Source: Bolinopsis microptera
Taxonomy: Eukaryota > Ctenophora > Tentaculata > Lobata > Bolinopsidae
Direction: 5' to 3'
Assembly (NCBI RefSeq): GCF_026151205.1
Contig: NC_087079.1
Location: 11,212,635-11,276,634, forward strand
Length of the DNA: 64,000 bases
Shown here: piece by piece, positions 1-64,000 of the stretch
Layout: the number at the start of each line of letters is the position of its first letter
Position numbering within the stretch: position 1 is the first letter of the stretch
The notes under the pieces: generated by a model
Database searches by the model: none
What the model was told of the DNA's origin: nothing
What the model saw: the letters and a program-made list of their open reading frames with translations, nothing else
Translations under genes and position numbers: made by a program

Positions 1-325
1 TGTAGTGAGAAAGTGTTTTTAACAGATTTAGTATTAGACTTAGGATTATGATTTTTAATATATTACATTGATATAAGATTTATTTTTGATAGGTACTTAA
101 TAAAGTTGATGAATTTCCCTCCCTATTAAAATTTTAAACCCATTTAGTGAAAATTGATAAACGAAGATCTAGATATTGATACATATTATAACCAACATTG
201 CTTATATTCTGCCTTGTAAACAAAGAGCAAATCTTCTTAATGCCTTCTTCCTGTCCTAAAACTAAAACTTCATCCAGTTTTAATACTTTCAACACTACTA
301 TATAACAAATAATTTGAGTTCAGGG

Positions 326-1303
326 ATGGCAAGTAACAATGTACCCGAGAGGGTGTCGATACGAAAAAAACGTGGAGTCAAGACGAGTCCCCCTAAGGAT
401 TCATCTTCTGATAATGTCCCAGTGCCAGAGGAAAAATACTGCCAATGTGATGTTTACATGTCAGAAGAACTATCAGTTGAATGTGAAGCTTGCCAATTAT
501 TTTGGCACCTGAGTTGTGTTGGTTTATCTGGCCTTAAGAACGAGATGTTACTGAATCTAACAAACTGGAAGTGCCCATACTGTTTTGTGGCGCCTCATAC
601 CTCAGCTGACACTAAGGAAAACGGGGCTGTCAGGGCTATTATTAAAGAGGAACTCCAACATTTGACCCCAGCCCTGACTAACTCGATTAAGGAAGCTATT
701 AAAGGAAGCGCAGAGAAAACAGTTGATAAAGCTGTTCGTCTCTATTCTGAGGTAACAGCACAAACCCAGAAGAAGGTTCTCGATGACATGAGTCGTGAAC
801 AAGCTTCTGAAACTGTTATTTCGGAAGTGCAAATGAAGATGCACACTGATACATTTGAGCGAAACAAACGAAAACTCAATCTGTGTGTGCTCAAGGTTCC
901 AGAGAGCAAAAAGACTACCTCTAAGCAACGCCAGGAGGACGACTCCAAGTTCTGCAGGGAGACCCTAAAGATTAAGAAGGACGACATGATAAGTTGCCAT
1001 CGCTCTGGCAAGCTTGATGCTGACAAGCCAGATCACCGTCGCCCGCTCATCATTCAGACACGAGATGAAGAGTCAGTAAATTTCTACGCTGACCATGGTA
1101 AGGGCTGGAAAGAGTCAACTTATTGGATCAACTTGGACCTCTGCAAGGCAGACAGAGATATTCGTTTTTTAGCCAGAAAGGAGAGGAAGAAGAGGCAGGA
1201 GGAAGCGAAAAAAAGAGAGACAGAGAAGACGAAGGAGGAAGCAAAGAAAAGAGAGCCAGAAAAGACAGAGGACAAAGCGGAGGCCGCAGTGCCCAGCCGT
1301 TAA
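326..1303 (+). CDS. CR1-like ORF1, PHD-finger protein
   Basis: About 325 residues from the ATG at 326. A C4HC3 PHD-type zinc finger lies at residues 39-86, with Cys39, Cys41, Cys53, Cys56, His61, Cys64, Cys83 and Cys86 in the expected spacing. A central region follows that is probably helical, then a very basic and acidic Lys/Glu-rich tail from about residue 285. ORF1 proteins of CR1-type elements often carry such a finger and bind nucleic acid as part of the retrotransposition particle; that role is inferred from the family. The tail is overlapped by the ORF2 frame. The ORF is intact. Confidence 0.85.
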   Translation: MASNNVPERVSIRKKRGVKTSPPKDSSSDNVPVPEEKYCQCDVYMSEELSVECEACQLFWHLSCVGLSGLKNEMLLNLTNWKCPYCFVAPHTSADTKENGAVRAIIKEELQHLTPALTNSIKEAIKGSAEKTVDKAVRLYSEVTAQTQKKVLDDMSREQASETVISEVQMKMHTDTFERNKRKLNLCVLKVPESKKTTSKQRQEDDSKFCRETLKIKKDDMISCHRSGKLDADKPDHRRPLIIQTRDEESVNFYADHGKGWKESTYWINLDLCKADRDIRFLARKERKKRQEEAKKRETEKTKEEAKKREPEKTEDKAEAAVPSR

Positions 1304-1788
1304 ATATTTTTTATACCAATGCTAACGGCCTATTTAATAAAATTGATGAACTAAAATGTATTTTATCAATGTATAAATCTATTGAGGTAATTTGTGTAAC
1401 AGAAACTCATTTTAGTAGTGATATATTAGATGCCGAAATTTATATTGAAGGATTTAGTATGTTTAGAAAAGATAGAGATTTTAGAATTGACAATTCCACT
1501 GGCAGTATAAGTGGTGGAGGAGGCTCTATAATTTATGTTAAAAACTGTTGTAATGCTTCACTAGTGAACTCTTTTTTAAAGGCACCGGATTCATTAGCTG
1601 TTAATATCAACACATCAGGTGGACTGATTAGTATTTGTTGTATTTACAGATCCACTTCATTGAATTTAGAACAGAATAATGCGTTAATATCTTGTATCAA
1701 GAGCATCTGTAGTGAAAGGAATGATTTTGAAACACTCCTTTTAGGAGATTTTAATTTACCAAATGTTTTATGGAAACTGGTAGCATAA
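1282..1788 (+). pseudogene. CR1-like ORF2, endonuclease part (frameshifted)
   Basis: APE-type endonuclease domain: the start motif NIFYTNANGL, the ETHF motif, the GGGG region and the GDFNLPN motif are all visible. The frame is open upstream to 1123, overlapping ORF1, so translation of ORF2 would need reinitiation or frameshifting. The frame runs into a stop at 1788 immediately after GDFNLPNV. The rest of the protein continues in another frame from about 1770. A single missing base in a short G run around 1770 explains this. The true ORF2 start is not certain. Confidence 0.85.
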
Positions 1789-3536
1789 ATAGTAATATTG
1801 CTAGCAAGAACCAGTTTTTAGTTACTCAACAGAAATTCATGGATGTTTTCAATGACAGTGGTTTAACTTGGTATTTCACCAACGAGACAACTAGAAGACG
1901 GCTTGTGAAGGATACTCTCCAGGAGAGTCTTCTTGATCAGGTCCTGTATACAAATGATGCTCTTGTCAACGGTTGTAATATCGTTTCTCCGCTTGGTAAG
2001 AGTGATCATGTTGGGATACTTGTCGAACTAGTTGTTTCGCCGGATACTAGCAAATGTTTAAAAGAGAAGATTATCAAACCTATATGGGGTAAGATTTCCT
2101 CTGAAGAGTTATTAAATTTTAGTTTGAAAAATATCGACTGGGATTATAGTTCTACCAATGATGTTCAAGATATGTGGGCTGAATTACATGGTAAACTGGA
2201 GACTGTTGCTGCAGCTGTTCTGACTGCTTCAGTTTATCTCGACAACAGACCTGTCAAGTTGCCATGGAGTACATCTGCACTGAAACGAATGAGAAAGAAT
2301 AAAGATAAAGCATGGGCTGAGTTTGATATTAATCCATCTGATGTTAATTTTAGTTATGCAAGTAGCAAACAACATACTTATGAACTAGCAGAAATTAAAG
2401 CTAAAGTTAACTATGAAAAGAAAATTACATCTAATCTAAAGCAGAATTGTAAGTCTTTTTACTCTTATTTACGAAATAAACGTCAAATCAAATCAAGTGT
2501 GGTTTCTTTAGATAGAGGAGATGGTACACGCACAGATAGTTCAACTGAGTCAGCTGAGGTACTCGCAAGTGCCTTTAGCTCTGTTTTTGTGCGTGAACCA
2601 CCTGGCCCTCTCCCTAAAACTGAGAATTTAAGACCTGACAATGAGAGTATTGATGATATTGATGATATGGAAGTCAGCAGTTCTGATATAAAAAAGCAAC
2701 TTTTAAAGCTTAACATTTTTAAGAGTTCTGGTCCGGATGGTGTTCATCCGAAGTTGTTGAAATCGCTAGTTAATGACAACAATTTTGTTGAAGCATTAAC
2801 TAAATTATTTCAAAAGTGTTCAGATACAGGATCTTTACCTGCAGTGTGGAAATCTGCATCTGTTGTAGCATTGTTTAAAAAGGGTATTAAATCGGACCCC
2901 TTAAATTATAGACCAGTTTCATTAACGTGTATTTTGTGCAAAGTGTATGAAAAGTTGGTGAGAGCACATGTATTAAATTTTCTAGAACATCGAATTTCGA
3001 AGCATCAGCATGGATTTGTTAAGGGTAAATCGTGTTTATCTAATCTTTTAGAGACATTTGATGACATTCTTGACATTTTAGATGAAGGTGCCCCGGTTGA
3101 TCTTCTATACTTTGATTTTAGTAAGGCATTCGACACAGTCCCCCACTTTAGACTTCTGTCTAAATTGGAAGGCTTTGGTGTCAAAGGAAAGGTTTTGGAT
3201 GTTATTAAAGATTTTCTTACAGACAGGACTATGAGGGTTTCTGTAGAAGGACAATGGTCCGAGGTTAAACATGTTTTATCTGGTGTTCCTCAGGGGTCAG
3301 TTCTAGGCCCTCTCCTATTCATTCTGTATATTAATGATTTGCCTGACCTTGTAAAAAATAAGATAAAGTTATTTGCTGATGATCTTAAATTAATTGGTAA
3401 TGCAGCTAACCACGGTAGTGTTGCTGAAGATATCGAAGAATTAGAAGTTTGGGAAAGTATTTGGCTTTTACAATTTAATCCTGCCAAGTGCAAAGTAGTG
3501 CACATTAATTTTAACAACAATCCTAATTTAAATTAT

Positions 3537-5210
3537 TGATTGATTGAAATAAATTTTCGTGCACATACAGAATGAATGGTTAATAATTTAATATATATGT
3601 AGACCAAGGTCTGTGCACGGGATGCTTCCTGGAAGAATCCAGTTCTTTTAGCGGGGCACCCTACCTAAAGCCAAATTGAGATATAATAATCATATTCCTA
3701 GAGAAATAATCAGAAATCGAATACCAATCAAATAATATGATATATAGGAGTAGTAACCATATTTACTATGCAAAATGCCCCAACCACATAGTGTAAATTT
3801 ATATAGAATTCAAATTCCATATCATCATTAAACCTCAATAGTCAATATAATAGCCCAAGCAAAATTAAATAACTTCTTATATACCTTACTGTCATACTAC
3901 AAATTAATTAAACATTTGAAATCTGTTAACCAGAGAATAAATTTCTAAACCTAATGCAAGTGAAATAATTTAGATGCAATAATGAATGCCTAATGTGAGT
4001 ATCATCTGTCAATGTCCTTGTAAAAAAGTCTGTAAAAGAGATATGAGTAACTAATATAGAAGAAAAAACAGGAAGTTGTCGTCTGTTGAAAAATAAATAA
4101 AATATCTAGAATATAAATTAGAATATAAAATAACATTCAGTCAATGTGTCGTCAATAAACTGTACAATTATCAAATGTTAAAACTGGGTGATACAGTCAC
4201 CAAAAATAAATACTAAGTATAATAAGTAAATAAATTAAATGTGGTCTATAAAACTACCACTAGGTATAATAGGTCAATAAATTAAAAGTGGTTTATAAAA
4301 CTACCACTGTGCGAACCCTTTCTCCGGTTAAAACATGTCAGTCATGTGCAAAATCAATCAAAATGGTAAGGTGGTAAAAAAGGGAAAATCCTTTCGATAC
4401 ATCAATTATATAATATGCCTCAGATTTAAAAGAATTAGAAGATACTTAGTTATCGTCGACTATGATTGCAGTGTAAAATTTGTCATATGAATTGTCGACG
4501 GTATAATTAGGGTCTGTTGTTATAGATGAGAGTAGCTGTTTCTTATACGAATCACTAAAGCTTTTAACATCGGGCAGATTTCGTAGATCTGTTGGAACAT
4601 TATTCCAACATTTTGCCCCCAAGTATTGAAAGTTTTTATGTGATGTTGATCTATTAACATATAGGTTGCAGCTTTCGCCGCTCCTACTACCTCCTGATAT
4701 GTAACTAAATTTGTTCATAAAGTTTGTAGGACAATTGTCATGGATGATTCTAAACATATAATTTGACAGATGGAGTTGTCGTCTAAGATGGAGTGGTAAC
4801 CATTTCATGTCTCTATAAACATTAAGGCTGCTCTCTGTTTGTGGAACGTTGAGAGCTATTTTGGCTACCTTTTTGTACAGAGTGTCAAGTTCAGCAAGTT
4901 TTGTCTTGCCAGCTCTACAATAGATTGTGTCTAAATAATCGAATTGTGGCAACATGAGTGCATTGGCAAACATTTTCCTATATTTAATGGGTAGCAGTGC
5001 TTTACTTCTATACATGGCACCAATTCTCTTCATGACCTTCTTAATAATATAATCTACATGGCTTTTGAAGTTTAATTTACTATCTAGAATGAGGCCAAGA
5101 TATTTTGTCTCTTTGCACTCCTTGATTGTGAAAGTTACCTCATTACATTCAATGGTTAATTCATCATGTTGATCAACAGAATCAAACAGAATCAAACAGA
5201 ATCAAACAGG
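3537..5210 (-). mobile_element. 5'-truncated non-LTR retrotransposon nested in element A
   Basis: An antisense insertion flanked by a 6-bp target duplication AATTAT. Read on the minus strand, it starts with four copies of a GAATCAAACA-like 10-mer at the 5' junction, continues through the end of an RT-type ORF, and has a roughly 0.9-kb AT-rich 3' UTR that ends in a short CAAT-repeat tail. Only the C-terminal part of its ORF is present, so it is 5'-truncated, as most LINE insertions are. Confidence 0.85.
4446..5195 (-). pseudogene. RT C-terminal fragment of nested retrotransposon
   Basis: 249 codons without a stop. The sequence has motifs of the region after the RT palm in CR1/L2-like elements: KYLGLILDSKLNF, an FDYLDTIYC motif, WLPLHLRRQL and CWNNVPTDLRNL. 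It belongs to a different subfamily from elements A and B, whose equivalent motifs read differently. The polymerase catalytic core and endonuclease are absent because the copy is 5'-truncated. The ORF is open to its end, which suggests a fairly young insertion. Confidence 0.85.
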
Positions 5211-6540
5211 AATTATAAGGTAAATGGTATAGAACTTGAAGTATCTGCACAGGAAAAAGATTTGGGGGTTATTACCCATAGCTCCCTGCTTTGGAACGAA
5301 CAGATCAAAGCATGTATCGCTAAGGCAAATCGTATGATTTGTTGGATTGTAAGGAATTTAGTTATTAGAGAAAAGGTTGTTATGATTGCTATATATAAAG
5401 CTTTAATAAGACCTCATCTTGAGTATTGTGTCCAATTGTGGAATCCACCTGCGGCTCATGGAAGTTGGGGGACTGTTTTGGAGCTGGAGAGCGTCCAGAG
5501 GCGGTTTACCCGTCTGATTGATGAGGTGGGTACTCTTCCTTACAGCCGTAGACTGGAAATCCTCAATTTGACAACGCTGGCAGAGCGGCGAATACGTGGG
5601 GACCTTATTGAAGCTTTTAAGGTTATTAATGGTATGACTGATTATGGTTCAGACTTGTTCAGACCAAGCAGATCAGGTCTTAATCTGGTTTTATCCAATA
5701 GATGTAGTAAAAGTGTGACAAAGGTCAAGAATATCCAGAAGTCTTTTCTCCCGGAGCGAGTTATTCCATATTGGAACAAACTCCCTCCGGACGTCAAGAA
5801 CTCTGTGACAGTTTTAGGTTTTAAAATTAAATTAGAAGGATATAAGATAGATATGATTTCTAAAAGTATTACAAATGATTGCTTTTTTTGGAATGTTTCT
5901 AATGAAGTTTTAGTAAGAATTGAGGGAGCCAGTTATGTCAGTAATAAAGAGAAACATAACAATTATCTTTGGTTCCATCCTTATGTGGCAAAGAAGCGTT
6001 TTATAAATCTTTATTCCACTGGGAAGTTTTTAAAATAGGATAATGTTTTTGATGAAATTGTTTTTAAATATTGTATTTGATAATTAATTAATGTTGGTGG
6101 GGAAATATTTATTATATATTTTTTCACACAGTGCGATGATAGTTTGTAGACATGTGTGATGATGTGATGTCATAAATTTTACTTTACTTTACTTTACTTT
6201 ATCCTATTAAAGTAAAGGCCAGTTGTTACCACAAGCTATTATACCGTCCCTCTCAAAAACATGCCTCAGCCTCCATTAAAAACAATTTTAGTTTTCAGTC
6301 CTTCTAGTTTCCAAAAATCTACCGAGCTAGTGTTCTGGTGTGCACAAAAGCCCCTAAGCCCGTGCATTCCTTGCCCCGCTAGCTGCCAGTCCTTGACAAA
6401 CTTCCAATAGCAAAGATCAACTAGTCATTTACAAATTGAGCACTATACAATTTTAATTGTTTTAAATATTTGACTTTGTAAAATGAGCTAAAACATTGAT
6501 TTATTAGTTTCATTGAAAAAGATTTATTAGTTTCATTGAG

Positions 6541-6980
6541 TTATTCCATATTGGAACAAACTCCCTCCGGACGTCAAGAACTCGGTGACAGTTTTAGGTT
6601 TTAAAATTAAATTAGAAGGATATAAGATAGATATAATTTCTAAAAGTATTACAAATGATTGCTTTTTTTGGAATGTTTCTAATGAAGTTTTAGTAAGAAT
6701 TGAGGGAGCCAGTTATGTCAGTAATAAAGAGAAACATAACAATTATCTTTGGTTCCATCCTTGTGTGGCAAAGAAGCGTTTTATAAATCTTTATTCCACT
6801 GGGAAGTTTTTAAAATAGGATAATGTTTTTGATCAAATTGTTTTTAAATATTGTATTTGATAATTAATTAATGTTGGTGGGGAAATATTTTTAATATATT
6901 TTTTCACACAGTGCGATGATAGTTTGTAGACATGTGTGATGATGTGATGTCATAAATTTTACTTTACTTTACTTTACTTT
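6541..6980 (+). mobile_element. 440-bp 3'-end copy of retrotransposon A
   Basis: This matches 5761-6200 at an exact offset of 780 bp, with about six substitutions by eye (over 98 percent identity). It covers the last part of ORF2, the 3' UTR and the (ACTTT)n tail. A start at an internal position plus the same tail is the hallmark of a 5'-truncated LINE copy. The last 77 codons of the RT are still open. I did not find a clean target duplication. Confidence 0.88.
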
Positions 6981-8127
6981 TAAACAAAACATTTTATTTA
7001 AATGTACATTACAACACGTAATTATGCGCGGCTTCAGAAAGTTGAGCGGAAATTTAGCACCACAAATGGCGCGCGCCATTTGCAGCAGTTAACAGCAGCT
7101 AGCAGCAGTTAACAGCAGTCAGGAGCAGTTAGTAGCCGTTTCTTTGTATTATTAGTCCCCCAGTGTATTACAGGTGATTCGATCGTGTCTTCACAGCGTG
7201 TCCAAGCTCGCGCTGCGCGCGTTCGCAAGTTTATTTTACGGATTGTCGCGTAGAGTCATGGCTATGTGGAATAAAAACGTGACATTAAACATAAACATTT
7301 AAAAAAAATATTTGATATTTTTTCCGACCCCGCGCGCGACTTTATAACAATCAATTTACAACTTTGTAATATAACTAATAACAATTTGCCTTGGGCCATG
7401 CCATATTATTTTAAGAAAAAAGTGGTATGCGGTACTTCCAAAAAATTTAAACGATTATTATCCGTCAATTATTCAATATGGAGAATAAATTTTTTAAATC
7501 AGGCGTTCACATAGCCATGTGTCTACGCTTACTGCCTGACGCGCTTGTTTCGGCGGTCGTGCGCTACTGCAAGCGAGAGGGCTCTGGATAGAGTAAAATC
7601 AGGCGCGCCTGCATTTATACGTATTGTGTTCATGTTTATACCATGCTCACCTATTCCTGTGCACGACACTCTTTTCGAGCTTCTTGCACTTCTATATTCA
7701 ATATTGCGAAGTGGACCGAGCGAGAAACTAGCAAGCTAGGTTTCGTGAATCATAGATCATTAAGTTTGAAGCTGGGTAAATAATTTTTGGGTGTATTCTT
7801 AATGCTTAACCTTCCTATGTTCTAATTTTTACAATTGTCTGCAACTTTAGCTTAATTTAAAAGCGCCTCGTCAACACTATGCACTGATGTGTTTTATGTA
7901 ATTTGTTTATTTACACTTGATGGACTATGCAAATGCTTTTAATTTTTTTCTCAGTATTAACCAAAAATTTCAGTTAAACAAAAACACCATGGCTAGCTTT
8001 AGAAGGACTATTTTTAATTCTGAATGAAAATCTTGAATACCCTTCAATAAAATCCGTATCCGTTTAACTGTTTGTATTCATATTCTGTTGAGAATTAATC
8101 AACTTTAGGACTTTTATTATGTATTAT
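6981..8127. other. No gene seen; GC-rich patches
   Basis: A short minisatellite of AGCAGTTAACAGC-like units lies at about 7080-7137. CpG-rich patches lie around 7020-7330 and 7540-7610. A 64-codon open frame at 7545-7739 has no recognisable motif or codon bias, so I do not call it. Confidence 0.5.
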
Positions 8128-8135
8128 GTCTGCGA

Positions 8136-8263
8136 TTGTAGCTCGATGCACTACTGGGTCGCGCCGCGCATCAAATAATTCTTCTCGCAACCACACTTCG
8201 GTAGATTGGCGAGATGCACCACTGTGCCTCACCGAGCTGCGAAGGATTGACATCGTGAATCAA
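8136..8263 (+). mobile_element. 128-bp element with 8-bp target duplication, copy 1
   Basis: Bounded by GTCTGCGA on both sides (8128-8135 and 8264-8271). It is nearly identical to 51697-51825 except for two small indels and a few substitutions. It starts TTGTAGC and ends GAATCAA. The ends are only weakly inverted (TTG and CGATG shared). An internal GATGCAC(T/C)ACTG motif appears twice. It has no coding capacity. The 8-bp duplication suggests mobilisation by a hAT-like or similar transposase, but the termini are not typical hAT. Confidence 0.8.
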
Positions 8264-8271
8264 GTCTGCGA

Positions 8272-8880
8272 ATAATATTTGAATAAATTGTTGTAAATGC
8301 TATAGTGTTATCACTTCTCATACTCAGCATCTCTCATAAGAAATACAAATTTTAAGGAATACAAATTTGAATTTTGATCTTTATTAGAGATTATACATAT
8401 CATAGATAACCATAAAAGCCAAGCGTCGGCTGATTGCCTCAATTTGGATTAATTATAGTTTCATTCTATGATATTTAAGAAACAAAATAAGTGCTCCGGC
8501 CGTGCAGTCTAGTGCAAGCTCGTCAGACATTGTCTCGACCTACCGGGCCGTGAAATCTGGGCGGGAGCCTACGCGAACTTGGGAATATGACGCTCTATAA
8601 AGCTATAACTAGATTCAATAAATACTATTTCGTTGTTTGAGTTTTTATTTTGTTCGTTATAGCATCGTTATTTCTGTTATGTTTCTCATTAAGTTTCTCA
8701 AAAAATGATAAGTTTTTCAAAAAATTTCCTTTTCTCAAAAAAATTGTCTCATCGCATTTCTATACATTTATGGTATACAGTCAAGTTATCGGCTGATGTT
8801 TTTAATTTCAGCCCCCAATCATCCAATAAGGAAACATGAAGTAATTTGAACATCTGTCTTTTAGAGTTCGTATATATGTT
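8272..8880. other. No feature recognised
   Basis: AT-rich spacer between the 128-bp element and retrotransposon B, with a GC-rich patch around 8490-8575. I see no open frame with coding character and no clear repeat. Confidence 0.5.
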
Positions 8881-8904
8881 AGTATTAGCATACCTGGTTT
8901 CAAA

Positions 8905-10648
8905 ATATTTAGAAAAGATAGAGATTTTACAGTTAATGAAGAAGTAGGAGAAAGTTCTGTTAGTAGTGGTGGAGGCTGTATTATTTATATTAAAGACTCT
9001 TTGAACCCAGTTGTTATAGATTGGTTTAGGGTCACTGATTCGATTGCTGTTGAATTCGATAGCAACATTGGTAGGGTAAATATTGCATGTATTTATAGAT
9101 CAATGTCTCTTTCTAAAGCGCAGAACAATGCGATGACCAAAATGATTGCAAAACTAGCTGTTTTTAATGTTGAATCAATCCTAGTTGGAGATTTAAATTT
9201 ACCAAATGTATCTTGGCTTAGTGGAACTGTTAATGCTCCTTTAGGAACAAGTAATAAGGGTTTAATTATAGAAAAGAATTTTATGGAATGTGTACAAGAC
9301 AATGGCTTGGTTTGGTATATCACAGATGAAGTTACCAGACGTAGAGTTGTCAGCGGTAAACTTCAAGAGAGTACACTAGATCAGGTTCTCTCTACAAACG
9401 AAGCTATTGTCAATGAAGTAATGATTGTCTCCCCCTTGGGGAAGAGCGATCATGTTTGTTTTAATGTAGAATTGAATCTAAGTCTTAGTAACAGTAAGCA
9501 AGATGATGAGGCTGCAAAGGAGCCTAGAAAGTTATGGGGAAAAGTCTCTGGCAAAGAATTGTTACACAGGTCAGCTGAAATTGACTGGTCTTTTAGTGAG
9601 GGTACTTTAACTTCTGAAGATATGTGGAGTGAGTTACACTCAAAGCTTAACTTAGTATCTGATATAGTTCCGACGGAAAAGAACTTTAAATGTGAGCCTT
9701 GGGCAAATTCATCCTTAAAAAGATGCAGGAAAAAGACAGATAAATGTTGGTATATTTTTGATAATAATCCTTCTTCTGAAAATCTTAATGTTGCACTGAA
9801 CCAACAAGGACAGTTTGATAGTAAGTCATTTAAGTGTAAAGTTAACTATGAAAGAAAAATTACACAGTGTATGAAATATAATACAAAGCCATTTTATGCA
9901 TATATTAGAGGGAAAAGAGTGTTAAAAAGTTGTGTATCATCCCTGGAAAAACCGGACGGATCTTTGACCAAAAGTAATTTTGAAACTGCCGAAGTATTGG
10001 CTGATGCTTTTGCTTCAGTTTTTGTCAAAGAACCAGATGGACCTTTGAACAGAGAATGTTATTTTATTGAGGATGAGTTACACATTGAAAATATTGAGAT
10101 AACAATGGATGATGTTGGCAGAGAACTGAAAAGAATTAATATTAGTAAAAGTAAAGGGCCAGATGGCATTCATCCTAAATTATTAAAAGAACTTGAACAT
10201 AATTCTGCTGTGACTAAATTATTTCAAACATGTGCTTCAAGTGGGAAAATTCCAGAACAGTGGAAGACAGCAAATGTTACATCTCTTTATAAAAAGGGTA
10301 GTCGGAAAGATGCCCTAAATTACAGGCCAGTGTCACTTACATGCATTTTATGTAAATTATATGAAAAATTAGTAAGGAGGCATATTATGAGTTTTGTTAG
10401 TAAGAAGATAAATCCAAACCAGCATGGATTTGTAGAAGGTAAATCTTGTTTATCTAATCTATTAGAGAGTGTAGAATGTATCATCGAACTGTTAGAAGAT
10501 GGTGCACCCGTAGATGTGTTTTACTTAGATTTTTGTAAAGCATTTGATAGTGTTCCACATCATAGACTACTTACAAAAATGAGAAATTTGGGTATAAGTG
10601 GTAACACTTTAGATATTGTGAAAGACTTTTTATCTGGAAGAAGATTTA
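8905..10648 (+). pseudogene. CR1-like ORF2 of element B, N-terminal part
   Basis: The open frame starts upstream of 9001 without a start codon (FRKDRDF and the SGGG region of the endonuclease) and continues through GDLNLPNVSW, the SKGPDGIHPKLLKE motif, LNYRPVSLTC and DFCKAFDSVPHH. It enters the foldback element just before the conserved GVPQGS motif. No frameshift or stop is seen before that point, so apart from truncation and the insertion this part is well preserved. Confidence 0.88.
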
Positions 10649-11403
10649 AGGGGGCAGGGGGCCGGGGGGGGGGGGGGGGTCTTTATGAAATTTCTCTCGA
10701 AATTGATTTTATAGTTGTTTCTGATAGAGGGGAGTGATATCTATCTGCTGCTTTTGGTCCTATGGAAAAATATTGTTCCTAGCCGAATTTATTGCCGGTC
10801 AAAGGTCAGCGCTCATGTGTAATTGTATTGCGCGAGCGATTTTCAATCGCGCGCTCTGAAAATCGAGTCTAAAAATCTATCTTCTCCTACATTTTTTGAG
10901 CAATCACTCTGAAACTTTCAGGATATGTTCTAGGGACCATTTAGAAGAGATAAGCCGGATGGAATTTTGAGATAGGCCTTTAAAAATGTTTTATTCGATT
11001 TTGAAAATCTTGGACCTCGTTTTTTGATGATTTTTCGAGGTCCAAGATTTTCAAAATCGAATAAAAAATTTTTAAAGGCCTATCTCAAAATTCCATCCGG
11101 CTTATCTCTTCTAAATGGTCCCTAGAACATATCCTGAAAGTTTCAAGGTGATTGCTCAAAAAATGTAGGAGAAGATAGATTTTTAGACTCGATTTTCAGG
11201 GCGCGTGATTGAAAATCACTCTCGCAATACAATTACACATGAGCGCTGACCTTTGACCGGCAACAAATTCGGCTAGGAACAAAATTTTTCCATAGGACCA
11301 AAAGCAGTAGATAGATATCACTCCCCTCTATCAGAAACAACTATAAAATCAATTTCGAGAGAAATTTCATAAAGACCCCCCCCCTGCCCCCCCTGCCCCC
11401 TTA
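10649..11403. mobile_element. 750-bp foldback (long inverted repeat) element
   Basis: Two arms of about 370 bp are near-perfect reverse complements, meeting around 11020-11035 with a loop of about 16 bases. The ends are G/C-rich (GGGGGCAGGGG on the left, CCCCTGCCCCC on the right). TTA (possibly TTAA) appears on both flanks, at 10646-10648 and 11404-11406. Removing the element plus one TTA leaves the host RT frame continuous. It has no coding capacity and behaves as a non-autonomous foldback/MITE. The family is uncertain; a TTAA-type piggyBac relative is one option. Confidence 0.85.
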
Positions 11404-11406
11404 TTA

Positions 11407-12497
11407 AGACATTTGTTGGTGGAGCATATTCCTACCTTCGTGATGTTTTATCAGGCGTCCCACAAGGGTCTGTTTTAGGTCCTTTATTGTTTGTCATTTT
11501 TATCAATGACTTGCCTGATTGTATTAATGGTATATCAAAACTGTTTGCAGATGATCTTAAAGTTATTATGGATGCCAATGACACTGAAAGCACTTTCAAT
11601 ATGTTAGAAAGCTTGCAAAACTGGCAAAATGTGTGGCTGTTAAAGTTTAATCCTAGCAAATGCAAAATAATGCATGTTCCATTTAATGAAAATCCCCTTC
11701 AAGAATATGTATTTAGTGGTGTTACACTTGAATGTATTGAAGCAGAGAAAGATCTTGGAGTTTTAACTTCTTCAGATTTGAAATGGTCGAAACATATTAA
11801 AAGTTGTATTAGTAAAGCAAACAGTATGATTGCATGGGTTACAAGGAATCTCATTATAAGAGAAATTAATGTTATGAGAAATGTTTATAAAACGATAATA
11901 AGACCCCACTTGGAGTATTGTGCTCAGTTGTGGTCTCCACCTGCCTGCCATGGGAAGTGGGCTACTATCATTGAACTGGAAAATGTCCAGAGAAGGTTCA
12001 CACGCCTTATTGATGATATTGGAACACTTCCTTACAGTGAAAGGTTGGATGCCTTACAGATTACAACACTCGCAGAGAGACGGGTTAGAGGAGATTTGAT
12101 TGAAGCCTACAAAATTGTAAATGGATTGGTTGAGTATGGAAAAGATATTTTCAATTTAAGTAGATCGGGAGATAAAATTGTTAGCACTAAATCTAACAAT
12201 ATTGATAGAAATATTAAAACCTTGTCTAATAATTTTTTATCAGAGTGTGTTATCAGCTTTTGGAATAAATTGCCATCTTTTGTTAGAAATTCAGTGTCTG
12301 TTATTGATTTTAAAATTAATCTAGAAGAATTTAAAAAGACTAATAATTTAGTAGACACAGGCAACTTTTGGGAAGTGTCAAATATAGTTTTAGCAAAAAT
12401 AGAGGGTGTAAATTATATCGAAAAGAAGAAGCAACAAGTCCAATATTTATATAAAAATCCGTGTGTTGCCAAGAGAAAGGGAATAAATATCTCATGA
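11407..12497 (+). pseudogene. CR1-like ORF2 of element B, C-terminal part
   Basis: The RT resumes directly after the foldback, with VLSGVPQGSVLGPLL, FINDLPD and the catalytic FADD box near the start of the 11487 reading. The thumb and C-terminal region follow (EKDLGVL, RPHLEYCAQLW, RRFTRLIDDIG), closing with a stop at 12497. The block is open throughout. It is in the same frame as the upstream block once the foldback and its duplicated target bases are discounted. Confidence 0.88.
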
Positions 12498-12593
12498 ATT
12501 TGTTTTTATTTATTTTTTAAATTAACGGTTTTTAACTTTTTTAACTTTTTTATATGTAAATAAATTATGACAATTATGATAGTTATAGAATTT

Positions 12594-12632
<39 letters not shown>

Positions 12633-12958
12633 ATTTTTTTTAAAATGACGAAGGCTGTGAAATGTTCACAGTTCTGATAATGAGGAAATCAGAAAGAATG
12701 TTTAAAACTAGTGATGATGTTTATGTCATTATTCTTAATCTAATCTAATCTAATCTTAGTTCTTTTTTAACATTATATCAATTAAAACTGACACCCAGGT
12801 GGGCACCAACAGGCAACGTTATGCTACTGCTGATACCCATAAGTCTTCATTACATATTTTCTTAAAGTATTAGTACCCTTACTGTTCATTATTCATCAAT
12901 CACTGCCACAGATCTAACTGGGCATGCATTTTAACTAATTTTAACCAACTCAGGTGGC

Positions 12959-13717
12959 ATGTTGATTATTGAACCATTGTGGGTATTTGGCTCTGTTGGA
13001 TTTTGTATTGCTTGTGGCCGAAAGCAACTCTCTGAGGTCGAAAACCTGTGGACAAACAGATACTTTCTGGTGATGGTTGCAAAAATTCTCTTTTTCTTCA
13101 TTCCTTTCGGAAGCTGGATTCTCTATTCTCATACTGAGTGGGAAACTACATTCTTCCTCAACAAAGGATCCAATTTACTACCAGTTGTAGCCACACTGGC
13201 AGTATTTATGCATATTATAGTAGCATTGTTAACTTATTGGTTGAACATGCAGCTTCTTAGAAAGTATGGTCCATTGATAGTGGTAAAGTTATCTATACTT
13301 GGATTTGGACTCTTCTTTTCAACTCAAGGAATGTTCTATGATACTCTGATGTACTCTGGAACATATGATGAATTTCACAGTGGAGTTACCAAGAGTTTTC
13401 TTTCATTTTTCTTGACAGAACGATTCAGAGACTCATACATTATGTTTTTTGTCTGTTTTGGACCAGTTTTTTTTGCTGTGGCCCTGAGCTTCAATGAGGT
13501 TTGTACCCATGATGAAAAGAAACAATTTGTACAAATACTGTGGAGGGAAGTGCTTGTGCAAGGTACTTTCATCTGCTTGGTGTATGTATTGATAAGCTTA
13601 TCCGGTGTATCATCTCACAATTTTACTCTTTATAGATTACCAGCTGTCATTTTCATGTATTTTGTACCAAATTCTACTTTGATTTTGCCATTTCATTTAC
13701 TTCTCTGGAAAGATTGA
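12959..13717 (+). CDS. Polytopic membrane protein, function unknown
   Basis: 252 residues with six or seven hydrophobic segments, roughly at residues 4-19, 36-57, 72-95, 108-127, 161-179, 198-217 and 228-251. A hydrophilic loop with EVCTHDEKK sits near residue 180. There are no introns in the coding part. A pyrimidine-containing stretch ending in CAG at 12953, five bases before the ATG, looks like a splice acceptor, so a 5' UTR exon, or an upstream coding exon, is likely. The start is therefore tentative. I do not recognise the family. It lies between retrotransposon B and DAW1, on the same strand as DAW1. Confidence 0.65.
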   Translation: MLIIEPLWVFGSVGFCIACGRKQLSEVENLWTNRYFLVMVAKILFFFIPFGSWILYSHTEWETTFFLNKGSNLLPVVATLAVFMHIIVALLTYWLNMQLLRKYGPLIVVKLSILGFGLFFSTQGMFYDTLMYSGTYDEFHSGVTKSFLSFFLTERFRDSYIMFFVCFGPVFFAVALSFNEVCTHDEKKQFVQILWREVLVQGTFICLVYVLISLSGVSSHNFTLYRLPAVIFMYFVPNSTLILPFHLLLWKD

Positions 13718-13849
13718 TTAGTTTGTTTTGCTGCAGCTTGAATTACCAAAGTTTTTCTTATATTGATCAAATGATGGATTATTTTCTTGGTATTGAACTG
13801 TATGAATTTTGACCCATTCAAATTTTTCAGACAGTGTTCAACTATACTT

Positions 13850-13962
13850 GAATTGACTTAACAATTTATTTAACAATTTGCTTTACAATTTAATTTACAA
13901 TTTACTTTACAATTTACTTTACAATTTACATTACAATTTACTTTACAACTTACAATTTACTT
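13850..13962. repeat. Minisatellite of TTTACAATTTAC-like units
   Basis: About nine imperfect copies of a roughly 11-bp unit (ACAATTTACTTT and variants), downstream of the membrane-protein gene. Confidence 0.8.
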
Positions 13963-14194
13963 TATTTTTGGGTTTTATTGTTCAATTCTAAATATCATTT
14001 TTTTAAATGAATCCAGTTGATAAAACCTTCAAATGTTTATTTTAAGACTTTATGTTAGCTGACTATCACCTGTAATAATTTTTCCAATGGTACAGATAAA
14101 TCTATATTATATAACATAAACTGCAAGAATTGTGTATATTATTCTTATTGAAAAGTATTTATTGTTTTATTGTTACCATTACTTGGCTGCCAAA

Positions 14195-14333
14195 CAGGGA
14201 CAAAAGAAAATCGTGATTATTTTGGCCAAAAATCGAGATACCGCGACAAGCCAAACAGACGACATATAAAATTTGTCGCTAAGAATGGGAAAAATCACGA
14301 TCCCACACATGCCGCGATTTCCTTTTGTCCCTG
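14195..14333 (-). mobile_element. hAT-type MITE, copy 1
   Basis: 139 bp with perfect terminal CAGGGACAAAAG / CTTTTGTCCCTG ends. The flanks CTGCCAAA and CTGCCTAA (14187-14194, 14334-14341) match at 7 of 8 bases, as expected for an old hAT 8-bp target duplication. It is the reverse complement of the copy at 43038 and sits less than 200 bp upstream of the DAW1 start codon. Confidence 0.88.
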
Positions 14334-14519
14334 CTGCCTAATGATGAAATTCTCCCCCGAGGCTCGAAGATCATTTAGGAAAATAAAACCATCTTTATTG
14401 TAAAATGTTGTAAATAAATGACTCAGCCCATCTATTCATTTCCCACTGCCTTCCACTCCCTGGCCCAAGTTAAGGAAATAATGATAACAAAATCCATGAC
14501 AAAATTATCATATTTAGGG

Positions 14520-17500
14520 ATGAGGCTGGTAAGATTTCTGCTGCGTTACTACCCTCCGGGTATCATCCTGGAGTATGAGCAGGGCAGTCAGACCAGGACG
14601 AGGACTATCGACCTACTGGATCTTACCGAGCGCAGTAATATCTACGAGCTTGTTGCGCAGCTTCAAGCAAATGAGCCACTCATTACTCCGTCCAAAACAG
14701 ATCAGGTTACACTTTTAAACCTGTAAATTTAAAGCTATTGGTGACTCCTGTAAATTGCTGTTTAGAAAGTTTCTAGTATAATATAAGAAGCTCTGAATTA
14801 CGCAGAATTACGTAACTTATTTCAGGTAGCTAAGCTGCTCCTGAAGCTGCAGTCGAAGCTCTCTTCACCAGACAAGCACCATTACAACCACTACAAAACT
14901 ATTCGTACTCACGTCCTCCCTGTCACTAACGTTAGCTTCAACAAAAGTGGATCCAAATTCGTGTCAGGTGGGTTTTCAATTTTCATGATCTCAGTTATTA
15001 AAAGTATGATCAGATTGTAGTTGTTAGTGTTAAAAATTGAATTGGAAGTTGAATTAACTTTGAGTTTACAACTCTACCCGCGACCTTGAATTTAGTGCCA
15101 ATATAGCTCGACTCCTAATTATAATTGTCTTCGTGACAAGCTATCCAATCAGAAAGCTGTATTCTAATCACATGACACAAACAAACCAATCAGAAAGCTG
15201 TATTTACGACCCACTCAGGTAGTTACGACCGCACATGTAAGATATGGGACACCCACCAAGGTCAGGAGCTCCATGTGTTAGACGGACACAAGAACGTTGT
15301 GTACGCTGTTGCTTTCAACAATCCCTTCGCAGACAAGATTGTAACTGGATCCTTTGACAGGTCCGTGTGTTAAATTTAGGGATTTTAAATTATTAGTGAT
15401 TAGTCTAATTAGTGATCGTAATTAAATTAATTAAACTCTTAGCCATTAAAACTGTCCCCATCAGGACTGCTAAGTTGTGGAGTACAGAGACAGGGAAATG
15501 TTACCACACCTTTAAAGGGCACACTGCTGAAATAGTGTGTGTCACATTCAACAGTTCCAGTACCTTGGTAGCTACGGGGAGTATGGATACTATGGGCAAG
15601 ATATGGGATGTGGAGACTGGGGTTGAGATGGCTTCTTTACAGGTGGATTAGCTCGTCACGTGGTGTTAATTCTTGACACGTGGTGTTAATACTTGACACG
15701 TGGTGTGAATACAAGACACGTGGTGTGAATACTTGACACGTGGTGTGAACTGTGAATACAAGACACGTGGTGTGAAAACTTGACACGCGGTGTGAATACA
15801 AGATACGTGGTGCGAATTAGCGTGTCACGTGGTGTGAATACTTGACACGTGGTGTTAATACTTGACACGTGGTGTTAATACAAGACACGTGGTGTGAATA
15901 CAAGGCACATAGTACGAATACGGTATATCGGGGTCCCGGTGATCATTGTGCTCGCTCTTTGTGTTTGCCGCTCTAGAATATCTTATTTAAGCTATTAAAG
16001 TACTGATTTCGTGGGGTGGGTGGTGTTTGTTATATTAGACAAAATACGGCAAAAGGTTTCTGGTCCCTCAATTATACCATATTCGTAGGTTTCATGAGTT
16101 GAATCATACCCTATTTAACATATTGAAACTTAGATTCCTGTTTACACACGACGACTCACTCGTTCGCAAAGGAACTGATCTCAATATAATTTTATTGTAC
16201 ACCCAAATAAATTATTTGTCGACTTCAAAGTAAGCATCGAATTTTTCTTCCAACCGAAAATGGGCCAATGATAAGAAAGGCGTCAGAAAATCAACAAAAA
16301 ATGATATACTTCATGACAGGAAACACGTGACATAACTTAACACGTGACGTAACTTGACACGTGACATAACTTGACACGTGACATAAATTAACACGTGACA
16401 TAACGTGACTACTTGCTGTTTCAGGGCCACAGTGCGGAGATAATCTCAATACAGTTCAACAGTCTTGGAGACAAAGTGGTAACGGGCAGTTTCGACAACA
16501 CCGTCGCTATCTGGGACGTGGAAACTGGTCACAAAATCTCCTCACTGATTGGTTAGTTTATTTTATGCTGCCAGCTGATTGGTTCCGTGCTGTCACGTGT
16601 CAAACCGAACATTCATCAGCTCATGATTACCGTAATTTATATTCAACAATCAACAAAAACTCGCGAAATCTGTGAGTTTTTAACACGTTACTAATTTGAA
16701 GGACACCGAGGTGAGATCTCAAACGCGGTGATTAGTTACGATGACACTCTCATTGGCACAGGATCCATGGACAAGAGTTGCAAGGTAAGTAACTTACTTA
16801 ATTATTAACTTTGTTTATAAACATATATAAACAAAATATTGTCGTATAAATACGAATATTGTTAGCCATTTTATACATCCAATCCAAAACCTTGAATATT
16901 TCAGTCAATTAAATTTAGGATGATTCTGAATGTGTCTTGTCTGATTAGCAACTAATATGTTTTTAGTTAAGAAAAGTTCCGGTTTGAAGAACCATCTCAA
17001 CTCTCTATTAATGATCTCTTTCTTTGAAAAGGAACTTTAATTTTTGTAGCGAGCTTCAACCTTTTAAAGGATGCCCTCTTCCACAATTTAACATCTCAGT
17101 TGTTATACTAAAAGAAACATTTTCTTGCAATATTGAAAAATAAAAATACCGTGCATTGCATTCAATATCTCAATTTAAATGTTCTGAAATAAAAAGGTCT
17201 TAAATGATATCTTTAGAAATATTGTCGTCACATATTCTGCAAATATAAAATATCGCTTATAACTTATAAGGTTTGCGGTGATATAAAAAATAAATAAACC
17301 CTGATATTAGTTAATTGAATATGAAAAAATAATCTTTGCTATAACACAACATCTTTGCGTATAGAATTCGCTCCAATAGCTGTAAAGGTCCTCTCATAAC
17401 TCTTAAAATGTTGCAAGAGTGGTCCTACTCTATTCGTGTGTTCGAGTAGAGGCTGGGCGTTATCTTTTCTTTGTGACTGTGTTTTTCACTGAAGGAAGTA

Positions 17501-19595
17501 ATTCGGGTTAGTGAGTATCCAGGGGGTAACAAAACGGAGAAGATAATCAATAATTGTAAATGAGAGTAGTTTCATACTGAAATTGTTAATCTCTGTACCT
17601 GTTTTAAATCTTCTCAACTAGCTCCCGGATACATCTTTTGAACTGTCCTCCTCTCAGACTCCCGCTCCACTAATCCTTTACTTGTCCGTACTTGTGTTCT
17701 GGCCTCACTTCAGACTCCTATCAGTACGACACATTCCGGAGACTACACACCGATGATTTACTGCTTTGTTGTTAATGACATTATTTCCCTCGGATGGATT
17801 TTAATTAATAAGCAAAAGTACAATAATGTAAGCAAAAGCATAATAATATAAGCATGGCCCCCACCCTGTATCATTCTCTCTTAGCCCCCCCCCCCCCCCA
17901 GGCCCCCACCCTCTATCATTCTATCTTTTGCCCCCCCGGCCCCCACCCTGTATCACTCTCTCTTTTGCCCCCCTGGCCCCCACCCTGTATCACTCTCTAT
18001 CTTCTCAGGTATGGGACTGTAGGTCAGGACAGTGTGTTGAGACACTGTACGGGCACACTGACGAGGTACTTGACATTTCGTTCGATCACAGGGGAAAACA
18101 GCTGCTCTCTGTTTCTGCTGATGCTACAGGTATGTTTTAAAATAACAATATTTACTAATATTGTAAATCCAAGAAATTAAATTGAAGCAATTTGATTGTT
18201 AAACAGCTACGAGTTAAATTTATACTGCGTTTAGCTTCGTATTGTATGTATGTAGTATAGAAACATTACTGGGTGTAGGTTTATGCATTTATGAAATATA
18301 TCACATGTATAACTAAATTAAAGGCTAAAGTTCGTCTCAAACACTTTTCTCTAACCAGCCCCCTGTTTTAGCCCGAGTATTCGACGTTGGCTCCTACAAG
18401 TGTTTGGCCACGTTTGTGGGCCACGAACGTGAGATCAGTAAAGGAACGTTTAATCCTAGCGGTAAACGTGTTGCTACTGCCAGCAGTGATAAAACTGTCA
18501 GGATATGGGATATAAACTCAGGGAAATGTTTACAGGTTTGTACTTTAATTAGGTTAATTAAGTAGGTTGATTAATTGGGTTAATTAAGTAGGTTAATTAA
18601 TTAGCTAGTGGATTCATTGTCGTGTTGGCAAGAATGACTAGTTATGAACACTATTTCCGTTAAAAATTCAATGAGTTCGTTAATTCAAAGCCATTAATTG
18701 CAGTTATCAGTATTAATGACATTTCAGATGTGTTACATGTGAAACTCTGTTTCATAGTGTATTGTAAAATGTAACATTTCACACGATTTTACGCAATGCG
18801 TGTTCGAAGCAAGCAATAATTCTAATTTTAGATGAGCACGTTATACATTTTACATGTATTATGATATAATATATAGAATTTTCGAGTGCCCTGCCTTGCA
18901 TGGCAACTCGTAAACACATCTTGCACGAATTCTATTACTCAATCAATGTGTTTAAACTATGTGGTGTAGAGCTCGTATTGGTTCGTGTCAAGAACTCGTT
19001 TTCAATAGGATTGAATGAAAGAAATTGTTAGATAATGAAGATGGGCCGGGGGGGGGGGGGGGGGATTGAAATTGGGAATGGTTTAAGTATGAGTAATTAT
19101 CGTAGTGCTCAAGTGGAACTAATATTGATTATTGAGCTCTGGAAAGGTAGAAAAAATGTGTCTGATGTGGGAACACTCTTATTTGTTTGTAAATCTGCAT
19201 ATTAAATAGATAGATATAGATAGATCTTAGAAATTTCGAGAGTCTTGAGGAAAATGTACTAACTTGAGGACAATGTACTAACTTGAGGAAAATGTACTAA
19301 CTATGCTATTTCTATTTTCTGCCAAACAGTCTATGTAAAGGCTGAACCCTTGCTCTGGGAATTAGTGCACATCGAATACTACTATATTTCAATCTATCTG
19401 GAATAAAAGGAGAAAGTCGCATCTAAGAACAGATTTTGAATGTTGTAAATGTTTCAGACGTTGGAAGGGCACACAGACGAGGTGTTCAGTTGCCAGTTTA
19501 ACTACTCGGGTGATATGCTGATAAGTGGTAGTAAAGACAACACGTGTCGACTGTGGAAAGATACGAACTCTGGAAAACTTGCCGGTGCTTTATAG
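14520..19595 (+). CDS. DAW1: Dynein assembly factor with WD repeats 1 (DAW1/ODA16), nine exons
   Basis: Exons 14520-14705, 14826-14967, 15219-15360, 15465-15642, 16425-16551, 16702-16784, 18009-18129, 18372-18535 and 19458-19595 join in phase with GT-AG introns to give 426 residues, close to the vertebrate length of about 415. The N-terminus has the family motif LLRYYPPGI near residue 7 and an IDLLDL motif. WD40 blades follow, with repeated GSFD, GSMD or SASSDKT turns and W-D ends. The last exon ends in the hallmark SKDNTCRLW and a few extra residues. The protein is an adaptor that links outer-arm dynein to intraflagellar transport for delivery into cilia (family knowledge). The ATG at 14520 is chosen over an upstream in-frame one at 14418 because homology starts there. 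Introns carry CACGTG-rich minisatellites. Confidence 0.93.
15655..15915. repeat. Minisatellite rich in CACGTG, DAW1 intron 4
   Basis: About twelve copies of a 20-bp unit (GACACGTGGTGTGAATACTT and variants). Each unit contains the palindromic E-box core CACGTG. It lies between exons 4 and 5 of DAW1. Confidence 0.88.
16316..16410. repeat. Minisatellite ACACGTGACATAACTTG, DAW1 intron 4
   Basis: About five copies of an 18-bp unit with CACGTGAC, immediately before the acceptor of DAW1 exon 5. The unit differs from the array at 15655 but shares CACGTG. Confidence 0.85.
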
Positions 19596-19689
19596 GATTT
19601 GTCTTTCAAGGTTTTGTGAAAGACTGATGCGGTCAGCTACCAATTGCTCGGAAATTGCGAGTTGGACTTTCTGTACCAAACTGTACCAT

Positions 19690-20935
19690 GGTACAATATT
19701 TGACGAAAGTCAATTATCTTGAGATCCTACTGATAAATTTTCTTTAAACTTTCCAGATAGTTGTATTGCTATAGGACGGATAATCTGAGCAAGTTTGGGC
19801 GAATTTCTATGTGCCAAACTTGAGATATGACTTCAAACACAAGAAAATATCTCAAATTGGTACAATATTTGACGAAAGTCAATTATCTTGAGATCCTACT
19901 GATAAATTTTCTGTAAACTTTCCAAATAGTTGTATGGTTATAAGACGGATAATCTGAGCAAGTTTGGGCGAATTTCTATGTGCCAAACTTGGGATATGAC
20001 TTCAAACACAAGAAAATATCTCAAATTGGTACAATATTTGACGAAAGTCAATTATCTTGAGATCCTACTGATAAATTTTCTTTAAACTTTCCAGATAGTT
20101 GTATGGCTATAGGACGGATAATCTGAGCAAGTTTGGGCGAATTTCTATGTGCCAAACCTGAGATATGAGTTCAAACACAAGAAAATATCTCAAATTGGTA
20201 CAATATTTGACGAAAGTCAATTATCTTGAGATCCTACTGATAAATTTTCTTTAAACTTTCCAGATAGTTGTATGGCTATAGGACGGATAATCTGAGCAAG
20301 TTTGGGCGAATTTCTATGTGCCAAACTTGAGATATGACTTCAAACACAAGAAAATATCTCAAATTGGTACAATATTTGACGAAAGTCAATTATCTTGAGA
20401 TCCTACTGATAAATTTTCTTTAAACTTTCCAGATAGTTGTATGGCTATAGGATGGATAATCTGAGCAAGTTTGGGGGAATTTCTATGTGCCAAACCTGAG
20501 ATATGAGTTCAAACACAAGAAAATATCTCAAATTGGTACAATATTTGACGAAAGTCAATTATCTTGAGATCCTACTGATAAATTTTCTTTAAACTTTCCA
20601 GATAGTTGTATGGCTATAGGACGGATAATCTGAGCAAGTTTGGGCGAATTTCTATGTGCCAAACTTGAGATATGACTTCAAACACAAGAAAATATCTCAA
20701 ATTGGTACAATATTTGACGAAAGTCAATTATCTTGAGATCCTACTGATAAATTTTCTTTAAACTTTCCAGATAGTTGTATGGCTATGAGACAGATATTCT
20801 GTGCGATTTTGGGGGAATTTTTATGTGCAAAACCTGAGATATGACTTCAAACACAAGAAAATATCTCAAATTGGTACAATATTTGACGAAAATCAGTTAT
20901 ATTGAGCTCCTACTGATAAACAAAAATGTTGTGAA
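19690..20935 (+). repeat. 169-bp satellite, about seven direct copies
   Basis: Copies start with GGTACAATATTTGACG at 19690, 19859, 20028, 20197, 20366, 20535, 20704 and 20873 (the last partial), an exact 169-bp period. Neighbouring units are nearly identical; the last ones diverge. The array begins about 95 bp after the DAW1 stop codon. Confidence 0.95.
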
Positions 20936-20954
20936 AAAATGGAAATAACATTTA

Positions 20955-21505
20955 GATGCTTCCTCCTCCTCCTCCTCTTCCTCCTCTTCCTCCTCCTCCT
21001 CCTCTTCCTCTTCCTTCTCCTCCTCCTCCTCTCATTCATACCCCTCCTCCTCCTCCTCCTCTTCCTCCTCCTCCTCAGTCTTCCTCCTCCTCAGTCATCA
21101 TCCTCCTCCTCCTCCTCAGTCTTCCTCCTCCTCAGTCATCATCCTCCTCCTCAGTCCTCCTCCTCCTCCTCCTCCTCCTTTTCCTCCTCCTCCTCCTACT
21201 CCTCATCAGTCCTCCTCCTCTTCCTCCTCTTCCTCCTCAGTCATCCTTCTCCTCCTCCTCCTCCTCCTCCTCAGTCCTTCTTCTCCTCCTCTTCCCCCTC
21301 CTCAGTCTTCCTCATCCTCCTCATCCTCCTCCTCATCAGTCCTCCCCTTCCTCCTCCTTCCCCTCCTCAGTCCTCCTCTTCCAGTCCTCCTCCTTCTCCT
21401 CCTCCTCCTCCTCGTCAGTCCTCCTTTTCCTCCTCCTCCTCCTCATCCTCCTCTCCCTCCTCTCCCTCATCCCCTCTTCCTCCTTCTCCTCAGTCCTCCT
21501 CAGTC
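20955..21505. repeat. (CTC)n pyrimidine tract
   Basis: About 550 bp of almost pure C/T on the plus strand, made of CTC/TCC triplets broken by regularly spaced CAGT(C) interruptions. The long open frames through it encode only Ser/Pro/Leu or Glu/Arg runs and are repeat artefacts. It separates the direct 169-bp array from inverted copies. Confidence 0.92.
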
Positions 21506-21509
21506 CTAC

Positions 21510-21950
21510 TAGAAATTCTACAAAAATCGCACAGATTATCTGTCTCATAGCCATACAACTATCTAGAAAGTTTAAAGAAAATTTATCAGTAGGATCTCGA
21601 AATATGTGCCTGCGTTCCGCTAGAAACCGCCAATTTGTGATATTTTCTTGTGTTTGAAGTCATATCTCAAGTTCAACACATAGAAATTCTACAAAAATTG
21701 CACAGATTATCTGTCTCATAGCCATACAACTATCTAGAAAGTTTAAAGAAAATGTATCAATAGGATCTCGAAATATGTGCCTGCGTTCCGCTAGAACCGC
21801 CAATTTGGAGATATTTCCTTGTGTTTGAAGTCATATCTTAGGTTTGGCACATAGAAACTCGCCCAAAATCGCGCAGAATATCTTTCTCATAGTCATACAA
21901 CTATCTGGAAAGTTTAAAGAAAATCTATTGGTCAGATCTTGAGAAAATCA
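21510..21950 (-). repeat. Inverted, diverged copies of the 169-bp satellite
   Basis: Two to three units in the opposite orientation to 19690-20935. The stretches CATACAACTATCT(A/G)GAAAG and AAGTCATATCT(C/T)A are reverse complements of the forward unit. Divergence is higher than in the forward array. Part of the unit is replaced by a CTGCGTTCCGCTAGAA motif. Confidence 0.88.
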
Positions 21951-22588
21951 AAAATATATTCTAAGTTATTCACTAAAACACTCGATTTTCGACCAATCCA
22001 TATGGTACAGTTTTGTCGAAAGTCCTTCTGGAAATTGCCATTTTTTGGGACATTTCCGCGCGCGCGGTAACATCTATGGTAGTTTCGTTGCGCGCACGTA
22101 CCGTCTTTTTGAAGCGAAGATAACGAACAGCTTAATTAATGGCCGGATCGATTAAATCTGGTTGGTTACAAAATCTTGAACATTGAAGAGTAGGCGCTTT
22201 GTTTTGGCTACCATGTTGACCATGGAATAACAACTTTTCAGTAATATCTGGATTGTTATATCAGTGTTGAAATCAGTTGTTTAACATTAATTTTATAGAA
22301 TATATCCAGATATCACACATTCTATCAGATCAGTTTAAAGGTTAAATTCAAATCAGATTGTTGAAGGGCTGTTTCAGATATTTTATCTATTTATACCACA
22401 CCAACATGTAATTAAATGTTATTATAGTGTTTATAGATATTTGTTTTCAAACTTGTACTTCTTATTTGAGTCCATCATTCATACCGAAAATGTACTCACA
22501 AATAATGAAACCCATAAATATATGTACTTGCATAGTGCATACATTCAGCTGAAACAAAGCAATCCCTCTATCTTCTTGTTGATATAGG
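21951..22588. other. Spacer upstream of PIGK
   Basis: About 640 bp with one CG-rich patch (CGCGCGCGCGG around 22060). No coding exon is seen. A PIGK promoter or 5' UTR could lie here, but nothing in the sequence pins it down. Confidence 0.4.
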
Positions 22589-24828
22589 ATGTCTCCCCTC
22601 CTGTATTTCCTCCTTCTGATAAGCCCTTTATTGGCGGTCCACACAAACAACTGGGTGGTGATAGCAGATGCTAGCCGGTATTGGTTTAACTATAGACATG
22701 CTGCTAACGCTCTCTCAATCTACTACTCTGTTAAACGATTAGGTGAGTTTTATCTTCCGTTTACTTTTACTGGTTATTGTTGAATGTGAATGGACTTTAT
22801 TTTAATGTATATAATATGTGCCAGTTTAATGAATTGAAGCTGAATTGAGAGAAAGGCCATCATAAGCACCTTCTTAGCCCCTCATAATAACAACCTATTC
22901 TCAGGTATCCCAGACAGTCATATAATTTTGATGTTATCTGACGATATGGCTTGTAATCCTCGTAACCCAACTTCCGCTCAGGTGATTAATTCATTGGATA
23001 ATTAATTATTTAATTAATTAATTAATGTTGGAAACCTGTTTTGAACACGGAAAGCCTTTTTACAATGGATGTGCCTGAATATTCGGTACAGGTCTTCCTT
23101 TAAAAAATCATGAAGTCAGTTTAGTAAATCTCCGGGAATATTGAAATTAACATACATTGTTAATTCAGGTGTTTAACAACAGAGATAGACACGTTCAGAT
23201 ATACCCTGACGATGTGGAGGTAGGTGTTACCTTGGCAACATTGCCATATATAGCTTGAAGTTATGAGGACTGTTTAGGGTCTACTTGTAGACTTATTGTA
23301 GATTTTACCTTTGTATGGCAGTTTAACCATGGTTACATTACCAAATAAGGAAGGAACACAATGACACCCCCAATCAGGTAGATTACAGAGACTCGGAGGT
23401 TACCGTAGAGAACTTCTTCAGAGTACTCACTGATAGGCTACCTGAGGGGACCCCGAGTTCTAAGAGGCTTATGAGCGATGAGAATAGTAACATTCTCGTG
23501 TATATTACTGGTACGTGTAGTTACTGTAACTAATGGATGTACACTGATTACTGTGTATCGTGTAGCAACTTTAGTGACATGGTATAACTTATGATGAATT
23601 CCAAAACTCTTTCCAATTGTCCTCATTAGTCGGGGTTTGCCTTACCAGACGAGTATTCTCCAAATTCTGATAAACATAGAATGGTTTTCTCGCCATTATG
23701 ATTTGTAACGTATCTCTATCTCCCAGGACACGGGGGTGACGGATTCCTCAAATTCCAGGATACCGAAGAAATGAATGCTTTGGAACTTTCTGATGTCTTC
23801 CAACAGATGCACGAGAAGAAGAGGTATGGTTAATGTTTATATTTGGCTTAGTATAGTTTTTAAACATATAATGTATTTCAGAGGTATTCGAGTTGATATT
23901 GAAGCGCATTTTATTTCTTCTGATTCGTATCTTCCATTTATACAATCCCTTCGCTGCACATGTTCTGTTTGCAGGTATAACGAGCTGTTCTTCATGATAG
24001 ATACATGTCAAGCAGGATCAATGGTTCTCCCTATCAAGTCTCCCAATATCATTGGAGTAGGTCAGTTCAAACTGGTAATCTGTTATTAGCTGTGTTCTTT
24101 CTTTGTTACTACCTCAAACTATTTGAACGTAAGCATTGTGAAGTAAAGCCAAAATTCACGACCAAATGTTTCTTCAAAACTTTGATATACATTTTGATTA
24201 CTTGAGCGTGGGCAAAGCCGCCTCCTCGGATCATTTAAAAACTAAAACTATTTTCTCACCAGGGTCCAGTACAGTGGGCCAGGACTCGCTCTCACATCAC
24301 GGTGATAAAGAGATAGGGGTCTATGTAATTGACAGGTTCACTTACTTTACACTGGACTTCCTTGAGAAAGTACAACCGAACAGCAAGGCAACTCTAAGTG
24401 ACCTTTTCAGGTTGGGGTTAATCTGAAATTGAGATTTCTTCAAAACAAAACAAAACGTTTGGATTAGTTTTAGTTTTGGTGTGGTTTTGAGTTTGTCATT
24501 TCAATGTTTCTTCAGCTCTAGTTAAATTACTTTTTTTTGTGTAGTCCCCGAAGACTAATTCAGTCAGGCGTTGCTAACCAATAAATTTTCCAGGGTTTAC
24601 TCCACAGCAGAGATAAGATCCACTCCGCAGTACTCCAACTTAAACCTGTTTAAAACCAGAAAACCAGGTGATGTCCTCATAACTGATTTCTTTGGTAGTG
24701 TGCGACAAACCGTGCTGTTCGATCAGCAGGTTGCACCACTAAATAGGACTGCTGTGTCGGACGAACTGAAGGTTAATGATGGGAATTTTGAGGTTCAGTT
24801 GGAGGCTGTGTCTCAGTTACCTTTCTGA
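22589..24828 (+). CDS. PIGK: GPI-anchor transamidase catalytic subunit (PIGK/GPI8), eight exons
   Basis: Exons 22589-22742, 22905-22981, 23169-23219, 23378-23510, 23727-23823, 23975-24060, 24263-24410 and 24594-24828 join in phase to 326 residues. A hydrophobic signal peptide (about 1-18) is followed by NNWVV and the [11 protein letters not shown] motif. The C13-type cysteine protease fold has catalytic His140 in GHGGDG and Cys182 in DTCQAG, the 42-residue spacing of the family. [12 protein letters not shown] is also present. The enzyme cleaves the C-terminal signal of precursors in the ER and transfers the GPI anchor. The model stops about 70 residues short of human PIGK (395) and shows no C-terminal membrane helix. 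Either the protein is soluble in the lumen or a further exon is missed. Confidence 0.93.
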
Positions 24829-25689
24829 TGGAAATATTTTAGATTTCTCAGTTAAGCTGAGCTGTCTAGGTGTTGCTACATTTCACCAATATTTATAGTT
24901 TTTTTCTTTATTGGTCCATTTGAAGATTTTAAGTTTGGCTTTTATATTTTCGTTTTGACTGGTATTATCTATCTTCTTTGTTTCGGAGGAAATGTTTTAC
25001 ATTATTATCAGTTTTGATGCTATTATTTATTTCACTATAATTCACAATTTCATATTTCTGTAAGAAATGGTTTTGTTGTTTTACAGAAATGAACTCGCCT
25101 TAACAGTGAGTATAAATTAAAGTGCTCACTAAGACTACATTGTCGTAATGTCGTTGCTAACATTTGTTTACTATTTAAACTTAATTCTGGGTTTAATTTT
25201 TATCAAATCATTCCAATTCCAAACAAAATATACAAAAATTATCCGAGAATCTCCATACTGGTTAAAATTCATCACATTTGGCACTCGAGATGAAGACGTA
25301 GTGGTGATGGGGTTGTTTTTATTGTTGTTGTTGACATAGTGCTACTCGCCACTTAGGCCCAGGATCATTATTATATATAAAGCCGGACTTCTAGACAAGG
25401 TGCTTGGTTGTGGGACACACTCAACTAAGTAAAGTTGAGACACCTCAAATCTCCCTATATAGATATCAACAGATATGCCTGACTAACCTGTGAATAGTAT
25501 AGAGTTCGCCCGACTCTATGAGTATGGCAAACATTATCTTCTGAGTTGTTGAGATTCTGAGTATCCTTTGTCAGTGGTGCTGGCAGCTGACGGATGTTTG
25601 TATCACGTGGTGACCCCCACGGTCGCTTCACTATATCGTCTTCGACGATACAGGGGGAGCCGCGCACTTCGTGCGCGGCGGGTCATACA

Positions 25690-25885
25690 ACGTATGACAA
25701 CGTATGACAAACCGCGTATGACAAACCGCGTATGACAAACCGCTCCTACTAAATCGCTCGCCCAAATTTTAAGAAAATTCTTGTGAAAAGGCCCTTTAGG
25801 CATGAAAGTGATCTAAATCGGTGTATTTTTGGACGCGGTATTTTTGGACGGTGTATTTTTGATCGGTGTATTTTTGGACACTGAT
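25690..25885. repeat. Two short tandem arrays
   Basis: GTATGACAAACCGC is repeated about four times at 25690-25742. GGTGTATTTTTGGACG-like units are repeated about four times at 25820-25880. Confidence 0.75.
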
Positions 25886-25994
25886 TCCGAATCACCCCCC
25901 ATGACGTAGGGTTAAAATGCTTCCCTAGAGAGTTATGGGCAAAAAACCGTTTTGGTCACGTGACAGGCTAGTAAAACGTGAATTCGATTATTTA

Positions 25995-26085
25995 GGGCTC
26001 GGGTTAGTGTTAGGGTTGTGGTTAAGATTATGGATAGCTTCGGGGTTATGGTTAGGGTTAGGCCTAGGGTTGGGATTAGGGTTAT
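25995..26085 (+). repeat. Degenerate TTAGGG-like stretch
   Basis: About a dozen imperfect GGTTAG/GGGTTA-type hexamers (GGTTAGGGTTAGGCCTAGGG and variants). This could be a decayed interstitial telomeric repeat or simply a G/T-rich simple repeat. Confidence 0.6.
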
Positions 26086-28735
26086 ATAGTCAATAGTATT
26101 AGTTATAATGTATAGTATTAGTTAACTTATGCTTTAACAAATAATTTGAGGTATGGCGGCTGGGTTCAGAGTTTTATCCGACAAGTACGTGACAGCTCTC
26201 TCCAGTCACGTAGGATCGAACTGTCGGTGAAGTTGCTGCTCTTTTAAAATTTCGTCGTAAAAGAGGACAAGAAACGACAGCTACAGTATTAAATCGTATA
26301 GTCGGTCTCAACTTTAGATTCGAGCAATGAATTTATGGTTAGGTTCCGAGTGGAATGAGTCTATTTGGCATAGCCCTCCGGACGACACAAAACATTTCGA
26401 GCGGGCAGCGAGCTTGACTGATTCGACTGATACCATAGTAACACAATCTTATAATATGGCAGTGTTACCATGGTAACATTACCTTATATGGTAGGATCTC
26501 CATGCTCCCCTAATTGTACTATTACTAGCTACAACAGGAAGTACAGGTACCCACTTATTAGTTCCTCAGTTTATTACATACCACTATCAAGCCCTCAGCT
26601 CAGATTGGTTTGTCCGAGTCACGTGACTATAATGCAGCTCTCTGATTGGTTAGCTTGTTCGGCTTTGTTCCCAATTAACCCCCCTCTATAGTGTAAACGT
26701 CACAGTGTGTGATATGTATGATATATATGTGTAATTGGTTTACTATTATGAATATTTTAATCTGCACTTTATTATTTCATTGTATAGCAGCGCAGTGGAG
26801 CAGCTATTGCCTAGCCTTCAAATTCATGCAGCCACAACAAGTTGGTTAGTTGTTTGTATACCTTATTGTCTGAACCGGGTTCAACCTAAATAAGCAATAA
26901 TAACATAAACCCGCCACGCAAAGGGTTTATATAACAGATCATCCCGCGCTAGCGGATAAACACATACGAGTGCGCGCAGCGCACAAGTTTTGTGTTAATA
27001 TGTAATCCCGAAGCGCCAGCTGAGGGATTACATTTATTTAGCCCTGAGCGTGAAGTGTTTATGGATTATAATTATCTCCGGCGATTTCGACAAGGGATTT
27101 ATACTTTAGAAGAGAGTGAACACGATTGGAAAGCAGTTCATCAATCTGAATGTCAAACCGATCTGTCATAGTGGAGCAATAGCTTGAACGTTAGCAGGAA
27201 CAAGAGCTGGAAGGAGAGCAAGCAAAACAATACTATTTTTAGGGCACGGACAAGGGTAGCTGGCTAGTCGCCAACTTCTCACGCCACGCGTTGGAGAAAT
27301 TCCAAGAATTAGCTGCTTTGGCAACGTTCCCAGGAATTTGCGTGTAAAAGAAGTGGACGGTTACGATGTTTCATATCACGTGGTGCGCTTTCGTGTCACG
27401 TGGTAAAGACTCGGCGTATGCTATTGGTGGCACGTGGTACGCACGTGACGCGCCCACGTGATCGCGCGTCTAAATGTTCTACTATTATCGAGTTCTAATC
27501 AGCAGTATCATTGATTATTGTAAGTCGGAGAATTGAATGATAAACATCAGTTACGACTAAAAAGCGGGCCGGGTTTATACAAATTTCCGGGGCGGGATGA
27601 TATCACCTTGAGATGTTTATCTAACAGCGGGCCGGGCTGAGTGATAATATGATCCCGCGTCGAAATCCCGGAGATATTTATAAATTTGTCAACACCCTTT
27701 GATCAGAAGTAATTTTAGATTTTAACGTTTAGGTACGATTTATTGGGGACCCAATAACCTAAAATGGCATACATTTTTATTTACTCAAAGGTTTTTTTTT
27801 TCATTCTCTCCACCGAAATTTATGCCATTTCATGCTAGTTTATGGAATTTTAGGCCAATTCGGAATTTGAAATTTAGAAAACCAATCTTTTACAAAGTTT
27901 TAGCCTTAATTAAAGAAGATAAAAATTTGATTTAATATATATGCATCTAGATATTAAAATCTAAATATCATTTTGTACGCCAAAATTGTACACATTTTTC
28001 AAAACATTTTCTCCAAATATCAAAAATTCGGTACTAGAAGTCCTGTTTCGCCAACCTAATTACGATTCTACAAAAATATTTCGAAATAACGGGTACTAAC
28101 GAGTTTCACTTCAATTTGGCATCATGCCAAGGTCTACACTCTACGGGATCATTCGTATTTTTTCTCTGTAATCTTTTCACTAATTGCTGATAAAAAACTG
28201 CTTTAATTTGATCACGACGGGCACTTTCAATAAGACGCCGACTCCATCTGGTTCTAGGAAGAATATCAAATCTAAATTTGCTGCTTCTGAGCCAGTCTTA
28301 ACTTGAAGCTCAGAGCTAGAGGCACCCTCCCTTTGTATTTTAGGGTAAAGTGTGTCAGCAAACTATACAATGTCTGCAAGAACATGCATAAATGTGTTAC
28401 ATACGTTCTCTGAAATTACAGACATTGAATTTGAGTTTCAAAGACTCCGCCTCATTGACAGCGACTTTTCTCATAGCCTGGTTTGAACCTCTAGTAGCCT
28501 GGTATGAGGCTCTAAAAGCTTGGTATGAGCTTTGAGTAGCCTGGTATGCGTAAATAAACATGTCAGGATGTCTAATTTAGGTGTCCGGTAGTTTCATTGC
28601 GTCATAATATATGTAATTCGATAACAAAAATCCATGGAAAAAAAAGGCATAAAATCTCAATATAATCAAAAAATTTTTCCATTTTCTCCATAAATGTCTA
28701 TGCCATTTAATGCTATTTTAGGTCATTGGCTCCAT

Positions 28736-28780
28736 CCCCCCCCCCCCCCCCCCCATGACATTGGCTCCAACCCCCCCCCA
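28736..28780. repeat. Poly-C runs
   Basis: Two C runs (about 19 and 9 bases) each preceded by TTGGCTCCA, i.e. a small duplicated segment. Confidence 0.7.
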
Positions 28781-28836
28781 CCATACCACATACGTTACCC
28801 GACCTGATGCATTTAGGCGAATCTTGTATTAGTATG

Positions 28837-28992
28837 TTTTAAACTTTATAGTTTTTAAACTTTATAGTTTTTAAACTTTATAGTTTTTAAACTTTATAGT
28901 TTTTAAACTTTATAGTTTTTAAACTTTATAGTTTTTAAACTTTATAGTTTTTAAACTTTATAGTTTTTAAACTTTATAGTTTTTAAACTTTA
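28837..28992. repeat. 15-bp minisatellite AAACTTTATAGTTTT
   Basis: About ten near-identical head-to-tail copies. The unit is nearly palindromic. Confidence 0.92.
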
Positions 28993-29217
28993 ATATTTTG
29001 GCTCCTGAAAAATATCAAGTCATAAGTCTTCAGTATCTTGAAATTAACCCAGAATATAAATATGTATACCAGAATATAAATATGTATACCTGTTTAGTGT
29101 TTAGTTTGGGCTTACGTACTCACACTTAAGCTTAAGGAGCTGTTATGAGCCATTTTAAATATATCTCTCTTCACTGCATTAGTCATTATCAGCAGCTTTT
29201 GACTAAAGCTCACTATG

Positions 29218-29330
29218 AATTATGATTGGCTGCTTTTAACTGGAACTCACTCGGACTGGCTGCTTTTAACTGAAACTAACTCTGATTGGCTGCTTTTAGC
29301 TGGAACTAACTCTGATTCGCAGCTTTCCTT
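29218..29330. repeat. About 30-bp tandem repeat with GATTGGCTGC core
   Basis: Three to four imperfect copies of a unit beginning GATTGGCTGCTTTTAACTG and ending AACTCACTC. The GATTGG core is an inverted CCAAT box. Confidence 0.8.
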
Positions 29331-30812
29331 TAAACTCGCATTAATTGGCTGGTATGTTCTGATGGGTGTTTTATTGTTGAACTGCGGCGTTATATTGAAC
29401 AGTTTGAGGAAAAGAATTGATTCTAATTGTGCAGTGTGGTAAAGTAGGTCACGTTACAATTCTTTAATACATCCGGCTTCATTTGCAGTACATATCTAGT
29501 GTGTGTAGTTGTGTCATTTAACTTAGATACCGTAATAACTAACTAATGTAGTATACATAGTTATTGTACATGCAAGTATAAAGCATCATTATGATTATGT
29601 TTATTTAATTGGTTGTTCTAATTATTCTAATAGAGCTTTATAACGAGATGTTCTAATCGCAATCCTGTTGATGGTTCAGCGTCTCCGACAACAAACAGCT
29701 AATTACAGTAAAAAGTACTATTTAAATACTTATAGCGGGGGTCATTAAATATGATCATATATGTTAACTGTTAAGTACTTGTAGTATTTAATGTTTAATA
29801 TGCTAGAAAGTATAGTTACAAGATAGTACAAATAGTTGGGTCATTAGTTGTAGTTAGCGCGGTAACTTTATGTATTGCGGTATAGTAGAGAGATTTGGTA
29901 TTGCTATAAAAGTATTTAGGAGGCTGGCAGTAACCTCAATACACATGGTAACGCTACTTATATGGTACCACGTTACTATGGTAACGCTACTAGCTGTTTT
30001 CCCCAGCTGTTTTATAATCAGCAGGCCATTACAATACGTTTCTGTACAGTAATGCGATTATAGGACTGCTGCAAACTCTGTTGCTGTTGTTGTTTGTCTG
30101 CCGATGAAGTGTGCAACTGATTTCCATTATCATCAATGTCTATCAGTTATGCTTTTATGTTTATTAGGAATTGCTAGTTTATTTTATTTTATTGGTGCAC
30201 CGACGTTTATATCGCCTCCAGTTTCATTTTTAACCGGTATCGGATGGTCTCGCAACTGAGTGTTTGTCGCCTTGTCATCCGTTACGGCTAACCTCAAGTC
30301 TAAGTCAACTTGAGTAACTCAAGCAAAGTCCCAAGCTCATTTATCATCGGCGCAACTTCTTGATAACTGGGAAGCTAAAAAGTGCGATATTAAAAAGTCT
30401 GATTGAATTGAACCCAAACTTTTGTCATCGTGAAGCGGTTTACTGTAGTCGTGATCCTCATTAAAGAGTGGAGATATCAAACTGATTTAAAATGTAAATT
30501 ACGTGATGAAATACTAAAAATCAAATAGAGACCACTACAGTACAGTAAAACCCAATCCTAATAAAGGCTACCTTGACAGAGGTAACCGTGATGGTGGCTA
30601 TATCTATTTGTCCTTATTTAAACATTAAACCATTCCACCGAAATAAAGTTCTACATTACAGTTATATAGTGTCAAATTGTGAATTCTTCAATGGATGATT
30701 CAATGGTAACTGTCTTGAAACTGTATTTTAAAATTAAATACTCTCGATGACTGGTCCATGAGGATTTCTCGTTCAGGCCTTGTTCAACACTTCCGAAATT
30801 CTTCAAAACTAA

Positions 30813-31376
30813 TCCAAATATGCAAAATCCCATATTGAATCACTGTTCACTAAACAAAAGCAGGGAATACGAGCAGTTATGCCGGGCTACGTGAATTAAT
30901 ATTACAAGGACGGTAAGCTTCCGGATCATACTAAAACTACGTTTAAAGAGTACGAAATATTATCTGTACACGGGGTCATCATAAAAAATGCTCTGACTCT
31001 GATGCACAAGATAACTTACATGCCTGGCCTTCTGCCGTCGTCGATAAAAGACTTATTTCCTCCCGATATACCAAAGTATGGCACGTCTTATGACGACAAT
31101 ATCGACTGGCTAACAACGTACTCTCAACCAGATCTACGCGCTAGTGTTCTGTATAAAGGTCCTATATTAGCTATTACCGAGCACAACATTAGTCGCATAA
31201 CTTGCCCATCTAGCATTTTCTCAATAAGCATATATAAGAAATCAGCGAAGCGTGTAATGATAGAACTACAAAGCTCAGGAAACGATGAAGAATGGCCACC
31301 TTTTCTGTTACATAATTTACCCGGGCTACGTAAATCGACAAGATCAGGCACACAACAAATCAACTACCGAGAATAA
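30813..31376 (+). pseudogene. RT C-terminal fragment, third retrotransposon family
   Basis: The frame from about 30813 encodes SKYAKSHIESLF, then GIRAVMPGYVN, an in-frame TAA at 30897, and continues YYKDGKLP to a stop at 31376. The later part has LMHKITYMPGLLP, YKGPILAI and the LHNLPGLRKS end. As I recall them, these are motifs of the region after the RT domain in a LINE family common in aquatic invertebrates. The copy is 5'-truncated with one internal stop. An AATAAATAAAA stretch follows at 31384, consistent with a polyadenylation signal. Its motifs differ from the elements at 0.3-6.2 and 8.9-12.8 kb. Confidence 0.72.
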
Positions 31377-31936
31377 ACTAAGGAATAAATAAAACCAGAC
31401 GGTTAGCACACTAGTCACTATCAACCATATGCCACTTTTTTCACTGCCCATTCACTGTCATATTAATAGCATCATATAGATAGCGCTAGCAGGTGCTGAT
31501 AAGACATGGGCTCAGTTATTCTTTTTTGTTTTAACCTCAAGTAGCTTATAAAAACAGTGCGTGTGATCATCTGTCGTATCAAATCAAATTATTTGTCACT
31601 ATATGTTAATAAATCATGATATACAAGTTTTAATTTTTAAAGTTTTAATTTTTAAAGTTTCTGTTTTTGTTTTTAATGAATAGACGTAATCAACATTTTC
31701 AATTTTCATATTCACGCATATTAAATAAAATTATATTGTTATGTATTATATTATTTTGTAAACATTGGCCGGGTACCAAAAACCGGTCCCCAAACAAAAC
31801 ATATACAGCTACATGAGAGGTTAGTGGCAACCTAATTTAGTTCAAAGACTTCATCTAAATTGCACTTTCTAGACTCGGTATGATGGCAAGCACTCGAGCT
31901 TCATACTTACCTCACCCGTGTTAATTGGTAGTTGTC
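31377..31936. other. No feature recognised
   Basis: AT-rich spacer after the RT fragment; only a short TTTTTAAAGTTTTAA duplication at 31627-31660. Confidence 0.45.
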
Positions 31937-31938
31937 AT

Positions 31939-32261
31939 GCCAACATTTGCATTTTGGTTCGACTTCATGGCAGAATTTTATAATCAAAAAATTAGATGTT
32001 TTAATGATTGTAAAATGCTTGACGTATTGGGCCAAGGAAAACGCTGCCTTGCACTGCCAATACATTTCTTTTGACTCATACCGGAAACTCCCTCTCCCTC
32101 TCAACATTTGCATTTTTGGTTCGACTTCATGGCAGAATTTTATAATCAGAAAATTAGATGTTTTAATGATTGTAAAATGCTTGACGTATTGGGCCAAGGA
32201 AAACGCTGCCTTGCACTGCCAATACATTTCTTTTGACTCATACCGGAAACTCCCTCTCCCT
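31939..32261 (+). repeat. 161-bp tandem duplication
   Basis: Two near-identical copies (31939-32100 and about 32101-32262), each beginning CCAACATTTGCATTTTGG or CAACATTTGCATTTTTGG and ending in CGGAAACTCCCTCTCC. The second copy leads directly into the long (CCCTCT)n tract, so the hexamer is the expanded end of this unit. Confidence 0.92.
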
Positions 32262-33243
32262 CTCCCTCTCCCTCTCCCTCTCCCTCTCCCTCTCCCTCTC
32301 CCTCTCCCTCTCCCTCTCCCTCTACCTCTCCCTCTCCCTCTCCTCTCCCTCTCCCTCTCCCTCTCCCTCTCCCTCTCCCTCTCCCTCTCCCTCTCCCTCT
32401 CCCTCTCCCTCTCCCTCTCCCTCTCCCTCTCCCTCTCCCTCTCCCTCTCCCTCTCCCTCTCCCTCTCCCTCTCCCTCTCCCTCTCCCTCTCCCTCTCCCT
32501 CTCCCTCTCCCTCTCCCTCTCCCTCTCCCTCTCCCTCTCCCTCTCCCTCTCCCTCTCCCTCTCCCTCTCCCTCTCCCTCTCCCTCTCCCTCTCCCTCTCC
32601 CTCTCCCTCTCCCTCTCCCTCTCCCTCTCCCTCTCCCTCTCCCTCTCCCTCTCCCTCTCCCTCTCCCTCTCCCTCTCCCTCTCCCTCTCCCTCTCCCTCT
32701 CCCTCTCCCTCTCCCTCTCCCTCTCCCTCTCCCTCTCCCTCTCCCTCTCCCTCTCCCTCTCCCTCTCCCTCTCCCTCTCCCTCTCCCTCTCCCTCTCCCT
32801 CTCCCTCTCCCTCTCCCTCTCCCTCTCCCTCTCCCTCTCCCTCTCCCTCTCCCTCTCCCTCTCCCTCTCCCTCTCCCTCTCCCTCTCCCTCTCCCTCTCC
32901 CTCTCCCTCTCCCTCTCCCTCTCCCTCTCCCTCTCCCTCTCCCTCTCCCTCTCCCTCTCCCTCTCCCTCTCCCTCTCCCTCTCCCTCTCCCTCTCCCTCT
33001 CCCTCTCCCTCTCCCTCTCCCTCTCCCTCTCCCTCTCCCTCTCCCTCTCCCTCTCCCTCTCCCTCTCCCTCTCCCTCTCCCTCTCCCTCTCCCTCTCCCT
33101 CTCCCTCTCCCTCTCCCTCTCCCTCTCCCTCTCCCTCTCCCTCTCCCTCTCCCTCTCCCTCTCCCTCTCCCTCTCCCTCTCCCTCTCCCTCTCCCTCTCC
33201 CTCTCCCTCTCCCTCTCCCTCTCCCTCTCCCTCTCCCTCTCCC
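32252..33243. repeat. (CCCTCT)n hexanucleotide tract, about 1 kb
   Basis: About 165 copies of CTCCCT with one CTACCT variant near 32322 and one 2-base phase slip near 32341; otherwise perfect. The minus strand is a (GGGAGA)n purine tract. Open frames through it in all phases (Ser-Leu, Ser-Pro, Glu-Gly repeats) are artefacts. Confidence 0.97.
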
Positions 33244-34974
33244 ATTCTATAAAATGTCTTGCAAGACTACTGTACTCGGATATGTAGAATTACTAACAGC
33301 GCCAGGTGCTGCTCAAAGGTTTTTGTGGATATACTTTGTCTATTACTCTATTCAGTTATGCATATGCTATTACTGCATTTATAGCTTTATAGCATACTCT
33401 CATCATACCACGGCCACACAGTGTCTGCTGCTCGTTTGTCTTCCCTTATATAAAATGTCTTGCAGTACTACTGTACTCGGATATGTAGAATTACTTTTTT
33501 ATTTGTCAGGTTTGCCCTGCAGCTAAGCCGTGAAGTACCTTGCTAGCGTGCTTTTAAAATATTTTCTGTCGGTATTTTGTTCAGACTGTTGTCTTACTCT
33601 AAGTTTTAGGAATTCATAGTCTTGATATTGTTACCGATTTCTCATAGCTTCATAGCAGTGAATTTAGGACACGAAATCTTACCCCCCCCGGCCCTTCTCT
33701 CCCAACTAGCACGTGGTTAATGAGACTACAAGAACGCCGAACAGTATTATAGGATTAATGAAAGCGGTCTGCTCATATTATACCCTGTATAGATTGTCCT
33801 TGACTCTTGGGCAAGCGTGGTCATACTAATACATACGTTACAATTTGTACACTGTGCTAGTTCAACGAATCATTAGTTTGTTTGCAGACGATAGTCGTCA
33901 GACTTTAAGCTATTGTCTTCTCCAAACCACGTGATACACCACAATACCAGTATTATTCCAATACAAATAACTAGCTAACATTGTAGATATTAATGTTCTG
34001 CTGACCATACACGCGCAAAATCCCAAATCTTCGGCTTAAATAAGAATAGGAGAGAGCTTTAGAAGGTAAATAAGGTTTTACCACAGTTATTTTAGTAGTG
34101 CATATGCATATCGTCTAGTCTATTATGTTACCAAGCTTTGTAATATGAGTTGTTGATATTATACCCCTGCGGCCTGCCCCTGTGTTGAATTTATACATCT
34201 GATCATGATATTTACTGATATGATACTTTGATTGAAGACTATTCCAAGATATTTTATGATAAATGCGTGTTCGTTATTTTATCTAACCAATGTTCACTAA
34301 CAACTGTTAGTCTAACAAGCAATGGTCTCCTGCTCCTCATTTAACAGAAGTGACTTTTCTCTATAAAAGTTGATTAATTAACATTCGATTGATTTTCATT
34401 CGAGACTATTTATTATGAGAGTTCTGAGTTCAAAGCTTACTTTTATCCTTAACTGAAATCACAAATTTGTCCGTAAAATCTCATTATTCGAAGTTCCTTT
34501 AAATTTAATTTTACTTTGTCTCGTTCAAGTTCTGTCCAATAAACCGTTCACTAGTACGCATATAATATCCAGTCAGATTTAATTCTTGAGGAGCGTACCA
34601 TAGAGTAATCTTTTATTTTAAAAAGTGGTCGTAATATGATATTCCATTAATCGATGGAATTAAACAGTTCATTTCACGGTAACAAATTTACCGTGAAATT
34701 GGATCAGTCCATATTTTTGCGATATACATCAGCTCCATGTAATGGTAATTTTTACTTTCCAAAGAAATTTGATAGTAGGCACGTGACCATAACCCAGGTG
34801 GTTGAAAGTCTGCACGTGCTATACCACGCAGTGACACGTGCTCATTTCATGCTGAAGCGCGCAGTGCCACACGTGCTAATCACATGCTGGTCACGTGCTA
34901 GTCACGTGAGAATTTCATGGTGGCACCGTACAACTTGCTAACTTGCAGATCAGGTTATTAAGTTCTTTTTTGTC
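33244..34974. other. Spacer with a 47-bp direct repeat and a CACGTG cluster
   Basis: TATAAAATGTCTTGCA and the following 30 bp at 33247-33294 recur at 33451-33497. At 34780-34915 the sequence has six CACGTG-containing words in 135 bp. No exon is recognised. Confidence 0.5.
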
Positions 34975-35893
34975 ATGAGATTGGCAAGGTTTGGAGCTGC
35001 AGTCTTTAGACCTCCGGTAAGTGCAATTTTCTGAGGTTTCTTATCGGATCATTTGTAATTGTACAGTTCTGTCATTGATAATTGATATAGATAAACTTAA
35101 GTAAGCTAAATTGAGTTTGTTAGTTTAGATTGAAATCCTTTTTGAAATTTGACCCTGAATTATTACTGATTTATCCAACACTATATTAGGTTACTAGATA
35201 TTGTCATCAAATCGACCTAGCCATATTGAGTGAAGTTAAAATGGTTCCAGCTAGCTCATATACGATAATTATGAACTCATCATTTTAATTATCTTACCAG
35301 CTTTGAATAATTAATAGACATGCCTGCACTCTACATCCACAAGTCTGATCAATAAGTTTACTGTGCAGACTGCAGATCCTTTCCAATCATTTTCCTTATA
35401 CACGATAATTGACAATTTAAAAAATTTTTAAATTGACATTCTGAAAATCTTTGTTGTTTGAGAGAGTAATTAGTAGTCCATCAGACAATATTTTTCTTTT
35501 TATAATCCTCCCTTCGACTGAACCATACACCACTAAATTTATCGACTATCTTGACTTTTAGCAGCAGCCTCGGATCCAGATTACTGTATTTATTTGCATA
35601 TTAATGCACATTCCACAACGCACGTGTAGCACATATGTAACAGATATTACATATAGGCTGCTCTGTGCACGTGCATATTATGTATGTACTATTATTTATT
35701 ATTGCATTTTGTCGGCATGTTTTTCTTTTTCCTTCAGCCTTTCACTCCTAATTTTCACATCTATATACTGCAGAAACGGCGGCATGGTGGGCGGTGGCTT
35801 CTTGATATGTTCTTACGGAGCTTAACCTTATTAATGCTTATCACGGCGGCAATTTCATTTAAACATAAACGGGGCTTTATAGTATATTATTGA
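34975..35893 (+). CDS. Possible two-exon gene for a 65-residue single-pass membrane protein
   Basis: Exon 34975-35016 (14 codons, starting MRLARFGAAVF) ends at a good GTAAGT donor. Exon 35738-35893 follows a pyrimidine-rich CCTTCAG acceptor in the same phase and runs to a TGA. An acceptor-like CAG at 34946 precedes the first exon. The product has a basic, mitochondrial-presequence-like N-terminus, a KRRHGGRW basic patch and one hydrophobic segment (LTLLMLITAAISF). Small proteins of this build are common in respiratory complexes, but I do not recognise this one. The evidence is splice signals plus phase only. Confidence 0.4.
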
Positions 35894-36180
35894 AAAATGT
35901 CGCTGTTCATTTTCAGTTAGACATTTCATATATTATGTTGAAAATAAATCTTATATTTAATGTAAACTTTTCCAACTGAAATCTGATATCATTGATATAA
36001 TATGCCAAAATAATGATTTTATTCGTATCATGGCAGCAATTTTATTGAAAAGCTTATATGTGAAAATCTCATTAAAAAATAAACGGGGCCTTTTTTAGTA
36101 TTTTATTGAAACTTTCGCTGTTCACGTTAAACATTTCCAACTGAAATCTCATTAGTATGCCAAAATAATGATTTTATATA
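35828..36180 (+). repeat. Diverged tandem duplication covering the stop of the small gene
   Basis: The segment from CGGCGGCAATTTCATTTAAA to ATAATGATTTTAT (about 35843-36020) is repeated with changes at about 36035-36180. AAACGGGGC, ATTGAAA(AA)TGTCGCTGTTCA-like and CCAACTGAAATCT blocks are shared. Confidence 0.75.
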
Positions 36181-36784
36181 TTAAATAATAAATATGGACA
36201 TGAGAAAATTCTAAGATCATTACCTTTTCTCGTGTGTGACTAATTATACATCATTTTCAATTATATATACGTTTCTTTAGAGTATCTTGAGCCTATTATT
36301 CGTGAAGTTAAGCCTATCGATCGATTACTTACTCGTGCATATAAACATTACTGCAGCCAACTTGCGAGCCAATGATCGATAATAAGTAGTTCTCATTGCA
36401 GTTTACACGCAGCTTCAGTGAAATTAGGACGGGAGGGAAGAGTAAGAGATCTGGATATTGGTGGATATGTTCTGACACGTGACAGCGTTTAGCCAATCAT
36501 ATTCCAGCGTTGACCAATCAAAACCCAGGATCGCTATCACGTGACAAATTTATGGTCCACCTCCCGCCAGTGTCCATACCTATTGTTATCTACAAATCTG
36601 GAATAATTGTAATATTTGAGTATTTGCAGGTATTCAAGCTTGTAGAAATATTTATACACACCGTCTTGTGTGACTTATAGTAGTGCTGGTCCTTTATAAG
36701 CAATTAGTGTGTGCCAGCGTATACTTTTTTGCTAAATCAACCGGTTGTTCAAGATCCATTTGTAATCGTTAGTTTTACTGAAAT
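36181..36784. other. Spacer with paired CACGTGAC / CCAATC sites
   Basis: No exon is seen. At 36474-36545 two CACGTGAC sites flank two CCAATCA boxes. This is one of several places with this combination. Confidence 0.45.
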
Positions 36785-36925
36785 AATACATACACTATTT
36801 ACTATACATTATACACTATACATTATACACTATACATTATACACTATACATTATACACTATACATCATAGACTATACATTATACACTATACATTATACAC
36901 TATACATTATACACTATACATTATA
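36785..36925. repeat. 14-bp minisatellite ACACTATACATTAT
   Basis: About ten copies, nearly perfect. The 71-codon open frame across it is a repeat artefact. Confidence 0.92.
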
Positions 36926-37342
36926 ATTGTTATCAAACATTTCTGTTCGTCGATAATTCAACTGATTCTTTAGGCTTACTTAGGCTTATTTAAATTGAGA
37001 GAAGTAACAATTGTCAATTCCAATACTCAAAAATCCAAAACTCACCTTTTAATGAATCAATTTTTTATTCTAAACCGTTATTAACGCCATTCCTTCCGAA
37101 AACTTAGATTTTTCACCGTTGTCAGAATTTTTGCGACATTCACTTTTTATCCAAGTTAATTTAAGTTATTTAAGTGAGATTGGACTGTGCTTAGAAAATT
37201 CAACATTTTTTATCAAGACGCAGAATAAATGATATTCTAAAAGTAAATCCGAAAGTAAAGTAAAGCTCCGAATTTAAAAATGTATGTTTTATAATTACGG
37301 TTAATTTGAAGAATCATGATAAATATTAACTTTTTGATAATC

Positions 37343-38805
37343 AAAATTATAGATGTGGATTCTTGTGGGGAGGTGGGGTACATTTGTTTATTTAACATGG
37401 CAATGGAGGTTCTGTTCAGCAGGAGACAGAGGTGATGCACATTTTGTATTATGGAACGCTATAACGCTTGTAACTCCTTCTTGTTACCCCCCTTTGAAGG
37501 TCCCGAATTATTTTCTGAAGGAAAGCTCAAAAATAACTGAGAAATTTTATATTGCGACAGTTTCTGGGCTTTTTGTGTGCGATAGGTTAGGCGTTATCGA
37601 TCGTTATTTTAAGTATCTGTCACTGACTGTCGCAGAGAGATGCTGGCGCCTTAAACCCCCTCCCCCATCGAACAGTTTGTATTGTACGTGGGTACGGTTA
37701 CACGTTCACATTATTTCTAGTTTATGACGTTATCAGATCATGGCGTGTGTACAGTACAGATACTAGATAGCACCTTGAAATTGTCGAGCCAAGCTGTGGT
37801 AACGATAACAATGTGAACAGAGGGTCAAATACAGATAAGGAAAGTAAACATATGATATCCGTCTGCTCGCTTTTATTTTCCTGTTCGTGATTGGATCGGC
37901 GTCACTTGACATAACACTTATATTGCTATTGGTCGCTCGAGATCACGGAGCACATGGCTGCGCTGCCGGTCGTTCAGAATAAATTTAATTCAGTTGTTAT
38001 CATGGATTGTTTTGTGGTGTTAATTATACCTGCTTTGTTTTTATTTTGATTTTGCTATCGTGCTCTGCTATTGTGATACAGTACCTGTTCGATTTGTTAA
38101 GGAGACGATCTCCATGTTCCTTTGTTGCAGGATCAAAATGTTCTTCGTTTGAGTAAAGCATGAATTTTTAGGGGTAAGGAAGTGTTGCATTGGGCTGTAA
38201 AACCAACTTAAATCGATTTCTCGTGCAATGTTAGGTGAGGAACAGTCATCAAAATGAGTTGCTTACCTGCTGTGTGTTTTCGGACTCTGCTCTTCACTCA
38301 AGTATTGCAAAGCTGCAATAAACATATTGCAACGAACATTTCTCTCTGAGAATTGTGTTAGTACCTGTTCGATCAGTTATGGTGACGATTGCCTCTTTAG
38401 GTTCAGCTTACTACTAGGTCCTAGGTCATGAGTAGAATCGAAGGATCAAAATATATGTTGCTTGTTGCTCGTATTGACTACAAATATCAATTTTGAGGGA
38501 TAAGGAAGTGTTGATAGGTTCTGAAACCTAGTTAAATCGATTTATCGTGCAATTTTAGGTCAGAAACAGTCATCAAAATGAGTTAATAACAAGGTCAATT
38601 TCTCGGTTATTTTTAAGCTTTCGTTCAGAAAATAATTTGGGACCTTCAAAGGGGGGTAACAAGAAGGAGTTACAAGCGTTACAAGCGTTCCATAATACAA
38701 AATGTGCATCACCTCTTTCTCCTGCTGAACAGAACCTCCATGTTAAAGAATTAAAGTAAACAAATGTACCTCACCTCCCCACGAGAATCCACATCTATAA
38801 TTTGA
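37343..38805. mobile_element. 1.46-kb element with 205-bp terminal inverted repeats
   Basis: 37343-37548 and 38596-38805 are reverse complements at roughly 90 percent identity (ATTATAGATGTGGATTCT at the outer end, AAAAATAAC(T/C)GAGAAATT at the inner end). The interior holds two diverged direct copies of a segment running from TAGTACCTGTTCGAT or CAGTACCTGTTCGAT to CAGTCATCAAAATGAGTT (about 38082-38262 and 38348-38587). It has no transposase. The 124-codon open frame at 37353 is not supported as a gene. It may be a MITE or an inverted duplication. Confidence 0.75.
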
Positions 38806-38838
38806 ATAATTATGATTAATTTGGTACTCTTCCAGTTG

Positions 38839-41800
38839 ATGAGTTGTTCTGCAGGCGGAAAAGCCGCTTGCGGGGGCGATCCTAACTCAACATCAGGATA
38901 TCTCAAAAAGAAAGGTAAAATTATTCTTACTTCAGCTGTAAAGTTTCTGTTGTTATTTTGATTTATTATTTTTTCTATCACAGCTCCTTTGAGTAGAACT
39001 TTGAATTAAGAACAAGAGGGAAAAGTTCTGGAATTTGCAAACTTTAAACTTATATTTTGTGTTATCAGGATTTGTTGATGTGGACAGATACTATAGTATA
39101 AAAAAGGGGGATCCTCATATGTACTGCTACAAAGATGAATCTCAGGTTAGTAAACTTATAATTAATTTATAGACACATAGATTTAATCCTAATATAATGA
39201 ATGACACGATACAGTGTGTCTCATATAATCAAACATTTTATAAATAATTATTTAAATTTTCAATAGTTAGTTCTTTGATTTTATTTGTTGAACTTGCACC
39301 TTAAATCTCAATTGAAACAAATAAACAAGAACTTACGGCTTCAGCTTATACGTTAAGCATTACTTAAATTTATGTCATAATATTCAGCAAAAATCTACAA
39401 AGAATTACAAAATGGGATTAAAATTTGAACGTCTATGCAAATGATATTATCATCAACTTGCAAAGTTTCGCCTATGTTATCATCAACTTGCAAAGTTTCG
39501 CCTATGTTGTAAAATTAGGCATAAAATCCTATTTTCATCAACAAATCCTTAAACACTTTATCTTGGAACTTGGAAGCGATTTTTTAAATTAACTTAATTG
39601 ATTCTATAATAAACAGTATCCATGAGTCGTGTTCTGATACCTCCTTCGTCCTTAGCAGAGTACCACTTACTCAACAACTTCTCTTCGATTCTGAATAACA
39701 TTTTATTTCTCGTCACATCGATCATCTTCGCATTGTCATAATATACCTTACCCATGTCATGTTAACTTCCGAAAGTCCTAATGTAGACTAAATGAGAGTC
39801 TTTGGTTGTCTCCACTCATGGTTGAGAGTCTTCGCTCAGTTGAGAGTCACCTCTCCACTCAGATTGACATATTAACTTGACAGTGTAGAGTTAAGAATGT
39901 TTCACGGGTAGTTCACAGTAGCCATGTCAGAACTACATTCTGCTTCTGAAGGGTGTTCTGTTATTGTCTGTGGAAATGAGGCACATCTCTGGAACGACGG
40001 TAGCTGGTCCTGAAATGTTTAGCCGATCAGAGCACAAAACTATACCATCAGTGATCGGTTGCTTTTATGTCAAAATCCTAATAAAGTATTCCAATTTCTG
40101 TCTCTATACAAAAAAGGGTTAATTCCTTACCTCCACTAGGCCAGCTCTCAGCTCGAGTTTCTTTAACCTGCTGTTCAATCTCTGACTGTCATTCAACAAC
40201 TTTAGTATCAGTTTCTGAGATATTATCACGTTGAGAATTGTTAGATAAATTTGTATGATTTCGATACGACTATGATTTATTTCTACGGCAACCTAAATGA
40301 TAGATGAGCATATGAAATGCCATGGTGAAGCTGCATGGTACAATAAAATTAATGGTTGACAACAAATTTAATGGTCGATAACAAATTTAATGGTTGATAA
40401 CAAATGCCTTACCTCACAGCTGTTCATGATCTGGTGAGGATCGTGTTGACTTATAAACGACATGGAACTGTTTATAGAGCCTGTGCTACTGGCGTTGCTA
40501 TTGTTACTGTCTTCTGAACCTAGGGGTATAACCATATAAGGTCAGTTTACCATGGTAACATTACCATATATAGTGATTTTACCTATCTTGCTAATCCGGG
40601 GATATATATATGAGATATGACTACTTATTCAGATATTTGTATTTATAAAGAAAAGAGGAGATACTTACTTTTTCGGGACTTAGTGATATATAGTGATGGT
40701 ATAATGTTAACATTTCTACTGTCGTTGTAGTCGGTGATATTAAATGATGGAACCATGGTATCATTGTCACTATCTTCGTAGTCAGTGATATAGAATGATG
40801 GTACCATGGTAACATCTCCATTTTCTTGGTATTCTGTGCTCATGGGATCGCACTGGAATGTCAAAGCAGCAATTCTGCGAGCATTGCTGATCAATCAAAT
40901 TGACACTTCAAATCACTAGTGATTACTAAAAGCGAACGTCAATTTAACGTGCAGATTGAACTCCACTATAATCACAAGAAGTAAAAAATCTGTTACAAAA
41001 TAATAAGCGGGGGTCTGTCAGTGAAATGTCATGAGAGCTGCTAGATAAAGCTAGATGTGGTATTAGATTTCACGTATCAACTCTGAGACTTGAATGTTGT
41101 GGAAATAACTGGTTTTGTATTTCCGGCGATTCTATGACAGTTGATTATTGGATTAAGACATAACAATAATGACAGCAATTCAGAGCGTGAGAAGGATTAG
41201 AGAACAACCCTCAAATACTGGTATTAGTCCAGCAAGCATTACCTTCAGCAGGTTAATTAAGAGATGTAACAATGATTGCTTGAGCTGGAGCAGTAGAGCC
41301 AGAGGCTAAGTATAAGATCACGGTGTCGTAATCACTTAATGACAACTTCTAGTAATTAATTATAAGTACCATGCACCATGGTATCTGAGCACCATGGCAA
41401 CAGTGGACACTCATCCTTTACATTCTATTTGTGGCACCCTGACCCATTTGGCACCCACGTGGCACCCACGTGTACTATTTGCAGTAAACACACTGCAATT
41501 AGAGGACTGCTGGGTTAGGCAACTACTTTATTTGCTACAGTTTGAAGGTGACACAAATGAAAGCTAAATTAAAATAAAGTATAAGTGAAAGTAAAAGATT
41601 AAAAACTCACCGACAGAATTGAACTCAGTCTCCTCATCCTCCTCTATTGAGTGGAGTGGGGTTATGTTCAGATAGTTGTACCTCTTCTCTCCGCTTGACA
41701 TGGTCCGCTCACTTTTTAATGAGGGAACTTTATTCATATTTTATAACGTAACATTACATGTCAGGAACTAGCAAAGAAAACGCGAACTGGTTGAAATACT

Positions 41801-44800
41801 GATTTCAGCTGAATATTTACAGATTAAATTTGACCAACTACCTGGAGGGATGCAAAAAATGCAGCTTCACTACTGATTAAAAACGGAAATAAACCATTAT
41901 AGACTCCTCCCTGTTCAAACTGCAAGGGAGACCCGTCCTACGGTCCACGGCTAGTATTCTGTGCGATAATTTTAAAGCGGATACTTGATTAATTCAATAA
42001 AATTTCATTGTGTCTTTTTAGCTCTGTGAATAAAGCTATTTTAATTGTGAATGTATCCATTAAGTCAAAAATAGAATAACAAACTTTTAGTTGCAAAGTT
42101 TTAGTTTTAGCTCTGTAAAGATTAATAAATGCTATTCTAATTGTGAAAATATCCATTTAGTCAACATTAGAATAACAAATTAAGAAATTCCTAGTTGCAA
42201 AGTAATTAAGACTTATTTATAACCGTATGTTGATTCAGTAAGTAAATTATGCGACACAAAAGAAAATGCTGTAATTTGTGAATTAGCAAGAAAGCAGAAA
42301 TTTCAAAAGCCAAGCAAGCTCAGTGACATCTGGAAATAAAACTTCATAAATTCTCAGTTTTCTTATACTTGTAGAAAACAATTACCAAACCGACATGTGC
42401 CATTAAATAAATCGTATCTGGAATTGCACTGCTATCGAAAAGTGCACCTCCGCAGATAGTGCATGTTACACTCGCCAATCGAAGAGCTCTATTCTGGTCG
42501 TAAGACTCAAATTAACCAATCAGATAACTCCATTCTAATCACGTTCCACAAACTAACCACTCATGTAGCTTTATTCTAGTTACTTCAAATTGCTAAATTG
42601 ATAATAACTGACAAATCAGACAGCTTAACTCTAGTCACGTTACCAATCAGAAGCAACGTAATGTACACGTCAACGGGGCCATTGTTTAGGTTTTGAGATC
42701 ATCATGTCTACGGCTCAATTTAAAATAGAAATTACAGTTTATCGATGTTTTTGCAAGCGTGCAGAAAACGTCAGCTTCAAATTTGTTGAATTATGATACC
42801 TTGTTTTTAAAAAACGTAATGGAAGCGTAAATAAATTTAAACATGTTAGATAAGCAAAATTTGGCAACTGCGATAAACGGTCAAAAATCCATATTCATGA
42901 TATTGATCATAATCGATTAAATTTTGAATCGATTACACTTCAAGTTTCAATTAATATAAGTAATCATTATTCAACAATGTTTAAATATTGATAATATGTC
43001 TGAAAGTCGTAATGAATCATTTATAATCAATATATATCAGGGACAAAAGGAAATCGCGGCATGTGCGGGATCGCGATTTTCCCCATTCTTTGCGACAAAT
43101 TTTATATGTCGTCTGTTTGGCTTGTCGCGGCATCGCGATTTTTGGCCAAAATTATCGCCATTTTCTTTTGTCCCTGATATATATATATAATTGTTTCTAA
43201 AAAAACAGGAAAAAACGATTATTCGATTATGATGTGTCGGAAAAAGCGGACAATCAATATTGATTTCACGTTAGTTAAATTTTTGTTGATTTAGTGTCGA
43301 TCCTTGTTTCGATCATTGCATCGATCAACGATGAATCGAAAACAAAACACATTTGTTTTATTCGATGTTGATCGACATAAAACGACAGTTTCGATCGAAT
43401 TCGATATATATAATAGAAACAACTCGAACACTGCTTGCAGTTGTATTGAATAGCCCCTAAGACCCAGCACGATCTTGGTTTCAACAATATTATTGATCCG
43501 TCGATGATTATGATTGCATCAAAATGTCATCAGTATTGTGCCATCAACGCTCATTATTGAGCAACATAGTTCGATTGATGCACGATGCCATTATCGTGCA
43601 AGTTTAATGACGATTATAGTCCTTTGCAGCTCGTAGCTTGCATCTATACTATAATTAGAAGTTTTAATTGTACTTCTTTCTGAGACTAAACATTTATGGT
43701 GAAAACTAGCAAATAAATTTTTAGTGCGTTCATGTGTAGCTCTATTTTTACATAATGTAATGACGCTCTTCGTTCAGAAAACTGTCAATTTCAAATAAAA
43801 TACGACAAATCAGCTCCATCTAATGCTCTGACAAGCTGAAGATTGAAAGCACTTCAGCTAAAAGTAACAACTAACGCGTTATATTATAAATGTCATGAAA
43901 TAACGAGCTCTGTTAAATTATGACTCTTGCTCGAAATTAAAGATAACCTGTACGAGAATGATAGCTCAAAGGTTTAATCTTATGGCATCATGGCTGCTAG
44001 TGAGTCCTGACAGTAGTCGTTGTGTAATAACTTGAAATCAGGAATTGCAAGTCTTCGAAATTTCCTGATTGATTTAAAATTGCTTTCCTCAATTCCTAAC
44101 CGTAAAGATAACTTGAGTTAGTTAATAAACTGTCAGCCAGAGCTTTAGTGTAAATGCTCTTTTAAGAATGAACTTTATTCAAGACTCAAGAAATGGCCTG
44201 GGAAATTACAAAAAGTTTATTTAGGTACAGGGCTTGCCGATTATGAAAAAAAATAACATTTTAGTGAAAAAATAACGAAAAAAATACTTCAAGTTAAATG
44301 AATGATAAAAAAATATTATGTCAACTTAGCAAGTAACGAAGAACATAATTCCAGTAAAATAAACGATTATGTTTCAGACATGGAGAGCAGTGGAGAAGAT
44401 AAACCTGTCAACCTCGAAAGTTTTAACTGACTTTGGGATGAGCCCTCCAGCACTGCTGATCGAGGAGGAAGCTACTAATTCCAGTAAGTATTTATAGTCT
44501 TCCTCAGCTTGCTGATCTAGTAATAACATAATTGCAATTCAAATTCAAATCGATTAAATTATGTCAAAATACTGCAACTGCATATTATAATTGTAACCGA
44601 ATTTAATTATAAATACACCCACGCGTCCTAATACAAGATGACATAATACAAGATGACATAAATATATAAGATGACATAATGTAAGATGACGTGAAAATGT
44701 TCGATTCCCGTTCAATCCTATTTCTTTATTTAAATAATTCTATAAACATTACTGTACAATGTTAGCAGAACCACAGATCCGTCCAGAAACAAAAACAAAA

Positions 44801-47800
44801 TGGCACGAACACTGAACAGCTATAAACTATATTAGATACACCAACGTTAAGCACTAAAGGGGTCATTCATAATAACTAAGTATTTCTTAAGTAAATACTC
44901 GCTAGTAATTACTTAGATTTTTCTGAGTCTCAAAATCGGTATTCACAAAGTTTGAGCATTTACTGCCCAGTAAAAACTAATACTCAAGCTGAATTCATCG
45001 TGAGTATGACTTACATTCAAGTAAATACTCACTAAAATGCTCTCAAACTAGCACTCAAATACTCAAATCAGTATTTTAAGAAGCACGACAGGTTAATTCA
45101 GATCTTTTGTTTGCCATCTTATGTTAATGGGGAAACACCCAAATTCGGATGTACATCGATGTATCGAAGGAATGTGAAATAAACATTTTCGAGGGAAATT
45201 TGTGTCGAGTACATTCGACATTCGCACATCACGTATAACCGCATATGTCTGTGATGGAATGTGTGATATCGCAATCTTGAAATGGCGGCAAAATGACAAC
45301 ACCCTTGACTCCGAAGATAATTCAGAATCATTCTTGATATCTATTCCTGATAATCTGTAATGAATGTTTCTTGTGCGATATTGTGTCCCCTACAGGTAAT
45401 TTCACGTCCCTTTTACAGTGGTTTACCGTGATTTACTGTAGTTTTCTTTTATCCACGGTAGTTTCCCGAAACCCACCGTAGTTTTACTGTGGTTTGCCGT
45501 CAATTTCTCAAACTTTATTAAATACATATCGATGTTCAATAATTACCTAGCAGATTATTCTAACCCAATACCGACAGTGATAGAAAGGTAAGCTGAACTT
45601 TTGTATGATCATGTTCGTGGCATGTTTTCGAAATGATTGTGTCTTTTGTTATTGATTAATTTTGTTATTGATTAATTGACGAAGTTTGAACTCAGCTTGT
45701 GTTAAGTCTGAGCTCTATGGCACTTCCTCTTTTACCACCGGCCCCACATTCGACTAGAACATTCAAGACCCGACGTCAGCCCCGAACGGACTTTTACTAC
45801 AAAACCCAGTTCCGCTTTGAAGAACCGTCCGTTGACTGGATGGCCAGGCATTTTTTGGGACCTGATTCCGGTGAAACGCGAGGAGGCGCCTTGACAAATA
45901 AACATAAAATGGAGATTTGTCTCCGATATTTTTCAGACCCGGGTTTCAAAAATGGGGTTTCCGAAATAGTCGGCGTCTCCCAACCTACTGTTTCACGGAC
46001 TGTGAAGTATGTAATAGAAAGAATTGTGGCAAAACGTGATGTTTGGATTATTTTCCCGACAACAACTCAGGACTTCAATCAAGCGGCTCAATTCTGGGCG
46101 ATGAAAAAAAGTTTCCCATACTGCTTTGGGGCCGTAGACGGCTGCTTGATTAAGGTTCAAGTCCCACCTCGAAGACACAACCCTCAACAGTACTACTCTG
46201 GTAGGAAAAAGAAAAAACCTATTACAATCATCTCGGTACGCAATTTTTATCGCTAGTCCTAGCCAAAGCTTTCAGAGAGGTTTTTTATAACTATTTTTTG
46301 AATTGATGACTGATCTGCGTTACTTGGCTCCTGAATGTCGTGGGGACACCATTTTATACCAAGCTTATACTCTAACGTGTTTATTTTTCTGGGAAAATTT
46401 GCAAAAACGTCATCCAATCGGGAAAAAATATATTAGAGCTTTTTTACTGGCAGTGAGGAGTCGTCCCTGAAAATTTGAAGTGAAAATATCAATTAGAAGG
46501 GAAGTTATTGACGTTAAAACTTTAAAAGTCGTTGAGCAATAGGTGAGAAAATGATTTGAGAATGTGAATTCGGTTCTCACATTTTGAGCATGAGTTTTGA
46601 TCATTTTCTAACTTTATGAATACCAATCTTGAGTTAGTTTTGGGTGACGAGTAAATACTAACTTTATGAATACCGATTTGAGTGCTAGTTCCAACTCTGA
46701 GCATTTACTAGCGACAAAATACTCAGACCGCAAATACTTAACTTTACGAATACCAAAAGCGAATTTGATCTCAAAATCTAAGATTATCTCACAATTTGAG
46801 TCTGAGTTTTCGTTTATGAATGACCCCTTAACACTAAACACTATTTATCAACCAACGTTTCAAAGAATCAAATTTGTTACTCACATGTGATTTATCATTT
46901 AACAAGTACAATATGATAATTATTGTACTCAATTATTGTACTGATGATATTATTCAACCTGCAGTGTGTGCTGTTCCTTGTGTTCATGAGGTATAATATA
47001 GTAATATATGCTTATGACTCTGCTACACTTCTGAATTTCCATTTCACCTTCATTTTACTCTTTACTCTTGCTTTCACTTTCACTTTCACTCTCACTCTCA
47101 ATTTCCGGATTCTGTGATTAGACGCCCAACATTGTAAAACTTTCGTCGAGCGCCAAGGTTGCTGATGAGTCAAACAAAAGAAAATGTTTGTTTATAGGAA
47201 ATTATATATAGATCATATTTCCCTCTAATGTAAAACTCATAATTCTGGGCTCAGTGTCCGAGAAAATAATTAATTATCCACCACTAACCACTATATCTCT
47301 ATATGTCCTATTAGCCTATTTCTAGGCACCTCACTATAGCAGATTTGCATATTATAACAAAAGAAACAAAGACTGCACATAGTTAAATGTCCGTAATAAA
47401 ACACTGGACCGCGTGTTATAACTGATGAAAATAACTTTAGAACTCCCTAAAGGTTTGATTAATCAGCGTTCTATTTGGAGCACCACAACAAATAGCTCGT
47501 TTTGAGACCCATCAGGGACAAAAGGAAATCGCGGCATGTACGGAATCGCGATTTTTCCCATTATTTACGACAAATTTTATGTATAGTTTAATATACCGCG
47601 AAATGTAATTCGCGGTATCGCGATTTTTGGCCAAAATCGCCGCGAAATCCTTTTGTCCCTGAGACCCATCCTAGTATAGACGAGTGTGGTAGGGTGCCAT
47701 GGTAGGGTGTCACCGAGCTAGTCATGGTTTTTAGACGAGGATCTCGTGTCACAGGGTGCTATCTCGTCTGCACGAGATAGCACCCTGTGACAAGTCACGT

Positions 47801-50047
47801 GTGAGAGGAAAAGTTACCATTGCATGGCACCCTAACATTTTCATTTTGGACGAGAATAGAAGGGACTAGAGTGCCTTATTATTTATTAAAAAACAACTAT
47901 AGGCTACGATAGGAGGTCCTGTTGTCGAATTTGACCCGCGGATATCGGTTTCACTTTAGCTTCCTCCCTCAGAGTGGTTGCTGCAGACGGGTGATGAAGG
48001 TGAGATATTGCCCTGGCTCAAGTCTATGGAGCAAAGTGGAGTTCAATGTCTGGAACCTCAGGAGAAGATCTGCGACCAGGTATCTAACTCCTGAATCATC
48101 AATCATCATGTGACTTTACTGATGTTGTTTCAAGCTATAATTATAAGCATAGATCCAGCCAATGATTGTTAGTAGTGCAATCGGTGTTGACTTTTTTGTT
48201 CTGTTATCAGAAAATAACGTTTCCGATTAAACTATGTGCAAGTTTTATCAGAAAGGAAAACCTGATATTTACCATTTCCATTTTCCGTTGATCACGTTTG
48301 ATTCCTCAGGCAGAATGTGCCAGTAACATCTACGATTTCGAAGTCGGAGATATTGATGGCAGTAATGTGAAACTCGACAAATACAAGTTAGTTTGACTCT
48401 CCTAGTATTCTAAAGAATTTTTGTCAAGACTTCATATTCTGGAACTATGTATGTACTTAAATTCCGTGTTACTAGCAATGTCAAGTGGTATGTCAAGTGG
48501 CAACTGGCATGTCAAGTGGTATGTAAGATGGTATGTAAGATGGTATATAACGTGATATGACTTCACTCCATTTTCCCAGGGGGTACGTGACGTTAGTAGT
48601 TAACGTGGCGTCAGAATGAGGATTAACAGAATTGAACTACACACAGCTACAGCAAATTTACAGCGAATACCAGGAAAAGGGTTTACGGATCCTGGCCTTC
48701 CCTTGCAACCAGTTCGGAAAACAGGTAACCTCATTTATCAATTTCACCCTGTAACCGCTAACCAGTCGACTGTCGAAGAACATGTTTCCTTATTTATTAT
48801 TGGAATCAGACATCAGTAGCTGGAAATGTATGAATATGGATCAATTTTAAGTATGCAAAATCGCTTAAAACAGTAACATTAACTACCTTCACTTTAAAAT
48901 GACCTTATACTATTCTCTTAAGCAGTTAAGTTAAGTTAATATATTAACTTAATTCATTTTTCTGATTATTAAAACTATTTCAGGAGCCCGGTAATCATGA
49001 TGAGATAATAGAGTTTGTTTCTAAGTACGGGGTTACATTTGACTTGTTCGGTAAAGTGGAAGTTAACGGACCTAACGCCACTCCTCTTTATCAGGTATTT
49101 CACTTTCACTTTCAATTTCACTTTTAATATCAACTATACTTTACTTTAAGCTTCACTGTAACTGAACATGAAAATATGAGGACGAATAAGGGATTATCAC
49201 CCCTGTAGTTTACCACATTTGTACTAAATTTCAGCTGTGATAGAATGCTTAAAATAAAAGGATTGTGTTAAGATAAGATGAGGTCTAATCAAGTGCTTCA
49301 TTATAGCCGATAAAGATATCCAACTTTCTAAATATAATCAAACTAAACACAGTGAGGCAAGCTGAGGGCACACAAGCTGGGCGCTGAAATGTTGCAGTTA
49401 AGCAGTCACCGTGGCGGGCGTGGCGATTCCTATTTTACCATATTTAACATAATTTGCTTTCCAATATGATTATGATTTGTGACGGTCTGGTTTGCTTTAC
49501 TTCGAACATGTAAAAAGGCGCAACCACTTCGGCTAATGAAGGCAAAATTTGCAAATTTGGCGGAACATTCGAGTGTAGATTATTTTACATACAGTTTTAA
49601 GAATTTAAAGATACCTAAAATGAATTCCAGACACCATAACTTAAAGATGACACACGTACTATAGCTGTAGAAGCGATCATATAGCTAAATAGTATACTAA
49701 CGGCGTAATACTAATACGCTAAAGATACATTGGAGGGGTGATACACAAAGTTTTTTAAACTGTTCCACTAACTGAGTCGGTCAAATAGTATAAAATAAAG
49801 TTAGTAACTTTTGGGTTACTCGGCAGTCGGCCGAAAAAAAGCATACTGTGCAGACATTTAGAACTCAACAATATATAAACAATATTCATTTCAGTACCTA
49901 AAGAGCAGAGTATCAGGATCCCTGGGATCTCTAGTTCGGTGGAACTTCCAGAAGTTTCTGATAGACAGGAATGGGGTTCCCAAGTTCAGATACGAGCCGA
50001 ATGTTTCTCCGCAGACTATACTCCAGGATATAAAGAAGCTTCTTTAA
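38839..50047 (+). CDS. PH domain - selenocysteine glutathione peroxidase (GPX4-like) fusion, eight exons
   Basis: Exons 38839-38914, 39069-39145, 44378-44483, 47973-48079, 48310-48386, 48580-48724, 48984-49094 and 49895-50047 join in consistent phase (1,0,1,0,2,0,0) into 283 codons. Residues 17-108 read as a PH domain: GYLKKKG start, [37 protein letters not shown] with the conserved helix Trp101. Residues 124-283 are GPX4-like: [42 protein letters not shown]. The tetrad Sec161 (TGA at 48617), Gln196, Trp249 and Asn250 is complete. GPX4-type enzymes reduce lipid hydroperoxides; a PH domain could tether the enzyme to phosphoinositide membranes (inference). The GPX exon at 48310 has no ATG of its own. 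An in-frame ATG at 48026 (Met105) could give a 179-residue GPX-only form. PIGK-style certainty applies to the GPX part; the fusion needs a transcript. Confidence 0.75.
39902..41701 (-). CDS. Opposite-strand gene nested in a PH-GPX intron, function unknown
   Basis: Minus-strand exons: 41701-41611 ([15 protein letters not shown], acidic IEEDEETE), about 40852-40669, 40519-40413, 40214-40131 and 40009-39902 (TGA). Donors are good (GTGAGT, GTAAGT, GTAAGG, GTAAGG), and the last four exons are in consistent phase. Exon 1 ends in phase 1, which does not fit the start of the 40852 exon, so one short exon is missing or an end is wrong. The second block has three imperfect 17-residue repeats ([14 protein letters not shown] type). 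A Ser/Asn-rich stretch follows, then a short amphipathic coiled-coil-like helix ([20 protein letters not shown]). I do not recognise the family. Confidence 0.6.
42474..42655. repeat. Cluster of CCAATCAG...AGCT...TCACG motif copies
   Basis: Four to five imperfect copies of a roughly 30-bp motif, e.g. GCCAATCGAAGAGCTCTATT at 42474, ACCAATCAGATAACTCCATT at 42515, and others at about 42555 and 42612. Several end in a TCACGTT-like E-box half. Confidence 0.65.
43038..43176 (+). mobile_element. hAT-type MITE, copy 2
   Basis: 139 bp with CAGGGACAAAAGG / TTTTGTCCCTG ends and an ATATATAT 8-bp duplication on each side (the flank is simple sequence, so less decisive). The inner palindromic region contains TCGCGATTTT repeated in inverted form. 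It lies inside the second intron of the PH-GPX gene. Confidence 0.88.
44858..46828 (+). mobile_element. PIF/Harbinger DNA transposon, internally degraded
   Basis: Terminal AGGGGTCATTCATAA / TTTATGAATGACCCCT inverted ends with a TAA target duplication (44855-44857 and 46829-46831), the classical 3-bp TWA target of this superfamily. Subterminal regions are rich in repeated TACTCA/TGAGTA words in both orientations. It contains the N-terminal part of a Harbinger transposase. No Myb-like partner ORF is seen, so it is probably non-autonomous. It lies in the third intron of PH-GPX. Confidence 0.85.
45717..46256 (+). pseudogene. Harbinger transposase, N-terminal fragment
   Basis: 179 residues from the ATG at 45717. 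A helix-turn-helix-like region ([19 protein letters not shown], about residues 92-110) is followed by [15 protein letters not shown] with the first catalytic Asp of the DDE_Tnp_4 domain, then [10 protein letters not shown]. The protein ends at [11 protein letters not shown]; the other two catalytic acidic residues are absent. A GTACGC right after the conserved block could be an old donor, but I find no continuation before the 3' terminus of the element. It is therefore read as truncated by internal deletion. Confidence 0.85.
47513..47661 (+). mobile_element. hAT-type MITE, copy 3
   Basis: 149 bp, same orientation as copy 2, with CAGGGACAAAAGG / CCTTTTGTCCCTG ends and a perfect 8-bp duplication AGACCCAT (47505-47512 and 47662-47669). 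It differs from copy 2 in the middle, where an extra GCGAAATGTAATTCGC stem is present. It lies in the third intron of PH-GPX. Confidence 0.92.
47747..47792. repeat. Perfect 21-bp hairpin
   Basis: A 21-base arm (TGTCACAGGGTGCTA...) and its exact reverse complement are separated by CTGC. It is about 180 bp upstream of the last PH-domain exon. Neighbouring sequence has related GTAGGGTG(C/T)CA words. Confidence 0.9.
48617..48619 (+). other. In-frame TGA, predicted selenocysteine codon
   Basis: The TGA sits exactly where GPX4-type enzymes carry their catalytic Sec or Cys, between VNVASE and GLTELNYTQ. The frame is strongly conserved on both sides. A nonsense mutation at this one position is far less likely than recoding. 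Confidence 0.87.
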
Positions 50048-51688
50048 TGGCTGATAAAACATTGTATTGATTGTAAATGTTTTTTTTGTGAGGGGGAAAT
50101 CCTAATTCATTCATTTCATAATTAATTGAATCATTTAGTAAACTTGTCAGATTGAGGTTCGTAAATTATTAGTAGTCGTTAAAATCCTCATGAAACTGGG
50201 ATCCCCCAAACCAAAAAAAATAATTCCTAAATCCCCGAACTTATTTGAACCTGGTAAAAGGTTATTTTATTTCTGGTTGCAACAAAAAATTTTCTGCTGT
50301 AAACAAATCTGAAACGTGTAGTTCAAACCCGGTGCGGGACCTCTGATTGGAAATGTCTGTGTTTGCTGTTTTTGCTGTGCGGCAATCACGTGACTTCTTT
50401 TTGGACCCCGCAAAATCTCCTACAATCTGCATGTGTACTTGTCGCGCTGTTGCCATAGCAATGGGCACGCTTGTTGCACATGTATTTTGTGGATGACGGT
50501 GGCTCTGAAACCGAATTATCGGAGGAGTCGACTTGATGTGGAGATTTTATTTTATAATATACTGTACAAAGTTATTAATAGAATTAGATTATAACGTTGA
50601 TCCCGTTAAAAATTAATTAATGATACAATTTCGATAATATTTGAAATTTCGAATCATGTAACGAGTTTTATTTGTGAGAATGCGAATTTTTTGCTACAAA
50701 TTATGGTCAGAATAATTAATAGTATCTGACTACTTAATAAGTCTTGAAGAAGTTTAAATTTAAAGTTCAATGAAGGGCCGTTTTTCTAATGAAAGTTGCA
50801 AAGCTCGATTTGCCGTAAACCTAACAAATTTGTGTCTCTTCCTAAATTTTCTGACATTACAATTACATTCCAACTTCTTATTTTTAATCAGCGACCCTAA
50901 CACTAACGTCTAACACCCTAACCAGTATTCAGTAACCAGCCTACCTTCTCACCTTCCTAGTGACATCTGTGTGAAATTTTGCTGACGGGACGAACCCATG
51001 ATATTTGCAGCATTTGCTTTGCATAGGACAGAATGCATGAAATTTAGAGACATGACAGTCAGAGAATGAATAAATACTTGATGTTTCTGTATCGGCTGTA
51101 TCGAGAATGACAAGCACTTGCTCAATAAGCCATTGACAATTGTCATGCAGGAGGAACTCTCACGAGAAAGCATGGTTCTCTCTCGTGACCAGGAAGAAGT
51201 TGGGTTTCCTTTGCAGTCTGCAACTTTTTTCTTTCCTGAAGATAATTTTATCTTCTTAATTGCACTCAATTCTATCTTGCTTGGACTTGGAGTTAGGTTA
51301 ATTTTTGCAATTCAGTTCTCTACTTCTTGTTAATGTCGTTGGGTGGTACTCGTCAAATATTTGTTTCAAATATTACTATTAGGAGTATAGTACTAGTAGG
51401 ACCGCGTCGACGAGTCCAACTCGGCGCGCGTCCTGGTAGGTTATAAACCTACAATATTTATTGAGGTTATTGATAAGTTTCCTCTTATCTGCAACTTAAT
51501 TCTTTTTTGAAGATACGCACCTTTTTGCTTCTGCAACTCAATTCTTTCTTTTTTGAAGTCAAGTTTCTTTTGGCATGGTCATGTTGACATTTTGGAACTG
51601 GGATCGAGAGTCCAGACAGGAATTTTCCTGATACCCAGTACCCACCTCGTACTCAAATTTCAATGGTAAGTAATACTAATAAGTATAA
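50048..51688. other. Region downstream of PH-GPX, no further gene supported
   Basis: The first several hundred bases should include the PH-GPX 3' UTR, where a SECIS element must lie if the TGA is recoded. ATGA at 50190 followed 14 bases later by AAA (50208-50210) is the only SECIS-like pairing I noticed, and its stem is weak. Minus-strand frames of 68 and 106 codons at 50262-50468 and 50949-51269 have no motif I can name. Confidence 0.4.
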
Positions 51689-51696
51689 GTTCACAC

Positions 51697-51825
51697 TTGT
51701 AGCGCGATGCACTACTGGGTCGCGCCGCGCATCAAATAATTCTTCTCGCAACCTTCGGTAGATCGGCGAAATGCACCATTGTGCCTCACCGAGCTGCGAA
51801 GGATTGACATTACATCGTGAATCAA
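51697..51825 (+). mobile_element. 128-bp element, copy 2
   Basis: 129 bp flanked by GTTCACAC (51689-51696 and 51826-51833). It matches 8136-8263 almost throughout, differing by a 4-bp deletion after CGCAACC, a 5-bp insertion after GACAT and a few substitutions. Same orientation as copy 1. Two independent 8-bp duplications fix the element ends. Confidence 0.88.
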
Positions 51826-51833
51826 GTTCACAC

Positions 51834-52945
51834 CAAATGATAATGTGAAAATTTAACACACCGTGCTTGACTGTAACAATAAATTATATCTAAATACTAA
51901 TAGTCGGTCTAACTCTAATTGTTTTCATTGACTGTATCCACACAATGGCTTTACAAGTAGTTTGAAAACGACTTGCTTGATATCACCATTAGTTTGTCTT
52001 GGTATTAAACAGGAATTAAACATAATAGCGGTTGTGCATGGTGATGTAAGTTAGAAGTGCATGACATATTTGTTGACATCATCTTCTTCTTCTTTACAAT
52101 CTCAACATTGAGATGATGTCTGAATCTGCGGCTGGAACCGATTATCACGTACGTGATCGTTACATTTGAGGCTACCACTACTTGAGCAGCTTATATCCTG
52201 ACTCAAGCAAACATGCATGAGACACGATGTGACCACAGTGAACAGCACTCAAGTGGCGCAAGCACTGACAACAAACTGAGGACACTTCTTCTAGCTCGAC
52301 TTTAACACTGATTATATGATTATATAGGCCGGACAGATTGGCGTTGACATATTGTAATATTTGCGTGTTGTCTACTGCTCTCCCGCAGCGACAGTACTGC
52401 ACAGGTCACGACACTTTGCTGTGTTTATTCAACTGTGGTCACGACACTTTATTGCATATTCACGATATCATGGTATTGAGTAATGATGTTTTTTAACTGT
52501 AAACTGTAAATTTACTTGATAAGTTGATAGTCCGGTTATACTTATCCATAAATTCATGTTTACCATTTTAATCAACCTGACGCCTCTAAAAGTTAAAGTA
52601 GATGATCTAATATTTATTGGTGGTTAAAATATGTTATCTAATATTTATCGGTTGTTTTTAACTCATTTGTTGCGGTTTGTATTAAAAGTTTCCGATATCG
52701 CCCCTCATTGACATTGTTTTCCGGCTTTGTCTAGAAATTGCAACAGTTTATAAGATATCTTTTACACTATCTCATATTCGAGACGGAGGGAAATATTTAT
52801 ATTTTAGGCAATCCTTTATTTCAAACGTTTATACTTGACATCTGCAACCTGAAAATATTTGTAATGTAACTCATGTTAGCTGAATATGTTAATTTTCTAC
52901 ACGAAGGTTTGATCTTACTTATTTATTTTTAAAACTCATTTAGAC
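51834..52945. other. No gene seen
   Basis: Spacer before the ten-exon gene. A minus-strand 74-codon Cys-rich frame at 52178-52402 is not supported. An acceptor-like TTTAG just before the ATG at 52946 implies that an upstream 5' UTR exon of that gene lies somewhere here. Confidence 0.4.
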
Positions 52946-55900
52946 ATGAAAATCCCTCAATTCGCCCTAAACGGAAGCTACGTCACCTCCACAACTGGAA
53001 GTTCCTCCCATGGAAACACGTCCAGTAACCATGGCAACGGATCAAGCTACCTCGACAGCTCATCGGACAGGAACAACAACTCCTCCCTGTTATCTCCAAC
53101 TCCAAGCAGTGACGACCACAAGTTCATGGTGGATATGGCTGTTGCTAAAGATAAGACTCCCTTTTTACTGGCCAACAAAGCTAATGATAATCTCCAGAGG
53201 GCACTGAACAAATTCATGGTTTATCACGAAAGAGAGAGAAAGGTAATATTTATAATGTATTACTTGTTATTTATCACCTGTTGTTACCATACCTGTTATC
53301 TATACTGCAGTTTCATCTAAATCTAATGTCTTATAATGTGTCATGTTGAGTATCTTGATGCCATTGATATTGTGACTACCACCTTATCTCCAGTTATCAC
53401 GGTCGTCCAACTCTGACTATTCTCATATTGATATCTATCATTTTAATTGCTCCTTGAGGCTTTTTTTTTCTTTTTTTGTTGCGGCACCCACTGACTACCG
53501 TCACAAGGTATGAGGTAGCGACCCTCCATGCGGAGTATCCTACTGGGGTCCACCTGGTTAGCATTTATACCCCTCGGCCCTCCTTGAGGCTTGTTATAAT
53601 CGTAAACATATTAAATCTGTAAATGATGTCCACTTTCAGCTTGTGAACAGAATGTTCCGGCAAGAAGAACGAATCTACAAACAAAGAGTGGCTAGATGCG
53701 CCACAGCTTTGCCGCGAAATAAGGCTAAGACTATTAACACTATTCTGGAGGAGCGCGACCATGATGAGGAAGTGAGTTTTTCACGCAATTTCACAATTTC
53801 ACTTTCACTTTATTTTTTAACTTTATATTTGTTGTTAACCCACCAATGTATTGACTATATTCATACCCTGCTTCACTTTAATATCATAGTCCTATTTCTG
53901 TTAAAGTTATTATTCAAATTTCAATGTTCGAATGTACTTTCTTTCAGATTTTGAATCACCATTCACCAAAGGCTTGAATCACCATTCACCAAATGCCCTA
54001 ATCGTACCCTCATGAAGAATAATTGCAATGGCAACCACACACACAGCCACCTGTCACAAACTAGAAGAGATCTCAGATGAGAACATTCCAGGGCCACCTC
54101 TACAACATGCACTTGTCACACTTGTCACACAATCATTCACAATAACTCACACAACAATCACTAAACATCCTTTTGGTTCATCTTTTACAAGGCGTTTGAT
54201 CTTTTAAAGTAACTAAGATGTGATTTTAAAACAGTATTATTACCTGTAGGATGATGGAGAAGGAAAGTGGGCGATAACGAAAAAACAGAGTCTCAGTTCT
54301 CCTTTGACTAAACCCCGACCTAGAACCGCTGGAGGGCCTGTTACCCGGCATAGGATACGGGTACGAATTTAGATTTCAGATTCGTAGCTTCTGATAAATT
54401 CTGTAGAAATTTCATGAGCACATTTTTATTGCTGTAATCATTTTGTTGAAACTTAAAATTCTAGTCTGATATACTGCCACCTGTAAGCTCATTGATGTTT
54501 AAATTTAACCACATTGAAGTGTGAAGAGTACAAATTAGCAAATTATAACGAGCCTTTGACTGAATCAGCTCCTTCCGCCTTCCTTAACCCCTAGACTTAA
54601 AGACGCTCAATTGGTTTCGAGATTTTGGATGTGCTGAGAAGCATGAAATTTGATAATTGAAGCCAAAATTATTCAGTTTCGTGATTTCAACGTAGATATT
54701 GATCTCGAAAATTACGTAGTCAGCAATACGTACTTGCAATTCAAGGAAATAAGTTTATGTAATGCCCAACTATAATTAAATCTTTACTGAGGGTTGGCTT
54801 CCAAAATGAGAATTGGTTTATTCAACCTAGCTGTTTCCTCTCAAGACAAAACGTATCCTCCCAAAACCAAAACGTCGATCAATAGAAACGGTCGACCTTA
54901 CCCAATTTTAATATTTTGGTAAAGAGAAGAATTTACTATAGTAGTCTAACTGATAACTGTTATCTCAGACACAACTAGTTCCCCCAACGGAAGAAGACAA
55001 CACGGTAGAACTAACTTACACCTTCAACTCGTTGTTCGGGGACGTTCAGAAACATGTTCGAGTCCCTTCTGCCATCGACTTGAGCTGCGGTGACAATGTG
55101 GGTTTTAATTTAATTAAAGTTTAATGTAAAATACTTATCTACACAATTGTCAATGATTCTGGTGGTACAATTGTAATCATTTTATTTGATCAAATTTCTT
55201 GATAGTTGTTATCATGCCTGATAACAAGCTGTTTTGTAAAGTCAAAAGTGAAATTGATTGAAAATGATATTTTCATGCCTGAAGTCAATGGAAAAGCGTA
55301 TGCTTTTGCCAGACTAAATTGATACCATGGGCCAAGAATCTGTATCAGTATACCTATTAGTTATTGACCAAATTACTAATTGTTGTGATATCAAGTCACC
55401 AATTAATCAATTAACTAATTAGCTAATTAGCGACCTCAGAGTGGTAGAGAAGACAATGACGGTGACCCCCTTTCAGGACACGTGAAGATTCCAACTGCGG
55501 TAAGTGCACTGGAATGTTATCTAAGCGAATCTTATCTTAGTGAGCATGATCAAACCCTTAATTGAGTTGTACCCTTACAAGGGTTTTTAAATTTACATGT
55601 TTTCATGGCATAAGATGTTAACGAATCTTTAAGAAAAAAACTTTTGTAAAGTTGTAAGTTAAAACTTACTTTTTAGTCCGGATTGAGCGGGGAAGCGTCT
55701 GATTGCCTGACTCCAATTCCTCCTGACTCTATTCTCAGTCCCACCTCCAGATCTTCTACCACCTCTCTACACCCCTCTATTAGGAGGTGGTAAGCTGATT
55801 TTATCATTTTTTTACATCTCACACTCACAGTCCCTCAAGGATAACCCTGGTTCTTTCATCAAAAACCCAACTTTAATTCTTAGAAACCCTATTTTTTTGG

Positions 55901-57008
55901 ATTTAATCGCTGTGTAAGAGTATAGTTCCCCGATTCGTTCATTTAATTCTTGTGACTAGAATACAGCTCTCTGATTGGCTAATTCTTAGGAGCGCGAGCG
56001 TTGAAGCATACAGTGAGTTGGAACGGAAGCGGACCTCATCTGGGTCTATAAACTATGGTTCAGATTCTGGGGAGGAGATGGGGAGGTCAGGGGTTGTGCC
56101 AGAGAACCAACAGTACGTTTGTGAGAATGTATTCGGCAACCTTTCCTTGCAGGCGAGTTTACTTCATTTGTTGTTTTGTGACAATTTTCCTTTTCCACTG
56201 TTTGGTAAGGTTAAAGTCTTTAGTTCCCTCGTCTTAATTCATTACTGATGGGTGAAGTCACGCAAAACAGTACATAGAATGCCTAAAATTTGATAACGCG
56301 CCGTGATAACCAGGTTAAAGGGGATTCGAGACTGAACAAGGTACAAGTAGGAGCAGGAAACAGTACCCAGGATCAGGCTGATTACTTAGAGCCCCCGGTC
56401 AGAGCAGGACCCAGACGCTCTTCTATATCAGAGTCCGCTTACAGACAGGTACAGAACCTATTTATATTGTAACACTAGATCGAGGGGGTGTGGTTTCAAA
56501 AATTTAATATTCAGATTATTTCTCCAGGATAACCATTGGAATTGGATTATCCAATCACTGCTGGTCCTTTGCTGATGAAACTAAAATCCAATGCACCCCT
56601 GCAGCTCGGGCGAGTCAGACACTACGAGATCAATAGAGAAGACTCCAGAAGATTGTCCGGGTGTTCGGACAGCTTGTTCAGCTCGAGCAATACAACTCTC
56701 AGTTATTCACACGCTCAGGAACCTGGTATGGCTGTTAACAAAGCCATCAGCTTCCTCGACAGGCTTGATAAATACGCCTCTAGTAAAAGGTAGGTTTTGA
56801 ACTGAATTGGTGAACGTGTTTTATATTTAGGATGTAGTCGATTTCCTTTTTTGACGAAGAAGGTGGCAGTTGATCGTTTCATTAATGAGGAGGGATTTGA
56901 CATGTCCTGTTTAAATTTTGGTAATTTCAATTTTAAATTTCAAAATCACATTTCAGGTCTAAACTACACGAAGGACTAGTAGAATCAGTCACTAAAAGCA
57001 ATATCTGA
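52946..57008 (+). CDS. Ten-exon gene for a 458-residue, largely disordered protein, function unknown
   Basis: Exons 52946-53242, 53640-53771, 54250-54360, 54969-55097, 55440-55499, 55677-55789, 55990-56152, 56314-56448, 56605-56789 and 56957-57008 join in phase. The N-terminus is Ser/Asn/Gly-rich. Residues about 75-145 look helical and basic (NLQRALNKFMVYHERERK, RMFRQEERIYKQRVARC). Then come RPRTAGGP, a short ordered-looking VELTYTFNSLFGD stretch, long Ser/Pro-rich low-complexity sequence and a C-terminal helix (NKAISFLDRLDKYAS). The intron after exon 7 needs a GC donor (CAG/GCGAGT). For exon 9 the in-phase acceptor is at 56604; the longer open frame from 56536 is closed upstream by a stop. 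I recognise no domain. Confidence 0.7.
53463..53579 (-). mobile_element. SINE-like retroposon with A-rich tail
   Basis: 117 bp flanked by a perfect 13-bp duplication CTCCTTGAGGCTT (53450-53462 and 53580-53592). On the minus strand it starts GGCCGAGGGGTATAAATG and ends in CCGCAAC plus an A-rich tail (AAAAAAAGAAAAAAA). That is the structure of a LINE-mobilised short retroposon. No clear tRNA A/B boxes are seen. It lies in intron 1 of the ten-exon gene. Confidence 0.82.
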
Positions 57009-58981
57009 GGCGGCTCTCACCAAATATTTTAAATATCCCGCCTTCTCACCTCACTTTGGAGCTATTTCATCAGAAAATTGTCTTTACTTGTTTAATATTC
57101 GGAAAGCGATCAAGTATATCATTATCAGAGATCAAGGAATACGGAGATTAGTATTGAAGTTACTAATTTTGTCATAATATGATCGACTTAATTGAATATA
57201 AATCCAATCAAACTTTGGATTACTGATAATAAGGGACCGGTATAATGAAATCTTGTTATTACATTTGCTGTAGAATCTTTATACTTATAAAGTTACAATT
57301 ACACATATCGTTAGATTTCTACTGCTTTATTCATATCGGTCATAATTTGCAAAAGTAAGTTTTAAGCATAGTTACATATTATCTTTAACTGAACAAAACT
57401 TGCTGAATTTTCAACGTTCATTGAAGTACCAATTACTCAATTACTAAATTACCAACGCATTGAGATTGTAACAGAACATTCGAATAATTGTTCCATGTTT
57501 GCGTTCGCATATTAATGTGATTGCGAAGCCCTACAATATCATCCTACATCGTTACATAGTGCTGTTCAGCTACGTTTATACCTGCGGTGCTGCAACCCGA
57601 ATAAAACCGCAATCAACATTGGCCTAAACGTTTTCACACTTGGCATGTACATTTGTTCGATCACTTGGCATACTTTAAACATTTTTACGCCCATCTTCAA
57701 CCTCGTTAACTTTGCACTCTGTTGCTTTTACTAGTGTGCTATGGCAGGCACTGTGCGATTATATTCATTGTTGATATTTTTCATAAGTATTTGATCAGAA
57801 TTTAAAATTCGATTTTGGTCTTTATGTTTTTTCGTTAATAAGCTCCGAATGTCGAGCAAGTGTGGCAGTTATTTGGTGGATTCGTCTCGATAATCTGAGC
57901 GTATGGTGGTTAAAGAAGATGGTTTTAAAACCATTTTTGACCACCTTCTTTTGCTGTGTTTTTGAGCTCAGACTCAGTTATACAAGTTTTGTTAGACTTA
58001 GCTGGCAATTGGCATCCCAGTGAGTTTCAAATGTTATCCTTGTTATTAAACAGGAATACACCAGCTGCTCGATCCAATATAGATAAATTATATCATTTAT
58101 CGTCAATAGTTACTTTGACGAATGACTACGTCTACAGTGAGTACTGTTTACTTCCTAAAATAAGATTTTGTCAAATCTCGCGCCTTCCGTATATCCGAGG
58201 CTTGGTCACGTGTTTTTAATTTTGGTCACGTGTTCTTAATCAAAGGAAAGTAGCAATACTCGTATTACTTACTTTGATACTAACTATATTTTATATTCCG
58301 ACAACACCTCCAAAAAGTCATCTTTTGATAAAACAGAAATGGGATAGAATCTTGCCGTCATGCCCGGTCATGGTCAAATCATAGCGATATTTTCTAAATG
58401 CATTCTAATTTTGATGAAATATGAGTGCTATAGTGTGTAGTGCTGAGTAGCAACTTGCAACTTACTTTTAGTTTTGGCGACATTCTGTCTATATAAAAAT
58501 CCAAATGGTATAAATTTTGGGTAAAAGGACACTCACACAATTTTGTTGGTGAGTTGATAAACATCCAATGATCCCATATAATCATATTTCTTATCAGTTC
58601 CTCTTTTGTTGTCAAAAGAAGCGTTCATATAAGCAAATTTGTTGGCCATTTTTACACGCATTTTTGAAGATGCCAGCAAGGCCCAGATCCGAAAGTCCCA
58701 GACCAACAAGGCCCAGACTCGCCGCACTCGAGCCGCACTTTTCGCACAATTTTGCCGCACTTATATGTTGCCTATCTGTCTTTAATGGAATTTTTACTCC
58801 CATCTCTAACCTCGTTAGCTGTTCCCTTTGTTGCTGTTATCATAATACAACAACAAAGGGGACTTTGGTTTTTAAGTGCTGCGCACGATAATGCCCGAAT
58901 GTTCGTGAGAAATTAAGGTACTATTACTCAATAAAGGTGTTTGATGATATATTATCCTTAAACCTCACGTACAATTTTCGG
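57009..58981. other. No gene supported
   Basis: Spacer with a small hairpin around AAGATGGTTTTAAAACCAT near 57918 and two GGTCACGTGTT sites at 58203-58232. Overlapping frames at 58533-58891 on both strands are short and without motif. Confidence 0.45.
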
Positions 58982-58984
58982 GTG

Positions 58985-59152
58985 GGCGACAATTGACCCC
59001 CGACAATTGACACCCCGACAATTGACCCCCCGACAATTGACCCCCCGACAATTGACCCCCCGACAATTGACCCCCGACAATTGACCCACGACAATTGACC
59101 CCCCGACAATTGACCCCCCGACAATTGACCCCCCGACAATTGACCCCCCGAA
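58985..59152 (+). repeat. 15-bp satellite CGACAATTGACCCCC, forward arm
   Basis: About eleven copies with small length variation in the C run. Together with 60005-60190 it forms long inverted arms around the hexamer array. Confidence 0.93.
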
Positions 59153-59171
59153 AATATAATTTAATACAATT

Positions 59172-59980
59172 AACCCTGACCCTGACCCTAACCCTGACCC
59201 TAACCCTAACCCTGACCCTGACCCTGACCCTGACCCTGACCCTGACCCTGACCCTGACCCTGACCCTGACCCTGACCCTGACCCTGACCCTGACCCTGAC
59301 CCTGACCCTGACCCTGACCCTGACCCTGACCCTGACCCTGACCCTGACCCTGACCCTGACCCTGACCCTGACCCTGACCCTGACCCTGACCCTGACCCTG
59401 ACCCTGACCCTGACCCTGACCCTGACCCTGACCCTGACCCTGACCCTGACCCTGACCCTGACCCTGACCCTGACCCTGACCCTGACCCTGACCCTGACCC
59501 TGACCCTGACCCTGACCCTGACCCTGACCCTGACCCTGACCCTGACCCTGACCCTGACCCTGACCCTGACCCTGACCCTGACCCTGACCCTGACCCTGAC
59601 CCTGACCCTGACCCTGACCCTGACCCTGACCCTGACCCTGACCCTGACCCTGACCCTGACCCTGACCCTGACCCTGACCCTGACCCTGACCCTGACCCTG
59701 ACCCTGACCCTGACCCTGACCCTGACCCTGACCCTGACCCTGACCCTGACCCTGACCCTGACCCTGACCCTGACCCTGACCCTGACCCTGACCCTGACCC
59801 TGACCCTGACCCTGACCCTGACCCTGACCCTGACCCTGACCCTGACCCTGACCCTGACCCTGACCCTGACCCTGACCCTGACCCTGACCCTGCCCCTGAC
59901 CCTGACCCTGACCCTGACCCTGACCCTGACCCTGACCCTAACCGTAACCCTAACCCTCACCCTCACCCTGACCCTAACCC
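59172..59980 (+). repeat. (CCCTGA)n array with CCCTAA ends (TCAGGG/TTAGGG type)
   Basis: About 130 hexamers. The core is nearly pure CCCTGA. Both edges are mixed with CCCTAA (the metazoan telomere hexamer), CCCTCA and CCGTAA variants. Read on the minus strand it is TCAGGG with TTAGGG at the edges. Open frames across it (Leu-Thr, Val-Arg) are artefacts. Confidence 0.96.
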
Positions 59981-60004
59981 GATTAATTTACCCCAGTTTA
60001 ATCA

Positions 60005-60190
60005 CAATTGTCGGGGGGTCAATTGTCGGGGGGTCAATTGTCGGGGGGTCAATTGTCGGGGGGTCAATTGTCGTACTAAACCCTAGATTTCGCGACAATT
60101 GACCCCAGTGTAATTACATAGGGGGTCAATTGTCGGGGGGTCAATTGTCGGGGGGTCAATTGTCGGGGGGCAATTGTCGGGGGTCAAAAG
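60005..60190 (-). repeat. 15-bp satellite, inverted arm
   Basis: About nine copies of GGGGGGTCAATTGTC, the reverse complement of the 58985-59152 array, broken near 60070-60120 by a short spacer that contains one unit in forward orientation. Confidence 0.93.
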
Positions 60191-60919
60191 TCGCGGTACC
60201 ACAATTTTCAGCTCTCAGTGTTCACAACTTTTCTGTGATACTGATATGATGTTCAAATATCATATCTGTATGAGTGAATGACGTCTTGGAACTGGTGTGT
60301 TTCTGAACATCATACAAATATACACCAGCTGCTCTGTAGCCACTAGCCAGTCACTTAGATATGATATTTGATATTATTCATCATCAATAGTTAGGTTACT
60401 TTGACGAATGACTAGGACCAGACTTTGGGTCCACAGCAGTATTTGTGCTGAATTTGTGATATTACTTTGTTTATAATAAAATATCCAATATCGTTATTTC
60501 TATAATTATGTTTGTTCGTTTGTTCACCAAGTGAGCTGGGGTCCCTTTGGTGCAGAGATTGAGCTCTAACTGAACTATATTCAGGGTATTTGCTCCCAGA
60601 GGACTAGGCCTTGTGGATGTTGAGATCCCAAAAGTTGTCTGCCATAGTGTTCAAGTCATCGGGAGGATGTCATTCAGAACACGGCACCTTTCGGGGAGGT
60701 TTATTATGTAAAAACGAGAACACATCACCCCTTCTATACTATTAGTATTAGTTGATTATATCATGACTGGTGTGGGAAACTATGTATAAGTGACGGCTTC
60801 GAGTGTTTATATTGATAAACAATTCCTTTATTGGTAATTTGTACGATAAATCATACTTGCATACATACTTTGATAATAGTTTATAGGATTAGCTCACATA
60901 TATTGCATTTAAAATTGCG
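60191..60919. other. No feature recognised
   Basis: AT-rich spacer; no exon or repeat that I can support. Confidence 0.45.
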
Positions 60920-61415
60920 TTAACTTGATCTAAGATGAGAAGTACGAATGAGTCGGACTTTTCGATTTACTCGTATCGTACGTACCTTTCAATTCTACTG
61001 AAAAGTTCTCCTTCTAGAAATCGCAGGTTACGGACTAATATTGAGCGTTTTCAAAAACTTGTATTTCTATATTCCAATCGTCGATTAACTTAAAGTTTAA
61101 CTTTAAGAGAAACAAGCTGTTTAAATAAGTAAATTGTCTAGTAATTTTGTATAATTTTTGTTTTAGTTTTACTTTTAAATGCTTGCCTGACCTAAGAATT
61201 GTGTGTTTAATTTGTTCGCGAACGGTATATTTTCTCTAACATCGGCAAACAATTACATTTTACAACGACCCCAATGATAATAATTCAAAAACAAAAAAAT
61301 CTGAATCGTACGTCGTATGACTATGAGTCGGACTTTTCAAAGTTGCGTACAAGTAGTAGTACGTACTTTTCCCCCAAAACGTGTCCGTACTTCTCATTTT
61401 AGAACTTAATCAAGT
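60920..61415. mobile_element. About 490-bp inverted-repeat element (possible MITE)
   Basis: The left end TTAACTTGATCTAAGATGAG and the right end CTCATTTTAGAACTTAA are imperfect reverse complements, both containing GAGAAGTACG / CGTACTTCTC just inside. A GAGTCGGACTTTTC word occurs near both ends in the same orientation. TTAA is present at both outer edges. There is no coding capacity. Confidence 0.55.
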
Positions 61416-62435
61416 AATCAGTTTTTGCGTACTCACTAGGCACTAGCCAATTTGGCTAAAAAGGTTTTTATACAATTGCCGTTGTCTTGCATACCACTTT
61501 TTGCGGCTGGCCGGCGTGCACGAAAGAGGTATGCAACGTGTATCTGCAATATTTTATCTTAGTACGTGTTTTACTCTGAACTCATTCCATAGTTACTGCA
61601 GCTACCAATTGATAACAGTATTGTGATATAGCCGAAGGATCTTGTAGGTCAGCCATGTTTTCCATACTTCTCTATTTAACTCTCTATCACGATTTTTATG
61701 TTGACACGTCCGTGTGGAGCTCGGGCAGTATAACTGAGATTTAAACTGGTTACTTTCCACCGACTTATCAAAAAGCTAGCCACACTTGTTGTCTTAACTC
61801 TTGTCAAACCTTTTATGGACGGCTCTTGTTTGACTTTGTTCTCTATTGCTCATAATAAGGACTGATTTAATTTGTACTTCTCATTGTTTCACTTCAAAAT
61901 CTGTTTATGGTACTACGCCAGTCATGCTTATTTTGTTATAGCTATGTCTGATCATTGTTCTTCATTCACAGCTAGGAAATTAAACAAAGAATAAAATAAT
62001 TTCAGTTAAGAGAATATTACGTCTATATAACTTAAACTATGCAATAATCTAATATTCAATTAGTCTATCTTTGAGACTATCGCAATCTTTTATGAATGAC
62101 TGATCTCAAAAAAAATTGCAGCAATTAAAATATACAACTTTTAAAAATCAAACATTTGCGAGCGGCCCTTATTCGATCAATTTGACTTTCGCTGTTCATA
62201 AACATAATTAGAGGCATCCATATGGATAATTTTAGCTGCTCACAATTTGATTCGTCAAAGAAAAGAGCCGATAAAGTAACCCGGCCGCTTACGAGATAAT
62301 TGGGTTCGGGACGAAAGGGAAAACACTGGTTACGAGAAACAGGCAAGAAATTATGATTAATATTGCCTCTAATTTTGAATATATAACTAAATAACTCGAG
62401 TCAGTGGTCAATTGCACTCTATTTCTATTATTATA
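61416..62435. other. No feature recognised
   Basis: Spacer of about 1 kb. Short minus-strand frame at 62125-62346 has no recognisable motif. Confidence 0.45.
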
Positions 62436-63171
62436 CAGGGTGGGCCAAAAGTCAGTACCCATATGTTGGCCTTAATAGCTCAATCACTGAGTGCCCAATT
62501 GAAAAAATTCTTTCTGGTATTACTTACTACCACCACTGGTTCGAGAATTTGTCAAATCGAAAAATATTCGTGTTCATTTTTTTCAAATGAAGGTTCATTT
62601 TTGCATTTATTTGATAGTTTGGATAGTCGGATCAAGCCAAATTTTATTTAATAGTGTTTGGCCATTTAAATTACGTTTGTCCTGAAAAAATGAGAGTTCT
62701 AGCTTCTCAGATGACCGAGATATGAAGCATAACGAGTTTGTTCATTACGTGTGATCAGGTAATTGGGTTGAGGCTAGATCCGCATTATGGGAATCGTGTA
62801 GAGAGCCCAATTACGGTGTCGTAATTGGGTAATCATTGAGTACCCAATCAATTTTGCTAACGAGATAAACAAATTGCTTGATAACTTAGTCATTTTAAAT
62901 CCGTTTCGCACCATATTTTCAGATCATATTCCGGATTAAATGACCTATTGCAATATGCTACAACGGAGTCTCTAACATGTTCACAAACACCAGTATAAGC
63001 AATTCAATGTTGATTGGGTGTGGCCCCCAAAAATCGAATTTTCAAATTTTGGTGACGGAATCCTCGAACAAGTAGGTACAGTATGCCATCTGCAAAGCAA
63101 CAACTCTCAAATATAAAACACGGCGGAGGTATAAGACCCAACGTATGGGTACTGACTTTTGGCCCACCCTG
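62436..63171. mobile_element. Tc1/mariner-type MITE, 736 bp
   Basis: Ends CAGGGTGGGCCAAAAGTCAG and its reverse complement, extending about 27 bp inward, each flanked by TA. The terminal sequence and TA target are typical of mariner-like elements. No transposase remains; the open frames (79 and 76 codons) start with translated terminal repeat and are not genes. Confidence 0.88.
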
Positions 63172-63404
63172 TATATTGATCGCATTCATGCATTGCTGTG
63201 TCTCGCTGTGACCAGGTCTATCGAGTACTTTCACCAGTTAGCTTTAATGTGCTTATTGGATTAAATAAATACTAGCTTTTCAGCAAGCTGAGGCTTCAAC
63301 CTCAGCCTTCTTTTATTCAACATTCGTAGTCTCTAAAGGTGCACGTATTATACAACTGCTCTACATCTAATAGTATAAATTGGGGAAAATGGGCGATTAG
63401 GTTT

Positions 63405-63702
63405 GGTCTCTATTCGGCCACTATACGGCCTCTATACGGCCTCTATATGGCCTTTATACGGCCTCTATACGGCCACTATATGGCCCCTACACGGCCACTT
63501 TACGGCCTCTATACGGCCTCTATACGGCCTCTATACGGCCTCTATACGGCCTCTATACGGCCTTTATACGGCCTCTATACGGCCTCTATACAGCCTCTAT
63601 ACGGCCTTTATACGGCCACTATACGGCCTCTATACGGCCTTTATACGGCCTTTATACGGCCACTATACGGCCACTATACGGCCACTATACGGCCACTATA
63701 AC
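63405..63702. repeat. 11-bp minisatellite CTCTATACGGC
   Basis: About 26 copies with variants CTTTATACGGC and CACTATACGGC. Because 11 is not a multiple of three, all frames encode the same cyclic peptide, so the 100-plus-codon open frames are artefacts. Confidence 0.94.
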
Positions 63703-63708
63703 CAGAGT

Positions 63709-63842
63709 TACCTGGCACACTGGTGACGGGCATATCAATATCATGGACGAAGAATCCACAATCAGGCCGTAACAGTGATAAGATGTATTGTGTAACCAGC
63801 ATTTCCCGTCGTGACCCAGGTCCCGGAATACGTCAAAATTCA
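63709..63842 (+). other. Possible exon, low support
   Basis: After an acceptor-like AACCAG, an open stretch encodes LPGTLVTGISISWTKN and about 30 further residues, ending at CAG/GTTAGA. It could be an exon of a gene continuing past the window, or chance. No motif is recognised. Confidence 0.2.
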
Positions 63843-64000
63843 CAGGTTAGACTCCCTCAGTCTATTTATAGTTATACAATTAATGAACCAATTCAAGGCA
63901 CGATGAAAAAAGAAAGAAGTCATTTAAAAAACAAATATTGATTGAATGATATCTCCAATGTAAGCATCATGTCTCAATAAGAGCGCTGTTGAATTGAATG

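What the first reader, a model, noticed from the sequence alone, without database searches (positions are those of the whole stretch)
38839..50047. A PH domain fused to a selenocysteine glutathione peroxidase
Seen: eight exons in consistent phase, the first four encoding a PH domain with its hallmark positions and the last four a complete GPX4-like catalytic domain. The first GPX exon (48310) has no start codon, and the nearest compatible upstream exon is the last PH exon. Known: GPX4-type enzymes are normally single-domain; I know of no described PH-GPX protein. Inference: a phosphoinositide-targeted lipid-hydroperoxide reductase.
Basis: partly seen in the sequence, partly recalled or inferred. 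Interest (0 to 1): 0.85.

Follow-up and report, generated by a model that had tools for sequence, protein, structure and literature searches.

The report
PH domain joined to selenium peroxidase
A eukaryotic genome carries what looks like one gene that joins a PH-type (often membrane-docking) domain to a selenium-using enzyme of the kind that repairs oxidised membrane fats; the joint still needs an RNA read to prove it.

Summary
Eight exons (38839-50047) with GT..AG introns and matching phases give one 283-residue frame with one in-frame TGA (Sec, residue 161) and a final TAA. The GPX half is certain: GSHPx E 2e-42, 85 of 156 residues identical to a GPX4 structure entry, and a SECIS-like element at 50493-50536, matching elements beside two other GPX genes of this genome. 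The PH half is probable: core E 0.0076, full length, but below Pfam's cut-off.

The fusion is inferred. The first GPX exon has no start codon; its upstream border is a phase-0 intron shared with a 64%-identical paralog, where it follows a short MGCSGS... leader. Here the nearest compatible exon, 230 bp away, is the last PH exon; the gap holds no acceptable leader exon. Separate genes or alternative isoforms are not excluded. Phosphoinositide targeting is unproven: the K-Xn-[KR]-X-R motif (recalled) is absent. Seven paper searches showed no PH-GPX protein. Genome-wide follow-up failed: the server did not answer.

The parts
38839..38914 (+). PH exon 1 ([26 protein letters not shown]-terminus and strand 1); true start uncertain, an acceptor-like AG ends at 38835
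39069..39145 (+). PH exon 2 (strands 2-3, by eye)
44378..44483 (+). PH exon 3 (strands 4-5, by eye); its acceptor is weak (top 15.7% of AGs)
47973..48079 (+). PH exon 4 (KWLLQ strand, C-terminal helix with Trp101); donor CAG|gtatct, phase 0; unspliced it would read VSNS-stop (stop at 48092-48094)
48310..48386 (+). GPX exon 1; no start codon; acceptor in top 0.9% of AGs in the window; phase 0 at its start, as in the C3 paralog
48580..48724 (+). GPX exon 2 with the Sec codon
48617..48619 (+). in-frame TGA = selenocysteine 161 (VASE-U-G)
   Evidence: GPX4 alignment
48984..49094 (+). GPX exon 3
49895..50047 (+). GPX exon 4 (WNFQKF, stop TAA)
50493..50536 (+). type II SECIS-like element in the 3' region, 446 nt after the stop
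51069..51074 (+). AATAAA, first candidate poly(A) signal after the SECIS-like element

Best explanation
One gene encodes a PH-GPX4 selenoprotein of at least 283 aa. The four PH exons occupy the place that a short N-terminal leader exon has in the paralog, spliced through the same phase-0 intron into a complete GPX4-type catalytic domain. UGA is read as Sec through the SECIS-like element in the 3' region. The PH domain is most likely a docking module, to a membrane or a membrane-bound partner, that keeps a monomeric phospholipid-hydroperoxide reductase at its substrate. In the paralog a MGCSGS... leader (myristoylation-like, by recalled consensus) would do the same by lipid anchoring. Shown: exons, frame, GPX domain, Sec codon, SECIS-like element, shared intron phases. 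Probable: PH fold. Inferred: one mRNA, docking, choice of ligand.
For: Single open frame over 8 exons with GT..AG introns. GSHPx E 2.2e-42; full-length PH match, the only family at E up to 10 for the PH part alone and for its core, with 0 of 8 shuffles matching PH. GPX4 entries head the PDB list; 85 of 156 identical to 7l8m. SECIS-like element aligned with those beside two other GPX genes of the genome. C3 paralog: exon end phases 0,2,0,0, exon lengths 71/145/111 against 77/145/111 here, 64% identity over 108 aa, leader exon ending in phase 0 (its last exon was not located). PH exon 4 ends in phase 0, 230 bp upstream; its donor (top 3.5% of GTs) ranks like that of GPX exon 3 (top 4.1%), and no donor in the top 5% lies in 48080-48309. 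In that gap only four ATG-to-phase-0-GT candidates exist, all scoring below 0. Candidate leader exons in the three introns number 13, 5 and 3 at three thresholds, against 22, 17 and 10 on the antisense strand, so there is no excess.
Against: No transcript, no second species. PH scores below Pfam's cut-off. The acceptor of PH exon 3 ranks only in the top 15.7% of AGs, though two GPX acceptors rank no better or little better (13.3% and 21.0%). The second and third introns are long (5,232 and 3,489 bp) and hold a probable antisense gene and a HARBI1-like ORF, both read by eye. The phase match at the junction alone has about a one in three chance. The start codon at 38839 is uncertain. The lipid-binding motif is absent. 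SECIS-like hits of equal or better energy occur elsewhere in the window (6 on the + strand, 1 on the - strand), 4 of 200 shuffles of the 2 kb downstream of the stop give a hit of like energy, and the whole-stretch folding energy is not unusual (z 0.11); the element rests on its motif arrangement and its match to the paralogs.
Confidence: 0.72

Rival explanations
1. Two head-to-tail genes: a small PH-only protein ending ...CDQVSNS at 48094, and a GPX4 gene whose short leader exon lies inside a PH intron.
For: The PH frame stops 4 codons past 48079 and an ATTAAA lies at 48226. The C3 paralog has its own leader exon. Formal candidate leaders exist at the middle threshold: 40404-40433, 43958-43999 (with a shorter start at 43982), 45360-45395, and a bare ATG exon at 47699-47701; a looser pattern lists 20.
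Against: Candidates are fewer than on the antisense strand (5 against 17 at the middle threshold); none of those listed resembles the MGCSGS leader (by eye); in the 230-bp gap no candidate scores 0 or more.
Confidence: 0.15
2. Both: alternative first exons make a PH-GPX form and a short GPX4 form, as mammalian GPX4 makes several N-terminal forms (recalled).
For: The phase-0 intron at the GPX border accepts any phase-0 leader; candidate leaders as above.
Against: No specific short first exon stands out.
Confidence: 0.1
3. GPX exon 1 gets its start codon from a trans-spliced leader, the pair being an operon-like unit.
For: Strong acceptor (top 0.9%) after a small 230-bp gap; the PH exon 1 ATG also follows directly on an acceptor-like site.
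Against: The leader would have to supply the ATG itself; the organism and its splicing type could not be determined here.
Confidence: 0.03

Closest known systems
GPX4 (phospholipid hydroperoxide glutathione peroxidase), structure entry 7l8m (human by recall)
   Same: GPX4-type domain with the catalytic Sec/Gln/Trp/Asn motifs, 85 of 156 residues identical
   Different: GPX4 has only a short leader (recalled); here about 120 residues with a PH-like domain precede the catalytic domain
Sec-GPX paralog on contig C3 of the same genome (L004/L006)
   Same: 64% identity over 108 aa, same intron phases
   Different: short MGCSGSKDKEVKRPK leader exon; only 120 bp upstream of its start were seen, and no PH sequence was noticed there (by eye)
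PH domain, Pfam PF00169; weak best PDB matches RhoGAP 21 and RhoGAP 10 chains
   Same: full-length profile match, Trp in the C-terminal helix
   Different: below Pfam cut-off; basic lipid-binding motif absent; joined to a redox enzyme
Selenoprotein fusions in algae (SELENOM-pVHL, SELENOM-ShKT, GST-MSRA; PMC7539508, passages seen)
   Same: extra domain joined to a selenoprotein
   Different: other families and organisms; 'PH domain' and 'pleckstrin' occur 0 times in that text
FSP1 (PMC7858612, one passage seen)
   Same: anti-lipid-peroxidation enzyme that needs an N-terminal membrane-targeting signal
   Different: unrelated enzyme; myristoylation, not PH

Membership tests
GPX4-type selenoenzyme (GSHPx, PF00255) | GSHPx profile over its cut-off | tested here: met
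   143.5 bits against 27, 1-108/108, Sec written as C
GPX4-type selenoenzyme (GSHPx, PF00255) | Sec (or Cys), Gln, Trp, Asn catalytic set (recalled) | tested here: met
   VASEUG, FPCNQFG, RWNFQKF in the translation, aligned with GPX4
GPX4-type selenoenzyme (GSHPx, PF00255) | closest to GPX4 rather than to GPX1, 2, 3, 5, 6 | tested here: met
   entries named GPX4 or phospholipid hydroperoxide GPX score about 1e-50 or better, against 7e-25 at best for GPX1, 2, 3, 6 and the epididymal GPX; entries named only glutathione peroxidase also score within or near the GPX4 range, the best at 1e-52; no tree was built
Selenoprotein gene | SECIS element in the 3' region | tested here: met
   ATGA..AAACC..TGATG hairpin shared with two paralogs. 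Against: Rfam reported no SECIS family (0 matches at gathering score; none in the E up to 10 list)
PH domain (PF00169) | profile score over the curated cut-off | tested here: not met
   17.2 bits for the core, cut-off 25.1
PH domain (PF00169) | full-length domain with Trp in the C-terminal helix (recalled) | tested here: met
   profile 4-102/105; Trp101 in ILPWLKS
PH domain (PF00169) | PH fold by structure | not tested
   spliced proteins appear to fall outside the stated rule of structure prediction, so none was sent
Phosphoinositide-binding PH subset | K-Xn-[KR]-X-R motif (recalled) | tested here: not met
   no match in residues 16-60 with n from 1 to 12

The most novel reading that the evidence does not exclude
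A lineage of eukaryotes, probably animals, makes a GPX4 carried on its own PH domain, with a lipid-anchored sister enzyme, so that phospholipid-peroxide repair is steered to particular membranes by exchangeable N-terminal exons spliced through one conserved phase-0 intron.
Probability: 0.35. Interest if true: 0.78.

Novelty: new variant of a known kind. Interest (0 to 1): 0.6.

Why it matters
GPX4 is the main enzyme against ferroptosis, and where in the cell its activity is needed is an open question (both recalled). A natural GPX4 with a built-in docking domain would be a ready tool for that question, and an example of exon shuffling into a selenoprotein. The paralog with a different, myristoylation-like leader suggests that the N-terminal exon is an exchangeable targeting cassette.

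Tried and rejected
My own first joint of PH exon 3 to an acceptor at 47987 was out of phase; 47973 gives the in-phase exon and restores the missing strand.

Further Pfam domains upstream (29001-38838, + strand), within 38801-48700 (both strands) and downstream (50041-59940, + strand): besides GSHPx itself, two matches near E 0.1 and one to a simple repeat, none convincing. The rest of the window was not scanned with Pfam.

The idea that the C1 GPX locus is a retrocopy (a spliced witness of the mRNA) was rejected: its sequence shows introns (read by eye).

Rfam: no family at gathering score in the window; 4 weak matches in 49900-53000, none a SECIS family.

SECIS scan of the paralog loci: it found the first C10 element (L001, 313) but did not list the second (L001, 2465), which I saw by eye; in the pieces held of C3 and C1 it gave no convincing element.

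Identifying the organism from its assembly size by paper search: no paper that fits (4 papers held a term, 3 listed; one searched for passages). Organism not identified.

Paper searches for PH-GPX: searches gave 0 papers; one search gave 19 papers (15 listed, none a PH-GPX protein by title and abstract start); one search gave 2 papers, one of them seen in passages; one search gave 4 papers, one seen in one passage.

Full report
What is there. The window is part of an assembly of 264.65 Mb in 232 contigs (contig C8, 11212635-11276634); that it is eukaryotic follows from size and introns, and 'probably animal' is a guess. On the + strand, eight exons with GT..AG introns join without a break of frame into 283 residues, with one TGA at 48617-48619 (residue 161) and a final TAA.

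GPX half. Residues 129-236 match GSHPx over the whole profile at E 2.2e-42. The best of 41 PDB relatives at E up to 0.001 are GPX4 entries (E down to 2.7e-54), mixed with designed GPX4 proteins and a few entries named only glutathione peroxidase; GPX7/8 follow at about 1e-32 to 1e-33 and GPX1/2/3/6 at 7e-25 or worse. 85 of 156 aligned residues are identical with 7l8m. The motifs VASEUG, FPCNQFG and WNF are present. A SECIS-like hairpin lies 446 nt after the stop: ATGA, an 11-nt arm, AAACCGA, a small apical hairpin, a return arm, TTGATG. By energy alone it is not unique: six + strand candidates and one - strand candidate of the window score as well or better, and 4 of 200 mononucleotide shuffles of the 2-kb downstream stretch gave a hit of like energy; folding of the 81-nt stretch is not unusual (z 0.11); Rfam lists no SECIS there. 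What carries it is the match to two elements on C10 (L001, 313 and 2465), beside two other Sec-GPX genes: ATGACGGT, AAACC and TGATGT are invariant in all three. The octamer ATGACGGT occurs at one other place on the + strand of the window, 55456.

PH half. The 122-aa PH part has one Pfam match at E up to 10: PH, E 0.016, profile 4-102/105; its 97-aa core gives E 0.0076; 0 of 8 shuffles of the core match PH, and 1 of 8 weakly matches another family. All this is below Pfam's cut-off of 25.1 bits. Of 4 PDB matches at E up to 10, the two best (E 0.094, 0.21) are RhoGAP chains, which carry PH domains by recall; the other two are a beta-mannosidase and a glycoside hydrolase. The Trp of the C-terminal helix is present (Trp101); the recalled motif K-Xn-[KR]-X-R is absent from residues 16-60. 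I take a PH-type domain as probable and phosphoinositide binding as open.

The joint. The first GPX exon has no ATG between the upstream in-frame stop (48289) and its start. The paralog on contig C3 (L004/L006) shows what such an exon follows there: a 45-nt exon MGCSGSKDKEVKRPK ending in phase 0, then exons of 71, 145 and 111 nt with the same end phases as the 77, 145 and 111 nt here; the proteins are 64% identical over 108 residues (the paralog's exons were set by eye and its last exon was not located). So the 48310 border is probably an old phase-0 intron that must be served by an upstream exon. The last PH exon ends in phase 0, 230 bp away, with a donor in the top 3.5% of GTs of the window, like that of GPX exon 3 (4.1%); the gap holds no donor in the top 5% (the splice matrices are recalled generic frequencies) and no ATG-to-phase-0-donor exon scoring 0 or more. 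In the same scoring PH exon 3 has a weak acceptor (top 15.7%), as have GPX exons 3 and 4 (13.3%, 21.0%). Leader candidates in the three introns number 13, 5 and 3 at three thresholds, fewer than on the antisense strand (22, 17, 10). If the last PH exon were not spliced it would end in VSNS-stop at 48092-48094, with one ATTAAA at 48226; this keeps the two-gene rival alive.

Start and surroundings. The ATG at 38839 has an acceptor-like site 3 bases before it (top 3.7%), so upstream exons or a trans-splice site are possible. No convincing further Pfam domain was seen in the stretches scanned: 29001-38838 and 50041-59940 on the + strand, 38801-48700 on both strands. The 5.2-kb second intron carries a probable antisense gene (exon readings).

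How it likely works. The enzyme reduces phospholipid hydroperoxides as GPX4 does (family knowledge). The PH domain, separated from the GSHPx match by about 20 residues, probably docks it at a membrane or a membrane protein. The paralog's MGCSGS leader fits the recalled N-myristoylation pattern MGxxxS and would be another way to the membrane; a review passage says that FSP1, another anti-ferroptotic enzyme, needs its myristoylation motif to act (PMC7858612). Docking is inference.

Literature. No PH-GPX protein in the listings (open-access library only; of 19 papers, 15 were listed). Fusions of selenoproteins with other domains are described in algae (PMC7539508, passages).

Limits. One genome, no transcripts, organism unnamed; the genome server did not answer, so the donor of the PH domain, related loci and the flanks of the paralogs remain unseen.

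Noticed in passing
window about 40420-41701, - strand: Probable antisense gene nested in the 5.2-kb second intron: [30 protein letters not shown] (ATG at 41701-41699), an exon with repeats like [16 protein letters not shown], and [21 protein letters not shown]... (exons set by eye; no Pfam match at E up to 1 on the - strand of 38801-48700).
   Followed up: partly
window 45717-46256, + strand: ORF resembling a HARBI1 (Harbinger) transposase, by eye, within the third intron; no Pfam match at E up to 1.
   Followed up: partly
L001, L002 (contig C10), L004/L006 (C3), L005 (C1): Four further GPX loci beside the window's. A TGA at the Sec position was read by eye in each: two neighbouring genes with a signal-like N-terminus on C10, one on C3, one on C1.
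   Followed up: partly
L004, - strand, leader exon at 0-based 120-164 of the joined reverse complement: GPX4 paralog with leader MGCSGSKDKEVKRPK, fitting the recalled N-myristoylation pattern with Cys3 and basic residues: a possibly lipid-anchored GPX4.
   Followed up: partly
window 31932-33287 and 59071-60102: Very long simple repeats open in several frames (Ser-Leu and Pro-Leu type; Thr-Leu and Asp-Pro type).
   Followed up: no
window 43041-43180 and 47510-47661: Two related copies of a repeat (GGGACAAAAGGAAATCGCGG...), likely a short mobile element, in the second and third introns (by eye).
   Followed up: no
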